This document shows, piece after piece, positions 1 through 64,000 of a stretch of DNA of 64,000 bases. This DNA comes from Streptomyces sp. NL15-2K (lineage in GTDB: Bacteria; Actinomycetota; Actinomycetes; Streptomycetales; Streptomycetaceae). The number at the start of each line of letters is the position of its first letter. Positions within the stretch are counted from its first letter, which is position 1. Where the stretch lies: assembly GCF_030551255.1 (NCBI RefSeq), contig NZ_CP130630.1, forward strand, positions 9,299,001 through 9,363,000. Reading direction: 5' to 3'. A program made the position numbers and the translations under genes. The notes under the pieces were generated by a model, which was not told where the DNA came from, did not search any database, and was given only the letters and a program-made list of their open reading frames with translations.

Positions 1-827
1 GACAGACCGGCCATCAGGGTGCTGCTGATGGCGAGGGTCTGCACCCGGGTGGCCCGGATCAGCGGGCGGTGCAGGCGCAGCGGGCCCATGTCGTTGTGGG
101 TGTAGCCGAGGGCGTGGTCCACCTGGCCGCTGATGACATTGGCGGAGAGCATGCCGCAGACCACGAGGACGAGCGCGTAGTAGAACGCCGTCAGGCCCAG
201 GCCGCTGTGTGAGTGGAGCGGATGGCCGTCCTCGACCGTGACGGCGGCCGGGTCGGCCAGGAGGACGCGTGCCGCGGCGGGCAGTTCCGCCTGACCGGTC
301 CCGCTCCGGGCGGTCAGCTCCTTGCCCACCTGGAGCGAGGCGTTCTCGGCCGCCTGAGTCGTCGCCGTCCGGGCCAGGCTGGATCCCATGCTGCCGGCGG
401 ACTGGTTGGTCAGCACCGTCAGCGTCGGGCGGGCCGGGGTCCCGGTGGCCGCGGTGCCGGTCAGTGCGGTGGTGGAGGAGGTGAAGTCGGCGGGGACGAC
501 GAGCGCGCCGAACAGCTTGCCCTCGCCGAGCTCCTCCTTCACCCCCTTCTCGTCCATCACCTTCCAGTCGATCTTGCCCCCGCTCGCGGTGGACTTCTCG
601 ATCGACTCGGTGATCTGTGCCCCGAGGTTGACCTGCTTGCCGCCGACAGCTGCTCCCTCGTCGGCGTTGACCAGACCGACGGGCAGTTTCTCCATGTGAT
701 CGACCGGATCGATGTTGGCGCCGACGTAGAACACGGTGAACAGCAGCGCGAGTACGCCCGTGATGACGCTGTTGGCGATCCACAGGGGCTTGGCGCGCAG
801 GACGCGGAAGGGGTGAATGCCACTCAT
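1..827 (-). CDS. DUF3533/YhgE-type membrane protein (3' part beyond window)
   Basis: The reading frame opens with MSGIHPFRVLRAKPLWIANS and continues off the left edge, so only about 275 N-terminal residues are present. A membrane segment lies at about residues 13-35. It is followed by a long extracytoplasmic-looking region containing MEKLPVGLVNADEG, which is typical of the YhgE/Pip/DUF3533 group, and a second hydrophobic stretch near residue 215. Proteins of this group resemble ABC-2 permeases and often sit beside TetR repressors and drug-efflux genes. The ATG overlaps the stop of the Fe-S gene by 4 bp (ATGA), so the two are translationally coupled. Function beyond membrane transport or envelope remodelling is not clear. 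Confidence 0.72.
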   Translation of the reverse strand, partial: MSGIHPFRVLRAKPLWIANSVITGVLALLFTVFYVGANIDPVDHMEKLPVGLVNADEGAAVGGKQVNLGAQITESIEKSTASGGKIDWKVMDEKGVKEELGEGKLFGALVVPADFTSSTTALTGTAATGTPARPTLTVLTNQSAGSMGSSLARTATTQAAENASLQVGKELTARSGTGQAELPAAARVLLADPAAVTVEDGHPLHSHSGLGLTAFYYALVLVVCGMLSANVISGQVDHALGYTHNDMGPLRLHRPLIRATRVQTLAISSTLMAGL

Positions 828-1948
828 GACGTACGTGTCTCTCGGTCGGTGGACGCGGAACGTTTCGCCGGGGGTTGCCGGCCGCCGGTGACTTCCTTGA
901 CGGGCTTGTGGGGGAAGCGGCGCTGGGCGTACTCCTGGGCATGTGAGCCCGGTATGACGTACAGGGTTTCCTTCTTGTCCTGGAGCGGTCGCAGGACGGT
1001 GTCCATGAAGGTCTTGCGGTCGTCCAGGTAGGGGCCCAGGACGTCCTCGCCGCCGGGGCAGACGGCAAGGCAGTAGCCGGACTTGTAGCCGGGGGGCGAG
1101 GTCAGGCTCTGCCACATGGAGGCGCTCTCGGAGTCGGTGACGCGGGAGCGGTAGTCGGCGGCGTCCTCGCTGTCGGCCACGGTCTGCGCCCAGTCGGTGA
1201 ACCCGCTCATGAACTCGCGGTAGTTGTGCGTGGTGCAGGCCAGGGCGTCGAATGCCCCGTCCTTGCTGATGGCGCCGACCGGGCAGGCGGCGACGCACAG
1301 CTTGCAGTCGATGCAGGGGTTGTAGTCCAGTGCCTGCCCGTACTCGCTCACCTCGGCGTCCACCAAGACGGTGACCAGCAGGATGAAGCTGCCGAACTTC
1401 GGGTGGATGACGTTGCGGTGCAGGCCCATCACGCCGAGCCCCGCGGCCACCGCGACCGTCTTGTGGGCCACCACCCAGATCCGCTCGCTGGGAAAGCGGT
1501 CCATCTCCTGGGGGAAGCCGACCGACGGATTGAGCGCGCGGTAGCCGGCGTCCTGCAGAACCTGGGTGACGCTGCGGGCGGCGTGGTTGGCCTGCTCGTC
1601 GGTCTGATGGAACTCCTGGTTGGCCACGCTGCGGGCCGGGGAACGGCAGTTGTCGCGGTTCATCCGGACCGCCATCGCGATCAGGGTGCGGGTGCCGGGC
1701 AGTGCGGACTGCGCGTGTTCGCGCTCGCCGGCCAGGTCGGGGTGGTCCAGGCTGACCGCGGCCGCGTCGTCCGCGCCGGCCGCCAGGCACAGCTCGCGCA
1801 GCCAGGCCGCGTCGATCACCGCCGGCGGGCTCGCGACGTCACCGGCCCTGCGCCGGGCGAGCACGGCCCGCACCGACGGGTGGGCAGCCAGCTTCGCCGG
1901 AAGCCTGGGATCCGTGGGTTGCCCCTCGACGTCGCGGGCGGCAGTCAT
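824..1948 (-). CDS. 4Fe-4S protein of reductive-dehalogenase/QueG-like type
   Basis: A 374-residue protein with a complete ferredoxin motif at about residues 211-222 (CIDCKLCVAACP). A second, shorter cysteine motif lies near residue 292 (YCLAVCPGG), with an extra Cys near 240. The fold context resembles the ferredoxin-domain part of reductive dehalogenases and epoxyqueuosine reductase, but no cobalamin-binding evidence was seen and the second cluster is not canonical. The ATG at 1948 was chosen because AGGAG lies 6 nt upstream; the open frame extends further 5' but without a Streptomyces-like protein. It is the first gene of an operon with the DUF3533-type membrane protein, downstream of two palindromic operators. 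No signal peptide, so probably cytosolic. Confidence 0.75.
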   Translation of the reverse strand: MTAARDVEGQPTDPRLPAKLAAHPSVRAVLARRRAGDVASPPAVIDAAWLRELCLAAGADDAAAVSLDHPDLAGEREHAQSALPGTRTLIAMAVRMNRDNCRSPARSVANQEFHQTDEQANHAARSVTQVLQDAGYRALNPSVGFPQEMDRFPSERIWVVAHKTVAVAAGLGVMGLHRNVIHPKFGSFILLVTVLVDAEVSEYGQALDYNPCIDCKLCVAACPVGAISKDGAFDALACTTHNYREFMSGFTDWAQTVADSEDAADYRSRVTDSESASMWQSLTSPPGYKSGYCLAVCPGGEDVLGPYLDDRKTFMDTVLRPLQDKKETLYVIPGSHAQEYAQRRFPHKPVKEVTGGRQPPAKRSASTDRETRTS

Positions 1949-1993
1949 CCGATGCTCCTGGTGATTCGGGTTCGAGACTCGCCTCCACGGCAA

Positions 1994-2031
1994 GAAACTG
2001 ATCAGTTTCACCACCGTAAACCGATCAGTTT
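1994..2031. promoter_or_regulatory. Paired palindromic operators upstream of the Fe-S/DUF3533 operon
   Basis: Positions 1994-2009 are a perfect 16-bp palindrome, GAAACTGATCAGTTTC. Positions 2018-2031 (AAACCGATCAGTTT) are the same palindrome core with one mismatch. The centres are 23 bp apart, close to two helical turns, and lie 45-85 bp upstream of the ATG at 1948. This is the arrangement expected for a dimeric repressor such as TetR, a family often paired with YhgE-like genes. The regulator itself is not in the window. Confidence 0.6.
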
Positions 2032-2116
2032 CCACACGCAAGCCCAAGCAGCGAGCCATCCCCGACCCGCGCCCCGCCCCGCCCCGAGGTGCAGCCACCC
2101 GCACGCTCACCCAGTG

Positions 2117-2192
2117 ATTGGCAGATCTGTTCCACCGGCACGGGCGCGTCACCTGGGGTTTTCCTTCGTGGGGGTGGAACAGATCTGCCAAT
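2117..2192. repeat. Perfect 20-bp inverted repeat with 36-bp spacer
   Basis: Positions 2117-2136 and 2173-2192 are exact reverse complements; each arm contains the AGATCT core. The element lies in the 407-bp gene-free stretch 1949-2355, between the 5' end of the Fe-S operon and the 3' end of the MerR-like gene. No T-run follows either arm, so a simple terminator is not favoured. A pair of operators in opposite orientation or a large RNA hairpin are alternatives. Confidence 0.55.
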
Positions 2193-2355
2193 TTCCCCTT
2201 GAAGCCGGGGGGCGGCGGATCGGTGGCGGCCTGAACGCCCGCCGCATCAAGGGGACCGGCATGCCGGCCGGCCGCCGCCGCCCCGCGTCGCGTCTTCGCG
2301 GCGCGAGCGGGGTTCCTGCGGTGTCCTGCCGTGTATCCGCCACCCCGCCGAGCGT

Positions 2356-3063
2356 TCACTCCGCCGGATGCTCACCCCGCCCGCACGCACGGCGATGATG
2401 GCGACGGTGGTTCGCGTCCTCCTGGGCCAGTCGACGAAGGAGCCTGACGACCCGCTCGAACAGCACGATGAGGACCACCGCTCGCTCGGCGAGGGCGATG
2501 CGGTCCTCGATCCCGTCGAACACCGCGAAGTCCAAGTCCGCGGTGGATGTGGCGAGCCGTGCGTAGGGGATGAGGTCGTCGGCCGTGTAGTCGGTGCCGA
2601 GGCGGCTCAGCGCCGCGAGACTTTCGGCGAGTGCCGGGCGGTGAGGTGACGCGTCCGAGATCTGCCGGCCCATGTTCTCGATGAGAGCCTCGACCCTCGC
2701 GGCGGCTCCGCCCGGCACCGCCTCGTCGGCGGCGCCCTCCGGTCCGTCGTCGTCCTCGCCGTCCTTCGCGTTCGTATCCGCCGTGTTCGCGGAGGGAACG
2801 GGCAGTGCGTGGTGGACGACGCCCAGGGTCTCGAACGCGTCCAGCGGGCGGTCGACGGCTTCGAGCACCTCACGGGTGCGGGCGACGGAGAGCCCGCCGA
2901 GCTGGATGAGGGAACGGATCAGGCGGAGCCGCTGGAGGTGCTCCTCGTCGTATTCGACCGTGGTCGGGTTCAGTGCGCGGCCTTCGGGGAGCTCAGCCTG
3001 AACGACGTCGACATCGACCAGGCCGGACAGACGGGTGGAAAGCTCGTCATCCCGGGGATCCAC
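2356..3063 (-). CDS. MerR-family-like regulator, atypical N-terminus
   Basis: From the GTG at 3063 the protein has 235 residues, the usual size for Streptomyces MerR regulators. The segment LNPTTVEYDEEHLQRLRLIR, then a helix ending in GGLSVARTREVLEAVD, is characteristic of the MerR wing and dimer-linking helices. The usual N-terminal recognition part (a sequence ending like YYLREGLLP) is not seen. Instead ELSTRLSGLVDVDVVQ runs directly into AELPEGRALN, so about 9 residues appear missing or strongly diverged. A longer in-frame start at 3270 gives an unconvincing Arg-rich extension. It is divergent from the HTH_42 gene across a short intergenic region with an inverted repeat. The C-terminal half, with TADLDFAVFDGIEDRIALAE, probably binds an unknown effector. 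DNA binding is uncertain. Confidence 0.65.
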   Translation of the reverse strand: MDPRDDELSTRLSGLVDVDVVQAELPEGRALNPTTVEYDEEHLQRLRLIRSLIQLGGLSVARTREVLEAVDRPLDAFETLGVVHHALPVPSANTADTNAKDGEDDDGPEGAADEAVPGGAAARVEALIENMGRQISDASPHRPALAESLAALSRLGTDYTADDLIPYARLATSTADLDFAVFDGIEDRIALAERAVVLIVLFERVVRLLRRLAQEDANHRRHHRRACGRGEHPAE

Positions 3064-3101
3064 GGGTACGGAACGCCACGGTGAAGGATCCGGTGAGCGT
3101 C

Positions 3102-3120
3102 GCGGACAGAAGGTGTCCGC
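3102..3120. promoter_or_regulatory. Inverted repeat in MerR/HTH_42 divergent promoter
   Basis: GCGGACA-GAAGG-TGTCCGC is a perfect 7-bp inverted repeat with a 5-bp spacer. It lies between the MerR-like start (3063) and the start of the plus-strand gene (3143). MerR proteins commonly bind such repeats within the promoter spacer, so this is a candidate autoregulatory operator. Confidence 0.5.
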
Positions 3121-3142
3121 AAGTGGCCTTAGCGTGCGAGGC

Positions 3143-4270
3143 ATGAAGAAGACGACGCGGAGTGCGACGACCGGGACGACAGCCACCGCCCCCGTGCTCG
3201 GTACTCGCGCCCTCAACCGCGCCACCCTCGAGCGGCAACTGCTCCTGCGCCGCTCGCCGTTGTCCGCCAAGGCGGCCGTCGAGCACCTGCTCGGTCTCCA
3301 GGCGCAGAACGTGAAGCCCCCGTACTACGCTCTCGCCGCCCGCCTCGACGGCTTCGCCCCGGCGGACCTGTCGGGGCTGATGGCCGACCGCGAGGTCGTC
3401 CGCATCGTCACCATGCGTTCGACCATCCACACCCACACCGCCGACGACTGCCTCACCCTGCGGCCGCTGGTGCAGGCCGCCCGGGACCGCGAACTGACCC
3501 AGTTCCGCAAGGGACTCGTCGGCGTCGACCTCGACCGGCTCGCCCACCTCGCCCGCGAACTCGTCGAGGCCGAGCCGCGCACCATGAAGCAGCTGCGCGA
3601 AGCGCTCCTCGCCGAGTGGCCGGAGGCCGACCCGCAGGCCCTCGCGATCGCCGCCCGCTGCAAGCTGCCGCTCGTCCAGGTCACACCGCGCGGACTGTGG
3701 GGCAGGAGCGGCCAGGTCGCCCTCACCACCGCCGAGCACTGGCTGGGCCGCCCCGCCGAAGAGGCCCCGGCGCCGGACGCCGTCGTCCTGCGCTATCTCG
3801 CCGCCTTCGGACCCGCCTCCGTCAAGGACATGCAGACCTGGGCCGGCCTGACCCGGCTGCGTGACGCCTTCGAACGCCTCCGCGCCCGGCTGGTCACCTT
3901 CCGGGACGCGAACGGCGTCGAACTCTTCGACCTCCCGGACGCGCCCCGCCCCGACCCGGACACCCCGGCCCCGCCCCGCTTCCTGCCCGAGTTCGACAAT
4001 CTTCTCCTCTCCCACGCCGACCGCACCCGCGTGGTCCCGCCCGAGTACCGGGGCCACGCCTGGCAGGGCAACCAGTCCCACCGCACGCTCCTCGTCGACG
4101 GCTTCCTGGCGGGCGTGTGGAAGCTGGAGGGCGACGCGCTCGTCATCGAGCCCTTCGGTCGGCTCACCAGGGCCCAGCGGGACGAGGTCGGCGCGGAGGG
4201 GGAGCGGATGCTGGCGCTGATGCACCCGGAGTCGTCGTACGACATCCGCTTCGGCGCCGTACGGCCATGA
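3143..4270 (+). CDS. HTH_42 family protein, AlkZ/YcaQ-like DNA glycosylase relative
   Basis: A 375-residue winged-helix protein of the HTH_42 (PF06224) superfamily. This superfamily includes AlkZ, the azinomycin-crosslink glycosylase of Streptomyces sahachiroi, and Escherichia coli YcaQ. The N-terminal part has RALNRATLERQLLLRR and then a Gln-Ala-Gln motif at residues 53-55. That is the catalytic QxQ pattern of the AlkZ-like subgroup, as opposed to QxD in YcaQ. The C-terminal part carries FLPEFDNLLLSHADR and GVWKLEGD, which are family hallmarks. ATG 3143 was chosen; an in-frame GTG region further upstream would run into the divergent promoter. Likely role: base-excision repair of bulky alkyl adducts or crosslinks. 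Activity is inferred from the motif only. Confidence 0.75.
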   Translation: MKKTTRSATTGTTATAPVLGTRALNRATLERQLLLRRSPLSAKAAVEHLLGLQAQNVKPPYYALAARLDGFAPADLSGLMADREVVRIVTMRSTIHTHTADDCLTLRPLVQAARDRELTQFRKGLVGVDLDRLAHLARELVEAEPRTMKQLREALLAEWPEADPQALAIAARCKLPLVQVTPRGLWGRSGQVALTTAEHWLGRPAEEAPAPDAVVLRYLAAFGPASVKDMQTWAGLTRLRDAFERLRARLVTFRDANGVELFDLPDAPRPDPDTPAPPRFLPEFDNLLLSHADRTRVVPPEYRGHAWQGNQSHRTLLVDGFLAGVWKLEGDALVIEPFGRLTRAQRDEVGAEGERMLALMHPESSYDIRFGAVRP

Positions 4271-4303
4271 GGGCTCGGCCGGCCTGAGGGCATCCCATGG
4301 AGA

Positions 4304-4344
4304 GGGGGCGTTGCGGGCCGCTCGTGGAGGCCCGCAACGCCCCC
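4304..4344. terminator. Strong bidirectional hairpin terminator
   Basis: A perfect 16-bp stem (4304-4319 with 4329-4344) and a 9-nt loop, followed by a T-rich tract on the plus strand at 4348-4352. It separates the convergent HTH_42 and trypsin genes. Confidence 0.85.
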
Positions 4345-4394
4345 TGGTTTTTCACCTGAGGGGTGCTCAGGAGATCTTCTGGGCTTCGAATGGG

Positions 4395-5186
4395 CTACGA
4401 ATCGACCTGCGCGGTCACCAGGCTGGAGAACGTGGTCAGCCGGGTGTAGATGCCGGGGTAGTCGGCATCGGCGCAGCCCTCGCCCCAGGAAGTGATCCCT
4501 GCCAGGACGCCTCCGATGAGGAAGGGGCCGCCGCTGTCGCCCTGGCAGGTGTCGGTGCCGCCGGAGGTGTATCCGGCGCAGACCATGTCGCTCGCTATGA
4601 AACGGGAGCCGTACGCGCCGCCGCAGCTGGAGTCGGACACGGTCGGGACGGTCGCCGTCCGCAGCTGGTTGGAGGAGCTGCCGCCCGAAGAGGTGGTGCC
4701 CCAGCCGACGATGCGGGCGGTGGTGCCGGCCGCGTACACGGAGGTGTCCGTGGCGGAGACGTACTTGGCCGTGGTGTACGGCATCGACGTCGACAGGGTC
4801 AGTACGGCCACGTCGTCGCCCCTGGAGACGTCCGTGTAGTCGGGGTGGATCCAGATCTTGCTGACTCTGGCGACCGTGCCGTTCGTGCCGTTGAGATAGG
4901 TGCGGCCGCCGACCACGCGGACGCTGCTGGTGGTCTCGTCGACCATGCAGTGCGCGGCCGTGACCACCTTGGTGGGCGAGACGAGGGTGCCGCCGCAGAA
5001 CTGGTTCTGCGAGGCGTCCGTGATCTGCATCATGAACGGGTACGCGGTCGTGGTGGTCGTCGTACCGCCGACGATGGGCTGGGGGGTGGCGACGGCGGAC
5101 GGGGCGCCGAGCAGCGAGGTCGCGGCGGCGGCAGCGGCAGCGGCGAGGACGGCCGCGGTCTTCCTGGCAGGGGTGAGCCCGAACAT
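4395..5186 (-). CDS. Secreted trypsin-like serine protease (S1A)
   Basis: A 263-residue preproenzyme from the ATG at 5186, preferred over the upstream ATG at 5198 because GAGGAG lies 4 nt before it. A signal peptide covers residues 1-33 (AVA cleavage site). A short TPQP propeptide precedes the mature N-terminus IVGG at 38. The catalytic triad is His79 (TAAHC), Asp125 and Ser218 (GDSGG). Asp212, six residues before the Ser, gives trypsin-type Arg/Lys specificity. Six cysteines (64, 80, 188, 203, 214, 238) fit three disulfides. It closely resembles S. griseus trypsin in architecture. Extracellular protein degradation is the expected role, and a secreted inhibitor of the SSI type normally controls such enzymes. 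Monocistronic. Confidence 0.93.
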   Translation of the reverse strand: MFGLTPARKTAAVLAAAAAAAATSLLGAPSAVATPQPIVGGTTTTTTAYPFMMQITDASQNQFCGGTLVSPTKVVTAAHCMVDETTSSVRVVGGRTYLNGTNGTVARVSKIWIHPDYTDVSRGDDVAVLTLSTSMPYTTAKYVSATDTSVYAAGTTARIVGWGTTSSGGSSSNQLRTATVPTVSDSSCGGAYGSRFIASDMVCAGYTSGGTDTCQGDSGGPFLIGGVLAGITSWGEGCADADYPGIYTRLTTFSSLVTAQVDS

Positions 5187-5413
5187 GAGTCTCCTCATCG
5201 GTATGCCGGTGGGGGGTCGCGCGGGTGTGGGGGGTGCACGGGGGTCGCGGGACCGGCCCCCGTATGCCCGGGCGAGCGGCACGCCTCAACGCTAGAACCC
5301 GGAACCTGGCCTTCCCAATGAGGGAAGCCCCTAAGGGAGTTGGGCAGGGAAAACCCTCGGTCGGCCCTCAGTCAGCCAGCGGCGGCCGCCACTTTCGCAA
5401 CGGGCCCCAGGCC

Positions 5414-8272
5414 TCACGTCGTCCGGCGGCCCGCCGCCAGTCTGACGATGTCGACCCGCGAGCGGATCCCCAGCTTGCGGTACACCCGGGTCAGGGTCGC
5501 CTCGACCGTCTTGACGCTGATGAACAGGCGGGCCGCTATCTCCCGGTTGGTGGCGCCCTCCATGACGAGCGCGGCGACCTGACGTTCCATCGAGGCGAGC
5601 CCGTCCAGACTGGCCGGTCCCTGGTGCGGAAGGGCGGGGGCGACGGCCGGCTCTGCCGGGGGTGTCACCGCGGCCGCCTCCACCTGGCGCAGCCAGGGCA
5701 GCGCCCGGCAGCGCCGGAACAGCCGTGCCGCCTCGTCGTACGACGTCGGCCCCGGCCTGGAGGTCCCCCCTGCTCGAACGGAGCCGGGAGCTTGGGGGAG
5801 GGTGCGCAGCGCGGCGAGCGCGAACGCGGCCCGCGCCTCCTCCAGGCCGTGGCCCAGCTTGGCGAGCCGGTCCTGAGCGGACGTCAACTGGCCCACGGCG
5901 GCCTCGTGATCGCCGCGCGCCGCCCGCACCAGCGCCTCGGCCCGGTCGAGTACGGCCAGCACGCTCTCGCGGCCCAGGCGCAGCCCGTGCTCGCGCGTCA
6001 GGTCGATGACGTCCTGCGCCTCGGCCGGTTCACCGATCCGCACGAGCGCCTCGGCGAGGTCGCCGTGCCAGCGGCCGCGCGCCGGGTCGGTGATGCCGAG
6101 CCCGTGCTCCAGCTCCCGCACCCGGCGCAGGGAGCGAACCGTTCCTTCGACGTCCCCGGCCACCAACTGGGCGTGCCCGAGGGCGGCCAGGGCGCGGGAG
6201 AGGTACATCTGGTCGCCGTCCTCCTCGGCGTGCCGCACCGCTTCCCGGGCCAGCGCCAGCGCCCGGTCCACGTCCCCGCCCGCGGCCTCCGCGAGCGAGG
6301 CGAGGTTGGCCGAGGCCACCTCGCCGATCCCGGCGTCCCGGGCCAGCCTGAGGCTCTCCCGGGCCAGGTCGAGCGCCCGGCCGCAGTGTCCGGAGCGCAG
6401 TTCGGTCTCGGCGAGCAGGCGCACGAAGTGCACCTCGCTCTCGACCATGCCGCGCCGCCGGGCCTCGCGCAGCAGCGTGGTGACGGTGCTGCGGGCCTCG
6501 CGCAGCTGGTCGCTCATGATCAGCCAGCGGAAGCGGGCCGTGCCCGCGCCGTTGTGATGGCAGGCCACCTCCGGGTCCTGGGGTTCCTTCAGCGCCCGCT
6601 TGATGGTCGCGGGCGCGTCCGAGTGGCCCATCAGGGTCTCCGTCTGGGCCTGCAAGGACAGCGCCAGCAGCTCGGTGCGCCGGTCGCCGCCCCGGGCGGC
6701 CAGCTCCGCCGCGTGCGCGGCCTCCTCCCGCCCCTCCGCGAAGTCCCCCTCCACGACGAGTCCGCGCCAGGCCAGCTGGTAGTGGACCAGCGCGAGCAGC
6801 CCCGGGTCGTCGCCCGCGTCGGCCAGCACCTGCGGGAAGACGGCGTCGACCTCACCGAGGGCGTGCCCGGCCGACTCGATCACCACCATCCACGCGCGCA
6901 CCCGGTCCGCGGGCACGGTGGCCCGGGTCAGCACGTCGCGGGCGATGTCCCGGGCCAGATCCACCTCGCCGGCGGTGATGGCGTCCTCGGCGGCCTGCAA
7001 CCGCCGCTCGTCCGCGCCCGGCACGCCGTCGGCCGGGGTGTGCCGGGCCGCGAGCAGCCCGAGCGAGGTGGCCACCGACGGCGCGCCCCGGTCCCGGGCC
7101 AGGGCGGCGGCCTCGGCGAGCCGGGCCGCCACCTCCGGGTCGGTACCGGTGGTCGCCAGGGCGAGGTGCCGGGCCCGCTCGATGGGGTCGGAGGCCGCCG
7201 TGGACAGCGCCGCGTGCGTGGCTCGCCGCTCCTGGGCGGGGGCCTCCGCGTACAGCGCGGCCGAGATCAGCGGATGCGCGAACCGTACGGCGGGACCCTC
7301 CGGCTCGGTGGCCAGCAGCCCCAGCTCGGCCGCCTGGGCCGTCTCGGCCTCGGCGTTCTCCCGGCCTGCCGCGTGCAGCAGGGCCAGCGTGGGGCGCGCG
7401 CCGGCGCTGGCCACGAGGAGGGTGCGGCGGGCCTCGGCCGACAGCATCTCCAGGCGGCTGAGCACCAGGGCCCGTAGCGAGGTGGGCACGTGCAGCGGCT
7501 CGCCCGGCCGGGGCGGGGTGGGGTTCTCGGCGAGCGCGCGGCCCAGTTCGAGCGCGAAGAGCGGGTTGCCGCCGCTGGTGCGGTGGATGTCCCGGACGGT
7601 GGAGCGCGGCAGGCCGGTGTAGCCGCGGTGGTCGAGGAGCGCGGACACCTGGGCGCGGGAGAGGGGGTTCAGGCGGACGGCCTGGCTGTCCGGGGGCAAC
7701 GCGCGTAGATGACGGTCGTACTCCTGCCCCTCGATCCGTACCGCGCACAACAGCTGGACCGGGGTGTCACCGAGGCGGCGGGCGGCGAAGCCGAGGAGCT
7801 CCGCGCTCGCCGGGTCCAGCCACTGCAGATCGTCCGCGACGACCAGGACGGGACCTTCGGCGGCGAGCGCGCGGAACACGGACAGCACGGCCAGACGCAG
7901 CGCCAGCCCGTCGCTCTGCAGGGTGGACTCGCCGCGGCCGGTGAGCGCCGACTCCAGGGCGGTGCGCTGGGCGGCGGGCAGCCGGTCGGACACCTCGTGC
8001 GCGACCAGGCCGAGGAGGTCGGCCAGCGCCAGGAACGGGAGATGGGATTCGGACTCCGTCGCCGAGCAGCGCAACACGGTCCGGGCGGTGCCCCCGTATT
8101 CCGCGGCCAATGCCCGCAGCACGGTCGACTTTCCTATTCCGGCGGGGCCGTGCAGCAGCACGCTGCCACCGCCGACGAGCTGCTCACGGGCCGCCGTGAA
8201 CAGCTCCTCCCTTCCGATCACCAGGTCGGGGCGGCATCTGGCAGGCTCCTTGAAGTCCCGTCGCACGGTCAC
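5414..8272 (-). CDS. LuxR-family LAL regulator with N-terminal AAA ATPase
   Basis: A 952-residue LAL-type activator. A P-loop lies at about residues 41-49 (GPAGIGKST), with a Walker B-like VLVVADDLQWLD further on. A long TPR-like helical region follows, then a C-terminal LuxR/GerE HTH (ATNREIAARLFISVKTVEATL). Two GTG starts are possible, 8272 and 8266; the latter has better spacing from GGGGAG. ATP binding and an unknown ligand probably control DNA binding. A Streptomyces palindromic repeat is inserted in frame near residue 825. It lies between the trypsin gene and a second LuxR regulator, both transcribed in the same direction but with their own upstream gaps. Targets are unknown; the trypsin gene or the nearby acyl-CoA ligases are possible. 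Confidence 0.88.
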   Translation of the reverse strand: MTVRRDFKEPARCRPDLVIGREELFTAAREQLVGGGSVLLHGPAGIGKSTVLRALAAEYGGTARTVLRCSATESESHLPFLALADLLGLVAHEVSDRLPAAQRTALESALTGRGESTLQSDGLALRLAVLSVFRALAAEGPVLVVADDLQWLDPASAELLGFAARRLGDTPVQLLCAVRIEGQEYDRHLRALPPDSQAVRLNPLSRAQVSALLDHRGYTGLPRSTVRDIHRTSGGNPLFALELGRALAENPTPPRPGEPLHVPTSLRALVLSRLEMLSAEARRTLLVASAGARPTLALLHAAGRENAEAETAQAAELGLLATEPEGPAVRFAHPLISAALYAEAPAQERRATHAALSTAASDPIERARHLALATTGTDPEVAARLAEAAALARDRGAPSVATSLGLLAARHTPADGVPGADERRLQAAEDAITAGEVDLARDIARDVLTRATVPADRVRAWMVVIESAGHALGEVDAVFPQVLADAGDDPGLLALVHYQLAWRGLVVEGDFAEGREEAAHAAELAARGGDRRTELLALSLQAQTETLMGHSDAPATIKRALKEPQDPEVACHHNGAGTARFRWLIMSDQLREARSTVTTLLREARRRGMVESEVHFVRLLAETELRSGHCGRALDLARESLRLARDAGIGEVASANLASLAEAAGGDVDRALALAREAVRHAEEDGDQMYLSRALAALGHAQLVAGDVEGTVRSLRRVRELEHGLGITDPARGRWHGDLAEALVRIGEPAEAQDVIDLTREHGLRLGRESVLAVLDRAEALVRAARGDHEAAVGQLTSAQDRLAKLGHGLEEARAAFALAALRTLPQAPGSVRAGGTSRPGPTSYDEAARLFRRCRALPWLRQVEAAAVTPPAEPAVAPALPHQGPASLDGLASMERQVAALVMEGATNREIAARLFISVKTVEATLTRVYRKLGIRSRVDIVRLAAGRRTT
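5762..5801. repeat. Streptomyces palindromic repeat inserted in frame in the LAL gene
   Basis: A CCCCCC-TGCTC / GAGC-TT-GGGGG type imperfect palindrome lies within the coding sequence. It is translated as LPQAPGSVRAGGTSRPGPTS, a Pro/Gly/Ser-rich insert not expected in the helical LAL core. I recognise this as a common dispersed Streptomyces repeat, normally intergenic, that sometimes enters genes in frame. Confidence 0.6.
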
Positions 8273-8414
8273 CGCTCCCCTCCCTGTGTCGTGTCCTGGC
8301 CAATATTAGGCAACAGCGATTGAAATTCGGACGGATATCGTCGTGAGGGAAATAACAGCCGGGGAGCATAGCGAAATTCAAAGCGCCGGCGCGTGAATGA
8401 AGTGCCGACGGAAC

Positions 8415-9251
8415 TCAGGGCAGCTGCCCCGCCCGACGTGCGGCGACCACCGCCTCCCCGCGTGTCCGAGCCCCCAGCTTCCGCATCGCCGAGCGGAGAT
8501 ACCCCTTGACCGTCTCGGGGGTCACACCCAACCGTTCGGCGGCCACCACGTTCGTGGCTCCGGCCGCCACACACGCCAGCACATCCACCTCACGGGGCGC
8601 CAGACGCACTCCCTCCGACGGCGAGGTCCCCGCGGTCAGGAGCCCACAGGCGTCCAGCAGCTCGGCCCGCAACGCCGGGTCGATGATCCGCGGGGCCAGC
8701 GCCCGCAGCGCCGCGTGCGCCTCCCGGACCTGCTCCCACGCGGCCCCGTCCCCGGGGACCCGGGCCGGCTCCACCCGCGCCGCCGCCATCAGCCCCCGCG
8801 CCTCGTCCGCGAGGACCAGCGCCTGCTCCACGTCCCGCGCGGCATCCACCGCCGCCGTCAGCGTGCGGTCGCCCAGCGGCTGGGCATCCCGCAGGGCGCC
8901 GTACAGCACACCGCGCACCCGGCGCCGTACGACGACGGGCACCGCCAGCACCGAGCGCAGCCCCTCGGCGGCCACGGCGGCGTCGTACTCGTGGCTGATC
9001 TGCCGCGAGAAGGAGTAGTCCGCCACGGCGCACGGGCGGACGAGAGCGACCGCCTTGCCTCCGAGGCCGTGGCCGGAGGTCACCGCGAGGGCGCTGAGAG
9101 CGGGCGTGGCCGTGCCGTTCAGTTCGCTGATACGCATCCGCTGCCGCCCGGACTCCACCAGGCCGCCGAAGGCGACCGGCAGCCCGGTGGTGCGCCGCAG
9201 CCGGACCAGCGCACCGCGTATCTCCGCCGTCCCGGCACCGTTTCCCGTCAC
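8415..9251 (-). CDS. GAF-domain LuxR-family transcriptional regulator
   Basis: A 278-residue protein. Residues about 15-170 form a GAF-like sensor (LPVAFGGLVESGRQRMRIS, then VVRRRVRGVLYGALRDAQPLGDR). The C-terminus is a LuxR HTH (LAPREVDVLACVAAGATNVV to TVKGYLRSAMRKLGARTR). Such regulators are typically found divergent from acyl-CoA ligase genes in Streptomyces, as here, and probably sense a fatty acid or acyl-CoA. The GTG at 9251 was taken as start. The 113-bp divergent region to the ligase operon holds the likely promoters, including a CCCC-GTTC-GGGG hairpin near 9280. Confidence 0.85.
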   Translation of the reverse strand: MTGNGAGTAEIRGALVRLRRTTGLPVAFGGLVESGRQRMRISELNGTATPALSALAVTSGHGLGGKAVALVRPCAVADYSFSRQISHEYDAAVAAEGLRSVLAVPVVVRRRVRGVLYGALRDAQPLGDRTLTAAVDAARDVEQALVLADEARGLMAAARVEPARVPGDGAAWEQVREAHAALRALAPRIIDPALRAELLDACGLLTAGTSPSEGVRLAPREVDVLACVAAGATNVVAAERLGVTPETVKGYLRSAMRKLGARTRGEAVVAARRAGQLP

Positions 9252-9364
9252 CCACTCGTCCCTTCGCCGCGGCGCACACCCCCGTTCGGGGGTAGTGAGA
9301 CCTGAGTCACGGATTACACGATGACACAGAGCCGCCCGGCAAGGTCCGGCACCGAGGAGGACAT

Positions 9365-11035
9365 ATGACGACGGCGACGGAACTCTTCCGCAGCGCGCGG
9401 GACTTTCTGCTGGAACACCGCGAGGACTACGCCACGGCCTACGAGCGTTTCGCCTGGCCCCGGCCGCAGCACTTCAACTGGGCGCTCGACTGGTTCGACG
9501 TGGTAGCGGAAGGCAACGCCCGGACCGCGCTGCACCTCGTCGAGGAGGACGGAGCCGAGACCCGTATCTCCTTCGAGGAGATGTCCACCCGCTCCGACCG
9601 GGTGGCGAACCGGCTGCGCTCGCGAGGTGTCCGCGCCGAGGACCGCATCCTCGTCATGCTCGGCAACCAGACCGAGCTGTGGGAGACGGCGCTGGCCGCG
9701 ATGAAGCTGCGCGCCGTCGTCATCCCGGCCACCCCGCTGCTCGGCCCCGCCGACCTGCGCGACCGGGTCGAACGCGGCCACGTGAGGCACGTGATCGTGC
9801 GCGCGGAGGACACCGCCAAGTTCGACGACGTGCCCGGCGGCTACACGCGTATCGCCGTCGGCGGCGCGCCCGCCGGCTGGCTGCCGTACGAGGACGCGTA
9901 CGCCGCCCCCGCCGGCTTCACCCCCGACGGGCCGACCCTCGCGGACGACCCGCTGATGCTGTACTTCACCTCCGGTACGACGGCCCGGCCCAAGCTGGTC
10001 GAGCACACCCACGCCTCCTACCCGATCGGGCACCTGGCGACCATGTACTGGATCGGCCTCAAGCCCGGTGACGTGCACCTGAACATCTCCTCGCCGGGCT
10101 GGGCCAAGCACGCCTGGTCCAACCTGTTCGCGCCGTGGAACGCCGAGGCCACCGTCTTCCTCCACAACTACACGCGCTTCGACGCGGCCCGCCTGATGGC
10201 CGAGATGGACCGCGCGGGGGTGACGACCTTCTGCGCCCCGCCGACCGTGTGGCGCATGCTCATCCAGGCCGACCTGAGCGGCCTGCGCACCCCGCCGCGC
10301 GAGGCCGTGGCCGCCGGCGAGCCCCTCAACCCCGAGGTCATCGAACAGGTCCGCCGCGCCTGGGGCGTGACCATCCGGGACGGCTTCGGCCAGACCGAGA
10401 CCGCCGTCCAGGTCTCCAACAGCCCCGGCCAGCCGCTGAAGACCGGCTCCATGGGCCGTCCCAGCCCCGGTTACCGGGTGGAGCTCCTCGACCCGGTGTC
10501 GGGTGCGCCGGGCGCGGCCGAGGGCGAGATCGCGCTGGACCTGTCCGCGCGGCCCGTCGGCCTGATGACCGGCTACCACGGCGACCCCGACCGTACGGCG
10601 GAGGCGATGGCGGGCGGCTACTACCGGACGGGAGACGTCGCATCGCGGGACGAAGGCGGATATCTGACGTACATCGGGCGAAGCGACGACGTCTTCAAGG
10701 CCTCCGACTACAAGATCAGTCCCTTCGAGCTGGAGAGCGCGCTGCTGGAGCACGAGGCGGTGGCCGAGGCGGCCGTCGTGCCCGCGCCGGACGAGCTGCG
10801 GCTCGCCGTGCCGAAGGCGTACGTCGTCCTCGCGGACGGCTGGGAACCGGGACCGGACACGGCCAAGGTGCTCTTCGAGCACTCGCGGGAGGTGCTCGCC
10901 GCGTACAAGCGCGTCCGCCGCCTGGAGTTCGCCCCGCTGCCCAAGACCGTCTCCGGCAAGATCCGCCGTATCGAGCTGCGCGAGGCCACGGCGGCCGGTT
11001 CGGACGCCGAGTACCGCGAGGAGGACTTCCGGTGA
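9365..11035 (+). CDS. Acyl-CoA synthetase, medium-chain/acetyl-CoA-ligase-like (AMP-forming)
   Basis: A 556-residue ANL-superfamily enzyme. The P-loop [17 protein letters not shown] is at about residues 199-215, the A5 motif DGFGQTET near 340, the A7 region TGD near 420, and the C-terminal lysine motif [12 protein letters not shown] near 535. It activates a carboxylic acid as acyl-AMP and transfers it to CoA. The overall pattern matches the medium-chain (MACS) acyl-CoA synthetases. A good GAGGAGG ribosome site precedes ATG 9365. The stop overlaps the GTG of the next ligase by 4 bp, so two ligases are made from one message, presumably for fatty-acid uptake or degradation and under the GAF-LuxR regulator. 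Confidence 0.9.
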
Positions 11036-12627
11036 GCGGACTGTCGTACACGCACGGGACGAGCGGGACGGCCCTGCTCGGCAACACGATCGGGGCCGAC
11101 CTGGACCGGGCGGTGGCGGCCTGGCCGGAGCGCGAGGCGCTCGTCGACATGCCGTCCGGGCGGCGCTGGACGTACACCCGATTCGGCGCGGACGTGGAGG
11201 AGCTGGCGAACGCGCTGCTCGCCGCCGGGGTCGCCAAGGGCGACCGGGTGGGCATCTGGGCGGTCAACTGCCCCGAGTGGGTGCTGGTCCAGTACGCCAC
11301 CGCCCGCATCGGCGCGATCATGGTGAACATCAACCCGGCCTACCGAACCCACGAGGTCGAGTACGTCCTCAAGCAGGCCGGGATCTCCCTGCTCTTCGCC
11401 TCCCTCAGCCACAAGAGCAGCGACTACCGGGCGATGGTCGACCAAGTGTGGGGCAGATGCCCTCAGTTGCGCGAGGTCGTGTACTTCGGCGACCCGAGCT
11501 GGGAGGCGCTGATCGGGCGTGGCACCCCTGACTCGTTCTCGTACGCGGACCTGTCCTGCGACGACCCGATCAACATCCAGTACACCTCGGGCACGACGGG
11601 CTTCCCCAAGGGCGCCACCCTGTCCCACCACAACATCCTCAACAACGGTTACTTCGTGGGGGAGTTGCTCGCGTACACGGAACAGGACCGCATCTGCGTC
11701 CCCGTGCCCTTCTACCACTGCTTCGGCATGGTGATGGGCAACCTCGCCGCGACCTCGCACGGCGCCTGCATCGTCATCCCGGCCCCCTCCTTCGACCCGA
11801 AGGCCACGCTGGAGGCCGTCCAGCAGGAGCGGTGCACGTCCCTGTACGGCGTCCCGACCATGTTCATCGCGGAGTTGAACCTCCCCGACTTCGCCGCGTA
11901 CGACCTGTCCTCCCTGCGCACCGGCATCATGGCGGGCTCGCCCTGCCCGGTGGAGGTGATGAAGCGGGTGGTCGCCGAGATGCACATGGCGGAGGTCTCC
12001 ATCTGCTACGGCATGACCGAGACGTCCCCCGTCTCGCTCCAGACGCGGATGGACGACGACCTGGAACACCGCACGGCCACGGTCGGCCGCGTCCTGCCGC
12101 ACATCGAGGTCAAGGTCGTCGACCCCGCGACGGGAGTGACCCAACCCCGGGGCGCGGCAGGCGAGTTGTGCACCCGTGGCTACAGCGTGATGCTCGGCTA
12201 CTGGAACGAGCCGGAGAAGACCGCCGAGGCCGTCGACGCGGGGCGGTGGATGCACACCGGGGACCTGGCGGTGATGCGCGAGGACGGCTATGTCGAGGTC
12301 GTCGGCCGCATCAAGGACATGATCATCCGGGGCGGCGAGAACATCTACCCGCGCGAGATCGAGGAGTTCCTGTACGGCCACCCGAAGATCGCCGACGTCC
12401 AGGTCGTCGGGGTCCCGCACGAGCGCTACGGCGAGGAGGTCCTGGCCTGCGTCATCCCGCGCGACCCGGCCGACCCGCCGACGCTGGAGGAGCTGCGGGC
12501 GTTCTGCGACGGGCAGTTGGCACATTACAAGGTGCCGAACCGGCTACGGACCCTCGACTCCTTCCCGATGACTGTGTCGGGGAAGGTGCGCAAGGTCGAG
12601 CTGCGGGAGAAGTACGCGGCGGACTGA
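11032..12627 (+). CDS. AMP-binding fatty acyl-CoA synthetase
   Basis: A 531-residue ANL enzyme starting at GTG 11032, inside the GTGA overlap with the upstream ligase. Motifs: [18 protein letters not shown] near 183-200, YGMTETSP near 325, [19 protein letters not shown] near 407, and the catalytic lysine motif [14 protein letters not shown] at the C-terminus. The sequence is of the FadD/AcsF-like medium- to long-chain class. The pair of different ligases suggests complementary chain-length ranges. Nothing odd was seen in the sequence. The substrate is inferred from family only. Confidence 0.9.
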
Positions 12628-12944
12628 GTCGCGGCAGGCGTGTTCGGCCTCCGGCGGCCTCTTCACTCGGCGGGCGGGCCGGGATGACCGGCATCCGAAG
12701 GTGCCCGGCGTCCCGTCCCGGGCCCAACTCCTCAAGGACAAAGGCACCTCGGCCGGTGCGTCGCGGCAGTACACCGGCACAAGCCCGGCCGCGGTGGTTC
12801 CCGAACCGGCGCGTTCTTCTCTCCCTCTGACCGCACAGCGCGGGCAGCGATGTCGCGCGCCGGTGCCGTAGGCGGCATTCGCGCCGCTCACGGCTTGCGC
12901 GCTCCGCCATTCGGGGGATTCGGGCGTCATGGTTCTGGCGCGGC

Positions 12945-12969
12945 GGAACCGGAATGGATCGTACTGGTT
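12945..12969 (+). promoter_or_regulatory. Possible ECF sigma-E-type promoter
   Basis: GGAACC at 12945-12950 followed after 16 bp by GTT resembles the envelope-stress sigma-E promoter form of Streptomyces. It points toward the Ig-repeat gene about 145 bp downstream. The match is short and may be chance. Confidence 0.25.
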
Positions 12970-13044
12970 GGGACGGGACCGCCTCATCTCCCCGTCCAAG
13001 GACGGCGGTCTGTGGTGCCCCAGCATCCGTCGCCGCCGGTAGCG

Positions 13045-13065
13045 CTCCCCCCGACAGTGGGGGAG
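13045..13065. promoter_or_regulatory. Leader stem-loop upstream of the Ig-repeat gene
   Basis: CTCCCCC and GGGGGAG form a perfect 7-bp stem with a 7-nt loop, ending 33 bp before the ribosome site. It could be a remnant of a common Streptomyces repeat, an attenuator or an mRNA stabiliser. Confidence 0.35.
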
Positions 13066-13111
13066 GCGAGGCGGCCCCGACCAACCCAGATCCCTTGTGG
13101 AGGGCCGATCC

Positions 13112-16100
13112 ATGCCTGGAACCGTAACATTAGTCACCACCTCGCCGAATCCTTCGGTCCCCGGTCAGCCGGTGACGCTGACCGCGACCATCATCCCGCT
13201 CGGAGCGGGGACGCCGACGGGGACGGTCACCTTCACCGTCAGCGGCGGGCCGACCGTGACGGTCCCCGTCGTGGGCGGCACCGCGACAGCGACGGTCAAC
13301 AACCTGTCCACCGGAAACCACTCGGTCACCGCTACCTACAACGGTGACGCCAACTTCACCTCGTCGACGGGTGCCGCCGTCCAGGCGGTCATCAAGGGGG
13401 CCACCACGACGACGGTGACCTCCACACCGGATCCGTCGAACTTCGGCCAGACGGTGACGATCACGGCGACGGTGGCGCCGGTCGCGCCGGCGACGGGCAC
13501 GCCGACGGGCACGGTCACCTTCGTCATCAGCGGGGGGCCGACCCTGACGGCACCGCTGGTGGGGGGAACGGCGACGGTCACCACGAGCACGCTGAGCGTC
13601 GGCCCGCACTCGATCACCGCGATCTACGGAGGGGATGTCAACTTCCTGGCGTCGACAGGGTCGGACGTGCACACGGTACGGGACCGAGCAAACACCACGA
13701 CGACGGTGACCTCCTCGCCGGATCCGTCGGTGACGGGCCAGTCGGTGAGCTTCACCGCCACGGTGGTGCCGGTGGCACCCGCCACGGGCACGCCCACCGG
13801 AACGGTGACCTTCACCTTCGGCGACGGGTCGCCGTCGGTGACGGTTCCCATGGCGGGAGGTTCGGCCACGGCCAACCACACCTACACCAGTGCCACCGGC
13901 AGCCCGTACACGGTCACCGCGACCTACAGCGGGGACACCAACTTCAAACCGTCCACGGACACCGACACCCACATCGTGCTGCCGGCGACGACGACCACGA
14001 CGGTCACGTCCACGCCGGATCCGTCGGTGGTGGGGCAGCCGGTGAGCTTCACCGCGACGGTGGCGCCGGTGGCGCCGGGCGCGGGCACGCCGACGGGCAC
14101 GGTCACCTTCACCTTCGGTGACGGATCGGCGCCGGTGACGGTGCCGCTGGCCGGCGGCACCGCCACGACCACGCACGCCTACACCACCACCACGGGCAGC
14201 CCGTTCACGGTGACGGCCACCTACAGCGGCGCCGGGAGCTTCATTGCGTCGTCGGGCACGGACACCCAGACGGTGAACGCGGCCGCGACCAGCACCACCG
14301 TGGCCTCTTCGCCGGATCCGTCGGTGGTGGGGCAGCCGGTGACGATCACGGCGACGGTGGCGCCGGTGGCGCCGGGTGCGGGGACGCCGTCGGGGACGGT
14401 CACCTTCGACTTCGGCGACGGGTCGCCGACCCAGAGCGCCACCCTGGCGGGCGGCACGGCGACGGTCACCCACACCTACACCTCCACGACCGGCAGTCCG
14501 TTCACCATCACCGGCACCTACGCCGGGAACAGCAACTTCGCCGGTTCCTCGGGCACCGACACGCACACCGTCAGCCAGTCGGCCACGACCACGACGGTCA
14601 CGTCCACGCCGGATCCGTCGGTGGCGGGGCAGGTGGTGACCATCACCACGACGGTGGCAGCGGCCGCCCCGGGGACCGGCACGCCCACCGGGAATGTCAC
14701 CATCAACTTCGGCGACGGCAGTCCGTCCCAGACGGTGACCCTGGTGAGCGGCGCGGCGACGGTGACGCACACCTACACCACCACGACCGGCAGCCCGTTC
14801 ACCATCACCGCCTCCTACGGCGGGGACAGCAACTTCACCTCCTCCACCGGCACGGACACCCAGACCGTGCTGCCGGCGGCGACGATCACGACGGTGGCCT
14901 CTTCGCCGGATCCGTCGGTGGTGGGGCAGTCGGTGACCTTCACGGCGACGGTGGCGGCGGTGGCGCCGGGTTCGGGCACGCCGACGGGGACGGTCACCTT
15001 CGACTTCGGTGACGGCAGCGCGACGGTGACGGTGCCGGTCGCCGGCGGTACCGCGACGGCCACCCACCCGTACACCACCACGACCGGCAGCCCGTTCACC
15101 GTCACCGCGGGCTACAGCGGCGACGCCAACTTCCAGGCGGGTACCGGCACGGACACCCAGACCGTGCTGCCGGCGGCGACGACCACGGCGGTGGCCTCCT
15201 CGCCGGATCCGTCGGTGGTGGGGCAGTCGGTGACCTTCACGGCGACGGTGGCGGCGGTGGCGCCGGGTTCGGGCACGCCGACGGGGACGGTCACCTTCAC
15301 CTTCGGTGACGGCAGCCCGTCGGTGACGGTGCCGGTCGCCGGCGGTACCGCGACGGCCACCCACGCCTACGCGTCCACCTCCGGCAGCCCGTACGCGGTG
15401 ACCGCGGTCTATGGCGGTGACGGCGACTTCACCGGTTCGACCGGCACGGACACCCATGTGGTGAACGCGGCGGCGACGACCACGGCGGTGGCCTCCTCGC
15501 CGGATCCGTCGGTGGTGGGGCAGTCGGTGACCTTCACGGCGACGGTGGCGGCGGTGGCGCCGGGTTCGGGCACGCCGACGGGGACGGTCACCTTCACCTT
15601 CGGTGACGGCAGCCCGTCGGTGACGGTGCCGGTCGCCGGCGGTACCGCGACGGCCACCCACGCCTACGCGTCCACCTCCGGCAGCCCGTACGCGGTGACC
15701 GCGGTCTATGGCGGTGACGGCGACTTCACCGGTTCGACCGGCACGGACACCCATGTGGTGAACGCGGCGGCGACGACCACGGCGGTGGCCTCCTCGCCGG
15801 ATCCGTCGGTGGTGGGGCAGTCGGTGACCTTCACGGCGACGGTGGCGGCGGTGGCGCCGGGTTCGGGCACGCCGACGGGCACGGTCACCTTCGACTTCGG
15901 TGACGGCAGCCCCACCCAGGCCGTGACGGCGACCGGCGGCACCGCGACGGTCACCCACACCTACACCAGCACCTCCGGCAGCCCCTACCCCGTCACCGCC
16001 ACCTACAGCGGCGACGCCGACTTCACCCCCTCCACCGGCACCGACACCCAGACCGTCCAGGCGGCCCCAACCGCCACCAGCGTCAGCACCGGCCCCGACC

Positions 16101-18421
16101 CCTCGCTGGTCGGCCAACCTGTCGCCATCACCGTGGAGGTGGACACCCAGGCACCCGGCGCAGGAACACCGACCGGAAACGTGGTCGTCACCTTCGGGGA
16201 CGGGTCACCCGCACAGACCGTGACACTGGCGGGCGGAACGGCGACGGTCACCCACACCTACACCAGCACCGTGGGCAGCCCCTACACCGTCACCGCCACC
16301 TACGCCGGGGACGGTGACTTCAGCGCCTCCACCGGTACCGACACCCAGACCGTGAACCAGGCCGCGACGACCACCACGGTCACGTCGACTCCCGACCCCT
16401 CGGTCTTCGGTGAACAGGTGACGATCACCGCCACGGTGACACCCACCGCGCCCGGAGCCGGTACGCCCGGCGGGACGATGTTCTTCGTCATCAGCGGCGG
16501 ACCGGTCCTCAGCGCTCCCGTCACCGGGGGCACCGCCACCGTCACCACCAACGCCATGACGGTCGGCCCGCACACCATCAACGCCATCTACACCGGCAAC
16601 AGCAACTTCGGCCCGTCGCTCGGCACCGACACCCACACAGTGAACCAGTCGGCCACGACGACCGTGGTGACGTCGGCGCCCGACCCGTCCCAGGTCGGTG
16701 AGCAGGTCACGGCCACGGCGACGGTGACAGCGACCGCTCCGGGCGCGGGGACACCGACGGGCACCGTCACCTTCGACTTCGGCGACGGCTCCCCGCCGGT
16801 CGCCGGAGCCGTCGTGGGTGGCGTGGCCACGGCGACGCACACCTACACCACGACGACCGGCAGCCCGTTCACCATCAGCGCGACCTACGGCGGAGACACC
16901 AGCTTCGCCGGCTCCTCCGACACCGACCTTCACGCGGTCGGCGCGGCGGACACCACGACCGCGGTGACCTCCTCGCCGGATTCGTCGGTGGTCGGCGAGG
17001 ACGTGACCTTCACGGCGACGGTGTCCGCGGTCGCTCCGGGTGTGGGTACGCCGTCGGGGACGGTCATCTTCACTTTCGGTGACGGGAGCCCCGTCGCGAC
17101 GGGCACCCTGGCGGGCGGCGTGGCGACGGTCACGCACGCGTACGCCACCACGGCGGGCAGCCCGTTCCCCATCACCGCGACCTACACCGGGAGCGGCGAC
17201 TTCAACTCCTCCACCGGTACCGACACCCAGACGGTGACCCAGGCCGCGACCACGACCGCGGTGACCTCCTCGCCGGATTCGTCGGTGGTGGGTGAGTCCG
17301 TGACCTTCACGGCGACGGTGTCCGCGGTCGCTCCGGGTGTGGGTACGCCGTCGGGGACGGTCATCTTCACTTTCGGTGACGGGAGCCCCGTCGCGACGGG
17401 CACCCTGGCGGGCGGCGTGGCGACGGTCACGCACGCGTACGCCACCACGGCGGGCAGCCCGTTCCCCATCACCGCGACCTACACCGGGGACATCAACTTC
17501 ACCGGTAGCACGGGCTCGGACACCCAGACGGTGATTCAGGCCGCGACCACGACCGCGGTGACCTCCACGCCCGATCCGTCGGTGGTCGGCGATGAGGTGA
17601 CGGTGACGGCGACCGTGTCCGCGGTCGCTCCGGGTGCGGGGACGCCGACGGGGAGCGTCACCATCGACTTCGGCGACGGGTCGCCTCCCTTCACCGACAC
17701 CCTCTCCGGAGGAACAGTGACGATCACGCACACCTACGCGGACACGTCGGGGAGCCCCTACCCCATCAGCGTCGCGTACGGCGGGGACATCAACTTCACC
17801 GGTAGCACGGGCTCGGACACCCAGACGGTGATCCAGGCCGCGACCACGGTCGCGGTGGAGTCCTCTTCCGATCCGTCGGTGGTGGGCGAGCCGGTGACCT
17901 TCACTGCGACGGTGACCCCTGTCGCGCCGGGTGCGGGAACACCGACGGGGACGGTCGACTTCGCCTTCGGCGACGGGGGGACGATCACCGCGACGGTGGC
18001 AGGCGGGGTGGCCACGGCCACGCACGTCTACTCGGACGTGACGGGGAGCCCGCACCAGGTCCTCGCAAGCTACAGTGGGGACACCAACTACGCTGCGGAC
18101 ATCGGAACGTACGACCAGGACGTGAACCAGGCCACGACCACGGCCACGGTGACGTCCGCTCCCGATCCGTCGGCGGTGGACGAAGAGGTGACGGCGACGG
18201 CGACGGTGACCCCGGACGCTCCGGGTTCGGGAACGCCGACGGGATCGGTCATCTTCGACTTCGGCGACTCGACGCCGACCGTCACCGAACCCCTCGTCGG
18301 AGGAATCGCGGCGACCACCCACACCTACACGGCGGCGGGGAGCCTCACCATCATCGCGACCTACGCCGGGGACACCAACTTCGCCGGGGACACCGCGACG
18401 GACGGTCACGTGGTGAGTTAA
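13112..18421 (+). CDS. Giant Ig-like repeat protein (about 18 Big_3-type repeats)
   Basis: A 1,769-residue protein composed almost only of tandem Ig-like domains of about 98-99 residues. Each begins with a version of TTTVTSTPDPSVVGQ, has a core GTPTGTVTFTFGDGSP, and ends ATYSGDTNFTGSTGTDTHTV. I count 18 units. The composition is very rich in Thr, Gly, Val, Ala and Asp with almost no Lys or Cys, as in cell-surface stalks. Surprisingly the N-terminus (MPGTVTLVTTSPNPS) starts directly in repeat 1, with no signal peptide, Tat motif or membrane segment. The C-terminus ends in repeat 18 without LPXTG or other anchor. ATG 13112 has GGAGG 8 nt upstream. Possible roles are adhesion, spacer or spore/sheath matrix; export route unknown. 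Repeats 8 and 9 are identical at DNA level. Confidence 0.85.
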   Translation: MPGTVTLVTTSPNPSVPGQPVTLTATIIPLGAGTPTGTVTFTVSGGPTVTVPVVGGTATATVNNLSTGNHSVTATYNGDANFTSSTGAAVQAVIKGATTTTVTSTPDPSNFGQTVTITATVAPVAPATGTPTGTVTFVISGGPTLTAPLVGGTATVTTSTLSVGPHSITAIYGGDVNFLASTGSDVHTVRDRANTTTTVTSSPDPSVTGQSVSFTATVVPVAPATGTPTGTVTFTFGDGSPSVTVPMAGGSATANHTYTSATGSPYTVTATYSGDTNFKPSTDTDTHIVLPATTTTTVTSTPDPSVVGQPVSFTATVAPVAPGAGTPTGTVTFTFGDGSAPVTVPLAGGTATTTHAYTTTTGSPFTVTATYSGAGSFIASSGTDTQTVNAAATSTTVASSPDPSVVGQPVTITATVAPVAPGAGTPSGTVTFDFGDGSPTQSATLAGGTATVTHTYTSTTGSPFTITGTYAGNSNFAGSSGTDTHTVSQSATTTTVTSTPDPSVAGQVVTITTTVAAAAPGTGTPTGNVTINFGDGSPSQTVTLVSGAATVTHTYTTTTGSPFTITASYGGDSNFTSSTGTDTQTVLPAATITTVASSPDPSVVGQSVTFTATVAAVAPGSGTPTGTVTFDFGDGSATVTVPVAGGTATATHPYTTTTGSPFTVTAGYSGDANFQAGTGTDTQTVLPAATTTAVASSPDPSVVGQSVTFTATVAAVAPGSGTPTGTVTFTFGDGSPSVTVPVAGGTATATHAYASTSGSPYAVTAVYGGDGDFTGSTGTDTHVVNAAATTTAVASSPDPSVVGQSVTFTATVAAVAPGSGTPTGTVTFTFGDGSPSVTVPVAGGTATATHAYASTSGSPYAVTAVYGGDGDFTGSTGTDTHVVNAAATTTAVASSPDPSVVGQSVTFTATVAAVAPGSGTPTGTVTFDFGDGSPTQAVTATGGTATVTHTYTSTSGSPYPVTATYSGDADFTPSTGTDTQTVQAAPTATSVSTGPDPSLVGQPVAITVEVDTQAPGAGTPTGNVVVTFGDGSPAQTVTLAGGTATVTHTYTSTVGSPYTVTATYAGDGDFSASTGTDTQTVNQAATTTTVTSTPDPSVFGEQVTITATVTPTAPGAGTPGGTMFFVISGGPVLSAPVTGGTATVTTNAMTVGPHTINAIYTGNSNFGPSLGTDTHTVNQSATTTVVTSAPDPSQVGEQVTATATVTATAPGAGTPTGTVTFDFGDGSPPVAGAVVGGVATATHTYTTTTGSPFTISATYGGDTSFAGSSDTDLHAVGAADTTTAVTSSPDSSVVGEDVTFTATVSAVAPGVGTPSGTVIFTFGDGSPVATGTLAGGVATVTHAYATTAGSPFPITATYTGSGDFNSSTGTDTQTVTQAATTTAVTSSPDSSVVGESVTFTATVSAVAPGVGTPSGTVIFTFGDGSPVATGTLAGGVATVTHAYATTAGSPFPITATYTGDINFTGSTGSDTQTVIQAATTTAVTSTPDPSVVGDEVTVTATVSAVAPGAGTPTGSVTIDFGDGSPPFTDTLSGGTVTITHTYADTSGSPYPISVAYGGDINFTGSTGSDTQTVIQAATTVAVESSSDPSVVGEPVTFTATVTPVAPGAGTPTGTVDFAFGDGGTITATVAGGVATATHVYSDVTGSPHQVLASYSGDTNYAADIGTYDQDVNQATTTATVTSAPDPSAVDEEVTATATVTPDAPGSGTPTGSVIFDFGDSTPTVTEPLVGGIAATTHTYTAAGSLTIIATYAGDTNFAGDTATDGHVVS
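15173..15766 (+). repeat. Two identical 297-bp tandem units within the Ig gene
   Basis: Units 15173-15469 and 15470-15766 look identical base for base, and the next unit (from 15767) matches for its first half. A second near-identical pair starts at 16952 and 17249, again with a 297-bp period. The period equals one 99-residue domain, so unequal crossing-over can change domain number without frameshift. Confidence 0.85.
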
Positions 18422-18470
18422 GGGCCCAGTAGCCCAGCCACAGCAGCCGACCGGCGCCTAGACGGGGAGT

Positions 18471-18501
18471 GACGCTCGACCGGGAAGACCGGTCGAGCGT
18501 C
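18471..18501. terminator. Hairpin terminator after the Ig gene
   Basis: A perfect 13-bp stem (18471-18483 with 18489-18501) and a GAAGA loop, 50 bp after the TAA. No T-run, as is common in Streptomyces. It may also serve the convergent zinc-ribbon gene. Confidence 0.75.
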
Positions 18502-19027
18502 GCCCCAGGGCTTGTCATCAAAAGCGAGGCCCTCGGGCTGGTGAGCGAGACGTCTCAGGTCTCGGCTCGCCGGCCAGGGGGCCTTTGCGCATGGGCCCGG
18601 TGTCAGGCACCGGTCGTGTGCAGGGTGTGCGCCGGGTCGTTCACCGGCCGCGGCGTGCTCGTGAGGCCGAGGACGAGCAGCAGGATGCCCAGGGCGTCCG
18701 CGCGGGCGCGGGCGTCGTCGGCATACCCGGAGAGGGAGAAGCAGACGCAGTCCACGGACTCCGTCATGGCGGTCAGCCACAGGCACTCCACGTCACGCGG
18801 CGATGCCGGGCGCACGGTCGGGTCCACCTGGGCCAGCACGCCGCGGGCGGCGAGGCCGATGCCGGACGGGGGCCGCTGGTCGGCGCGGCGGATGTCCCGG
18901 TAGCCGAGCCAACGCAGATACAACGCGACCGTCATAGCCGCGTCCCGGGCGGTACGGATGGCCATGGGCTGGAACGCGTGCCGGGGGGCCGGGCAGACGG
19001 CTTCGGGACTCGGGTGGACAAGGGCGG

Positions 19028-20977
<1,950 letters not shown>

Positions 20978-20996
20978 CACCCGCAACCTCGGATGT

Positions 20997-21030
20997 GAGG
21001 GGCGGCCCACCCGCGGATGGGCCGCCCCTC
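20997..21030. terminator. Hairpin terminator after gcl
   Basis: A 13-bp perfect stem (20997-21009 with 21018-21030) and 8-nt loop, 20 bp past the gcl stop. It is shared with the convergent TIGR04222 gene. Confidence 0.8.
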
Positions 21031-21045
21031 TCCGTAGGCAGACGC

Positions 21046-21738
21046 TCAGTCCGAGCCGCCGCCGCCCCCGCCGCCACCTCCGTAGTCGCCTCCGCCGCCG
21101 TACCCGTATCCGTGGCCTCCGCCGGATCCGCCGTCGCCGTCCGCGGCCGTGCCTTCGTCGCCGCTGATCCACCCGCCGATGCCGCTGCCCCGGCCGAACG
21201 GGAAGAGTCCCTCGTCGGCCAGTGCGTCCCGGCCGATGAGCCCGGAGTCACGGGTGAAGAGCGGCAGGAGAGCGGTCAGGGCCTGGTCGCCGTAGAGCGC
21301 GACGGCGAGCAGTACGGTCTCCTCCGCCAGCCCCTCCGGGCCGTCGGGGAGCGGATGCCGCTCCCGAAGGGCCGCCAGGTGACGGCGGGCGGCGCGGGTC
21401 GGGCCCGGCATCACGGACCGCAGCAGTCCGGCCGCCGCGAGGCCGGCCCGCATGCGCGCCAGCGCCCGGCGTACGACGGCCCGGCTGAGCAACTCCCGGA
21501 TGCCCGCGGGCCGGTACAGGCCGACGCGTACCGCCTTCTCCAAGGGGTGGCGGTGGGGCGGCGCGTCCCCCGTGGCCGACGACGCCGCCCCCGTCTTGCG
21601 CAGTGTGCCTGGTCGGCCGGCTTCGACGGCGCCCCGCAGGTGCAGGGCGACGACGGCGACCGTGACGGCGGCGCGCGGACCGCCCCGCAGCAGCGCGACC
21701 TCGTAAGGCTCCAGCCCGACCGTCGTATCGCTGTCCAT
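21046..21738 (-). CDS. TIGR04222-domain protein with Gly-rich tail
   Basis: A 230-residue protein from ATG 21738. The opening LEPYEVALLRGGPRAAVTVA, the middle MRAGLAAAGLLR and the C-terminal run of Gly with Tyr and His (ending GGGGGSD) are typical of the actinobacterial TIGR04222 membrane-protein family. Several paralogues usually occur per Streptomyces genome and function is unknown. Hydrophobic segments lie around residues 18-35 and 150-165. The poly-Gly tail is encoded by GGN-rich DNA at 21050-21110, which may be slippage-prone. Single gene, convergent with gcl. Confidence 0.8.
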   Translation of the reverse strand: MDSDTTVGLEPYEVALLRGGPRAAVTVAVVALHLRGAVEAGRPGTLRKTGAASSATGDAPPHRHPLEKAVRVGLYRPAGIRELLSRAVVRRALARMRAGLAAAGLLRSVMPGPTRAARRHLAALRERHPLPDGPEGLAEETVLLAVALYGDQALTALLPLFTRDSGLIGRDALADEGLFPFGRGSGIGGWISGDEGTAADGDGGSGGGHGYGYGGGGDYGGGGGGGGGSD

Positions 21739-21905
21739 GACACCCCCCGTTGCATGGGGCCCGCCGCCCCCGTGCCGGCGGGCCCCACGTGACGAGGATG
21801 TGCCCTCCACCGGGGGCGGTTGAAGCCTTTCGACGCCGGTTCAGAGGTTGATTTGAGGGTTCCGTAGACGGCGTACGACCGGTGGCGTACGTGGCGTACG
21901 CGGGC

Positions 21906-22163
21906 TCACGGCTCGTGATGCTCCGACAGTCCCGGCCAGTCGTCGGGGCCGCCGCCCTGCCATTCGATGAGGTCGCTCTGCTCGACGTCGGTCACGTACA
22001 GGTCGGCCAGCCGCAGGATCTCGCTGACGTCGTCGACGTGCGAGGCGACCCCCAGGGTCTCGTCGCCCGAGGTGACCCGCCGGGAACCGTCCAGGGCCGG
22101 GGCGTGGACCACGATGTGCGGCCGTTCCATCGGCGGATGTGCTGGATGCGCTGGATGTGCCAT
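21906..22163 (-). CDS. Small conserved-looking hypothetical protein
   Basis: An 85-residue acidic protein (MAHPAHPAHPPMERPHIVVH through TLGVASHVDDVSEILRLADL to EQSDLIEWQGGGPDDWPGLS). GGAG lies 11 nt before ATG 22163; the alternative ATG at 22130 lacks a ribosome site. Codon third positions are strongly GC-biased, which supports it being real. No domain was recognised. It sits 118 bp downstream of glxR on the same strand and could be the last gene of the hyi-glxR operon. Confidence 0.55.
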   Translation of the reverse strand: MAHPAHPAHPPMERPHIVVHAPALDGSRRVTSGDETLGVASHVDDVSEILRLADLYVTDVEQSDLIEWQGGGPDDWPGLSEHHEP

Positions 22164-22281
22164 GCCTTCAGACTCCTGCGGGCGCGGCCGTTCCGCATGC
22201 CGGGAAACCCGGTGGGTTCCGGGCGATGCCCCCGCCTGGGCGCGACAGGACAGATGTCGGCGGCGGCACCGCCCGGAAGTC

Positions 22282-23175
22282 TCAGAGCCGGGCGCCCGAC
22301 AGGCGCTCCACCGCCCGCAGCAGCGCCGAGTGGTCCAGGCCGCCGTCCCCCTGCGCCCGCAGGCTCGCGACCAGCTGGGCGACCACGGCACCGACGGGCA
22401 GGGCCGCGCCGACGTCGCGGGCGGCGTCCGTGACGATGCCCATGTCCTTGTGGTGCAGGTCGATACGGAAGCCCGGCCTGAAGTCGCGGCCGAGGAAGTT
22501 GTCCTTCTTGCGGGTCAGCACGGTCGAGCCCGCGAGCCCGCCGCCCAGCACGTCCAGCGCCGCCTTCAGATCCACGCCGGACTTCTCCAGGAAGACGACG
22601 GCCTCCGCGCACGCCTGGATGTTCACGGCGACGATCAGCTGGTTGGCGGCCTTCACGGTCTGTCCCGAGCCGTGCGGGCCGCACAGCACGATGGTCCTGC
22701 CGAGCGCCTCGAAGATCGGCCTCGCCCGGTCGAAGTCGGCCTGCTCGCCGCCGGCCATGATGGACAGCACGGCCTCGACGGCACCGGCCTCACCGCCGGA
22801 CACGGGCGCGTCGAGCACCCGGATGCCCTTGTCCTTCGCCGCGTTCGCGAGGTCGACCGAGGTCTGCGGGGTGATGGAGGACATGTCGATCAGCAGGGCG
22901 CCGGACCTGGCGTTCTCCAGGATGCCGTGCGGGCCGTACGCGATGGCCTCGACCTGCGGCGACGCGGGCACCATCGTGATGATCACGTCGGCGTCGCGGA
23001 CGGCCTCGGCGATCGAACCGGCCGCGGTGCCGCCGGCGGCGGACAGGCGGTCCAGCTTCTCCTGCTCCAGGGTGAAGCCGGTGACGTCGTAACCCGCCTT
23101 GATCAGGTTCTCGGACATGGGGGAGCCCATGATGCCGAGGCCGATCCATGCGATCTTGGGAAGTGGCTTGCTCAT
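22282..23175 (-). CDS. glxR: 2-hydroxy-3-oxopropionate (tartronate semialdehyde) reductase
   Basis: A 297-residue beta-hydroxyacid dehydrogenase. The NAD(P) motif GLGIMGSPMSENLIKAGYDV is at about residues 12-31. The substrate-binding signature LDAPVSGGEAGA is near 120, and the catalytic lysine helix GQTVKAANQLIV near 170. It reduces tartronate semialdehyde, the product of Gcl, to D-glycerate. It lies 24 bp downstream of hyi in the same operon. The adjacent Gcl/Hyi context separates it from 3-hydroxyisobutyrate dehydrogenase, the main alternative. Confidence 0.9.
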   Translation of the reverse strand: MSKPLPKIAWIGLGIMGSPMSENLIKAGYDVTGFTLEQEKLDRLSAAGGTAAGSIAEAVRDADVIITMVPASPQVEAIAYGPHGILENARSGALLIDMSSITPQTSVDLANAAKDKGIRVLDAPVSGGEAGAVEAVLSIMAGGEQADFDRARPIFEALGRTIVLCGPHGSGQTVKAANQLIVAVNIQACAEAVVFLEKSGVDLKAALDVLGGGLAGSTVLTRKKDNFLGRDFRPGFRIDLHHKDMGIVTDAARDVGAALPVGAVVAQLVASLRAQGDGGLDHSALLRAVERLSGARL

Positions 23176-23199
23176 CGGGGTGCCTCTCAGTCCGGGAGA

Positions 23200-24021
23200 T
23201 CAGCGGGTCAGCCAGTCGAAGGCCTCGGCGCTCGGTCGGTCGCCCGGCTTGTACTCCAGGCCGACCCAGCCGTCGTAACCGGCCTTGCCGAGCCGGCCGA
23301 GCAGGTCCTCCAGGGGGAGCGAGCCCGTGCCCGGCGCGCCACGACCCGGGTTGTCGGCGATCTGCACATGGCCGGTCTTCGACGCGTACCGCTCGATCAC
23401 CGACGGCAGGTCCTCGCCGTTCATCGACAGGTGGTACAGGTCCATCAGGAACCTCGCGTTGCCGAGCCCGGTCGCGTCGTTGACCTTGTCGACGATCGCC
23501 ACGGCGGCGGGCGCGCTCACCAGCGGGTACAGCGGCGACTCGGGCCGGTTCAGGGCCTTGATCAGCAGGATCGCGCCGATCCGGTCGGCGGTCCGGGCCG
23601 CGACTACCAGGTTCTCCAGCGCCAGCGCGTCCTGCTCGGCCGGGTCCACGCCCTCGACGCGGTTGCCGTACAGCGCGTTGAGGGCCGTGCAGCCGAGCGC
23701 CTCGGCGAAGCCGGCGGTCACGTCGATGTTGGCGCGGAACCGCTCCGACTCCTCGCCCGGGATCGACAGGGCGCCGCGGTCCGGGCCCGGCAGCCGGCCC
23801 GCGTAGAAGTTCAGGCCCGTGAGCTGGACGCCCGCGCTTTCGATCGCCCGCTTCAGGGCGTCGAGCTCGGACCGCTCGGGGGTGGGGGAGTCGGTCCAGG
23901 GCCACCACAGCTCGACCGCGGTGAAGCCGGCCGCGGCGGCGGCCGCGGGGCGCTCCAGGAGCGGGAGTTCGGTGAAGAGGATCGACAGGTTGACGTTGAA
24001 GCGCTGGTCTGCGAATCCCAC
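23200..24021 (-). CDS. hyi: Hydroxypyruvate isomerase family protein
   Basis: A 273-residue TIM-barrel protein of the AP-endonuclease-2 superfamily: FNVNLSILFTELPLLERP at the start, AVELWWPW near 38, LNFYAGRLPGPDRG near 70, and the metal-site region FLMDLYHLSMNGED, then HVQIADNPGRGAPGTG. It interconverts hydroxypyruvate and tartronate semialdehyde. The GTG at 24021 is supported by GAGG 5 nt upstream. It is the first gene of the hyi-glxR operon, behind repeats that look like regulator sites. Confidence 0.9.
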   Translation of the reverse strand: MGFADQRFNVNLSILFTELPLLERPAAAAAAGFTAVELWWPWTDSPTPERSELDALKRAIESAGVQLTGLNFYAGRLPGPDRGALSIPGEESERFRANIDVTAGFAEALGCTALNALYGNRVEGVDPAEQDALALENLVVAARTADRIGAILLIKALNRPESPLYPLVSAPAAVAIVDKVNDATGLGNARFLMDLYHLSMNGEDLPSVIERYASKTGHVQIADNPGRGAPGTGSLPLEDLLGRLGKAGYDGWVGLEYKPGDRPSAEAFDWLTR

Positions 24022-24031
24022 CGGAACCTCT

Positions 24032-24058
24032 TTCCGTATCTCTTTCCGTATTGCGGAA
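24032..24058 (-). promoter_or_regulatory. Candidate operator upstream of hyi-glxR
   Basis: TTCCG-TATTG-CGGAA (24044-24058) is a perfect 5-bp inverted repeat. Together with 24032-24040 it creates a direct repeat of TTTCCGTAT. The site is just upstream of the hyi GTG. IclR-type regulators such as AllR control glyoxylate and allantoin genes in actinobacteria and are plausible binders. No such regulator is in the window. Confidence 0.45.
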
Positions 24059-24125
24059 GTTAATTTCTGTGTAATGGAAAGGCTGCCCAGGGGTGGAGAT
24101 GACTGTCAAGAGCCCACACGAAAAA

Positions 24126-24154
24126 GTGCCCCCGCGCGATCTGCGCGGGGGCAC
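24126..24154 (-). terminator. Rho-independent terminator of the mce operon
   Basis: A perfect 12-bp stem (24126-24137 with 24143-24154) and 5-nt loop. On the minus strand it is followed by TTTTT, giving a classic intrinsic terminator 14 bp after the last mce-operon gene. Confidence 0.9.
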
Positions 24155-24168
24155 GTCCGGAAGGCCGC

Positions 24169-24900
24169 TCAGAGCGCGTCCACGGCGCTCACCTTCCAGC
24201 CGCCGGAGGTACGCGTGAGCGTCATCCGCACTCGGTTCAGATCCACCCGGGATCCCGACACCTGGGTGCTCTCGGTGACCTGATTGACGAACATGAGCAC
24301 GACGACCCTGTCCGGTCCGGCCGACACCACGGAGGGAGCCGCCACCGTCGCCTTCACCACGCCGTGGTACTTGCGGGCCGTCGGCCCGACCACCGTGCTC
24401 GTCGTCTTCCGGTACTCGTCGCGGAACTTTCCGGTCAGGTGGGTGCGGGCCCGGGCGAAGTCACGGTCCAGATGCCGGTAGTCGTACGACAGCACGACCG
24501 GGGCCGCCTTCCGTGCGGCCGCGACAGCCTCCGCCCTCGCGGCGTCCGCCCGCCGGGCTTCCTGGTACCGCCACCCGAGCACGGCGACCGCGACCAGCCC
24601 CGCGACCAGCAGGACGCCCAGGACCGCGGTGAGCGGCCACCGCCGACGGGGCGCACCCCGTTTCTCCGGCGCCGCCTCCTCCTCGAACGACCCCGGTGAC
24701 GGTTCGGGCGGGTCGTCCCAGCCGTCCTTGGGGGCCTCGACGAGCACGGTGCGTCCTGCGAGGGACTCCTCGTCGTCGGTCGCCGGGCCCGGCTCCCGGT
24801 GGCCGCGCTCCGCGCGTTTGGCGGCCGCGCGGGCGGCCGCGGTCATGGTGCGCCGGTTGCCGGAGGCGGGGCCGCGCCCTCGGGTGGTCGTCTTCGCCAT
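24169..24900 (-). CDS. Mce-associated membrane protein (distal)
   Basis: A 243-residue protein from ATG 24900 (GAGGAG 7 nt upstream). A long charged, cytosolic N-terminal region (residues 1-95) is followed by one membrane segment at about 97-120 (WPLTAVLGVLLVAGLVAVAVLG). The extracellular C-terminal domain carries the Mce-associated pattern LSYDYRHLDRDFARARTHLTGKF and ends GGWKVSAVDAL. Such Mas proteins are thought to stabilise MCE assemblies. It is the last gene of the mce operon. Confidence 0.85.
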   Translation of the reverse strand: MAKTTTRGRGPASGNRRTMTAAARAAAKRAERGHREPGPATDDEESLAGRTVLVEAPKDGWDDPPEPSPGSFEEEAAPEKRGAPRRRWPLTAVLGVLLVAGLVAVAVLGWRYQEARRADAARAEAVAAARKAAPVVLSYDYRHLDRDFARARTHLTGKFRDEYRKTTSTVVGPTARKYHGVVKATVAAPSVVSAGPDRVVVLMFVNQVTESTQVSGSRVDLNRVRMTLTRTSGGWKVSAVDAL

Positions 24901-24928
24901 GGTCGTGCTCCTCACGCGTGGGTGGCGG

Positions 24929-25417
24929 TCAGCCGACGAACTCGACGTCGGAGGTCAGCCAGCGGCCGTCCCGGTGCACCAGGTCGAGGCGCAGCCGGTA
25001 GGTGCGCGCCTCACCGTCGGGCACGGCGGTGTTCGTCACCTTGCTGTCGGCCACCACCAGGACGCGGGCCGAGTCCTCGTCGGACCGGACGATGCCCGCC
25101 TCCAGGACCTGGCCCTCGGACACGGACCTGTTCTCGGTGACGAGCCTGGTCAGTTGCTCGGTCTGGGCGGCGAACTGCTTCTTGAAGTCGCCGGTGGCCT
25201 CCTTGAGCACGTTCGCGCTGTCCCGGCGGTAGTGCCGGTAGTCGAGCGAGGTGAAGTTCAGCGCCGACCGGCGGGCCGCGGCGAGGACGTCCTGGCGCCG
25301 CTGCTCCGCCACGCGCTGTTCGCGGAGGCCGAGGCTCAGCCAGATGGCCAGCGCGGTGGTGAGGACGCTCGCCACGACGAGCCCGGCCGTCACCGCCCTG
25401 GGTCGCATCAGCCTCAT
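24929..25417 (-). CDS. Mce-associated membrane protein (proximal)
   Basis: A 162-residue protein. A membrane anchor lies at residues about 8-28 (VTAGLVVASVLTTALAIWLSL), then a domain with FTSLDYRHYRRDSANVLKEA and a C-terminal GRWLTSDVEFVG, paralogous to the distal gene. ATG 25417 was chosen over upstream ATGs because it overlaps the mceF stop by 4 bp (ATGA). Likely partner of the MCE complex outside the membrane. Confidence 0.85.
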   Translation of the reverse strand: MRLMRPRAVTAGLVVASVLTTALAIWLSLGLREQRVAEQRRQDVLAAARRSALNFTSLDYRHYRRDSANVLKEATGDFKKQFAAQTEQLTRLVTENRSVSEGQVLEAGIVRSDEDSARVLVVADSKVTNTAVPDGEARTYRLRLDLVHRDGRWLTSDVEFVG

Positions 25418-26691
25418 GCCATGGGGCCAACGAGCAGCCATTGCCACGACTCCTTTCCGAACACGGCCTGTTGGCCGCCCGCCGAGCCGATCTCGACGTA
25501 CCTTCCGTCCGGGCCGGTGGTGGTGCCGGTCTCCGGGTCGTACGGCGTGACGTACGCCGTCCGGTTCGCGCCGCCGGAAGCGGCGGCAGCGCCGGGGGCG
25601 TTCTGCGCGCCCCGCACCGACGACTCGCTGCCGCGCGGGAGCGTGCAGCGCGCGTCGGTGTTCGCCTCGCGTGTGCTGGTGTCGGAGGGGTCGCGGCGAG
25701 TCGTGCCGTACCCCTGGGTGCAGGCGGGCGGGTCGTCGGCGTTCACCACCAGGCCGAAGTGGGTGGTGCCGTCGCCCGGGACGACGGTGTAGCTGCCCGC
25801 GACCATCACCGGGAAGGTGACCAGGGCCTGCTCCACCCCGGGCAGCCGCGCCACCATGACCTGGCCGCCGCTGATCAGATTGGCCAGGAGCACCGACAGA
25901 CGCGGCGATACGGACCTCAGGAGGGAATTGACCTCCTGAGCGGCCGGCCTCGCGTTGCCGATCAGCTTGCGCAGGTCACCGTCGCTCGCCTTCAACTGGG
26001 CGGTGAGCGCCGCCAGATCACGCGCGAACGCCTTGATGGACGAGCCCTGGTCGGCCTGCGTCTTGAGGACCTTCCGGGAGTCCTCGATCAGCGAGATCGT
26101 CTCCGGGAGCGCTTCCGACGCCGACTCCACGAGTGAGTTGCCCGAGTTCACCAGGCGGCTCAGGTTCGGTCCGGTGCCGGAGAAGGCCTTGTCCAACTCG
26201 TCGACGGTGACCCGCAGATCGTCCTTGCCGACCGAGTTCACCAGCCGGTCCAGACTGAGGACGAGGTCCGTGGCCGGCAGCGGCACGCGCGTGCCGGTGC
26301 GCGGGATCGTGCTGCCGTCGAGGAGATACGGGCCGTGGGAGGTACGCGGCTGCAGGTCGACGTACTGCTCGCCGACCGCCGAACGGTTCGCCACGACCGC
26401 GAGGGTGTCCGCCGGGATGCGCGGCGCCCCGTCGTCGATGTCGAGCGCGACGGACACCCCGTCGGGCCCTGTCAGCCGCAGCGCGCCGACCCGGCCCACC
26501 GGCACCCCGCGGTAGGTGACCTCGGCTCCCGGGAAGATCCCCCCGGAGTCGGCGAAGTCCGCCCGCACGGTGTAACCGCGGTCCAGGACCTCGTCCACCA
26601 GGCCGGTGTACTCGGCGCCGACGTACGACACCCCGACGGCGGTGAGGGTGGCGAAGGCGAGCAACTGGGCCTTGACCGTACGTGTGATCAC
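25414..26691 (-). CDS. mceF: MCE family protein, sixth of operon (MceF-like)
   Basis: A 425-residue protein from GTG 26691, which overlaps the mceE stop (GTGA). One N-terminal membrane segment (residues 7-24) is followed by the MCE domain (VRADFADSGGIFPGAEVTYR, GVPVGRVGALRL, NRSAVGEQYVDLQP). Then come a long helical region and a low-complexity tail with CTQGYGTTRRDPSD. MCE proteins form periplasmic or cell-wall lipid shuttles feeding the YrbE/MlaE permease. Confidence 0.88.
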   Translation of the reverse strand: MITRTVKAQLLAFATLTAVGVSYVGAEYTGLVDEVLDRGYTVRADFADSGGIFPGAEVTYRGVPVGRVGALRLTGPDGVSVALDIDDGAPRIPADTLAVVANRSAVGEQYVDLQPRTSHGPYLLDGSTIPRTGTRVPLPATDLVLSLDRLVNSVGKDDLRVTVDELDKAFSGTGPNLSRLVNSGNSLVESASEALPETISLIEDSRKVLKTQADQGSSIKAFARDLAALTAQLKASDGDLRKLIGNARPAAQEVNSLLRSVSPRLSVLLANLISGGQVMVARLPGVEQALVTFPVMVAGSYTVVPGDGTTHFGLVVNADDPPACTQGYGTTRRDPSDTSTREANTDARCTLPRGSESSVRGAQNAPGAAAASGGANRTAYVTPYDPETGTTTGPDGRYVEIGSAGGQQAVFGKESWQWLLVGPMA

Positions 26692-27965
26692 GGCTGAACC
26701 CCCTTCAGCATCAGCTCGGCGAGCTCCAGGTCGATCCCCTCGGGCAGGCCGCCCGAGGACGTGTAGCCGCTCGTGCACACCGGCGGGCACAGCAGGCGGC
26801 CGCCGTCGGACGGGGCCGACGGGGACGGCACGCTCGGTGCGCTCGGCAGCGCGGTCGGCGTCGGGACGCCCGGCACGTCCGGGAGATCGGGTACGTCCGG
26901 CAGGTCGGGGGTCTCGGGAAGCCCGGGGCCCTGGGGGTCCCCGTCACCGCCACGGCCGGGCTCGTCCGTCAGGTTGCCGTAGAGACCCGCCAGATCGAGG
27001 TCCGCGGTGATGTGCAGGTTGACGTAGTCGCCCTTGATGGCGTCCACCGCGTTGCGCGGGAACGGGTAAGTGGTCAGTATCTCGAGGGAGTTGGGCAGGT
27101 CGGCGCCCGCCTTGTTCAGCTGTCGCAGGATCGGCCGCAGCTGCCTGAGGCCCGCGACCGTGTCCTCGCGCGAGGCCTTGACCACCTTGGTGCCGGTCTT
27201 GCCGAGCTCGGACAGGGCGGTGAGCATTCTCGTCAGGTCGCGGCGCTGGTCGGCGAGGACCTTCAGGGCGGGCGGCATCGCGTCGACGGCCTCGGCGATC
27301 GTCGTCTTCTCCTTCCCGAGCCGCTTGGCCAGCCGGTCCACGGCCTGCAACGCGCGGACGATGTCCGCGCGCTGGTCGTCCAAGCCGCCCATGAAGGTGT
27401 CCAGCTCCTTGAGCAGGGACTTCACCCGGCTCTCCCGGCCCTCCAGCGCCTTGTTCAGCTCCACGGTGATCGTCTTGAGCTGGGCCACTCCGCCGCCGTT
27501 GAGCAGCGCGGACAGCGCGGACAACACCTCCTCGATCTCCGGGTTGCGGCCGCTGCGGGACAACGGGACGCGGTCGCCGTCGCCGAGCCGGCCCACGGGC
27601 GCGGTCCGAGCCGGCGCGGAGAGCGCGACGTACTTCTCGCCGAGCATGCTGGTCTGCCGCAGCTCGGCGACCGCGTTGGCGGGCAGCTTCACCGAGTCGG
27701 CGACCCGCAGCCGCACGCGCGCGTGCCAGCCGTCCAGCTCGACCTTCTCCACCGCGCCCACGGTGACGTTGTTGACCTTCACCGCCGACTGCGGCACCAG
27801 GTCCAGGACGTCCCGGAACTCGACGGTGACGTGGTACGCGTGCCCGTCGGCCGCCGCGCCGCCGGGCAGCTGGACGTCGTACCAGCCGTTGAACTCGCAG
27901 CCGGACAGCAGCAGCGAGCCGACGGCCGCCCAGGCGGCCGCCCCGCCCTTGCGCCGTACGCTCAT
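26688..27965 (-). CDS. mceE: MCE family lipoprotein (MceE-like)
   Basis: A 425-residue protein from ATG 27965, overlapping the mceD stop. The signal peptide ends in the lipobox LLLSGCEF (Cys near residue 21), so it is a lipoprotein, as is typical of the fifth mce gene. MCE domain: YHVTVEFRDVLDLVPQSAVK to LGEKYVALSAP. A helical region follows. The C-terminal tail (about residues 330-400) is a Pro-rich repeat of the kind LPDVPDLPDVPGVP, then two Cys (LLCPPVCTSG). A similar tail occurs in the ECF sigma protein encoded upstream of the operon. Confidence 0.88.
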   Translation of the reverse strand: MSVRRKGGAAAWAAVGSLLLSGCEFNGWYDVQLPGGAAADGHAYHVTVEFRDVLDLVPQSAVKVNNVTVGAVEKVELDGWHARVRLRVADSVKLPANAVAELRQTSMLGEKYVALSAPARTAPVGRLGDGDRVPLSRSGRNPEIEEVLSALSALLNGGGVAQLKTITVELNKALEGRESRVKSLLKELDTFMGGLDDQRADIVRALQAVDRLAKRLGKEKTTIAEAVDAMPPALKVLADQRRDLTRMLTALSELGKTGTKVVKASREDTVAGLRQLRPILRQLNKAGADLPNSLEILTTYPFPRNAVDAIKGDYVNLHITADLDLAGLYGNLTDEPGRGGDGDPQGPGLPETPDLPDVPDLPDVPGVPTPTALPSAPSVPSPSAPSDGGRLLCPPVCTSGYTSSGGLPEGIDLELAELMLKGVQP

Positions 27966-29077
27966 GCGCTCGCCCCCAGGATTCCGCCGAGCGTCCGGTC
28001 GACCGTGCCGGTGACCGCCGGGCCCCGCGGCACCTTGGGCAGGGAGTCGAACAGGTCCCTCAACTCCGCGCAGTCGGTCTCGTCCCCGGTGGTTCTCAGC
28101 ACGGAGCACAGCAGTGAAGCCGGATCCTGGGGCTGGTTCGGATTGTTGCGGGTGTCGAGGGTGCCCGCGGAAGGGTTGTAGGCGTTGTTGAGGTTCGACA
28201 TGCCCGTGGGCGCGACCTCCAACAGCTCCTCCAGCGCCGCCCGTTGTGTGACGAGCACCTTGGTCACCTTGCTCAGGCCCGCCACGTTCGACGTCAGCGA
28301 CTTCTTGTTCTTCTTCACGAAGCCGGACACGTCGCCGAGCGCCGTGCCGAGGTGTTTCAACGCGGCCGCCAGGTCCTCGCGCTCGCCCGTCAGTTGCTCG
28401 GCGACCGTCGCGAGGCTGCTGTTGAAGGACCGCACGCTCTTGTCGTCGGCCGCCAGCGCCGCCGTGAACACCTGGAGGTTGCGGACCGTGCCGAACAGGT
28501 CCGTGCGGCCGTCGGAGAGCGTCGTGATCGCCTCCGAGAGGTCCTCGACCGTCCGATGGAGGTTCTTGCCCTGGCCGTCGAGGTTGTCGGCGCTCACCCC
28601 CAGCAGCCGCGACAAGGAGCCGTCCTTGTTCGCACCCTCCGGGCCGAGCGCGTCGGCAGTGCTGTGCAGGCTGTCGAAGACGCGGTCCAACTCGACCGGT
28701 ACGGCTGTGCGCGACTCGGGGATCTCGTCCCCCGTCCGCAGCACCGGACCGCTCCGGTACACCGGCAGCAGCTGCAGGTAACGGTCGCTGACCACCGAGG
28801 AGTTGATGATCGCGGCCTGTGCGTCCGCCGGAACCTCGCGGCCCGCGTCGTACTCCAGGTCGACCCGCACCCGGTCGCCCTCCGGCGTGATCTTCCTGAC
28901 CTCGCCGATCCGGACTCCGAGCACGCGGACGTCCGAGCCGGGGTAGATGCCGACCGTGCGCGGGAAGTATGCCGTGACACGGACCGGCTCGGGGCGCGGC
29001 CACAGGACGTAGGTGAGCGCGGCGACCAGGGTGAGGGCGGTCAGTAGGGCCAGGCGCTTCTTCCAACGGTTGCTCAC
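27962..29077 (-). CDS. mceD: MCE family protein (MceD-like)
   Basis: A 371-residue protein from GTG 29077 (GTGA overlap with mceC). A membrane anchor lies at about 9-25. MCE core: VTAYFPRTVGIYPGSDVRVL, GVRIGEVRKI, SSVVSDRYLQLLP. Extended helices with KTLSR-like heptads follow, and the tail contains NNAYNPSAGTLDTRNNPNQP. Part of the six-protein MCE shuttle. Confidence 0.88.
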   Translation of the reverse strand: MSNRWKKRLALLTALTLVAALTYVLWPRPEPVRVTAYFPRTVGIYPGSDVRVLGVRIGEVRKITPEGDRVRVDLEYDAGREVPADAQAAIINSSVVSDRYLQLLPVYRSGPVLRTGDEIPESRTAVPVELDRVFDSLHSTADALGPEGANKDGSLSRLLGVSADNLDGQGKNLHRTVEDLSEAITTLSDGRTDLFGTVRNLQVFTAALAADDKSVRSFNSSLATVAEQLTGEREDLAAALKHLGTALGDVSGFVKKNKKSLTSNVAGLSKVTKVLVTQRAALEELLEVAPTGMSNLNNAYNPSAGTLDTRNNPNQPQDPASLLCSVLRTTGDETDCAELRDLFDSLPKVPRGPAVTGTVDRTLGGILGASA

Positions 29078-30141
29078 TGCGCGCCTCCCGTTCGCGGCAC
29101 CACCGGGGCGGCGACCAGGTTCTGGACGTAGGAGTCGAACCAGCGGCCGTTGCCGAGGGTGTTGGTGAAGACCCGCACGTAGGGGGCCAGGAGCTTGATG
29201 CTCCGGTCCAGGCTGGATTGGTTCCGTTCGAGCATCTCCACCACGCGGTTGAGGCCCCTGAGCGCGGGCCCGATCTCCTTCTCGTTGTCCTGGACCAGGC
29301 CGGAGAGCTGGACGCCGAGCGCGGCGGAGCTCTTCAGCAGCTTGTGGATCGCCGTACGCCGCTTGCTGATCTCCTTGAACAGCGTGTCGCCGTCCTTGAC
29401 CAGGGCGGTGAAGTCGCTCGACCGGTCGGCGAGTACGCCCGTGACGCCGTTCGCGTGGTCGAGGAGCTCCCTGAGGGCCTTGTCGCGGGAGGCCACCGTC
29501 CGAGAGATCCGCGACAGGCCCTTGAGGGACGCCCGTACCTCGGAGGGGGAGTCCTCGAAGGTCGTGGAGATGGTGTCCAGGGCCTGCGCCAGCCGGTCGG
29601 TGTCGACCTCCTCCGTCGTGGTCGTGAGATCGCTGAACGCCTGTACGACGTCGTACGCGGAGACGGTCCGCTTCAGCGGGATCTCGCTGCCCGGCTTCAA
29701 CTGCCCGGTCCCCTTCGGGTGGAGGGCCAGGTACTTCGCGCCGAGGATCGTCTTGACCCGGATCGAAGCGCCGGTCGCGGTGCCGAACCCCGGCTCGCCC
29801 TTGATCTTGAAGGTGACCTTGACGTGGTCGTCGTCCAGGTCGACCTCCTGGACCTTGCCGACCTTGACCCCGGCGATCCGCACCTCGTCGCCCGGCTTGA
29901 GACCGCCCGCCTCCGCGAAGGCCGCGCTGTACGTCTCGCCGTCGCCGATCACCGGCAGCCGGTCGGCGTTGAACGCGGCCACCGCCAGCAGCGCTAGGAC
30001 GGTGAGGCCGACCGCGCCGATGACGACTGGGTTGCGCTCCCGGAAGGGGCCGAGGCGCGGGCGGCGGATGCGGGGGAGCCGTATGCGGGGCGGCTCGACG
30101 CGCACCTTGAACAGCGGCTCCGGGCGGTGTTTGCGGCTCAT
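29074..30141 (-). CDS. mceC: MCE family protein (MceC-like)
   Basis: A 355-residue protein from ATG 30141 (ATGA overlap with mceB). A basic cytosolic N-terminus rich in PRIRLPRIRRPR precedes a membrane segment at about 38-58. MCE domain: YSAAFAEAGGLKPGDEVRIA, GVKVGKVQEVDL, KTILGAKYLALHP. The C-terminus ends NGRWFDSYVQNLVAAP, a conserved Mce-family closing motif. Confidence 0.88.
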   Translation of the reverse strand: MSRKHRPEPLFKVRVEPPRIRLPRIRRPRLGPFRERNPVVIGAVGLTVLALLAVAAFNADRLPVIGDGETYSAAFAEAGGLKPGDEVRIAGVKVGKVQEVDLDDDHVKVTFKIKGEPGFGTATGASIRVKTILGAKYLALHPKGTGQLKPGSEIPLKRTVSAYDVVQAFSDLTTTTEEVDTDRLAQALDTISTTFEDSPSEVRASLKGLSRISRTVASRDKALRELLDHANGVTGVLADRSSDFTALVKDGDTLFKEISKRRTAIHKLLKSSAALGVQLSGLVQDNEKEIGPALRGLNRVVEMLERNQSSLDRSIKLLAPYVRVFTNTLGNGRWFDSYVQNLVAAPVVPRTGGAQ

Positions 30142-31175
30142 GCCCCGCACCTCGCCCTCGCCACGTGCATCTCGGGCGTGAGTACCTGCTTCGTCTTCGG
30201 CAGCACGATCCGGCCGTCGAAGTCGCACAGGTAGAAGTTGAACCACGAGCCGTAGGACGCCGTCCCCGTCAGCTCGCCCAGCTTGTTCGGCAGCCGCTGC
30301 AGCACGCCTTCCACGGTCTCCTCGTTGTCGTTCAGCGTCCCGGTGAGCTCGGTCAGCTCCGCGATGTCGTCCTTGAGCGGTGGACGCGCGTCCTTCAGCA
30401 GGCCCGAGGTGGCCTCCGCCAGGTCACCGATGCTCACCAGCGACTCCCCGATGGGCCCCCGGTCGGCGGACAGGCCCGAGATGACCCGGCGCAGCTGCTT
30501 GAGCAGCCCGGAGAAGCGGGCGCCGCGCTTGTCGAGCGTGCCCAGCACGGTGTTGAGGTTGTCGATCACCGAGCCGATCAGCTTGTCGCGGCCGGCCAGC
30601 GTCGTGGTGAGCGACGCCGTGTGCGCCAGCAGGCTGTTGATGGTGCCGCCCTCGCCCTGGAGGGTCTTGATGATCTCGGTGGCCAGCTGGTTGACGTCCT
30701 TCGGGCTGAGCGCGGCGAACAGCGGCTTGAAACCGTTCAGCAGGGCGTTCAGGTCGAGGGCCGGCTGGGTGCGGGAGAGCGGGATCGTCGCGCCCGGGCG
30801 CAGCCGGGTGCCGTCGCCCGCGCCCTCGGTCAGCGCCACGTACCGCTGCCCGACCAGGTTGCGGTAGCGGATGACCGCGCCCGTGCCGGAGAGCAGCGGT
30901 CGCTCCGCGCTGACCGTGAAGGTGACCTCCGCCAGTGTCCGGTCCTTGATCCGGATGCCCTCGACCTCGCCGACCCGCACCCCGGCCACCCGGATGTCGT
31001 CGCCCTCCTCCAGGCCGGTGACGTCGCTGAACACCGCGTGGTACGAGCGTTCGGAAGTGAAGGAGACGTTGACGATGGTGGCGGCGAGCAGGGCCGTGGC
31101 GAGAGTCGTCACCAGGGCGAAGAGGCTGAACTTGATGAGCGGGGCGGCGGTCTGCCGGGCTCCTGCGGTGCTCAT
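30138..31175 (-). CDS. mceB: MCE family protein (MceB-like)
   Basis: A 345-residue protein. A membrane anchor lies at residues about 14-36. MCE domain: YHAVFSDVTGLEEGDDIRVA, GVRVGEVEGI, RNLVGQRYVALTEG. The C-terminus has SYGSWFNFYLCDFDGRI, typical of MceB/MceC. ATG 31175 overlaps the mceA stop by 4 bp. Confidence 0.88.
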   Translation of the reverse strand: MSTAGARQTAAPLIKFSLFALVTTLATALLAATIVNVSFTSERSYHAVFSDVTGLEEGDDIRVAGVRVGEVEGIRIKDRTLAEVTFTVSAERPLLSGTGAVIRYRNLVGQRYVALTEGAGDGTRLRPGATIPLSRTQPALDLNALLNGFKPLFAALSPKDVNQLATEIIKTLQGEGGTINSLLAHTASLTTTLAGRDKLIGSVIDNLNTVLGTLDKRGARFSGLLKQLRRVISGLSADRGPIGESLVSIGDLAEATSGLLKDARPPLKDDIAELTELTGTLNDNEETVEGVLQRLPNKLGELTGTASYGSWFNFYLCDFDGRIVLPKTKQVLTPEMHVARARCGA

Positions 31176-32422
31176 GCGACGCTCACCGCCGTCCCGCGTG
31201 CCAGCGGCCCGAACAGCAGCGTCGCGACCGGCGGCACCTCGTCGGCGGGCACGCCCAGGACGGGCGCCACGAGCGAGCCGACGGCGCGCTGCTCGGCCCG
31301 GGTGGCGGAGACGCCCGGCGGACCGGAGGACGAACTCCCCGGCTTCGAACCGTCGTCGAGGTGGGCCCCGGGCGCCGGCACCGGCGGATGCGGCAGATCA
31401 CGGCAGTCCGGCCCCGACCGCTCGCCGTAACGCGGCTCCTCACCCGGCTCGTACGCCCCCTGCTGCCGTACGACCTCCAGCGTGATGTGCATCTTGCCGC
31501 CCCGGAACGCCTCCTCGGACGCCTTCTCCTGCCGGACCAGGCCGGCCAGCAGGCAGGGGTACTCGGGGGAGTAGCGGGCGAACAGCTCCAGCGTGGGCCG
31601 TGAGACCCGGCCGAGGGTGATCAGCCGGTCGCCGTTGGCGTCGAGGAAGTCCTCGGCGGTGCCCGCGACGGTGGCCGTGGTCTTCAGCGCCGCGGCCAGC
31701 CGGTCCTTCTGCTCGACGATCGTGCGGCTGGTGGTGACGGTGTTGCGCAGGATCTCCATCAGGTCGGGCGCGGCGTCGCCGTAGACCTCGGCGACGTCGG
31801 CGAAGCGTGCGATGTCCTCCGTCAGGGACGGCAGGTGCGGATTGAGGCGGCGCAGGTAGGCCTCCACGCGCGTGAGGTTGTCGCCGATCCGGTCGCCGCG
31901 CCCTTCGAGAGCGGTGGCGAACGCGGAGAGCGTGGCGTTGAGCTTGCCGGGCTGGACGGTCCGCAGCAGCGGCAGCAGGTCGTCCATCAGCTGCTGGAGC
32001 TCGATGCCGACGCGGGTGCGGTCCTGGGTGATGACGTCCCCGGCGCGGATGGGCCGGGCGGAGGAGCGCGCGGGCGCGACCAGGTCGACGTACTTCTCGC
32101 CGAAGAGCGTCTTGGGCAGCAGCCGCGCGTGCGCGTCGGACGGGATGTGGGCTACGTGCTCAGGCTTGAGGGCGATATCCAGGGTCGCCTTCGTCCCGTC
32201 GGCGTGTACCTCGCGCACCTCGCCGACCAGCAGCCCGCGCAGCTTGACGTCGGCGCGTGGATCGAGCTGGTTGCCGAGGCTGTCGGCCTCCAGCGTGATC
32301 CGCACGACCGGCGTGAACACCTGCCGGTAGACGGCGACGGACAGGGACAGCAGCAGTGTGAGCACGACGAGGAACACCACGCCGTACAACCGCAGTCTCA
32401 GCACCCTCATACGGCGGCTCAC
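31172..32422 (-). CDS. mceA: MCE family protein (MceA-like)
   Basis: A 416-residue protein from GTG 32422, which overlaps the permease stop (GTGA). A membrane segment lies at about 12-30 (YGVVFLVVLTLLLSLSVAV). The MCE domain contains LDPRADVKLRGLLVGEVREV and LFGEKYVDLVAP. Helices and a Pro/Gly/Ser-rich tail ending GPLARGTAVSVA follow. First of six consecutive MCE proteins; the order ATPase, YrbE, YrbE, MceA-F is the canonical actinobacterial one. Confidence 0.88.
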   Translation of the reverse strand: MSRRMRVLRLRLYGVVFLVVLTLLLSLSVAVYRQVFTPVVRITLEADSLGNQLDPRADVKLRGLLVGEVREVHADGTKATLDIALKPEHVAHIPSDAHARLLPKTLFGEKYVDLVAPARSSARPIRAGDVITQDRTRVGIELQQLMDDLLPLLRTVQPGKLNATLSAFATALEGRGDRIGDNLTRVEAYLRRLNPHLPSLTEDIARFADVAEVYGDAAPDLMEILRNTVTTSRTIVEQKDRLAAALKTTATVAGTAEDFLDANGDRLITLGRVSRPTLELFARYSPEYPCLLAGLVRQEKASEEAFRGGKMHITLEVVRQQGAYEPGEEPRYGERSGPDCRDLPHPPVPAPGAHLDDGSKPGSSSSGPPGVSATRAEQRAVGSLVAPVLGVPADEVPPVATLLFGPLARGTAVSVA

Positions 32423-33222
32423 CCCGCGATCCGTACGGTCGTGCCGGCGCCCCAGATCGCCAGCGACAGGAAGAAGTCGAGGACGTTGATCGCCACGATC
32501 GACGTCCGCACGGCGCGGCCCACCGCGACGCCGACGCCCGCCGGGCCGCCGCTCGCGTAGTAGCCGTAGAAGCAGTGCACCAGGATGATCAGCACGGCGA
32601 AGACGAGCACCTTGCCGAAGGACCACAGCACGTCGACCGGGGGCAGGTACTGCTGGAAGTAGTGGTCGTAGGTGCCCGCGGACTGCCCGTAGTAGCCGGT
32701 GGTGATGGTCCGGGCGGCGAGGTACGAGGACAGCAGCCCGATCACGTACAGCGGGATCACGGCGACGAACCCGGCGATCATCCGGGTCGTCACCAGGAAC
32801 GGCAGCGAGGGCACGCCCATGACCTCCAGGGCGTCGGTCTCCTCGCTGATCCGCATCGCGCCCAGCTGGGCGGTGAATCCCGCGCCGACGGTCGCGGACA
32901 GGGCGAGCCCGGCCACCAGCGGGGCGATCTCCCGGGTGTTGAAGTACGCCGACAGGAACGCCACGAAGTTGGAGGTGCCGAGCTGGTTGAGCGCGGCGTA
33001 GCCCTGGAGGCCCACCTCCGTGCCGGTGAAGAACGACAGGAAGGCGATCACCCCGACCGTGCCGCCCACGACGGCGAGGGCGCCGCGGCCGAAGCTCACC
33101 TCGGCGAGCAGGCGCAGGATCTCCTTCTTGTAGCGGCGCAGGGTGCGGCCGGTCCAGGCCAGTGAGCGGCCGTAGAAGGACAGCTGGGCGCCCAGGTCCT
33201 CCAGACGATCGAGCAGCGCCAT
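32419..33222 (-). CDS. yrbEB: MlaE/YrbE-family permease B
   Basis: A 267-residue integral membrane protein with about five hydrophobic segments. The YrbE signature is LGAMRISEETDALEVMGVPS at about 137-156. The two MlaE-type permeases form the channel of the Mce lipid importer, energised by the Mkl-like ATPase. ATG 33222 lies 3 bp after the stop of permease A. Tight coupling to mceA. Confidence 0.92.
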   Translation of the reverse strand: MALLDRLEDLGAQLSFYGRSLAWTGRTLRRYKKEILRLLAEVSFGRGALAVVGGTVGVIAFLSFFTGTEVGLQGYAALNQLGTSNFVAFLSAYFNTREIAPLVAGLALSATVGAGFTAQLGAMRISEETDALEVMGVPSLPFLVTTRMIAGFVAVIPLYVIGLLSSYLAARTITTGYYGQSAGTYDHYFQQYLPPVDVLWSFGKVLVFAVLIILVHCFYGYYASGGPAGVGVAVGRAVRTSIVAINVLDFFLSLAIWGAGTTVRIAG

Positions 33223-33225
33223 GCC

Positions 33226-33996
33226 TCAGCCCCTCTGCGGAACGACTTGGAAGTACACGGCGGTCATCACGAAGTTCGTCACGAACAGCAACATGAAGGT
33301 GATCACCACCGACTGGTTCACGGCGTCGCCCACACCCTTCGGGCCGCCCTTCGCGGTCAGTCCCTTGTACGAGGCGACGATTCCGGCGATCGCGCCGAAC
33401 ACCAGCGCCTTGACCTCGGCCGCCCACAGGTCGGACAGCTGGGCGAGCGTGGTGAAGGAGGCGAGATAGGCGCCCGGGGTGCCGTTCTGCAGCACGACGT
33501 TGAAGAAGTAGCCGCCCGCGACGCCGACCACCGACACCAGGCCGTTGAGCAGTACCGCCACCACCATCGAGGCGAGCACGCGCGGCACGACCAGCCGGTG
33601 GATGGGGTCGATGCCCAGCACCTGCATGGCGTCGATCTCCTCGCGGATCTTCCGCGCCCCGAGGTCCGCGCAGATGGCCGTGCCGCCGGCGCCCGCGATC
33701 AGCAGCGCGGTGACGATCGGCGAGGCCTCGCGCAGTACCGCCAGCACGGAGGCGGCACCGGAGAAGGACTGGGCGCCGAGCTGCCGGGTCAGGCTGCCGA
33801 TCTGGAGCGCGATGACAGCTCCGAAGGGGATGGAGACGAGGGCCGTCGGCAGGATCGTCACGCTCGCCACGAACCACGCCTGCTGGATGAACTCCCGCGC
33901 CTGGAACGGCCGTCGGGGGATCGTCCGGACGACGTCCAGCGCCATCGCGAAGAGACTGCCCGAGTGCCGCAGCGCTCCGGTCGGTGACAGACTCAT
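33226..33996 (-). CDS. yrbEA: MlaE/YrbE-family permease A
   Basis: A 256-residue membrane protein paralogous to permease B. The conserved loop is DLGARKIREEIDAMQVLGID at about 129-148, and the GGxxF-type helices are typical of MlaE. ATG 33996 overlaps the ATPase stop by 4 bp, so the ATPase and permease are made in step. With permease B it forms the heterodimeric membrane part of the Mce transporter. Confidence 0.92.
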   Translation of the reverse strand: MSLSPTGALRHSGSLFAMALDVVRTIPRRPFQAREFIQQAWFVASVTILPTALVSIPFGAVIALQIGSLTRQLGAQSFSGAASVLAVLREASPIVTALLIAGAGGTAICADLGARKIREEIDAMQVLGIDPIHRLVVPRVLASMVVAVLLNGLVSVVGVAGGYFFNVVLQNGTPGAYLASFTTLAQLSDLWAAEVKALVFGAIAGIVASYKGLTAKGGPKGVGDAVNQSVVITFMLLFVTNFVMTAVYFQVVPQRG

Positions 33997-34922
33997 GTGC
34001 CGGCCACCGCCTTCTGACGCAGCGCGGCCTCGCGCCGGGCGATCGCCTCCCAGCGGGGCGGCCGGGGGATGCCCGGCCCCGGCAGCAGGCGGGGAGGCAG
34101 TTCCGATACGCGCGCGCTGTCGTCGATCTGCGCGAGCTCCTGCTCGACCTGCGCCGCGTCCTTCTCCTCCGCCATGCCGATCGGGCCCTGCATCCGGCCG
34201 TTCAGGAACTGCCGCACGACGGGCTCGTCACTGGTCAGCAGCTCCTCACGCGGCCCGAACATCACCAGCTCGCGCCGGAACAGCAGCCCGATGTTGTCCG
34301 GGACCTGGCGGGCCGAGGCGATGTCGTGCGTGACGATCAGGAAGGTCGCGTCGATCTGCGCGTTGAGATCGACGATGAGCTGGTTGAGATAGGCGACACG
34401 GACCGGGTCGAGGCCCGAGTCCGGCTCGTCGAACAGGATGATCTCCGGGTCGAGCACCAGGGCCCGGGCCAGCCCCGCCCGTTTGCGCATCCCGCCCGAG
34501 ATCTCGCCGGGCAGCTTCTCCTCCGCGCCGATCAGCCCGACCATGTCCATCTTCTCCAGCACGATGCGCCGGATCTCGCTCTCGGACTTGCGGGTGTGCT
34601 CGCGCAGCGGGAAGGCGATGTTGTCGTACAGGTTCATCGAGCCGAACAGCGCGCCGTCCTGGAACAGCACACCGAACAGCTTCCGCACCTCGTACAGGTC
34701 GTGCTCGCGGAGCTTGGTGATGTCGCGGCCCTGGATCGTGATCGAGCCGCGCTCCGGCTTCAGCAGTCCGACGAGCGTTTTGAGGAACACCGACTTGCCC
34801 GTCCCCGAGGGGCCGAGCATGACCGAAACCTCCCCGGCGGGCAGCGTCAGCGACACGTCCTGCCAGATGACCTGGTGACCGAAGGACTTGGTCAGCCCTT
34901 CCACACAGATCTCGACCCCCAT
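33993..34922 (-). CDS. mkl: Mce-system ABC ATPase (MlaF/Mkl-like)
   Basis: A 309-residue ABC ATPase from ATG 34922. Walker A GPSGTGKS is near residue 40, the signature ISGGMRKRAGLARAL near 140, Walker B IILFDEPDSGLDPV near 163 and the H-loop THD near 197. The C-terminal extension with EEKDAAQVEQELAQIDDSA and a Pro-rich end is usual for actinobacterial Mkl proteins. It energises lipid or steroid uptake by the Mce complex, and is the first gene of an eleven-gene operon ending at the terminator near 24140. Confidence 0.93.
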   Translation of the reverse strand: MGVEICVEGLTKSFGHQVIWQDVSLTLPAGEVSVMLGPSGTGKSVFLKTLVGLLKPERGSITIQGRDITKLREHDLYEVRKLFGVLFQDGALFGSMNLYDNIAFPLREHTRKSESEIRRIVLEKMDMVGLIGAEEKLPGEISGGMRKRAGLARALVLDPEIILFDEPDSGLDPVRVAYLNQLIVDLNAQIDATFLIVTHDIASARQVPDNIGLLFRRELVMFGPREELLTSDEPVVRQFLNGRMQGPIGMAEEKDAAQVEQELAQIDDSARVSELPPRLLPGPGIPRPPRWEAIARREAALRQKAVAGT

Positions 34923-34944
34923 CCGGTCCACCCTTCAGTCCACG

Positions 34945-34966
34945 GAGCAGCTCTTGACATCTGCTC
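34945..34966. promoter_or_regulatory. Inverted repeat upstream of the mce operon
   Basis: GAGCAG-N10-CTGCTC lies 22-44 bp upstream of the ATPase start, in the likely promoter of the mce operon. The spacer contains TTGACA on the plus strand. Candidate regulator site; mce operons in actinobacteria are often controlled by GntR or TetR repressors. Confidence 0.35.
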
Positions 34967-35039
34967 TACGGGGACGGGCGGGGTGTCCGTCGCTGGGGAT
35001 GCGGAATTTTTTCCGAGGGTGTTTCCGGATGGCTCCCGG

Positions 35040-36068
35040 CTACGGCAGTGCGGGCACCGTGGGGGTGGGGAGCGCGGCGGACGGTACGGCAGGGGCGGTC
35101 GGCTCGACGGGGACGTCCGGCATGTCGCGCAGGCCGGGCGGGCCGGTGACCTCGGGCAGGTCCGTCACCTCCGGCAGCGCGGGGACGTCGGGCACCCCGG
35201 GCACCTGCGGGACCTCGGGCGCCGGCACGGTGGGCACCGCCGGCAGTGACGGAAGGGACAGGGGCAGCAGCGATGCGTTGCCGGGCGACTCGGCCGGCCG
35301 CGAGGCGGTCACCGTCGGCGACACGGCGTCCGATTCCGGGGGCCGGCCCCCGCCGGTCTCGCCGTCGGGCCGGAGGGCCTCCGCGCCGTGGGAGGCGGAC
35401 GGCCGCGGTGCCGGGGCGCTCCCGCCCCCGTCGAGCGCGTACGGCAGGACGAACCCCGCCATCGCCAGGGTCGCCGCCGTCGACGTGGCCGCCACCGCCT
35501 GCGCCCTGCCGACGCCCCGCGGCCGTCCCCACCCGATCAGGAACAGCGCGACCCCGAACGTGGCCGCCAGCGACTGCCGCAGCGTCCGCCGGGCCCGGGC
35601 CAGCAGCGACTCGACGGTCCGGTAGCTCAGCCCCATCCGGACGGCGACCTGGCCGACGTCCAGGTCCTGCGACTTCAGCCGCAGCGCCTCCGCCTGGCGG
35701 GCGGGCAGCTCTCCGCTGCGTACGGCGAGCCACCTGGCCTCGGCCCGGTCGCACACCGCCTCCTCGACGGGCACCGGTCCGGGGGCGATCAGCGTCGGGC
35801 TGGTGCGGACCTCGACCTCGCGGTTGACCTGCCGGTAGCGGTCCACGCACAGCCGCATCGTCACCGTCGTCAGCCAGGCCGCGAGGCGCTCGTCGTCCAG
35901 GTCGGGGCGCTCGGCGGCGCGCAGCATCGCCTCGTGCACCGCGTCCTCGGCGTCCTCCAGGCTCATCGACCTGCGCCGGGCCACCTTGAGCAACTGCTCG
36001 CGGTGGCTCCACATGCGCTGCCAACGTTCGTCGGCCGCCTGCGTCTCCGCCGGCATGTTCGTCGCCAT
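35040..36068 (-). CDS. ECF-type sigma factor with C-terminal membrane and Pro-rich segment
   Basis: A 342-residue protein from ATG 36068 (GAAGGGG upstream). Sigma region 2 spans about residues 20-85 (SLEDAEDAVHEAMLRAAERP, LAAWLTTVTMRLCVDRYRQV). Region 4 lies at about 115-165 (RQAEALRLKSQDLDVGQVAV, LSYRTVESLLARARRTL). It is followed by hydrophobic stretches at about 170-183 and 195-215. The last 125 residues are a Pro/Val/Glu repeat tail of the type VPDVPALPEVTDLPEV. The sigma factor may therefore be membrane-tethered with an outside tail and released by proteolysis. No separate anti-sigma gene adjoins it. It lies 117 bp upstream of the mce operon, same strand. Confidence 0.78.
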   Translation of the reverse strand: MATNMPAETQAADERWQRMWSHREQLLKVARRRSMSLEDAEDAVHEAMLRAAERPDLDDERLAAWLTTVTMRLCVDRYRQVNREVEVRTSPTLIAPGPVPVEEAVCDRAEARWLAVRSGELPARQAEALRLKSQDLDVGQVAVRMGLSYRTVESLLARARRTLRQSLAATFGVALFLIGWGRPRGVGRAQAVAATSTAATLAMAGFVLPYALDGGGSAPAPRPSASHGAEALRPDGETGGGRPPESDAVSPTVTASRPAESPGNASLLPLSLPSLPAVPTVPAPEVPQVPGVPDVPALPEVTDLPEVTGPPGLRDMPDVPVEPTAPAVPSAALPTPTVPALP

Positions 36069-36239
36069 GAGGGCCCCTTCGTGCTCACCGCCGGTCTCGG
36101 CCGTCCGGCGGGTGGCGACATTACCGTCCGGTAGCCGCGGTTGTGGAGGGGGTGACAAGAACGTCCTGTGCCACGTGTTTGACATCGCTGTTCGGGGAAG
36201 GCGAACGCGCATGGTGGTCGCGGGAGTTGGGGGCGGACG

Positions 36240-37046
36240 ATGATGGGATCCCGGGCAGTGCCCACGAACGGACTCTCTCCCGTGTACGACGAGACCGGTG
36301 CCGCGTCCGCGCGTTTCCTCAGGTGGCTGACCGAGGAGACCGACGGCGCCGCCGGGAACCGGGTGCCCAGCGCCGCCTACGCACCCCACGAGCGGTGCAG
36401 CCTGGAACTGGTCGAGGACGTCGTGGCACGCCTGGCCGCCCTCGGCTGGATAGCCGTGCACAACGACTCCGGCGCCGTGCCACCCCTGGTCAGCCCCACC
36501 GGCACCGGCCTCGCGGAGGTGCGCGCCTGGGACGAGGCGTACGACGACCGGGACACCCGGCGCCGGTACGCCAAGGCGGCCCTGTTCGCCTGGTGGGACC
36601 GGGCCGGGCGGCACCACAGCGGCGAACCGAACCCCGAGGACTTCCTCTGGGCCCGGGAGGCCTTCTACTGCGGCCGCCGACTCGCCCTCGAGGACCTGGA
36701 GTACGCCAAGGACCATCTGGAGCTGCCCACCCCGGTCCACGTCGGCGTCACCGAACAGGGCGCCGGAGTGTTCCTGTCCTTCGAGCAGCTGGCCCTGCTT
36801 GTGCAGGCGTCCCGCCCCGACCTGTCAGAGGCCGACAGCGAGGTACGGCAGGTGCGCGAGCTCGCCGGCGCCCTGACCGAGGCCGCCCAGCGCGGTGCCG
36901 AACCCGACGAGGGCACGCTGCAGCGCTTCCTGAAGCACAGCGGCGACCTGGTGCAGGCCGGTTCCAGATCGGTGGGCTCGATGAGCAGGGACATGGCGTC
37001 CGGCATCGTGTCGGAGGTCATCAACTCGATGCTGAGGCTGGGATGA
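36240..37046 (+). CDS. Unknown protein with two winged-helix-like segments (system gene 1)
   Basis: A 268-residue soluble protein, not assigned to a known family. Two winged-helix-like stretches are visible: LVEDVVARLAALGWIAVHND followed by VSPTGTGLAEV (about 60-100), and a second around LPTPVHVGVTEQGAGVFLS (about 158-178). A helical C-terminal region with SRSVGSMSRDMASGIVSEVI follows. Its stop overlaps the NTPase start by 4 bp. It diverges from the sigma gene across 171 bp that contain TTGACA at 36179. It may be an adaptor or effector for the NTPase; function unknown. Confidence 0.6.
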   Translation: MMGSRAVPTNGLSPVYDETGAASARFLRWLTEETDGAAGNRVPSAAYAPHERCSLELVEDVVARLAALGWIAVHNDSGAVPPLVSPTGTGLAEVRAWDEAYDDRDTRRRYAKAALFAWWDRAGRHHSGEPNPEDFLWAREAFYCGRRLALEDLEYAKDHLELPTPVHVGVTEQGAGVFLSFEQLALLVQASRPDLSEADSEVRQVRELAGALTEAAQRGAEPDEGTLQRFLKHSGDLVQAGSRSVGSMSRDMASGIVSEVINSMLRLG

Positions 37047-39304
37047 GCGATCATCCCGTGGGCCCCGCACCGGGGGCGCAGGAGCAGATTCCGGAGGCGT
37101 ACGCGCGCCAGCCCCTGTTGCGGCAACTGGTACCGCGCCTGGTCGGCCTCGACCGCGACCGGCACCGCAGACGGCGGCACCACGAGTTCGCCGAGGACGT
37201 GCCGGTGGTGCTGCTCAGCGGGCGGCACGGCACCGGCAAGAGCGCCCTGCTGGACGACCTCAAGGAGGCCTACGCGCCTGACGCCGGGCCTTGGCCGGGG
37301 CCGCGCGTGCCGTTCGCGCGGATCAACTGCGCGACGCTTCAGGAACGGGCCAGGGTCGGCCCGGAGATCTCCAACAACTCCTACACGGTGGAGGTGCTGT
37401 CCGCACTGGTCACCCAGCTCTCCCGTCCCGTCGCGGGGTTCGGGCGGCTCTGCTTTCCCCGGACCACCGCCGGTCTGCTCGCCGTGGTCTCCGCCCGGCG
37501 CCCCGGCAACGACGACGAGCTGCGGGTGGCCGACCGGCACACCGCCGCCCTGATGGGACCCCCGACGGGCGAGGGACCACCCCCCACCTGGGACACCCTC
37601 TTCCGCGCGGCGCTGCCCGCCTCCCCCGATCCCGAGGAGTTTCCCGAGGCGGCCGTGCGCACCTACCTGGGCAGGCAGTACCGATGGCGCTCGCGCAGAC
37701 TCGCCTCCCGCCACCTGGTCGGCTGGTACGAGAGCTACCGCACTGAGGCCGACAACCGGCTGCGCGGCCTGCCGCCGGGCGCGGCCACCCAGCCGGGTCC
37801 GGTGCCGGCCGCGGAGCGCGCGCAGGCAGTGGCCCGGCTCTGCCAGGAGTTCCACCAGGGCCGCGGATTCCGGCGCGGCGTCGAGCGCATGCTGATGGCC
37901 GCGTTCCTCGCGGACGTGCGCTACGGGCCCTTCCGGCGCGGGAACCGGGCCCCGCGTCCCCTGGTCCTCCTCGACAACGCGCACACCGACGCCGGCCGTG
38001 ACTTCCTCGAACTGCTCCTGGAAGAACGGGCACGTCTCGGCCGCGGCGCCCGCGACCAGCTGGTCGTGATCGCCACCGAACTGCGCGGCGACGACAGCCC
38101 GGCCACCCGGGACGACAACCCCGACGAGGAGAACGACCCCTACCCCGCCGCCGCCCACCGGTCGCTGCACGAGGTCGGCAGGAACTCCCGATGGACCCGC
38201 GACGGCACCGCTCCCTCCGCGGGCGTGCTGGTCCTGCCGCTGCCGCCGCTCGACACCGAGCACCTGGAGAGGATGCTCAAGCGCGACGACCGGGCCTCCT
38301 TCGACCCGTACATCGCCACCGCCGTACACGATCTGACCCGAGGCCACCCCATGGGAGCCCGGCGGCTGTGCGACGCCGTGGTGCACAAGGCGCGCACCGG
38401 TCAGTGGGTGGCGGCCGAGGAACTGCTCGACCTGACCCATCCCGGCGGCGCCGGGGAATCCGTCATCTGGCGGCTGCTGAACACCCTGGTCGGCAGCGAG
38501 AACCACGACGAGCTGTGCCTGTTCTCCCTGGCCTGGGACCGGGAGGCGGCCGAGCAGCTGGCCGAGCGGTGGGTGCCGCGCCGGATCGACGGCCTGCCCG
38601 CGGCCGACGGCGCCGCCGCCCAGCTGGAGCGGGAGCGCTGGTCGCGGGGAACGGGCAGCCGGCCGTTCATCACCGACCGTTTCCTGCGTGCCCTCCTCGT
38701 ACACCAGATGCGCAGCGGGCGCGGCGGCAGCGGGGTCGACTGGTTCAGCGCGCACACACTGCTCGCCGAACACCACCGGCAGCGGGCCGAAAGCCGCTCG
38801 GGGCAGGCGGAGCGGGACGAGCGGTCCCGCTTCCTGTGGCACCGCCTCGCCGGGGGAGAGGCGTGGGAGGTCGTCGACTGGCTGCACGCGGAGTTCCTCA
38901 GGGACGACGGTGACGCGGTCGACTGGCTGCACATCCTGCGCACCGTGGCCCATGCGCCACGCCCGCCGGGGGACATCTGGTTCGAGCAGTGCCAAGAGGT
39001 CGCCAAGGGCCGCCGGGACCGGCTGCAGCTCCAGGCGGATCCGGACGGGGGCCTGGAGAAGCAGGCCGTCAACCGGCTGCTGCACGCCCTGTGGTACGCG
39101 GCGGACGAACTGGCCGAGGCGGACCGGACCCTGGCCGACCGGATCGGCCAGGACCTGTCCTTCCTCTCCGCCCAGCACCTGACCGGCCGCGCGGTCCTCG
39201 CCCAGGCCGCCATCCGCTGGCCCCGCGCGGTGCGGGACGGCGAGGACTGGCCCCTCGACCGCCGCTGGCAGGGCGACCAGCCGCGAACGGGAGGGGCGCG
39301 ATGA
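37043..39304 (+). CDS. Large P-loop (STAND/AAA-like) NTPase (system gene 2)
   Basis: A 753-residue protein. Walker A GRHGTGKS is at residues 60-67. A Walker B-like RPLVLLDNAHTDAG lies near 304-317, followed by a sensor-like strand QLVVIATELRG. The region between is unusually long (about 230 residues). The C-terminal half is winged-helix and helical, with GHPMGARRLCDAVVHKA and repeated WLH elements (VVDWLHAEFL, AVDWLHILRT) that may be TPR-like. No effector nuclease, TIR or protease motif was recognised. It overlaps both neighbours by 4 bp. Probably an ATP-dependent signalling switch receiving input from the membrane sensor encoded next. Confidence 0.65.
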   Translation: MSDHPVGPAPGAQEQIPEAYARQPLLRQLVPRLVGLDRDRHRRRRHHEFAEDVPVVLLSGRHGTGKSALLDDLKEAYAPDAGPWPGPRVPFARINCATLQERARVGPEISNNSYTVEVLSALVTQLSRPVAGFGRLCFPRTTAGLLAVVSARRPGNDDELRVADRHTAALMGPPTGEGPPPTWDTLFRAALPASPDPEEFPEAAVRTYLGRQYRWRSRRLASRHLVGWYESYRTEADNRLRGLPPGAATQPGPVPAAERAQAVARLCQEFHQGRGFRRGVERMLMAAFLADVRYGPFRRGNRAPRPLVLLDNAHTDAGRDFLELLLEERARLGRGARDQLVVIATELRGDDSPATRDDNPDEENDPYPAAAHRSLHEVGRNSRWTRDGTAPSAGVLVLPLPPLDTEHLERMLKRDDRASFDPYIATAVHDLTRGHPMGARRLCDAVVHKARTGQWVAAEELLDLTHPGGAGESVIWRLLNTLVGSENHDELCLFSLAWDREAAEQLAERWVPRRIDGLPAADGAAAQLERERWSRGTGSRPFITDRFLRALLVHQMRSGRGGSGVDWFSAHTLLAEHHRQRAESRSGQAERDERSRFLWHRLAGGEAWEVVDWLHAEFLRDDGDAVDWLHILRTVAHAPRPPGDIWFEQCQEVAKGRRDRLQLQADPDGGLEKQAVNRLLHALWYAADELAEADRTLADRIGQDLSFLSAQHLTGRAVLAQAAIRWPRAVRDGEDWPLDRRWQGDQPRTGGAR

Positions 39305-40944
39305 GCAGGACGGACCGCAGGAACTGGGCCTGGCTGCCGGGCCGGCTCCGCTTCCGGGTGCTCGGCCTGATCGATGTGGTGGCCTTGTGGGCCCTGGTCG
39401 CCGCCCTCCTGGGAGCCGGCGCCTGGTGGGGCCTGGACACCTACCGGGAGCACCGCGACTACTGCACCGAGGACCAGGCGCTGCGGCGCACGGGCGCCGG
39501 GGACGAGTGCATCGGCGTCACGGCCGCCGCGTACCCCTTCGCCCCGGACCTCGCCGACGTCCTGGGCCGGATCGAGGAAGAGAACGAGGCGGCACGGGAG
39601 TCGGGCAAGCCGGTGGTGAGCGTCGCCGTCGTCATGCCGTACACCTCCCGGACCCCCGGCGCGGCCATGTCGAAGGAGCTGATCCGGCACTCCCTCCAGG
39701 GCGCCTACCTCGCCCAGCGCGGCCACAACCACAGTCCCGCCACCCGCGACACGGCCATCCAGCTCCTCTTCGCCAACGTCGGCGAGGACCTGAGCCACTG
39801 GCGGACCGTGACCGACGAACTGGCCTCCCGCACGGACGACAAGAGCCCCCTCGTCGCCGCCATCGGCCTGCCCAACAGCGACGACGCCACGCTCGACACC
39901 GTGCGGCGGGGACTCGGGCCCGCGAAGATCCCGTCCGTCAGCGCGGTGCTCAGCTCCCGCGAGATGGAGCACCCCTACCTGCTCAAGGTCTCGCCCTCCA
40001 CCGACCAGCTCGTCGACGCCCTCAAGCGCTACGTGAGCGCGAACCGGGTGAACCGCGAGGACACGTTCATGATCGCCGACGAGCGGGACGACAACTACGT
40101 CGCCAACCTCCGCCGCGTCTTCCGCCGCGAGTTCGGCGCGCGGTACGGCATCACCGACGACGAGGTGCAGCGGCGGACCGAGACGTACCAGGGGATCAAG
40201 GGGCCCGAGGAGGGCGAGCCGCAGATATTCCGGCGGGCCGTGTCCGCGATGTGCGCGGTCGGCGCGAGGACGGTGTTCCTGGCCGGCCGGGACGCGGACC
40301 TGCCGCCCTTCCTGGAGACCATCGACCGGACGCGTTCCTGCGACCGGGACCCGGACGAGGAGCCGATGCGCATCCTGCGCGTCAGCACGGGCCGCGACCC
40401 GGTCACCGAGACCGCCGCGATGCGCGCGATCGCCGAGCGGAACAACCTGGAGATCGTGACCGCCGCGGCTGTGGACGCACCCCGCTGGCGTGCCGCCAGG
40501 AGCGGTGACGACCAGGTCCCCAAGGCCTTCGGGCTCTTCGCCGCCTCCTACGACCGGTACTTCGGCGAGGAGGAGGCCGACGCCCTGAACGACGGCTATG
40601 CCGTGATGTACCACGACGCCCTCACCGCCGTGGGCACCGCCGTGTCCGCCGCCCGGGACAGCGGCATCGACGCCGTGAGCCACAACGACGTCTACGACGA
40701 ACTGCGCCGGGGCAGCCCCCTCGAACACTGCGCCGCCGGCTGCGTACCGGGCGCGAGCGGCGTCTTCACCTTCGCGGACGAGAGCATCGGGACGGACGAG
40801 GGCGCCCGGCACGAGGCGGCGACCGGCCTGTGGCCGGTGTGCAAACCGGTACCCGTGGTGACCTTCCCGAAGGAGCGGCGGGACAGGTCGCCGCTCTACC
40901 GGACCTATGAGGAACCGGGGAAGAACACCTGCCCGCGGCCGTGA
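39301..40944 (+). CDS. Membrane-anchored periplasmic-binding-protein-like sensor (system gene 3)
   Basis: A 547-residue protein with a short basic cytosolic N-terminus, one membrane helix at about 20-44 (VLGLIDVVALWALVAALLGA), and a large outside domain. The outside domain resembles type-1 periplasmic-binding/ANF-receptor folds: VSVAVVMPYTSRTPG, LQGAYLAQRGHN, LVAAIGLPNSDDATLDTVRR, IPSVSAVLSS, YLLKVSPSTDQLVDALKRYV, and DGYAVMYHDALTAVGTAVSA near the end. No ABC permease adjoins, so it is more likely a ligand sensor than a transporter part. Cysteines (for example CTEDQ, ECIGV, HCAAGCV) may form disulfides. Coupled by ATGA to the NTPase. Confidence 0.65.
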   Translation: MSRTDRRNWAWLPGRLRFRVLGLIDVVALWALVAALLGAGAWWGLDTYREHRDYCTEDQALRRTGAGDECIGVTAAAYPFAPDLADVLGRIEEENEAARESGKPVVSVAVVMPYTSRTPGAAMSKELIRHSLQGAYLAQRGHNHSPATRDTAIQLLFANVGEDLSHWRTVTDELASRTDDKSPLVAAIGLPNSDDATLDTVRRGLGPAKIPSVSAVLSSREMEHPYLLKVSPSTDQLVDALKRYVSANRVNREDTFMIADERDDNYVANLRRVFRREFGARYGITDDEVQRRTETYQGIKGPEEGEPQIFRRAVSAMCAVGARTVFLAGRDADLPPFLETIDRTRSCDRDPDEEPMRILRVSTGRDPVTETAAMRAIAERNNLEIVTAAAVDAPRWRAARSGDDQVPKAFGLFAASYDRYFGEEEADALNDGYAVMYHDALTAVGTAVSAARDSGIDAVSHNDVYDELRRGSPLEHCAAGCVPGASGVFTFADESIGTDEGARHEAATGLWPVCKPVPVVTFPKERRDRSPLYRTYEEPGKNTCPRP

Positions 40945-40954
40945 TCCGGCGCCT

Positions 40955-41476
40955 TCACCCTGGACCGGCGTGGAGCCGGCCAGGACGCGCTGTCGGGGCT
41001 GCGGAGTGCTCGGCAGGGCTCGGCTCCGGCCGGTGCGTGCCGGGCGGGAAACTCTGCTTGAAGGTGAACGCGTACGGCGCCGGGCCATGCGCCCGCAGAT
41101 GCCTGACCCGTTCCTCGGCCTCGGCCGTGGTCGGGCGGTGGCCGGCCGGGACCCACCACAGCGCGTACGCGGCCTCGGTCATGTGCTGGAACCATTCCCG
41201 TCGCCTGCGCACGAATTCACGGTGCCGGCCGGAATAGGTGAAGTTCTCCAGTTCTTCCATCGACGCCCATACCGATATGTTCACGGTAGTGCCCGCGCTG
41301 TCGCCCGCGTCCCACTCGAATCCAGGATCGTCGTCGGTCTGCCGCCAGACGAAACCCGGTGCCGCCTCTGACAGGGCGAACAGGGGCTCCAAGTTGTCGA
41401 TGAACTCCTTCATCTGCGGATCGTCTGCCGGTGCCGCCATCCTGCCGACATTCACGTGCGCGATTTCGAAGGCCAT
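40955..41476 (-). CDS. DUF3291 (ABM-fold) protein of the hydrazine locus
   Basis: A 173-residue protein from ATG 41476 with a strong purine-rich ribosome site. Residues 1-145 match DUF3291: FEIAHVNVGRMAAPADDP, FVWRQTDDDPGFEWDAG, NISVWASMEELENFTYSGRH, and MTEAAYALWWVPAGHRPTTA. DUF3291 proteins have a ferredoxin-like ABM fold seen in small monooxygenases and dehydratase-like tailoring proteins. It is downstream of the MGMT-like gene and has its own copy of the cluster palindrome 80 bp upstream, so it belongs to the same regulon. Its catalytic role is unknown. Confidence 0.75.
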   Translation of the reverse strand: MAFEIAHVNVGRMAAPADDPQMKEFIDNLEPLFALSEAAPGFVWRQTDDDPGFEWDAGDSAGTTVNISVWASMEELENFTYSGRHREFVRRRREWFQHMTEAAYALWWVPAGHRPTTAEAEERVRHLRAHGPAPYAFTFKQSFPPGTHRPEPSPAEHSAAPTARPGRLHAGPG

Positions 41477-41554
41477 TCCTTCCACTCCTTCAGCGAGCTT
41501 TTCCTTGCCATTGACCGTTGTTATTGATTCTTGCAGGGTGGCGGCCGGATCATG

Positions 41555-41572
41555 CTGGCAACAAATTGCCAG
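41555..41572. promoter_or_regulatory. Cluster operator copy A (TGGCAA-N4-TTGCCA)
   Basis: CTGGCAA-CAAA-TTGCCAG is a perfect 7-bp inverted repeat, in the 117-bp gap between the MGMT-like and DUF3291 genes. Flanks (ATG before, TTG after) also match copy B at 46574-46589. It is the likely site of a cluster-specific regulator. Confidence 0.65.
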
Positions 41573-41593
41573 TTGTGTTCAACCGCTCCTTCA

Positions 41594-42085
41594 TCAGAAA
41601 AGTGCCGTTCCCTGTTCGAAATCCAGCAGCCGCCGTTTGTTTTCCAGGCCGCCGCCGTATCCGGTGAGGCTGCCGTTCGCGCCGATGACGCGGTGGCAGG
41701 GCACGATGATGCTGATGGGGTTCCGGCCGCCTGCGAGGCCGACCGCACGGGACGCCTTGGGATTGCCCAGGGCGTCGGCCACTTGGCCGTATGAGCGGGT
41801 CTCGCCGTAGGGGATCCTCCGCAGTTGTTCCCAGACGCCGCGCTGGAAGGGCGTGCCGTCGAGCCGCAGCGCGAGGGTGAACTCCTTCAACTCGCCCGCG
41901 AAATAGGCCGCCAGCTGTTCCAGGGCCTCGCCGAAGGGTGCGTCGTCGCGGGCGCCGAAGCTCTCCTCCGGCGGACTGTGGCGCCGCACGCTCAGGTGGA
42001 GGCCGCACAGGACGCCTTCGGCGGCGACGAGGGTGAGAGGACCGTACGGGCTGTCGACGACGGTGTGGCACCGCACTGAATTCAC
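41594..42085 (-). CDS. ogt: O6-alkylguanine-DNA alkyltransferase (MGMT/Ogt-like)
   Basis: A 163-residue protein from GTG 42085. The active-site motif IVPCHRVIG gives nucleophile Cys130. Asn122 (GGRNPISI), the Tyr/Arg finger region (GETRSYGQVADALGNPKASR) and GYGGGLENKRRLLDFE complete the family pattern. It removes alkyl groups from O6 of guanine by suicidal transfer to Cys. It lies 19 bp after the NAGS-like gene in the hydrazine-type operon. That suggests protection against an alkylating, hydrazine- or diazo-derived product made by the cluster, although it could be a passenger repair gene. Confidence 0.88.
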   Translation of the reverse strand: MNSVRCHTVVDSPYGPLTLVAAEGVLCGLHLSVRRHSPPEESFGARDDAPFGEALEQLAAYFAGELKEFTLALRLDGTPFQRGVWEQLRRIPYGETRSYGQVADALGNPKASRAVGLAGGRNPISIIVPCHRVIGANGSLTGYGGGLENKRRLLDFEQGTALF

Positions 42086-42104
42086 TGAACGTCCTTGCGT
42101 GGGG

Positions 42105-42482
42105 TCAGGCCGACGGCCCGTGCTCCGGGATCTCCTCTATGTACGACACCCCGCGGGACGCGCCGGTACCGAAGCGCTCCCAGTCCTCACGGAGCCGGAT
42201 GCGCCCGTCGGGGAGGATCTCCGGGGTGCTGACGCAGCGGCCGGACACGACCGTGTCGTCTGCCAGGACCTGGCAGTAGACCAGGTCCAGGCAGCCGTCG
42301 CCGACCTGCCGGCCGACCAGGTAGCCCCGTACCACGGCGCCGCCGGAGAACTCCGCCCAGACGGTGTCGCGCTCCTGGTGGTAGCGACCCACCGGGGCGC
42401 CGGTGGCGGTGGCCGTTTCGGCCGCGGCGGACCGGAACGACCTGCCGTCGTAGTCGATCGTCCCGGTGACCTCCGCCGTCAT
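42105..42482 (-). CDS. Small NAGS-like conserved protein
   Basis: A 125-residue protein, mostly predicted beta: TIDYDGRSFRSAAAETATAT, RYHQERDTVWAEFSGGAVVR, DLVYCQVLADDTVVSGRC, STPEILPDGRIRLREDWERF. It matches the small family often labelled n-acetylglutamate synthase, a label without good support; a lipocalin-like barrel is more likely. The ATG overlaps the lysine-hydroxylase stop (ATGA). Its role in the pathway is unknown, perhaps ligand binding. Confidence 0.7.
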   Translation of the reverse strand: MTAEVTGTIDYDGRSFRSAAAETATATGAPVGRYHQERDTVWAEFSGGAVVRGYLVGRQVGDGCLDLVYCQVLADDTVVSGRCVSTPEILPDGRIRLREDWERFGTGASRGVSYIEEIPEHGPSA

Positions 42483-43849
42483 GTGGCCATCTGCCAGCGG
42501 GTGCTGACGAGGGTGTCGCGGATGGTGAAGATCTCGCTCTCGAACAGCGAGTTGATGATGGTGGCACTGCGCACCGACAGCAGGGTCAGGTTGGCGTCCG
42601 GGATGCCGTGCGTGTAACGGGACCGGTTGAGCGCGAAGATCCGGTGGCCGTCCGGGCCCTTCCAGCGCACCGAGTAGTCGCTGTCCACCATCATCTCCCC
42701 GGCGTCGTCCAGCTCGATCCGCTCGCGCAACTCGGGGTCCAGCGGCGGCTCGACCGCGCGACGGCCGGTGGCCAGCACGGCGTGCGCGACGCGGTGCTCC
42801 TCACGCCCCACGGGCGAGACGGTGTGCAGGGTGAGCAGGTCGCCGTCGGACTCGGCCGAGACCGCGTCGCGATCCGGGTAGAGCGTCACCGGGTAGTCGC
42901 CGTGCCGCAACATCCCGTCGTAGTTGGCCTGGGAGATCGCGCGGAGCGTGCCCGGGGTGATGGCGTCCCCGGTGAGGACGTGGCCGTCCACCAACTGACG
43001 GCGCGTCTCGCTGGGCACGTCCTGCAGGAACTGGACGTACGCCGGGCGGTAGAAGTCGTTGGCCGGCGGCGAGTCGTCCATCGGCTGGAACCAGGGCCGG
43101 CGGCCGAACCAGGAGATACGGGTGAAACCGCGGCCCAGCAGTTCCAGCACACTCTCCGCGCCGGTCTGCCCGCCCCCCACCACCGCGATCGGGTCCGCCG
43201 GGTCCAGCAGGGACACGCGGGCGGTCAGCTCCTCGGGGAAGAAGGCCCGCTCGCCCAGCACGCCGGCCAGGCCGGGGGGCGCGGACGGTTTGCTGCCGAG
43301 TCCCAGCACCAGGTGGTCACTGGTGGCCACCAGCTTCCCGTCGGCGTGGTAGGCGAAGCCGTGGTCGAAGGTGATCCGGTCGATGTCGGTGTCGTAGCGG
43401 ACGCAGTCGAGCCGCTCGGACGCCCAGCGCAGGTACCGCGCGTACTCCTGGCGCGGGATGGTGTCGAACTGGGCGTTGAGCAGGGCCCAGGCCCGCCCGG
43501 TGGAGACCATGTAGTTGAGGAACGACAGTCGGTGGCACGGATCGGCGAACGAGACCAGGTCCTTCAGCCACGAGGTCTGCATGCGAACGCCGCTGAGCAG
43601 CAGGTCCGGATGCCAGGCGAAGCCGGGTCGTCGCTCCAGGAGGGCTATCCGGTGCGGTGCGACGGATTCGAAGAGCGCGGCCAGGCTCAGATTGGCCGGG
43701 CCCGCTCCGACACCCACGGTGTGGTAGTGGCGCATGGCAGGGTCCTCCAACGGTTGTTGTCCGGTGGGTTCGCGTTCGGTGGGCTCATGTCCGGCTGGGT
43801 CATGTGCGGGGGGCTCGTGTTCGGGCGGGATGTCCGGACGAGGCGTCAT
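42479..43849 (-). CDS. L-lysine N6-hydroxylase (IucD/K_oxygenase family)
   Basis: A 456-residue flavin-dependent N-monooxygenase. The FAD motif GVGAGPANLSLAALFE follows a 38-residue low-complexity leader (EHEPPAHDPAGHEPTERE). Other hallmarks are FAWHPDLLLSGVRMQTSWLK, LVSFADPCHRLSFLNYMV, the NADPH motif VVGGGQTGAESVLELLGRGF and the C-terminal RYTHGIPDANLTLLSVRSAT. The start at 43849 was chosen because it overlaps the oxidoreductase stop by 4 bp; the family domain begins at Met39. The enzyme converts lysine to N6-hydroxylysine. It is here linked to the MetRS-like and cupin genes and not to siderophore synthetase genes, which points to hydrazine formation. Confidence 0.88.
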   Translation of the reverse strand: MTPRPDIPPEHEPPAHDPAGHEPTEREPTGQQPLEDPAMRHYHTVGVGAGPANLSLAALFESVAPHRIALLERRPGFAWHPDLLLSGVRMQTSWLKDLVSFADPCHRLSFLNYMVSTGRAWALLNAQFDTIPRQEYARYLRWASERLDCVRYDTDIDRITFDHGFAYHADGKLVATSDHLVLGLGSKPSAPPGLAGVLGERAFFPEELTARVSLLDPADPIAVVGGGQTGAESVLELLGRGFTRISWFGRRPWFQPMDDSPPANDFYRPAYVQFLQDVPSETRRQLVDGHVLTGDAITPGTLRAISQANYDGMLRHGDYPVTLYPDRDAVSAESDGDLLTLHTVSPVGREEHRVAHAVLATGRRAVEPPLDPELRERIELDDAGEMMVDSDYSVRWKGPDGHRIFALNRSRYTHGIPDANLTLLSVRSATIINSLFESEIFTIRDTLVSTRWQMAT

Positions 43850-44880
43850 ACGGGGACCGCGGACCGGTGCAGCAGGCGGTCGGCGGCCTGCCTGGCGGCC
43901 GCGAGCGCGGTCTTGGCGGCGCCGCCGCTTCCGCCGGTGAAGGTGAACAGGCTGGTGCCGGCCGGAACCGCGGGGCGAAGCCGCAGGCCCGGCGAGGCCG
44001 TGTAGCAGTCGGCCGCGACCACGATGTGGCGCAGCCCTGCGATGCCCAGTTCGGGCAGGACACGGGCGGCCAGGTCCGAGGTGCGCCGCAGGAGTGCCGG
44101 GACCGGCCTGAGGCGCGTGGGATCGACGTCGTAGGCGTCGCTGGGGACGCCGAGGAGGACCCCGTTGCCGGGCCCGGGGCGCCCGTACAGGCCGGTGACC
44201 TCGTCCACGAACGGGGCGGGGAGCGTGCCGGTCGCGTCGTACACGCCGTACTGGATGAGCTTCGTCCGGTACCCGTCGCCCGGCAGCAGTGCCGGGGTCC
44301 ACGGACCGGTGGCCAGGACGCCGCTGTCGTAACGGCGCCTTTCGCCGCCCACCAGCCAGCTCACCGTCGCGCCGGGCTCGGCGCGGACGGCGCCGACCGT
44401 GCCGTGGACGAGATCACCTCCGATCCGGACGAAGTCGGCCAGTACCTCGTCACGCAGCCGCCGCGGCGAGATGAAGCCCGCGTGCCGTTCCACGACGCCG
44501 TGCCGGGCGGCCAGGTACGGGGCTTCCCCGGGCGCACAGGCCCGCGCGGACCCGGGCAACAGGCGCTGAAGGCGTTCGACAGCCGCGGGATCGGCCGGAT
44601 CGGCCCGCAGATAGACCGACCCCGTCTCCTGGTAGCCGCTCCAGGCCCGCAACAGGCGGCTGGCGCGCAGCTCGGCCAGGCTGGAGGCCGCCAGGTCGAG
44701 TTGGCGCGGGTCCGGTTCGTATCCTCGGACCAGTCCTCCGGACACACCGGTCGCGCCGTGCTCGGGCGAGGCGGTGTCCACGAGTTCCACCCGCAGCCTC
44801 CGGTCGGCGAGCTTGAGCCGCCAGGCGAGCAGCGTGCCGGCGATGCCCGCCCCGGCCACTCCCACGCGTGGCCCGCTCAT
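43846..44880 (-). CDS. FAD-dependent amine/amino-acid oxidoreductase (DAO family)
   Basis: A 344-residue protein. The dinucleotide-binding motif VGVAGAGIAGTLLAWRL is at the N-terminus, with ELVDTASPEHGATGVSGGLVRG after it, and the C-terminal FAD motif TSLFTFTGGSGGAAKTALAA. The D-amino-acid/glycine-oxidase fold fits the enzyme (Spb39 type) that oxidatively cleaves the N6-(carboxymethylamino)lysine adduct, releasing hydrazinoacetic acid and aminoadipate semialdehyde. ATG 44880 overlaps the MetRS-like stop; the stop overlaps the hydroxylase start. The assignment rests on fold plus context. Confidence 0.8.
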   Translation of the reverse strand: MSGPRVGVAGAGIAGTLLAWRLKLADRRLRVELVDTASPEHGATGVSGGLVRGYEPDPRQLDLAASSLAELRASRLLRAWSGYQETGSVYLRADPADPAAVERLQRLLPGSARACAPGEAPYLAARHGVVERHAGFISPRRLRDEVLADFVRIGGDLVHGTVGAVRAEPGATVSWLVGGERRRYDSGVLATGPWTPALLPGDGYRTKLIQYGVYDATGTLPAPFVDEVTGLYGRPGPGNGVLLGVPSDAYDVDPTRLRPVPALLRRTSDLAARVLPELGIAGLRHIVVAADCYTASPGLRLRPAVPAGTSLFTFTGGSGGAAKTALAAARQAADRLLHRSAVPV

Positions 44881-46169
44881 GACTCGCCGGTGATGAGTGG
44901 AAGCAGCGCGTTCGGCGCATCCCCGAGGCACCGCACGGCCAGGGCCGGATCGAAGTCGGGCAGCCGCAGCGCGGCCTGCGCCCGTACGAGGTCGTGGTCG
45001 CCCCGCGGCGGATCGTCATGGAAGGCCCGGAAAGCGTCGAGCGTGAAGTCGCTCCCGTAGCGGTCGGGCCGGTCGCGGCACAGGAACAGCCGCACCAGGC
45101 CGGGATCCTCCGTCGCGAGCAGGTCGTTGGCCCAGATGGCGTGGTTGCGGCTGGTGGAGAACTTCTGCCCGTCCAGCCGGTAGAACTGGTTGACCACCAG
45201 CCCGCCGAGCGTCCCGGCCGGCACTCCGGCGGCGGCGAACAGGGCCGGGAACACGACCGCGTAGTAGAAGGTGTTGTCAACGCCCAGGAAGTGCCACAGC
45301 TCGCCCACCTGCCGCCATGCGCCGACGCAGTCCGCCAGGGAGTGGACGGTCGGGTCGACGGCGCGGGCGACGGCGTAGAGATAGCCCAGCCCCATTTCGA
45401 TCCACACGTCGGCGCGCGGCCCGGGCAGGACGCCGAGTTCGATGCCCCAGTCAGTGGGGTAGGCGGCCTGGACGTCGGGGAGCCCGGCGTCGAGGTAGTG
45501 GCGGATGAGCGCCATGGCGGGGTCCGGCACGTGGGCGCGCGCCCATGCCTCCAGCAGCGGTGCGCGGTACGACTCCAGCCGCAGCACGGGCAGTTCCGCC
45601 CGCCGCTCGGCGGGCGGGGCGCCATGGCAGGCCGAGCGCGCGTCGACCATGGTGTCCGCGGTGGCGAAGCACGCGCACCCCTCGCAGGTTCCGCCGCCCA
45701 TCCCCGCGCCGCACCCGGGGCAGGCGCCGGTCACGTACGCGTGGTGGAGTGTGCGCCCGCAGTCGGCGCAGACCTGGTAGGCGGTCTCCTCCAGGACGAA
45801 CGCTCCGGCGGCCATCAGCTCGGCCATGAGCCGGTCCACCGCCTTGCGGTAGTCGGCGTCCTCGGTGGGGTCCACCAGCAGGTCGTAGTCGATGCGGGCC
45901 TGCCGGAACGCCGTCCTGATGTCGGAGCCGTAGTCGCGCACCACCGCCGGTACCGGACGCTCCTCGGCGTCCGCCTTCGCCACCACGTAGTTCTGGTGGC
46001 TGTCCAGCCCGGTCATGGTGAGCACCCGCTCGCCGCGGTGGCGGGCGGCCCGGGCCGCGACGTCCGCGGCGAGGTAGGGGCCGCTCAGGTGGCCGATGTG
46101 CAGGGGGCCGTTGGGTGTCGGCGGCGGGGTGGTGAGCACGGTGAGCGTGCCTGTGTCTGCGCTCTTCAT
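44877..46169 (-). CDS. MetRS-like N-N ligase (stand-alone)
   Basis: A 430-residue class I aminoacyl-tRNA-synthetase-like protein. HIGH is at residues 24-27, and the KMSKS equivalent reads KFSTS at 336-340. Zinc-type cysteines are at 134/137, 150/153 and 162/165/167. It lacks the C-terminal anticodon-binding domain of true MetRS (usually over 500 residues), so it is unlikely to charge tRNA. In known hydrazine pathways such a domain, fused to a cupin, activates N6-hydroxylysine as an ester with an amino acid such as glycine, which then rearranges to an N-N bond. Here it overlaps a separate cupin gene by 4 bp. Confidence 0.88.
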   Translation of the reverse strand: MKSADTGTLTVLTTPPPTPNGPLHIGHLSGPYLAADVAARAARHRGERVLTMTGLDSHQNYVVAKADAEERPVPAVVRDYGSDIRTAFRQARIDYDLLVDPTEDADYRKAVDRLMAELMAAGAFVLEETAYQVCADCGRTLHHAYVTGACPGCGAGMGGGTCEGCACFATADTMVDARSACHGAPPAERRAELPVLRLESYRAPLLEAWARAHVPDPAMALIRHYLDAGLPDVQAAYPTDWGIELGVLPGPRADVWIEMGLGYLYAVARAVDPTVHSLADCVGAWRQVGELWHFLGVDNTFYYAVVFPALFAAAGVPAGTLGGLVVNQFYRLDGQKFSTSRNHAIWANDLLATEDPGLVRLFLCRDRPDRYGSDFTLDAFRAFHDDPPRGDHDLVRAQAALRLPDFDPALAVRCLGDAPNALLPLITGES

Positions 46170-46537
46170 GGCCGCGGCTCCGTCCCTGCGGTCCGCGGGA
46201 GCCAGTACACGCTCAGCAGCACCAGCGGCTCGGTGGCCGACCGGTTGTGCACGACGTGCGCCTCGTTGCTGCTCAGCAGCATCGCCGTCCCCTGCGCGGC
46301 CTCGGTCCGGCCCGTCGCCGGTGCGTCGTCCGGAGTCTCGAAGTCGGCGGCGCCGTCCACGACCACGGCCAGCTCCACTTCGTCATGGCAGTCGCGCAGG
46401 CTGCTGCCGCCGGGCGGGATGACGCACCACATGGCGTTGAAAGGCAACTGCTCGTTGATGGCGTACTGGGTCCATCTGCCGATCTGAATTTGACTTTCCG
46501 CAGTGAGCCGGGCGGTTGTTGCATTGAGCTTTTCCAT
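46166..46537 (-). CDS. Stand-alone cupin of the hydrazine-forming set
   Basis: A 123-residue single-domain cupin. The first motif region is CHDEVELAVVVDG, with His51 and Glu55 as probable metal ligands. The second is LLSSNEAHVVHNRS, with His94 and His97. ATG 46537 is the only start that gives a compact cupin. Its stop overlaps the MetRS-like start, matching the cupin plus MetRS composition of the fused enzyme Spb40. The cupin is thought to catalyse the rearrangement that makes the N-N bond. First gene of a seven-gene operon, preceded by the cluster operator. Confidence 0.82.
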   Translation of the reverse strand: MEKLNATTARLTAESQIQIGRWTQYAINEQLPFNAMWCVIPPGGSSLRDCHDEVELAVVVDGAADFETPDDAPATGRTEAAQGTAMLLSSNEAHVVHNRSATEPLVLLSVYWLPRTAGTEPRP

Positions 46538-46573
46538 ACCGCCGATTGTTCCCGGGTGAAATCCAGAAAATGC

Positions 46574-46589
46574 TGGCAAGAACTTGCCA
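46574..46589. promoter_or_regulatory. Cluster operator copy B (TGGCAA-N4-TTGCCA)
   Basis: TGGCAA-GAAC-TTGCCA is a perfect 6-bp inverted repeat, 37 bp upstream of the cupin ATG and 90 bp upstream of the divergent permease. Including flanks it shares ATGCTGGCAA, AA in the spacer, TTGCCA and TTG with copy A. Confidence 0.65.
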
Positions 46590-46679
46590 CTTGAACGCAT
46601 TGACCGGTCCGTGCGGTGATCTTAACGTCGAGCCGTTATAGCAGCGCGAAATGCGGTCGGAATTTGTTGGGAGTGTGTG

Positions 46680-47966
46680 GTGAGTGTGGATTCGGCTTCC
46701 CCAACGCAGTTGCGCAAGGTGCTGGGCACCCGCGACCTCATCGTCTACTACGTGTCCACACTGGTCGGCTCGGGCATCCTCGTGGTGCCGGGCATCGCCC
46801 TGGAGCTGGCGGGACCGGCCTCGCTGCTGGCCTGGCTGATCCTGGCCGTCGTCGCGTTCCCGATCGCGGCGGCCTTCGCCCGCTTCTCCGCCGAGTACCC
46901 CAGCGCCGCCGGGACCAGCTACCTGATCAAACGCGCGTTCGGTGACCGCCTGGGTGCGGCCTCCGGTCTGTTCCTGCTGTTGCTCAACCTGGTGGTCAAC
47001 CCGGTCCTGGGGCTGGCCGCCGCCCGCTATTTCGCGGCGCTGATGGGCTGGCACGGCCACACGGTGATCCTGCTGGTCGGATTCGCGGCCATGAGCCTGG
47101 GCGTGGTGGCGAACATGCTGGGCCTCCGCATCGCCTCGCAGGTGCAGTTGGTGCTGGTCTTCAGCCTGATAGCCGGGCTGGTCGCCGTCATCGTGGTGTC
47201 CGCTCCGGCGGCTCGGCCCGAGCGGCTGACCCCGTTCGCCCCGTACGGCTGGAGCGCGGTGGGCACGGCGATCCTGGTGTGCTTCTTCTCGTTCTTCGGC
47301 TGGGAGCACGTCTCGCACGTCGCCGACGAGGTCCGTGACCCGCGGCGCAGCTTTCCGCGCGCCGCACTGATCGTCGCCGGGATCATCGGCGCGCTCTACT
47401 GCACGCTCGCGTTGGTCATCGCGCTGGTGGTGCCGTCGCGGACCGACACCGACACCACGGCCGTGCTGGACGTGCTGCTGCGCTTCAGCCACGGTGACGA
47501 CGCCGCCCGGCTCGGCTCGGCGCTGGCCGTCTTCCTGATCGTGGTCAACATCAACGCCTGGGTCCTCGGCGCGTCCCGGCTGCTGTACGCGATGGCCCGC
47601 GACGGTGCTGTGCCCCGTCGTCTGTCGGCGGTCTCGCGTCGCACCGGCACGCCGATGGCCGCGCTCTGGGCGGTCTGGGTGTGCTACGCGCTCGACATCG
47701 GCGGCATGTACGTCCTGGGTGGCGACGAGCACGACCTGATCCCGTTCGCCAGCGCCTCGACGCTGGTGGTGTACCTGCTGACCTTTGCCGCAGGCCTGCG
47801 GCTGTTCGCGGACCGGGCCATGCGGGCGGTGTGCACCGCGGCGTTGATGGCGAGCGCCGCGTTCCTGCTCGGCGGCGGTCTGCCGTCGCTGCTGGCCGTA
47901 CTGGCCTTCGCGGCCGTGGCCGGCTACGTCCTGCTGCGCCGCCCTGCCGCAGCGGCCGGGCCGTGA
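46680..47966 (+). CDS. APC-superfamily amino-acid permease
   Basis: A 428-residue protein with about 12 hydrophobic segments. The start fits the APC family (LGTRDLIVYYVSTLVGSGIL, with the unwound GSG motif in helix 1). FFSFFGWEHVSHVADEVRDP and NINAWVLGASRLLYAMARDG are typical of amino-acid transporters. GTG 46680 has GGGAG 7 nt upstream. It is divergent from the hydrazine operon and shares its control region. It may import lysine or glycine-type precursors or export the product. Confidence 0.85.
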   Translation: MSVDSASPTQLRKVLGTRDLIVYYVSTLVGSGILVVPGIALELAGPASLLAWLILAVVAFPIAAAFARFSAEYPSAAGTSYLIKRAFGDRLGAASGLFLLLLNLVVNPVLGLAAARYFAALMGWHGHTVILLVGFAAMSLGVVANMLGLRIASQVQLVLVFSLIAGLVAVIVVSAPAARPERLTPFAPYGWSAVGTAILVCFFSFFGWEHVSHVADEVRDPRRSFPRAALIVAGIIGALYCTLALVIALVVPSRTDTDTTAVLDVLLRFSHGDDAARLGSALAVFLIVVNINAWVLGASRLLYAMARDGAVPRRLSAVSRRTGTPMAALWAVWVCYALDIGGMYVLGGDEHDLIPFASASTLVVYLLTFAAGLRLFADRAMRAVCTAALMASAAFLLGGGLPSLLAVLAFAAVAGYVLLRRPAAAAGP

Positions 47967-48010
47967 CCGCCGTCCTGTCTCGTTGACCGACCGACGAGCG
48001 GCCTCACTTC

Positions 48011-48048
48011 ATACCGACGAGCCCCGTCTCATACCGACGAGCCCCGTC
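48011..48048. repeat. 20-bp-period direct repeat at the LuxR 3' end
   Basis: The 18-bp unit ATACCGACGAGCCCCGTC occurs at 48011-48028 and 48031-48048. The second copy encodes the last residues (RGSSV and stop) of the LuxR protein; the first lies just past the stop. Small tandem duplication of unknown effect. Confidence 0.7.
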
Positions 48049-48709
48049 CCTGCACGCCGTCGACGTCATCCGGCACCGGCGGAATGCCGAGCAGTCCGTA
48101 CCGGGCCGCCAGCACACCTGCTTGGAACCGGCCGACCGCCCCGACCTGGGACATCACATCGGCGATGTGGCGGCGGCAGGTGCGCAGGGACAGCCCGAGA
48201 CTGCGCGCCACCTGTTCGTCCTTGGCGCCCTCGCTGAGCAGTCGGAGGATCGCGGGTTTGGGGTCGGCCTTCGCCGGCCGTGCGGGGTCGGGGTGGCGCG
48301 TGGTGACGGCGGGGAGCGCCCACCCTCCCTCCCACAGCTGCTCGAAGACCCGGGTGAAGTGGTCCACGATGCTCTGCTCGCTGATCAGGGTGACACGGGT
48401 GGGGCCGTGTCCCAGCAGCACCAGCCGGCGGTCGACGACGGCGAACTCGCCGGGCAGTCGCTCGACGGTGCGCAGTCGGGCGCCCTGCTCGGTCACCGTA
48501 CGGGCGTAGTCGCGCGCCGCGGGAGGGGTACGGACGGTGTGGTGGTGGAGCGCCCGGACCTGGACGCCGCGCCGCAGCAGGTCGGTGACGGGGTGTACCG
48601 CCCCCGCGATCGGTTCGGGAGTGGGCTGTGCCACCAGCAACTCCTTGGCGCACCCGGTCAGGGTGTCGTGCACCGGCCCCTCGGCTTTCGCGCCGACGAG
48701 AATTTCCAT
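48029..48709 (-). CDS. LuxR-family regulator with TrmB/PLD-like N-terminus
   Basis: A 226-residue protein. The N-terminal part (PIAGAVHPVTDLLRRGVQVR, VRTPPAARDYARTVTEQGAR, DRRLVLLGHG) resembles the PLD-like ligand domain of many Streptomyces helix-turn-helix proteins. The C-terminal LuxR HTH is LSEGAKDEQVARSLGLSLRT, CRRHIADVMSQVGAVGRFQA. It lies between the permease and two LAL regulators and is a candidate binder of the TGGCAA-N4-TTGCCA sites. The start ATG 48709 is clear but has a weak ribosome site. Confidence 0.82.
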   Translation of the reverse strand: MEILVGAKAEGPVHDTLTGCAKELLVAQPTPEPIAGAVHPVTDLLRRGVQVRALHHHTVRTPPAARDYARTVTEQGARLRTVERLPGEFAVVDRRLVLLGHGPTRVTLISEQSIVDHFTRVFEQLWEGGWALPAVTTRHPDPARPAKADPKPAILRLLSEGAKDEQVARSLGLSLRTCRRHIADVMSQVGAVGRFQAGVLAARYGLLGIPPVPDDVDGVQGRGSSV

Positions 48710-48836
48710 CGTCCGGCTCCTGTTCTGCTCGCGCGTCTCCTGAAGGCTTTACGCAATTGCGGGAAGGCCCTGCCTTTCGATTTCTCCCGCCGGAAGAAAA
48801 GACACAATGGGGTGCGAGCGGCTCGGGGCCGAAACG

Positions 48837-48854
48837 TTGACCGCTCATGGTCAA
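48837..48854. promoter_or_regulatory. Inverted repeat upstream of the LuxR gene
   Basis: TTGACC-GCTCAT-GGTCAA is a perfect 6-bp inverted repeat, about 130 bp upstream of the LuxR ATG. The region 48710-48906 is AT-rich for this genome and probably contains the LuxR promoter. Confidence 0.35.
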
Positions 48855-48906
48855 GATCGTAGGTAAAGAAAAAGGGAAGCGTCAATGAAAACGGGACCTC
48901 AGCGCA

Positions 48907-51771
48907 TTAAGACCGTGGTCGGCTTCGGCCCAGTGGTTCGGTGGTGCCTGGCCCACGGTCGGACCCGGCCGGCGGCAGGACATCGACGAGCTCGTCCCGG
49001 CGGTGTATCCCGAGCTTGCGGTAGCAGTTCGTGAGGTGCTTCTCGACCGCTCGCCGGCTCACCCCGAGCAACCGCGCGATGTCATGGTTGGTGTCCCCCG
49101 CGGCCGCCAGCCGCGCCACCCGGAGTTCCGTCCTCGTCAGTGACGGGCGCCCCGGCTGCCTGCTCGCGGCCTCGGTGGCGCTCGCCTGAGCGCGCTCGGC
49201 CAGTCGCGGGTCACCGCAGTCGAGCGCGAGCCGGTGACTTCGGCGGAGATGCGCGACCGCCTCCGGGTGACCTTGCTCGCGCAGTGAGATCCCCAGCCGC
49301 AGCAACGACCTGGCCAGCTCAAGCGCGTTGACAGAGCCCTCCAGGATGTCGACCGACTCCCGCAGTACGACGATGCCCGCCTCGCCCCCGATGACGTCGC
49401 CCAGTATCCGTTTGGCCCGCCCGAGGGCGGCCGGCGCCCCCCATTCGGCCGCCAGTCGGCCATCCTCCTCGGCGACCTCACGGGCCGCGTCGAGGTCGCC
49501 GAGGCGCCGGTACAGGTCCGCGGTCAGCGCACGCCACGGGAACAGCACAGGGTTGTTCCAGCTCGCTCGGCTCAACTGCCGCCCACACTCCTGGTACTGC
49601 TCCAGGGCCACCCGGAGATCGCCCTCGGCCGTGGCCAGGGTGCCCCGCATCAGGTGCAGCACCGAGGCCAGGCACGCGTTCGTGGTTTCGGTGCCACAGC
49701 CGGTCAGCACGTTCCTGGTCAGCTCGACGTCCCGTACCCCGCTCGCCACGGCGGCCATCGCGATCGCGGTGGTGGGGTTCGCGGTGTCCCATTCGAGTGC
49801 GCCGAGTTCGAACGCGTCCGTGGCGGCGCGCTTCGCGTCCGCGATGCGGCCCGTATGCAGGGCGACCACTGCCTGTTCCGTCCGGATCACCGCCTGCTCG
49901 ACGACCGCCCCGCGCCTGCCGGCATGGGCGAGTGACGTGTCCAACCAGGGTGTGAGGCGCCCGGTCGATTCGGCGGCTGCCAGCACGGTCACCAGCAGGG
50001 GCAGCGCGGTGTGCGCGTGTGAGGACGAGGCGGGCTCCCGCTCGACGATTCGCTCCGCGACACGGGCCACCCAGGAGGACGGCCGGCGGCTGGTGAGAGT
50101 GACGGCGAACAGCAGCGTGGTCACCAGCTCGCGCTCCGCGAGCGTATCCACCGGCGGATCACCGCCGAGCTCGGCCAGCCGCGTGCTGTCGTCGGCCAGT
50201 TCGAGCGGATCAGTGCAGTCGAGGTGCCGCATCCGGGCCTCGATCCGCAGCTTGAGTTCTCGATCCGCTCCGGACAACTCGCCCATGTCGCCCAACTCGT
50301 CGAATACCTGGCGGGTCGGCGTGCGTACCCCGGGTGGGGCGCTGCCCAGCAGGGCCGGCGCCAGCCTCACCATCGCGGCCGCGCGATCCTGCGCGGAACT
50401 CAGCAGGGGAAGCGCATGGTTGATGTGTCGTACCGAGGCACGCACGTCGAAGGCCCGCTCGACTGTCCCGAGCTCGACCAGCAGCCGTGCCCGGTCCTCC
50501 CCGTTCGTCGAGGTGTCGAGCAATGCGCGGCGCAGATAGCGCGAGGCGGCTTCAGGAGCGCCGCGTCGCAGCGCCCTACCGGCCGCAGCGCGCAGCACGT
50601 CAGCCGTCCACTGCCCCTGCGGTGAGGTCACCGCCAGCAGCTGGGCCGCCCTCTGCTCGACGGAATGTTCACCTCCGTACAGCGACTTCGCCGCCCGGAT
50701 GTGAAGCTTCTCGCGTTCCTCGGCCGTCATCGACTCCTCGACCGCGTCCTGGACCACGAGGTGGACGAAACCAGGTCGCTGCCTGTCGGCCAACAGGCCC
50801 AACATGTGCAGGACATCCATCGCCTCCGCGCAGCCGACGGCGTCCAGTCCGGCGATCTGCCCGATGACCTCCGGATCGGCCTGGTCGCCCACGATCGCCA
50901 TGGCCTTGGCCACGTCGCGTACCGGCTCCGTCTGTGCGCCGATGCAGTCGATCAGGCGGTCACGAAGCTCCGCGGGCCTCAGCGACCGGACCTTGTCGGC
51001 GTGCTCGGCCCTCGGGGCAATGCCGTTGACCGACAAGTTGAGCAGGACCGAGGTGAGGAACAACGGATTTCCGTTCGTCGTCTCGTGGCAGGCGAGGGCG
51101 AACTCCTCGTGCCCGGCCTCACCCCACTGGTCGGCCACGAGGGCACGGGTCCCCGCGAGCGAGAACGGACGCGGCCGCAGCACCCGGGCGGCTGCTTTGG
51201 TGATGGCCTGCACCGTCGGCCTGTTCGACGTCGGCTCACCGTCCCGAACCGTGACCACGACCAGGATCCGGAGCCGGTTCAGCCGATTCGCCAGGCGAGC
51301 GAGCCATTGCAGCGAGGGCTCGTCGGCCCAGTGGAAACCGTCGACCAGGATCATCAAGGTCTGTGCGGCGCTCAGCCGTTCAACGAGCTTCAGCAGCCCG
51401 AGGAGCACCGCCTGCCGCACCGAGACCGGGCGCGTGCACGCGACATCGAACAGATCCTGGCCGAGGACCATTTCGGCGAGCCCCGCCGCACCGGACAGCC
51501 AACGTTCCCGCGTCTTGTCGTCCGCCGCGAACAAGGCGGGTTCCAGGAGTTGGCGCATCACGCCGAAGGCGTAGTCCTGCTCCAGTGCTGAGGCACCCGC
51601 ACTGAGCACCCAGGTGCCTTGCCGAGCGGCCAACCCGGGCAGGGCGCGCAGCAGCTCCGATTTGCCGATGCCCAGCGGGCCACTGATCACGAGAAGCGAC
51701 CCGCTGCCTCGGTGAGCGGACCGAAGCGCCTCGGAGACCGCACTCAGCTCGCCGTCTCGCTCGAGCAACAC
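48907..51771 (-). CDS. LuxR-LAL regulator 1 (pathway-type)
   Basis: A 954-residue LAL regulator from GTG 51771 (VLLERDGELSAVSEALRSAH). The P-loop GPLGIGKSE is near residues 32-40, then ALEQDYAFGVMRQLLEPALF and LMILVDGFHWADEPSLQWLA (Walker B region), as in pathway-specific LAL activators of natural-product clusters. The C-terminal HTH is LTRTELRVARLAAAGDTNHD, GVSRRAVEKHLTNCYRKLG. It probably activates the adjacent hydrazine-type cluster or the neighbouring LuxR gene. No TTA codon was noticed in it. Confidence 0.88.
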   Translation of the reverse strand: MLLERDGELSAVSEALRSAHRGSGSLLVISGPLGIGKSELLRALPGLAARQGTWVLSAGASALEQDYAFGVMRQLLEPALFAADDKTRERWLSGAAGLAEMVLGQDLFDVACTRPVSVRQAVLLGLLKLVERLSAAQTLMILVDGFHWADEPSLQWLARLANRLNRLRILVVVTVRDGEPTSNRPTVQAITKAAARVLRPRPFSLAGTRALVADQWGEAGHEEFALACHETTNGNPLFLTSVLLNLSVNGIAPRAEHADKVRSLRPAELRDRLIDCIGAQTEPVRDVAKAMAIVGDQADPEVIGQIAGLDAVGCAEAMDVLHMLGLLADRQRPGFVHLVVQDAVEESMTAEEREKLHIRAAKSLYGGEHSVEQRAAQLLAVTSPQGQWTADVLRAAAGRALRRGAPEAASRYLRRALLDTSTNGEDRARLLVELGTVERAFDVRASVRHINHALPLLSSAQDRAAAMVRLAPALLGSAPPGVRTPTRQVFDELGDMGELSGADRELKLRIEARMRHLDCTDPLELADDSTRLAELGGDPPVDTLAERELVTTLLFAVTLTSRRPSSWVARVAERIVEREPASSSHAHTALPLLVTVLAAAESTGRLTPWLDTSLAHAGRRGAVVEQAVIRTEQAVVALHTGRIADAKRAATDAFELGALEWDTANPTTAIAMAAVASGVRDVELTRNVLTGCGTETTNACLASVLHLMRGTLATAEGDLRVALEQYQECGRQLSRASWNNPVLFPWRALTADLYRRLGDLDAAREVAEEDGRLAAEWGAPAALGRAKRILGDVIGGEAGIVVLRESVDILEGSVNALELARSLLRLGISLREQGHPEAVAHLRRSHRLALDCGDPRLAERAQASATEAASRQPGRPSLTRTELRVARLAAAGDTNHDIARLLGVSRRAVEKHLTNCYRKLGIHRRDELVDVLPPAGSDRGPGTTEPLGRSRPRS

Positions 51772-52001
51772 CGCCTCACAACCTCCTGCGCTCGTTGGGC
51801 GCCGCCGATTTCCCGTGACCTGATCCGCCGGACAGGCCCAAGTCCCACCGAGGGGGAGGCAGGCGTCCGCCGGCCCGCTTGCCGTACGTGCGCGACGACA
51901 TGGCACGGCTCACCGGCGAACAGTCGGACCAACCCCTCGGCCGACACGATGTCCTCCGCCCGGGGCCGGACACGGCACCGAGGGGCAGCCTGGCCCCCGG
52001 A

Positions 52002-54953
52002 TCAGTCGCGCTCACCGCATACCCCGTCCCGCATGCGGATCCCACGGGAGCCCATCGCAACGGCCGTCGGCCCGATGGCTCGCTCGGCCGCGAAGGACTC
52101 GCTGAGCACTGTGGCGATCTCCGCGCGGGAGGACACCCCGAGCTTGCGGTACACGCTCGACAGATGGGTCTCGACGGTGCGCAGGGTGACGAACAGGGCC
52201 TTGGCGATGTCCCGGTTGGTCGCCCCGGCCATGGCGTGCTCGGCCACCCGCCGCTCGGCGGCGGTCAGGAGATCCGGCAACTCGCGGCTCAGCCCGCGCA
52301 TCCTGCCCCCCGCGGACAGCAGGAGCCTTTTGGCGATCGAGTGGGCGGACGGGCAGCCACACCGCACCGCCAGAATGACCGCACGGCGCAGGTACTTGCG
52401 CGCTCCCACGTCGTCGCCGACCCGCAACAGCCCGCGGCCCAGCAAGAGTTCCGCCTGGAGTTGGCTCAACCGTGCGGGCGATGCCCCCAGTCGCTCGACG
52501 GCCTCCGCCATGAGGTCCAGTCCGCGCCGCCCCGGCGTCGCCGCCCCCCGTGCCAGCAGACTGAGCCCGATGCTCTCCGGCGTTCCCCAGCGGATGCTCC
52601 ACTCTTCCTGCGCTTCGACCAGAGCGAGCGCTTCCGACCGGCGGTCCAAGTCGGTCAGAACGACCGCGGCCGGCACCCACCAGGGCGTCGGCACGGAGCC
52701 GGAGACACCGGCCTCCGCCCTGCTGCGGCCACACCTCAGCAGGGCCGACAGCCCGCCTTCGCCGTCGCCCAGCAGGAGCCTGGCATGGGCCCGCACCATG
52801 AGCACCTCGTGGTGTTCCCACGTGAAGTTCGGCTGATGTATCTCGTCGAGCAGCGCCTCGGCGCGCTCCGGCTCACCGCGGTTCACCAGCATGGCGGCAC
52901 ACACGATCCGGGGCAGGGCCCAGCGCCGGTCCTGGGCGACATCCATCGCGGCCCGGGCATCTGCCGCCGCTCTGGCCGGCCGCCCCATGCGCAGTGTCAC
53001 GGCTGACCTGGTCGCCAACGCATGGCAGTGCGTCGTGACCGCACCGACTCGCCGGGTGTCCTCCACCATCCGGTCCAGCGCGGCGAGGGCCTCCTCCGGC
53101 AGGCCCGCGTGGTCCAGGACCTGCGCCGCGAGGATCGCGGGTCCGTGAGAAACGGTGAGAGCGCCCGAGACCGCGGCCCTCGCACGGTCTGCCGCCTGCT
53201 CCGCGGATCCGCCGTCCAGCATGACGGTGCTCGCCAGCATGCCGACGGCCGCCCGGTCCGAGGGGGTGTCGCCGCTCGGAACCACCATCGTCCGAGCACG
53301 CCGCAGGGTCTGCCGCACATGCGGCTCGCTGAAGAGGCCGACGCCGAGAAACACGGCCTGAACCTGCCTGCGCAGGCTGTCGTCGGCGGCGGGCAGCTCC
53401 GCGGAGACCCCGTCGACCGCATCCAGGGCGTCGGACAGCAGGCGAAACGCCGAGGCGGCATGTCCTGCCTTGAGCGAGAGCACACCGTAGCGGGTCACCA
53501 GAGGAATGCGGGCCCGAAGATCGGGCGTCCGCTCGATGGCGCGCATGAGGTGGGCCATCGCCGCTTCCGGATCGACATCGCACAGTGCCCTGGCGAGCTC
53601 GATCAGGGCCTCGGTGTGGTCGGGTACCGCCTTCAGCAGGCGTTCGAGGAAGCGCACCTCGTCCGCGGGGCTGCCGCGCCGACGCGCGTCGGCGGCCGCA
53701 CCCCGCAGGGTGCTGGTCATCCACGGTTCCCGCAGCTCCGGCAGGTCGACGAGCAGGTGGGCGACCTCCTCCGGCGGGCGGCCCTCGTCGTGGAGCAGGA
53801 GCGCGCCACGTAACCGGAGCCCGGCGAGGTCGCCGGGTGGCAGTTCGCCGAGGACGGCGCCACGTGCCTGCTCGACCACGAACTCCAGCCGGTCCGCCAC
53901 CAGCAGGCCTTGTCCGCGCAGGACATCCACCGCCGCGGCCACCGCGCGCGCGGACAGCTTGAGCAGGGCGGCGATCATTCGGGGTTCGGTGGCGCCGAAC
54001 AGAGCGATGCCGACGGCCACCTTCCGGACGTTCTCCGGTAGCCGCTCCAAGCGCGCCGGCACTGCCCCGGACAGCACCCGCTCGCCGATCTCGGCAACGC
54101 GCCGGAGGTCCGGACGGTCCGGTCCCACGCCGTGATCGCGGAGCTCGGCGAGCAGCGACCGCAGCGAGAGCGGGCTGCCGCCGGACAACTCGGAGCAGAG
54201 CTCGACCAACGACGGCTCGGGCGAAGCCCCCAGTGCTGTGGCGACGAGATCGGTGATCTCGACACGGGAGAGCGGGCCCAGCTCGACCGTGGTGCCGGCG
54301 GCGTGCCCGGTGATGGTGGTCAGCAACTCCCGCCCCAGCCCGGTCGCGTCCGCGTCGTACGCCAGGACCACGAGCAGCGGATCGTCGAAAGTTCGGCGGA
54401 GCAGGAAGTCCACCCAGCGCAGGACGAGGGGATCGCAGTGGTGCGCGTCGTCGAGCATGATCGTCAATGGCCCGAGCGCCATCATGTGGGAGGCGAGCCG
54501 GTACAGTCCGCACAGGATGGGGTAACTGGCGTTCTCGCCGTCCTCGTCGAAGTCCGGCCCGCTGCCGGGCAGGAGCGCGGGCAGCGCCCATCGGGCCGCG
54601 CCCGCCAGCAGCGGCGAAGTGGCCGCCCCCGACGCCGTGAGCCCGAGCGGCTCGAACAGCTCACGCACCGTGGTGCCGGGAGATCCCGGTTCACGGCCGG
54701 TGGCGAACAGCACGGTGCCTTCGTGACGGTCGAACTCCGCGCGCGCTCGCATCAGCAGGCTGGTCTTCCCCATTCCGGCCGCACCGCTGACGAAAGCCGC
54801 GCCGGCGCCACCCCTGCGTGCCGCGGCGGCGGTATCCCGGAGCACGCTCAATGCAGGGGAACGCCTGAGTTGAGGCAGGTCATCACCCGAATCGCCCGCG
54901 CGGCTCATTGTTCGGGGCTGGTCGTGTTTCGAGACGATCTCGCTCATGATCAT
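52002..54953 (-). CDS. LuxR-LAL regulator 2, TTA-containing
   Basis: A 983-residue LAL regulator from ATG 54953 (an ATG at 54947 is an alternative). The P-loop is GAAGMGKTS near residue 52, with Walker B-like PLTIMLDDAHHCDPLVLRWV. A long helical region follows, then the HTH LTAAERRVAEHAMAGATNRD, FVTLRTVETHLSSVYRKLG. A leucine TTA codon (codon 381, 53811-53813) implies dependence on the bldA tRNA and so developmental timing. It is 230 bp upstream of LAL 1 on the same strand. Together with LAL 1 and the LuxR gene it forms a regulatory block at the right end of the cluster. Confidence 0.87.
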   Translation of the reverse strand: MIMSEIVSKHDQPRTMSRAGDSGDDLPQLRRSPALSVLRDTAAAARRGGAGAAFVSGAAGMGKTSLLMRARAEFDRHEGTVLFATGREPGSPGTTVRELFEPLGLTASGAATSPLLAGAARWALPALLPGSGPDFDEDGENASYPILCGLYRLASHMMALGPLTIMLDDAHHCDPLVLRWVDFLLRRTFDDPLLVVLAYDADATGLGRELLTTITGHAAGTTVELGPLSRVEITDLVATALGASPEPSLVELCSELSGGSPLSLRSLLAELRDHGVGPDRPDLRRVAEIGERVLSGAVPARLERLPENVRKVAVGIALFGATEPRMIAALLKLSARAVAAAVDVLRGQGLLVADRLEFVVEQARGAVLGELPPGDLAGLRLRGALLLHDEGRPPEEVAHLLVDLPELREPWMTSTLRGAAADARRRGSPADEVRFLERLLKAVPDHTEALIELARALCDVDPEAAMAHLMRAIERTPDLRARIPLVTRYGVLSLKAGHAASAFRLLSDALDAVDGVSAELPAADDSLRRQVQAVFLGVGLFSEPHVRQTLRRARTMVVPSGDTPSDRAAVGMLASTVMLDGGSAEQAADRARAAVSGALTVSHGPAILAAQVLDHAGLPEEALAALDRMVEDTRRVGAVTTHCHALATRSAVTLRMGRPARAAADARAAMDVAQDRRWALPRIVCAAMLVNRGEPERAEALLDEIHQPNFTWEHHEVLMVRAHARLLLGDGEGGLSALLRCGRSRAEAGVSGSVPTPWWVPAAVVLTDLDRRSEALALVEAQEEWSIRWGTPESIGLSLLARGAATPGRRGLDLMAEAVERLGASPARLSQLQAELLLGRGLLRVGDDVGARKYLRRAVILAVRCGCPSAHSIAKRLLLSAGGRMRGLSRELPDLLTAAERRVAEHAMAGATNRDIAKALFVTLRTVETHLSSVYRKLGVSSRAEIATVLSESFAAERAIGPTAVAMGSRGIRMRDGVCGERD
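53811..53813 (-). other. TTA leucine codon in LAL 2
   Basis: The codon is in frame (1,140 nt after the ATG at 54953) within the sequence LAGLRLRGALL. In Streptomyces TTA is rare, read only by the bldA tRNA, and typical of developmental or secondary-metabolite regulators. Confidence 0.85.
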
Positions 54954-55050
54954 GGGGAACCACCCGTTCGGTGACAGCCGCGCCTGCCCATGGCAGGCGG
55001 AGGGTGTCGAGAGGCGTGGTATCGGACCTGGGCGTGCGGGATCAGGGCAT

Positions 55051-55219
55051 CTAGTGCCGCGGCAGGCAACGTTTGCCCCGTCGCGACGCCCGGCACGCAC
55101 TCTCGCCGCACCGGGCACAGACCCAAGTACATCCAGTACGAGGGCCTGCGCCCGGCACGCCGAGAGCACGCACCGGACGCCGCTCCTTGACGGGCAAACG
55201 TTGCCTGCCGCGGCACTAG
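55051..55219. mobile_element. 169-bp MITE-like element with 28-bp inverted ends and CTAG borders
   Basis: Positions 55051-55078 and 55192-55219 are perfect reverse complements, each beginning at the outside with CTAG and continuing TGCCGCGGCAGGCAACGTTT. The interior (113 bp) has no gene. CTAG at both borders is consistent with a 4-bp target duplication of the IS5-type CTAG/YTAR class. It is probably a non-autonomous element. It lies upstream of LAL 2 in the gene-free stretch 54954-55975. Confidence 0.7.
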
Positions 55220-55439
55220 CGGCGAATCAGGCCGACAGCGTGCACACCTGGGCAGCTGTCGATTGCCGGTCCGCAGCGCGTCTTCGTGCCGGATCGCGTG
55301 GCGGCAGACCTCGCCCCCGGGGGGTTCAGCCCACGTCGGGCCGCCCGGAATCACAAGGTCGCGGAGGTCTTCGGAGCCGCGTGGAGTCGAACCCGCCGAG
55401 GACATTGGCCTTCAGCTTTCGGCCCTTGATGTCGCTCAT
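55220..55439 (-). pseudogene. Decayed ORF, frameshifted and cut by the MITE-like element
   Basis: From ATG 55439 the frame reads MSDIKGRKLKANVLGGFDST with strongly GC-biased third positions. It then loses that bias and stops at 55326 (37 residues). The coding-like signal continues in another frame as GSEDLRDLVIPGGPTWAEPP and then GGEVCRHAIRHEDALRTGNR, up to the CTAG element at 55219. This looks like a gene fragment with a frameshift and an insertion. The family was not recognised; a short genuine peptide gene is an alternative. Confidence 0.35.
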
Positions 55440-55563
55440 GGATGTGCTGCTTTCGTACTTGCACGCCGAGTGGGCAGCATCGGCCACCGGTGCAGAGGAG
55501 TGGGGGGAGCGGAACGGGAGCGGAGACGGGGAAATCTCCGCGGGGAGGGGACGCATCGGGCCT

Positions 55564-55592
55564 GGGTGGGTGGGGGTGGGGGTGGGGGAGGG
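55564..55592 (+). other. G-rich tract with quadruplex potential
   Basis: Five G-runs of 3-5 G separated by single T or A bases within 29 bp satisfy the usual G-quadruplex pattern. It is located in the gene-free stretch between the decayed ORF and the integrase remnant. Functional meaning is unknown. Confidence 0.6.
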
Positions 55593-55692
55593 CCCGGGGC
55601 ATGCGGCTGGGGAGCCATGTTGGACGTCACGCGATCGTGAGCACTCAGCGAACGGTCGCATCATGCATGCCAAGTGATCATAGCCGCGCTGT

Positions 55693-55704
55693 TTGAAGCT
55701 TCAA
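55693..55704. promoter_or_regulatory. 12-bp perfect palindrome TTGAAGCTTCAA
   Basis: A perfect palindrome in an AT-richer part of the 55.4-56.0 kb gap, followed by TTGACC on the plus strand. It could be an operator of the purine operon or a remnant of a lost gene. No adjacent dedicated regulator. Confidence 0.35.
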
Positions 55705-55898
55705 GGTTGACCGGTGGGTAACTTCGTTCCATGGTCAAAGCTTTACGGTCTGCGGCACAACCCCACCCCCGCCAACAGGCTCCGCATCCCCGCGGCGCGG
55801 AAGCCGGGGCCGACGGCGAGGGCGCGGTACAGGGAGCCGGTCGGCACGGGAAAGGCGGCGCGGGTGCCGGCGCTCACGCTGATCCATCAGAAGGGCCC

Positions 55899-55952
55899 TG
55901 GTCCGTTAAGGTCGTGTCGGAGCGACTGGGGCACACCGATGCTGCGATGACC
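55899..55952 (+). pseudogene. Tyrosine recombinase (phage integrase) remnant
   Basis: The translated segment WSVKVVSERLGHTDAAMT matches the conserved C-terminal box of actinobacterial tyrosine integrases, which contains the LGH histidine. The upstream catalytic Arg box and the final catalytic Tyr are absent, and the surrounding sequence (55731-55985) is not integrase-like. It is a short relic, suggesting a past integration or deletion here, just before the purine operon. Confidence 0.5.
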
Positions 55953-55975
55953 AGAGCCGATGCCGTGGGGGCACA

Positions 55976-56227
55976 GTGCGATTGAGAGTGGAGTTCACGA
56001 CCGAGCCCTTCGACCTCGACGAGGCACCCGCGCACGCCCTGGTGGCCCGCGAGGTCATCGAGGCGGCCGACCTGGACGCGGTGGACGTCGGGCCGTTCGG
56101 CAACACGGCGGAGGGCAGCGCCGACGCCGTGCTCACGGCCGTGGACACCCTGATGCGCAGGGCGCTGGGGGCCGGTGCCACCCGGATCTCACTCCAGGTC
56201 AACGTGATCGGGGAGGGGGAGAAGTGA
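55976..56227 (+). CDS. Thiamine-binding (DUF77/MTH1187-like) small protein
   Basis: An 83-residue protein starting at GTG 55976 (GTG 55988 is possible): MRLRVEFTTEPFDLDEAPAH, then VDVGPFGNTAEGSADAVLTA and GATRISLQVNV. The pattern of two beta-alpha-beta units with a central GxxGNTxEG loop matches the YqgV/MTH1187 thiamine-binding family. Its stop overlaps the next GTG by 4 bp. The link to purine breakdown is by position only. Thiamine supply for the ThDP-dependent Gcl is a speculative connection. Confidence 0.65.
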   Translation: MRLRVEFTTEPFDLDEAPAHALVAREVIEAADLDAVDVGPFGNTAEGSADAVLTAVDTLMRRALGAGATRISLQVNVIGEGEK

Positions 56228-56592
56228 CCGGCGCCGCGGACGAGCCCTTCATCACCGCCGTGAAGCCGCTGGTCGACGCGATGGGCGGGGAGATGCTCCC
56301 GCCGGACGAGGCCGGCCCCGACGACGTCGTGCTCTCCTGGGAGGGCGCGGAGGTCGTCGCCGTACGGCTGCCGCAGCTCGCCGACTCCCTCGATCACATC
56401 CTGGCCGCCATGGAGCGCAAGAAGGGCAAGCCGCTCGCCGACCTGGACCGCAAGGCCAAACAGGAGGTCGTACGGATGCTGGAGGCGCGCGGCGCCTTCT
56501 CCGTGCGGCACGGCGTGGAGACCGTGGCGAGCGCGCTCGGGGTGAGCCGCTTCACGGTCTACAACTACCTCAACCGCGAAAAAGGGGCCTGA
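56224..56592 (+). CDS. Helix-turn-helix protein of the purine-catabolic operon
   Basis: A 122-residue protein from GTG 56224. The first 60 residues are mixed alpha/beta (VVLSWEGAEVVAVRLPQLAD). The C-terminal part ARGAFSVRHGVETVASALGV SRFTVYNYLNRE is a Fis/PucR-type HTH. It is coupled to the small upstream gene and separated from the OHCU decarboxylase by 100 bp with a promoter-like sequence, so it probably regulates the urate genes in response to a purine-derived signal. Confidence 0.72.
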   Translation: MTGAADEPFITAVKPLVDAMGGEMLPPDEAGPDDVVLSWEGAEVVAVRLPQLADSLDHILAAMERKKGKPLADLDRKAKQEVVRMLEARGAFSVRHGVETVASALGVSRFTVYNYLNREKGA

Positions 56593-56645
56593 CCCGCGGC
56601 CCTGGAAGCGGGGCCTGACGCGCGGCTCTTCGTAACCCCGATTTT

Positions 56646-56692
56646 TCAACAAACTGTTGACGTGGTGCGCGGGGAGGGCGTTAGCTGTCGGC
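56646..56692 (+). promoter_or_regulatory. Promoter with palindrome upstream of the urate genes
   Basis: TCAACA-AAC-TGTTGA (56646-56660) is a perfect 6-bp inverted repeat. It overlaps a -35-like TTGACG (56657-56662); TTAGCT follows about 18 bp later as a -10. That places the start of transcription near the ATG at 56693, suggesting a leaderless mRNA. The palindrome is a good candidate operator. Confidence 0.55.
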
Positions 56693-57208
56693 ATGACGTC
56701 GACTCCTACGCCCTCGGGCCTCACCCGCCTCAACGCCCTGGAGGAACCGGCGGCGCGGGCCGAGCTGCACGAGGTGTGCGCCTCCACGGCCTGGGTGGAG
56801 CGGCTGCTCGACGCCCGCCCTTACGCCACCGCCGACGACCTCTACGCGGCGAGCGACGCCGCGATGGCCGCCTTGATGACCGCTGATCTGGAACAGGCGA
56901 TGTCCGGGCACCCCCCGATCGGCCGCCCGAAGCCCGGCGACCCCAGCTCGGCCAGGGAGCAGCGCGGCATGGCCGGCGCCTCCGCCGAGCTCAGGGCCGA
57001 GATGCTGGAACTGAACCTCGCCTACCAGGAGAAGTTCGGCCACGTCTTCCTGATCTGCGCCACCGGCCGCACCGGCGAGCAGATGCGCGACGCGGTCAGG
57101 GAGCGGATCGGCAACCCGCCGGAGCGGGAGCGGGAGATCGTCCGCACGGAGCTGGGCAAGATCAACCGGATCCGTCTTGCCCGCCTTCTCGAAGAGGAAA
57201 CCGCATGA
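56693..57208 (+). CDS. OHCU decarboxylase
   Basis: A 171-residue 2-oxo-4-hydroxy-4-carboxy-5-ureidoimidazoline decarboxylase. The catalytic motif GHPPIG is near residues 64-69, with SAREQRGMAGAS following and the substrate region LNLAYQEKFGHVFLICATGR. It makes (S)-allantoin from OHCU, the last step of the urate-to-allantoin route. ATG 56693 fits the family N-terminus; the upstream in-frame start at 56657 lies in the promoter. Its stop overlaps the HIU hydrolase ATG by 4 bp. Confidence 0.93.
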   Translation: MTSTPTPSGLTRLNALEEPAARAELHEVCASTAWVERLLDARPYATADDLYAASDAAMAALMTADLEQAMSGHPPIGRPKPGDPSSAREQRGMAGASAELRAEMLELNLAYQEKFGHVFLICATGRTGEQMRDAVRERIGNPPEREREIVRTELGKINRIRLARLLEEETA

Positions 57209-57603
57209 GCACCAGCACCACCGCCTCCGTGTCCACCCACATCCTGGACACTTCCGCCGGTCGCCCCGCCCAGGGCGTCGCCGTCCACCTCGCCGCCCGC
57301 GCGGGTCGCGACGCGGACTGGCAGACGCTCGGCGGCTCCGCGACCGACGCGGACGGGCGGTGCAAGGACCTTCCGGCGCTGCCGGCGGGGACGACCCACG
57401 TACGGCTCGACTTCGCGGTGGAGCCGTACTTCCGACTGAAGCAAGCCGATGCGCAGCAGGACGCCCCCGCGAATCGGGACAGCGGTACCGCGGGAGTGTT
57501 CTTCCCGGAGGTGACGGTGGCCTTCGCCGTCACGCCCGGCGAGCACTACCACGTACCGCTGCTGCTCAACCCGTTCGGCTACTCCGTTTACCGAGGGAGC
57601 TAG
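57205..57603 (+). CDS. 5-hydroxyisourate hydrolase (transthyretin-like)
   Basis: A 132-residue transthyretin-fold enzyme. Signature positions are SVSTHILDTSAGRPAQGVAV at the N-terminus, FFPEVTVAF near 95 and the C-terminal tetrapeptide YRGS, which defines HIU hydrolases versus transthyretin. It hydrolyses 5-hydroxyisourate to OHCU. It lies between OHCU decarboxylase (4-bp overlap) and urate oxidase (2-bp gap). Confidence 0.94.
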   Translation: MSTSTTASVSTHILDTSAGRPAQGVAVHLAARAGRDADWQTLGGSATDADGRCKDLPALPAGTTHVRLDFAVEPYFRLKQADAQQDAPANRDSGTAGVFFPEVTVAFAVTPGEHYHVPLLLNPFGYSVYRGS

Positions 57604-57605
57604 CG

Positions 57606-58508
57606 ATGCCCATCCTGGGACAGAACCAGTACGGCAAGGCCGAGAACCGAGTCGTCAAGATCACGCGGGACGGCGCCACCCACCACATCAAGGACCTGAA
57701 CGTCTCGGTGTCGCTGAGCGGCGACATGGACGAGGTCCACCTCTCCGGCTCGAACGCCAACGTCCTGCCGACCGACACCACCAAGAACACGGTGTACGCG
57801 TTCGCCAAGGAGCACGGCATCGAGTCCGCCGAGCAGTTCGGCATCCACCTCGCCCGTCACTTCGTGACGAGTCAGGAGCCGATCCACCGGGCCCGGATCC
57901 GCATCGAGGAGTACGCCTGGGAACGGATCGAGTCGTCCGGCACAGGCGATCACTCCTTCGTCCGCAAGGGCCAGGAGACCCGCCTCGCCCAGATCACGTA
58001 CGACGGTTCGTCGTGGGAGGTCGTGTCCGGTCTCAAGGACCTGACCGTCATGAACTCGACCGATTCCGAGTTCTGGGGCTACGTCAAGGACAAGTACACG
58101 ACACTCCCCGAGGCCCACGACCGGATCCTCGCCACCGAGGTCTCCGCCCGCTGGCGCTTCAACTGGACCGAGGACGCGCAGCGGATGCCGGCCTGGGACG
58201 AGTCGTACGCACAGGTCAAGGGGGACCTTCTCCGCGCCTTCGCGGAGACCTACTCCCTCTCGCTCCAGCAGACCCTGTACGCCATGGGCACGCGCATCAT
58301 CGACCACCGCGCCGAGATCGACGAGGTCCGATTCTCGCTCCCGAACAAGCACCACTTCCTGGTGGACCTGGAGCCGTTCGGCCTGAAGAACGACACCGCC
58401 GACGGAGCTGTGTACTTCGCCGCCGACCGCCCCTACGGCCTCATCGAGGCGACCGTCCTGCGGGACGGCTGCGAGGCGCGGATCCCGGTCGACCTCACCA
58501 ACCTCTGA
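57606..58508 (+). CDS. Urate oxidase (uricase)
   Basis: A 300-residue cofactor-free uricase of normal length. Landmarks are ILGQNQYGKAENRVVKITRD with Lys11, LPTDTTKNTVYAFAKEH with the catalytic Thr near 58, and SLPNKHHFLVDL with the catalytic His near 270. It oxidises urate to 5-hydroxyisourate and hydrogen peroxide. It acts with the two upstream enzymes and the downstream deaminase. GAGGGAG precedes the ATG. Confidence 0.94.
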   Translation: MPILGQNQYGKAENRVVKITRDGATHHIKDLNVSVSLSGDMDEVHLSGSNANVLPTDTTKNTVYAFAKEHGIESAEQFGIHLARHFVTSQEPIHRARIRIEEYAWERIESSGTGDHSFVRKGQETRLAQITYDGSSWEVVSGLKDLTVMNSTDSEFWGYVKDKYTTLPEAHDRILATEVSARWRFNWTEDAQRMPAWDESYAQVKGDLLRAFAETYSLSLQQTLYAMGTRIIDHRAEIDEVRFSLPNKHHFLVDLEPFGLKNDTADGAVYFAADRPYGLIEATVLRDGCEARIPVDLTNL

Positions 58509-58525
58509 AGGGCGAAGGGCGAACC

Positions 58526-59905
58526 ATGGCAGCAGCTCAGCGCATCGTCATCGAGAACTGTTCGATCGCGACGGTCGACGCCGACGACACCGAGTACGCC
58601 TCGGGGCACGTCGTCCTCGCAGGCAACCGCATCGAGTCGCTCGGCGCGGGCGAGGCCCCCGAGGGCCTGGACGACGTCGTACGCCGCGTCGACGCCACCG
58701 GACACCTGGTCACCCCCGGCCTGGTCAACACGCACCACCACTTCTACCAGTGGATCACCCGGGGCCTGGCCACGGACCACAACCTCTTCGACTGGCTGGT
58801 CGCGCTCTACCCCACCTGGGCCCGCATCGACGAGCCGATGGTCCGCGCGGCCGCGCAGGGCTCGCTGGCGATGATGGCCCGCGGTGGCGTCACCACCGCC
58901 GTGGACCACCACTACGTCTTCCCGCACGGCTCCGGCGACCTGTCCGGTGCGATCATCCACGCGGCCCGCGAGATGGGCGTCCGCTTCACGCTCGCCCGCG
59001 GCTCCATGGACCGCAGTGAGAAGGACGGCGGGCTGCCGCCGGACTTCGCCGTGGAGACCCTGGAGGGCGCCCTCGCCGCGACCGAGGAGACCGTCAAGCA
59101 GCACCACGACGCCTCCTTCGACGCGATGACCCAGGTCGCCGTCGCCCCCTGCTCGCCCTTCTCCGTCTCCACCGAACTCATGAAGCAAGGAGCGGAGCTG
59201 GCCCGCCGCCTCGGCGTGCGCCTGCACACGCACGGCTCTGAGACGGTCGAGGAGGAGAAGTTCTGCCAGGAGCTGTTCGGCATGGGCCCGACCGACTACT
59301 TCGAGTCCACCGGCTGGCTCGGCGAGGACGTGTGGATGGCGCACTGCGTCCACATGAACGACTCCGACATCGCCGCCTTCGCCCGGACGAAGACGGGCGT
59401 GGCCCACTGCCCGTCCTCCAACGCCCGGCTGGCGGCGGGCATCGCGAGGGTCCCCGACATGCTCGCCGCCGGCGTCCCGGTCGGCCTCGGCGTGGACGGC
59501 ACCGCGTCCAACGAGTCCGGCGAACTGCACACCGAGCTGCGCAACGCGCTCCTCATCAACCGGCTGGGAGCCCACAAGGAAACCGCCCTGAACGCCCGTC
59601 AGGCCCTGCGCCTGGGCACGTACGGCGGCGCCCAAGTCCTCGGTCGCGGCGGCGAGATCGGCTCCCTGGAGCCCGGCAAGCTCGCCGACCTGGTGCTGTG
59701 GAAGCTCGACACGCTGGCCCACGCCTCGATCGCCGACCCCGTGACCGCGCTGGTCTTCGGCGCGGCGGCGCCGGTCACGGCCTCATTCGTGAATGGCCGT
59801 CAGATCGTGGAGAACAACCGGCTCCTCACGGTCGACGAGGACGCGATCGCCCACTCGACGCGCCAGGAAGCGCAGCGGCTGGCACGGATCGCCGCGCAGG
59901 GCTGA
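58526..59905 (+). CDS. 8-oxoguanine deaminase
   Basis: A 459-residue amidohydrolase. The metal-binding NTHHHFYQW motif is at about residues 69-77, with HTHGSETVEEEKF near 232, AHCVHMND near 272 and the catalytic Asp in GLGVDGTASNESGEL near 325. The ETVEEE and CP(S/T)SNARLAAG patterns match guanine/8-oxoguanine deaminases and not cytosine deaminase or AtzA-like enzymes. It converts 8-oxoguanine to urate, which the uricase then uses, so the operon covers the oxidised-purine entry to allantoin. It is 17 bp after the uricase gene. Confidence 0.88.
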   Translation: MAAAQRIVIENCSIATVDADDTEYASGHVVLAGNRIESLGAGEAPEGLDDVVRRVDATGHLVTPGLVNTHHHFYQWITRGLATDHNLFDWLVALYPTWARIDEPMVRAAAQGSLAMMARGGVTTAVDHHYVFPHGSGDLSGAIIHAAREMGVRFTLARGSMDRSEKDGGLPPDFAVETLEGALAATEETVKQHHDASFDAMTQVAVAPCSPFSVSTELMKQGAELARRLGVRLHTHGSETVEEEKFCQELFGMGPTDYFESTGWLGEDVWMAHCVHMNDSDIAAFARTKTGVAHCPSSNARLAAGIARVPDMLAAGVPVGLGVDGTASNESGELHTELRNALLINRLGAHKETALNARQALRLGTYGGAQVLGRGGEIGSLEPGKLADLVLWKLDTLAHASIADPVTALVFGAAAPVTASFVNGRQIVENNRLLTVDEDAIAHSTRQEAQRLARIAAQG

Positions 59906-60010
59906 CCGCCGTACAACTCCTCCAGGCAGTACGGCACTTGATCTCCGGTCGGGAGGGACGGCTCCCGGCCGGTGGCCGTGGACCCCGACGGACTCCACGG
60001 CGGCCGTGTC

Positions 60011-60038
60011 CGGGGCGTGTGTGGACGCACGCGCCCCG
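60011..60038. terminator. Bidirectional hairpin between convergent genes
   Basis: CGGGGCG (60011-60017) pairs with CGCCCCG (60032-60038), and the stem extends with GTG/CAC-type pairs. It lies between the deaminase gene and the convergent regulator. Nothing else was seen in 59906-60084. Confidence 0.6.
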
Positions 60039-60084
60039 GAACGGTTCTGCGAGGCCATCTGCTCATGATCGCCGGTGTTACGTC

Positions 60085-60804
60085 TCAGGACGGGCGCACG
60101 CTGGTGGGCGGTGAGGAAGCCGGCTCCAAGCGGACGCAGCAGTGACCGGGGCTCGGCGCCAGGTGCGCCTGGAGGCCGTTTTCTGCGAGTCCTTCCAGTA
60201 CCCCGCGCTGCAGGTGGAGGTTCATGCCGCACACCGTCTGAGTGTGCTCGCGGGCGAGCGCGTGGAAGGGGCAGTTGCCCAGGAGGATGGCGTCGCCGTC
60301 ACGGTGGGGTTCGAAGCCGTTCTCCTCCAGCACGGCGAACACGTCTGCCCGGCTCGGCCGGGCGAGCTGTGTGCCCAGTTCGTGGGCCTTTCGGTGCAGG
60401 ACCGGACGGACCGGTTCACCAGTGGCTTCGGATTCCTCCAGCGCCTGGGCGAGGAGCCGTCCGGCCAGCTCGTAGTGCCGCTCGGGCAGGCTGACGGTGA
60501 CCTGCTCGCTGGAGCGCTTGTAGAGCTTGGCGGGCCGGCCCGCTCCCGGGCCGGTGCGTCCGCTGCGCCGTTCGTAGACGACGTCGAGCAGGGATTCGTC
60601 AGCCAGCCGGTCCAGGTGGAAGGCCGCGGTCTGCCGGGCAAGGCCGAGGGCCTCGGCGGCTTCGTCGCGGCTGACCGGTCCCGGCTGACGCACGACGTGG
60701 TCGTAGAGCCTCCTGCGGGTCGGCTCGTCGAGCGCGGCGACGGCGGAGATGCCGGAGCGGGGTGCTTCCTTCGAGTGGTCCACAAACACAAGTGTAAAAC
60801 CCAT
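60085..60804 (-). CDS. ArsR/SufR-like regulator with conserved cysteines
   Basis: A 239-residue protein. The N-terminal winged helix covers about residues 20-95 (LDEPTRRRLYDHVVRQPGPV, LARQTAAFHLDRLADESLLD, GRPAKLYKRS), and the C-terminal sensory domain has GDAILLGNCPFHALAREHTQ. Cys178, Cys192 and Cys222/223 are spaced as in SufR-type regulators, where such cysteines hold a 4Fe-4S cluster. It may sense redox or nitric oxide. It is divergent from the DoxX-like gene across 68 bp containing a 9-bp inverted repeat. Confidence 0.8.
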   Translation of the reverse strand: MGFTLVFVDHSKEAPRSGISAVAALDEPTRRRLYDHVVRQPGPVSRDEAAEALGLARQTAAFHLDRLADESLLDVVYERRSGRTGPGAGRPAKLYKRSSEQVTVSLPERHYELAGRLLAQALEESEATGEPVRPVLHRKAHELGTQLARPSRADVFAVLEENGFEPHRDGDAILLGNCPFHALAREHTQTVCGMNLHLQRGVLEGLAENGLQAHLAPSPGHCCVRLEPASSPPTSVRPS

Positions 60805-60831
60805 GGCGATTGACTAAAGAAGGTTTCCGCG

Positions 60832-60863
60832 CTTCTATCGTTAGTGAGAGTTGTCGATAGAAG
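60832..60863. promoter_or_regulatory. Inverted repeat between SufR-like and DoxX-like genes
   Basis: CTTCTATCG-N14-CGATAGAAG is a perfect 9-bp inverted repeat directly upstream of the DoxX-like ATG (60873), inside the divergent promoter. It is the likely operator of the adjacent ArsR/SufR-like protein. Confidence 0.65.
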
Positions 60864-60872
60864 GAAGGCGTC

Positions 60873-61310
60873 ATGTCCTCCGCAACCACAACAACCACAT
60901 CCGCCGCCTCCCGGCGGGCCGCGCTCACCGATCCCGGCTATCAGGCGTTCGTCATCCTGCGCACCGGCTTCACCGTGGCGCCGATCCTGTTCGGTCTGGA
61001 CAAGTTCGCCAACCTGCTCGTGGACTGGCCCACCTACCTCGCGCCCTGGATCAACGATGTCGTTCCGGGCAGCGCCCAGGCGGCCATGTACGCGGTCGGG
61101 GTGATCGAGATCGTCGCGGGCCTCGCCGTCGCGCTCGCCCCGCGGTTCGGGGGCTGGCTGGTGGCCGGATGGCTCGCCGGGATCATCGTCAATCTGCTGA
61201 CCATCCCCGGCCACTACGACATCGCGCTGCGCGACTTCGGCCTTCTGCTCGGCGCGGTCGCCCTCGCCCGGCTGGCACAGCGCTACCACGGCAAGCGACA
61301 GCCCCACTGA
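60873..61310 (+). CDS. DoxX-like four-helix membrane protein
   Basis: A 145-residue protein with four hydrophobic segments: FVILRTGFTVAPILFGLDKF, AMYAVGVIEIVAGLAVALAP, WLVAGWLAGIIVNLLTIPGH and a last helix near 120-135. Its arrangement fits the DoxX/DoxD superfamily. These small membrane proteins are often linked to redox stress. GGAAGG precedes ATG 60873. Expected to be controlled by the divergent SufR-like regulator. Confidence 0.78.
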   Translation: MSSATTTTTSAASRRAALTDPGYQAFVILRTGFTVAPILFGLDKFANLLVDWPTYLAPWINDVVPGSAQAAMYAVGVIEIVAGLAVALAPRFGGWLVAGWLAGIIVNLLTIPGHYDIALRDFGLLLGAVALARLAQRYHGKRQPH

Positions 61311-61400
61311 CGGCGGGCAGCAGCTGCGGAAGGTGACGGGGCGGGTGGGCCCGTCGATCGGCTCACCCGCACGCGTTGCGCGACGCGAGGGAGGAAGATC

Positions 61401-62516
61401 ATGAGTGAGAACCTGGACCGGCTGGCCGCCGAAGGCGTAGCGGTCTGGCTGGACGATCTGAGCCGGGAGCGGCTCGCGGGTGGCCGGCTGACTGGCCTGG
61501 TCGAGGAACAGCGCGTGGTCGGCATCACCAGCAACCCGACGATCTTCGCCAAGGCGATCCGCTCGGGTGCCCGCTACGACGAGCAGGTAGCGGGTCTCGC
61601 CCGGCGCGGGGTGCGGGTGGAGGAAGCCGTCAGGCTGCTGACCGCGTTCGACGTGCGCTGGGCCTGCGACGTACTGCGCCCGGTGTACGAGGCCAGTGAC
61701 GGTGTCGACGGGCGGGTGTCGCTCGAGGTGGATCCGCGCGTCGCGCACGACACGGCGGCGACGGTCGCCGAGGCACGGGCCCTGTGGTGGCTGGTGGACC
61801 GCCCGAACATGTTCGTGAAGATCCCCGCCACGCAGCAGGGTCTGGAGGCGATCAGCACGGCGCTTGCCGAGGGCATCAGTATCAACGTGACCCTGATCTT
61901 CTCTCTGGACCGCTACGACCAGGTGCTCCGCGCCTTCCTGGACGGCATGGGCAGGGCGCATGCGACGGGCCACGACCTGACGTCCATCGCGTCGGTGGCC
62001 TCCTTCTTCGTCAGCCGGGTGGACACCGAGGTCGACAGCCGACTGGACAAGATCGGCACGCCTCAGGCGCGGGACCTGCGCGGCCGGGCAGCAATCGCCA
62101 ACGCACGCCTGGCCTACCAGCACTTTGAGCAGGCGTGCGGATCGGACCGTTGGAGGGCCCTGGCGGCGGCCGGGATGCGCCCGCAACGCCCGCTGTGGGC
62201 ATCCACCGGGGTGAAGGACCCCGCCTACCCTGACACCCGCTACGTCGACGAACTGGTGGCTCCCGGGGTGGTCGACACCATGCCGGAACAGACCCTGCGC
62301 GCGGTCGCGGACCACGGCCGTATCCAGGGCGACACCATCCATGGCACGTACGCGGAAGCCCAACAGGTACTCGATGACCTGGAGGCTGTCGGAGTGTCCT
62401 ATGACGACGTGGTGCGTGTGCTGGAGGACGAGGGCATAGCCAAGTTCACGGCCTCCGGCAACGAGCTCTTCGAGCAACTGGACACCGAACTTCACATCAG
62501 GCGCCCCGCCGCCTGA
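61401..62516 (+). CDS. tal: Transaldolase
   Basis: A 371-residue transaldolase of the actinobacterial length class. [11 protein letters not shown] is near residues 38-48, the Schiff-base lysine lies in [17 protein letters not shown] (Lys near 138), and [20 protein letters not shown] and [20 protein letters not shown] complete the family. It transfers dihydroxyacetone in the pentose phosphate pathway. GGGAGGAAG precedes ATG 61401. This copy is outside the usual tkt-tal-zwf operon, so it is probably a second transaldolase. Confidence 0.93.
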
Positions 62517-62544
62517 TGCAGCCGGTCGGCCGACAGCCGGTGCC

Positions 62545-63619
62545 CTAGGTGTTCTGTCCACGGAGGTTGGTGACAGCGATCACTGACGTGTGGTCTTGAA
62601 ATGGGTGAGGGCCTTCTGGCTCGGTGTGGATTGCGACATCTACGCCGGACGACAGAAAGGCCCTCGTGCCCCACCGTAATGCACCCCTGACCGAGACCGG
62701 ACGCCTGCGCCTGGCCCGCTGCGTGGTCGAGGACGGCTGGACCCTGCGCCGGGCCGCTGAGCGATTCCAAGTCTCGCCAACCACCGCACAGCGATGGGCC
62801 GACCGCTACCGCCGGCTCGGCGAGCCTGGCATGGCCGACCACTCCAGCCGCCCCCGCACCAGCCCGCGACGGACCCCGACCCGTACCGAGCGCAGGATCA
62901 TCAAAGTCCGCGTACTGCGCAGGTGGGGGCCAGCACGGATCGCAGGCCTGCTCCGCCTGGTGCCGTCCACCGTGCACCGGGTGCTGACCCGCTACGGCCT
63001 GGCCCGCCTGACCCACCTCGACCGGGCCACTGGGCGCGTCATCCGTCGCTACGAACGTGCCAAGCCCGGCGAACTGGTCCACGTCGACATCAAGAAGCTC
63101 GGCAACATCCCCGACGGCGGCGGCCACAAGACCCTCGGACGCCAGGCGGGCCGCAAGACCCGGTCCGGCGCCGGCTACAGCTACCTCCACAACGCCGTCG
63201 ACGACCACTCCCGCCTGGCCTACAGCGAGATCCACGCAGACGAGAAGAAGGAGACCGCTGTCGGCTTCTGGAGTCGCGCCCAGGCGTACTTCGCCACCTG
63301 CGGGATCACCGTCGAACGCGTCCTGACCGACAACGGCTCCTGCTACAAATCCCACCTGTGGCGAGACGCCCTGGCAGCAGCCGGGATCACGCACAAGCGA
63401 ACCCGCGCCTACCGGCCGCAGACGAACGGCAAGGTCGAACGCTTCAACCGCACCCTGCTCGACGAATGGGCCTACGCCCGCCCCTACCGATCAGAGCAGG
63501 AACGACGCGACGCCTTCCCCAGCTGGCTGCACACCTACAATCACCACCGCGGACACACCGCGCTCAAGGGCCAACCACCCGCCAGCCGCGTCCCTAACCT
63601 CTCAGGGCAATACACCTAG
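62545..63619. mobile_element. IS481-family insertion sequence with CTAG borders
   Basis: CTAG lies at 62545-62548 and at 63616-63619. Inside, the imperfect ends match at about 22 of 31 positions when CCTAGGTGT at the left is compared with the reverse complement of the right end. The element between the CTAG copies is 1,067 bp and contains one transposase gene. The right CTAG is shared with the next palindromic element and includes the transposase stop codon. Confidence 0.75.
62666..63619 (+). CDS. IS481-family DDE transposase
   Basis: A 317-residue transposase from GTG 62666. An N-terminal HTH (WTLRRAAERFQVSPTTAQRW) and a second helical unit (ARIAGLLRLVPSTVHRVLTR) precede the rve-type core. 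The DDE residues are Asp141 (LVHVDIKKLG), Asp222 (LTDNGSCYKS) and Glu258 (GKVERFNRTL). All key residues are present and the frame is intact, so the element may be active. The UAG stop lies in the terminal CTAG. Confidence 0.92.
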   Translation: MPHRNAPLTETGRLRLARCVVEDGWTLRRAAERFQVSPTTAQRWADRYRRLGEPGMADHSSRPRTSPRRTPTRTERRIIKVRVLRRWGPARIAGLLRLVPSTVHRVLTRYGLARLTHLDRATGRVIRRYERAKPGELVHVDIKKLGNIPDGGGHKTLGRQAGRKTRSGAGYSYLHNAVDDHSRLAYSEIHADEKKETAVGFWSRAQAYFATCGITVERVLTDNGSCYKSHLWRDALAAAGITHKRTRAYRPQTNGKVERFNRTLLDEWAYARPYRSEQERRDAFPSWLHTYNHHRGHTALKGQPPASRVPNLSGQYT

Positions 63620-63686
63620 GCCCTGTCGTCAAATTCCCGCCCGCCGCGCTTCGGGCGGACGACGGGAATTTGACGACAGGGCCTAG
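63616..63686. mobile_element. 71-bp palindromic CTAG-bounded element
   Basis: Positions 63616-63639 and 63663-63686 are perfect 24-bp reverse complements, each bounded by CTAG and continuing GCCCTGTCGTCAAATTCCCG. The interior is a GC hairpin. It looks like a minimal MITE or IS-end palindrome of the IS5-like type common in Streptomyces, directly abutting the IS481 element. It could also act as a terminator. Confidence 0.7.
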
Positions 63687-63742
63687 CCGCCCCGCGTCGC
63701 CGGTGCGCCGGGCCCCTTCGGCCCCGCGCACCGGGCGGCGGT

Positions 63743-64000
63743 TCAGTCCCGCACCCCCGACCTAGGCCGCAGCACCCCCGCCGCCAGCACCAGCGCCCCC
63801 ACCGCGATCACCGTCGCCACCCGGAACGCCAGCTGGTACCCCTCCGCCGTGGCCGCGACCGACTCCGCACCCCCGGCCGGCAGCCCCTCGGTCCGGCTCG
63901 CCGCCAGGACCGAGAGCACCGCCAGGCCCAGCGAACCGCCCACCACCTGCGTGGTGTTGAACAGTCCCGACGCCAGCCCGGCGTCCTCCTCGCGGGCCCC
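63743..64000 (-). CDS. MFS drug exporter, C-terminal part (5' part beyond window)
   Basis: The frame enters from the right edge as GAREEDAGLASGLFNTTQVV, then GGSLGLAVLSVLAASRTEGL and the last membrane helix ATVIAVGALVLAAGVL, ending LRPRSGVRD. The motif with DAGLASGLFNTTQ is characteristic of 14-TM (DHA2/EmrB-type) multidrug exporters. About 85 C-terminal residues are visible. Confidence 0.8.
   Translation of the reverse strand, partial: GAREEDAGLASGLFNTTQVVGGSLGLAVLSVLAASRTEGLPAGGAESVAATAEGYQLAFRVATVIAVGALVLAAGVLRPRSGVRD

Follow-up and report, generated by a model that had tools for sequence, protein, structure and literature searches.

Split hydrazine synthetase pairs, in which the cupin and the MetRS-like enzyme are encoded by separate genes, are already known (PMC8664883; PMC11705231 Table 2). 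The cupin of Rhodococcus jostii RHS1 is proven to form the N-N bond, with Asp63, His65, Glu69 and His103 as zinc ligands, and the RHS1 pathway draws on glutamate, with a saccharopine-dehydrogenase-like gene in its cluster (PMC8664883). In the albofungin-type cassette (abf orfDEF with abf6; afn8/9/18), the cupin, MetRS-like and DAO genes are adjacent and accompanied by an N-hydroxylase (PMC9469721). The Spb38/39/40, Tri26-28 and azaserine-type systems share a three-enzyme logic of N-hydroxylase, cupin plus MetRS-like protein, and DAO-type oxidase. Hydrazinoacetate is the product of several published lysine/glycine pathways (PMC11705231, PMC13274452), and in azs and dob it is handled by succinyl-transferase, adenylase and carrier-protein partners (PMC10445470, PMC13061610).

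The locus described here lies in Streptomyces sp. NL15-2K, in an analysed stretch of 64,000 nucleotides (the window). A Pfam scan and reading of the sequence place the four core genes of such a pathway in a single operon on the minus strand: a stand-alone cupin (46166..46600; Cupin_2, 4.8e-08), a predicted MetRS-like adenylating enzyme (44877..46169; tRNA-synt_1g, PF09334, 9.9e-54), a DAO-type FAD oxidoreductase (43846..44880; PF01266, 5.7e-27) and a flavin N-hydroxylase of the Lys/Orn family (42479..43849; Lys_Orn_oxgnase, PF13434, 2.2e-68). Four consecutive junctions are ATGA overlaps, seen as TCAT in the forward sequence, at 46166-46169, 44877-44880, 43846-43849 and 42479-42482; the start of the cupin is ambiguous between 46600 and 46537, and that of the N-hydroxylase between 43849 and 43735. 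Downstream of the N-hydroxylase, the same operon continues on the minus strand with a 125-aa PF26421 protein (42105..42482), an O6-alkylguanine-DNA alkyltransferase (MGMT/Ogt; 41594..42085; PF01035, 8.1e-36) and a DUF3291 protein (40955..41485; PF11695, 8.4e-53), giving seven genes in total. An APC-family amino acid permease (46677..47966, plus strand; AA_permease_2, PF13520, 5.1e-45) is transcribed divergently. The earlier note, which had proposed this gene set in a tightly overlapping operon, is thus borne out by the Pfam matches and the overlaps. Its statement that NRPS, PKS and carrier-protein genes are absent also holds for the scanned operon genes, and the extra MGMT, DUF3291 and APC genes that it listed are present.

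The cupin offers the closest link to a proven system. Its D-x-H-x3-E motif (DCHDEVE) matches Asp63, His65 and Glu69 of the RHS1 cupin, and a later histidine fits His103, so that all four zinc ligands, the essential Glu included, are kept in type and spacing. Because these are the ligands of a proven hydrazine-forming cupin, we read the locus as a split hydrazine synthetase pathway. This agrees with RHS1 also in the stand-alone MetRS-like partner, whereas the window operon has no saccharopine-dehydrogenase-like gene. The MetRS-like protein consists of the catalytic core only: the Pfam match covers residues 11-381 of 430, the HIGH-type and KFSTS motifs are present, and an anticodon-binding domain was not found by the Pfam scan. 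It shares 45-93% identity with its clade A relatives and 29% with the housekeeping MetRS of its own genome (L047), which forms the outgroup of the tree; the grouping with housekeeping paralogues that the earlier note proposed to check is therefore not seen. Across the compared loci, stand-alone MetRS-like enzymes are shortest in the window's subclade; the window protein has 430 aa, and stand-alone relatives that lie outside clade A have 506-563 aa. The pocket motifs (VWIEMGLGY and FYYAV) fully match neither the azaserine type nor the DUF3291-bearing fused type, which we count against our main reading in that the second amino acid is not readable from the sequence.

Trees were built from 98 loci with a cupin or N-hydroxylase. 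The genus search gave 114 matches; flanking sequence was analysed for 106 of them (the window, 5 and 100), and 8 low-scoring ones were left out. Two loci without a MetRS gene from the codon-model gene caller (L010, L011) were dropped, leaving 114 of 116 rows, and two others (L007, L008), in whose stretches another MetRS ranked first, were excluded from the tree. The MetRS-like tree, to which L006, L009 and L047 were added, has 101 tips, and the N-hydroxylase and DAO trees (FastTree, midpoint-rooted) have 96 and 89. The azaserine type was assigned by architecture, the trees being composed without the Spb38-40, Tri26-28, Apy9-11 and Afn8/9/18 sequences themselves. At E 1e-75, a class-level search of 394 genomes gave matches in two, the window's own and one other (L166). 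The L166 locus, kept outside the trees, carries the MetRS-like, DAO, PF26421 and N-hydroxylase genes and a cupin truncated where the fetched stretch ends.

In these trees the DAO, the hydroxylase and the MetRS-like protein all fall with albofungin-like loci, the MetRS-like protein also with Kribbella. Four such loci were assigned through an asparagine-synthetase-like gene; two (L005, L045) contain the hydroxylase, which is not within the fetched stretches of the others (L044, L046). The window has the cassette of the albofungin type, i.e. stand-alone cupin, MetRS-like and DAO genes in the same order plus a Lys/Orn-type hydroxylase, and shares with the four loci PF26421 and a short MetRS-like protein. 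These likenesses could mean that the cassette yields free hydrazine or else a donor from which hydrazine is transferred onto another scaffold. We regard this as unlikely: the window operon lacks the asparagine-synthetase-like gene, the BBE oxidase and the polyketide genes and has instead MGMT, DUF3291 and APC, and neither the asparagine-synthetase-like gene, which was the picking criterion for the four loci, nor the BBE-type second oxidase, present in all four, was found in the fetched stretches of the four clusters of the window's own type, the search for the former reaching up to 10 kb from the MetRS-like gene.

The DAO lies outside the DAO clade of azaserine-type loci (assigned by architecture; Spb39 and Tri27 are not among the tips), and we count this against the split pathway reading, in which the DAO may cut on either side. 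The same placement, with the cassette grouping among albofungin-like clusters, speaks against the specific Spb38/39/40 hydrazinoacetate assignment of the earlier note, while its broader proposal of an N-N-bond pathway appears well founded in the cupin zinc ligands and the gene set. A plain Spb38/39/40-type cassette, in which N6-hydroxylysine and glycine are joined and lysine-side cleavage yields hydrazinoacetic acid, the known product noted above, would share the three-enzyme logic, and in the tree the window hydroxylase is a neighbour of the hydroxylases from azaserine-type loci, with which it shares the Lys and Asn positions. However, the cupin and MetRS-like genes are separate in the window, the DAO and MetRS-like proteins fall in clades other than those of azaserine-type loci, and the succinyl-transferase, adenylase and carrier-protein partners are not among the operon genes. 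We therefore treat this cassette as a rather doubtful alternative.

The N-hydroxylase itself groups with the hydroxylases of two albofungin-like and 24 fused-type loci (support 1.00). It retains the Lys of LKDL and the Asn of DDSPPAND, as do MbtG and KtzI, and both residues have substrate-binding roles; a third motif (ISQANYDGM) was too poorly conserved for use in the comparison. The residues and the clade fit an L-amino acid substrate and azaserine-type loci, Lys and Orn not being separated. Ranked by score, the nearest PDB entries are 6xbb, 5o8p (named as L-lysine 6-monooxygenase involved in desferrioxamine biosynthesis) and 7us3, a putrescine N-hydroxylase, and they count against the main reading; 6xbb and 5o8p, too, act on diamines. 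The diamine reading was nevertheless set aside, since all three structures lack the Lys and Asn that are present in the window enzyme. With respect to the siderophore grouping raised by the earlier note, the window enzyme stands among hydrazine-pathway N-hydroxylases. Of the three own-genome paralogues, presumably siderophore enzymes, L060 and L061 lie apart in a group which they share with the hydroxylase of a single hydrazine-synthetase locus (L063), and L062 lies within another hydrazine-pathway clade.

The Pfam copy scanned here gives no match for the 125-aa protein; PF26421 (PF26421.1, precomputed for relatives) is the assignment of the protein database, where some relatives are named N-acetylglutamate synthase. 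Nothing shows NAGS activity, so this reading was rejected, and the NAGS-like label of the earlier note is wrong in substance. A profile of 62 PF26421 relatives found none among solved structures (best E 0.64). Among the loci examined, linked PF26421 is confined to two MetRS-like clades, with 10 of 10 and 15 of 19 in the fetched stretch, and in the remaining four of the 19 it is further off or on another contig; no linked copy was seen in the 72 other MetRS-tree tips, and in the window's own subclade every locus examined has one. PF26421 is thus apparently an unrecognised component of some hydrazine synthetase systems. It is conceivable, though we put it well short of an even chance, that PF26421 is a dedicated new component (e.g. 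a carrier or catalyst for the O-acyl-hydroxylamine ester or the hydrazine product) and that the seven genes, an alkylguanine transferase among them, yield, without carrier proteins, a small free hydrazine or diazo compound that alkylates DNA.

Nine genes are found in the same order, with 69-93% identity, in S. spongiae (L003), S. sporangiiformans (L004/L043) and G228 (L042). The dN/dS values for pairs including the window are 0.20-0.49, so the genes are maintained by purifying selection. The permease is 88-91% identical in the three orthologous clusters, in which a small LuxR-type HTH regulator (48029..48709, minus strand; a weak GerE match, 8.1e-06) is also kept at 69-80%. Two large AAA/LuxR regulators (48907..51906 and 52002..55169, minus strand; AAA_16 and GerE), possible cluster members, likewise flank the cluster in L003 and L042 and were not found in L004. 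Two of the three orthologous clusters, those of S. spongiae and S. sporangiiformans, have a further GH3/methyltransferase/FAD module, of which G228 retains only the first codons of GH3, indicating loss. GH3 has no match in the window's whole genome, although the same search finds it in G239; the genome-wide search covered the GH3 gene alone, and other tailoring genes could lie elsewhere. From this absence it follows that the strain probably makes an unelaborated small hydrazine. The loss of GH3, with a leftover in G228 and absence here, might also be taken as the mark of a decaying remnant that no longer makes a product, but the core frames are all intact, the selection estimates point the other way and the regulator and permease are kept, which makes decay very improbable.

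MGMT is a candidate self-resistance gene, kept in the window and the three orthologous clusters with its PCHR motif intact in the window. Its presence would be explained by a likely product able to alkylate DNA. It is one of five PF01035 matches in the genome and could be incidental, given a 76% identical paralogue elsewhere. MGMT also occurs at L114 and L117 and is absent from their close relative L115 and, by table, from L116; these loci were not used as support. DUF3291 is the final operon gene in this genome and has orthologues in the three other clusters. A DUF3291 gene also neighbours the hydrazine synthetase at 12 of the 13 fused loci in the L091 clade, taken as actinopyridazinone-type (Apy9-11) because of a class-III aminotransferase in L091. 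That clade differs in its fused cupin-MetRS, in an N-hydroxylase with Arg for the Lys and without the Asn, and in adenylation-type genes, recognised by eye in L091. A role of DUF3291 specific to hydrazines is weakened by matches in 265 of 392 Streptomyces genomes, which leaves as local pattern its presence in 18 of 116 gene-called sources.

What the sequence shows directly is the gene content, the key residues, the phylogeny, the conservation and the lack of GH3; from these we infer the chemistry, substrates and product. An L-amino acid, most probably lysine, would be N-hydroxylated on its side-chain amine by the flavin enzyme. The MetRS-like enzyme would activate Gly, Ala or Ser, as the small second amino acid, by adenylation and load it onto the oxygen of the N-hydroxyl group. 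The unstable ester may then be rearranged by the zinc cupin to form the N-N bond, and the DAO-type oxidase may cut one C-N bond to give a monosubstituted hydrazine. PF26421 would be an accessory protein specific to the pathway; the product may be processed by DUF3291 and would be moved by the APC permease, and MGMT would repair guanine alkylated by the product or by its diazo/diazene oxidation product. The GH3 ligase/methyltransferase/FAD-oxidase module of the relatives presumably elaborates the product, which here probably stays a small hydrazine. We hold with good confidence that the locus encodes a split cupin/MetRS-like hydrazine synthetase pathway of these core steps, with PF26421 as accessory, MGMT for repair and an unelaborated product, which is likely to be a monosubstituted hydrazine or a derivative able to alkylate DNA.

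There is interest in hydrazine synthetases as biocatalysts for N-N bonds, and PF26421, found in every examined locus of the subclade, is a directly testable missing component for them. The natural loss of the tailoring module provides a built-in comparison of the core and the elaborated product, and the retention of MGMT in four clusters speaks for a small, genotoxic product and offers a handle for resistance-guided discovery. The operon very likely builds a small N-N-bonded (hydrazine) molecule by a known enzyme type, as judged from its genes, and the PF26421 partner and the DNA-repair gene hint at new aspects of making and tolerating such molecules.

The seven genes of the operon occupy 46600-40955 of the minus strand and encode, in order, a cupin, a MetRS-like protein, a DAO-type flavoprotein, a Lys/Orn-type N-hydroxylase, a 125-aa protein, an O6-alkylguanine transferase (MGMT) and a DUF3291 protein, with 4-base ATGA overlaps at the first four gene junctions. 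An APC permease (46677-47966, plus strand) lies in the opposite orientation, and a small LuxR-type gene is found at 48029-48709. The Pfam matches and the reading of the junctions agree with the gene set listed in the earlier note, all of whose named genes are present; the NAGS label given there to the 125-aa protein is not borne out. Three plus-strand genes directly downstream (36282-40944), with weak Pfam matches or none, mark the downstream edge of the cluster. MlaE-type permease and ABC ATPase genes form a single minus-strand run at 32419-34922.

Sequence features indicate that the operon is a hydrazine synthetase system. In RHS1, a proven N-N-forming cupin, the zinc ligands Asp63, His65, Glu69 and His103 are described as all required for activity (PMC8664883); the window cupin shows the same ligand types and spacing in D-C-H-DEV-E, plus a later His. 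The MetRS-like protein carries HIGH-type and KFSTS motifs, its PF09334 match spans residues 11-381 of 430, the Pfam scan gave no anticodon-domain match, and it is 29% identical to the housekeeping MetRS of its own genome. The split synthetase family is not new, since operons of this kind were predicted in 2010 (PMC2922099), and stand-alone cupin/MetRS-like pairs are described in PMC8664883 and also appear in Table 2 of PMC11705231. Among solved chains, PDB 9l8v, 9vq4, 9vqj and 9vr2, named methionine-tRNA ligase, outscore every other against the window MetRS-like protein, and may be unlabelled hydrazine synthetase parts.

MetRS-like matches of at least 82% identity occur in 3 of the 392 sampled genomes of the genus (G228, G239 and the 12.4-Mb host genome of the window), and also in S. 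spongiae. In the MetRS-like tree, clade A (support 1.00) unites the window and its three orthologues (the own-type clusters) with two Kribbella loci, which are nearest to them (0.97), and with L005, L044, L045 and L046, taken here as albofungin-like. Clade A proteins measure 428-460 aa, stand-alone relatives outside it 506-563 and the housekeeping outgroup 572. The window DAO groups with the DAOs of these albofungin-like loci and of L128, L133 and L137 (1.00, inner order weakly supported), apart from 23 DAOs of fused azaserine-type loci. By these trees, the window cassette falls with the putatively albofungin-like loci, which we so designate because all four have asparagine synthase matches (by Pfam in L005, L044 and L045, by similarity in L046) and L045 additionally has a TENA match (Pfam) and polyketide-type genes recognised by eye. 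In the published albofungin cluster, genes for a cupin-like protein, a tRNA synthetase and an FAD oxidoreductase are described as lying together, and an L-lysine 6-monooxygenase is encoded as well (PMC9469721); for the same system, a hydrazine transferase that acts on a free hydrazine is reported in a review (PMC11705231). In all four albofungin-like loci, PF26421 is immediately preceded by a second oxidase, of BBE type; the own-type clusters yielded no such gene (for the window, within bases 30001-60000). We infer that the window pathway ends at a monosubstituted hydrazine.

The window N-hydroxylase groups with those of L005 and L045 (1.00), joined next by the hydroxylases of 24 fused-type loci (joint group 1.00). 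The cupin-MetRS proteins of these 24 loci span 587-780 aa, and the azaserine-type synthetase is described as having an extra carrier domain (PMC10445470). Since 13 of the 24 are long enough for that domain (at least 750 aa), most of these loci were taken as azaserine-type, a label assigned by architecture rather than by sequence comparison with named enzymes. Of the three own-genome hydroxylase paralogues, L060 and L061 group apart, together with the hydroxylase of one synthetase locus (L063), and L062 falls within a different clade of hydrazine-pathway enzymes. The top-scoring solved structures are 6xbb, 5o8p and 7us3; the Lys (SWLKDL) and Asn (DDSPPAND) kept in the window enzyme, as in MbtG and KtzI, are absent from all three. 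Our best guess for its substrate is lysine, with ornithine as the alternative. The MetRS-like pocket is unlike both the azaserine type and the fused DUF3291-bearing type, and therefore glycine, alanine and serine are all candidate second substrates. Lysine/glycine hydrazine pathways to N-nitroglycine and diazo compounds have been described (PMC13274452, PMC13061610).

The 125-aa protein belongs with PF26421, the family assigned to its relatives in the protein database; our literature search found no paper naming it. At E 1e-6, PF26421 matches occur in at least 209 of 392 Streptomyces genomes (most of those listed scoring about 75 bits), and MetRS-like matches at E 1e-40 in only 93. At least 116 of the 209 thus lack a MetRS-like match at that threshold, and PF26421 as a whole is not confined to this pathway. 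Among the best 24 of these matches (at least 88 bits), compared by eye, 22 have a MetRS-like match no more than 14 kb away; in the remaining two genomes, G028 and G130, which are fragmented, a MetRS-like match exists too but on a different contig. Within the fetched stretches, PF26421 is present in 10/10 clade A loci, in 15 of the 19 loci of clade B (0.999) and in none of the 72 remaining tips, housekeeping outgroup included. The clade B exceptions are L161 and L162, with PF26421 about 13 kb off, and L121 and L135, which belong to the two fragmented genomes just named. Asparagine-synthetase-like genes are neighbours in the four albofungin-like loci of clade A, and ATP-grasp ligase and arginine-deiminase-like genes in loci of clade B (L117 by Pfam; L114, L115 and L128 by eye). 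That PF26421 follows two clades whose gene surroundings differ speaks for a function linked to what the synthetase does chemically.

Several further loci were observed. In clade B loci L114, L115, L117 and L128, the split hydrazine synthetase and PF26421 are accompanied by ATP-grasp ligases and arginine-deiminase/DDAH-like genes, the L117 ligase having an L-amino acid ligase C-terminal domain. In Kribbella loci L006, L007, L008 and L009, PF26421 comes after a short MetRS-like gene, at about 8.4-11.7 kb of stretches of about 21 kb in which neither a cupin nor an N-hydroxylase nor a convincing DAO was found. A 440-aa protein without Pfam match adjoins the pair in L006 and L009, and two proteins of L166 resemble it by eye. 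In eleven other loci (L142, L144, L145, L147, L149, L151, L154, L155, L156, L159 and L160), the KMSKS region of the MetRS-like protein is degenerate; cupin, N-hydroxylase and DAO were not found nearby, and an asparagine-synthetase-like gene lies 2-4 kb away in 9 of them.

In L003 and L004/L052, the operon is extended by a weakly thymidylate-kinase-like gene, a GH3 adenylase, an LCM methyltransferase, an FAD oxidase and a 367-aa protein, followed in L052 by DUF6182. In L042, the kinase-like gene is followed by no more than the GH3 start (16 codons in one comparison; 26 residues, 92% identical, in another), and GH3 has therefore been lost there. GH3 gave no match in the window genome; the same search detects it in G239. 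The window shows no convincing remnant of the extension genes. Since L004 branches off first among the own-type clusters in all three trees (support just 0.24 in the DAO tree), the simplest reading is that GH3 was also lost in the window lineage. The core genes are under purifying selection.

MGMT, a plausible self-resistance gene, is intact (PCHR) and present in the window and all three orthologous clusters. It is one of five PF01035 matches in its genome, 76% identical to one other. By title or abstract start, none of the five papers listed by a literature search on self-resistance concerned MGMT, and four dealt with DNA glycosylases. DUF3291 is a common family (265/392 genomes), found beside many fused synthetases too.

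Taken together, the locus is a real, orphan and compact hydrazine pathway, with putative chemistry and product. Its novelty lies in the combination of genes, the enzymes being of a kind already known, and PF26421 is well supported as a partner of the hydrazine synthetase.
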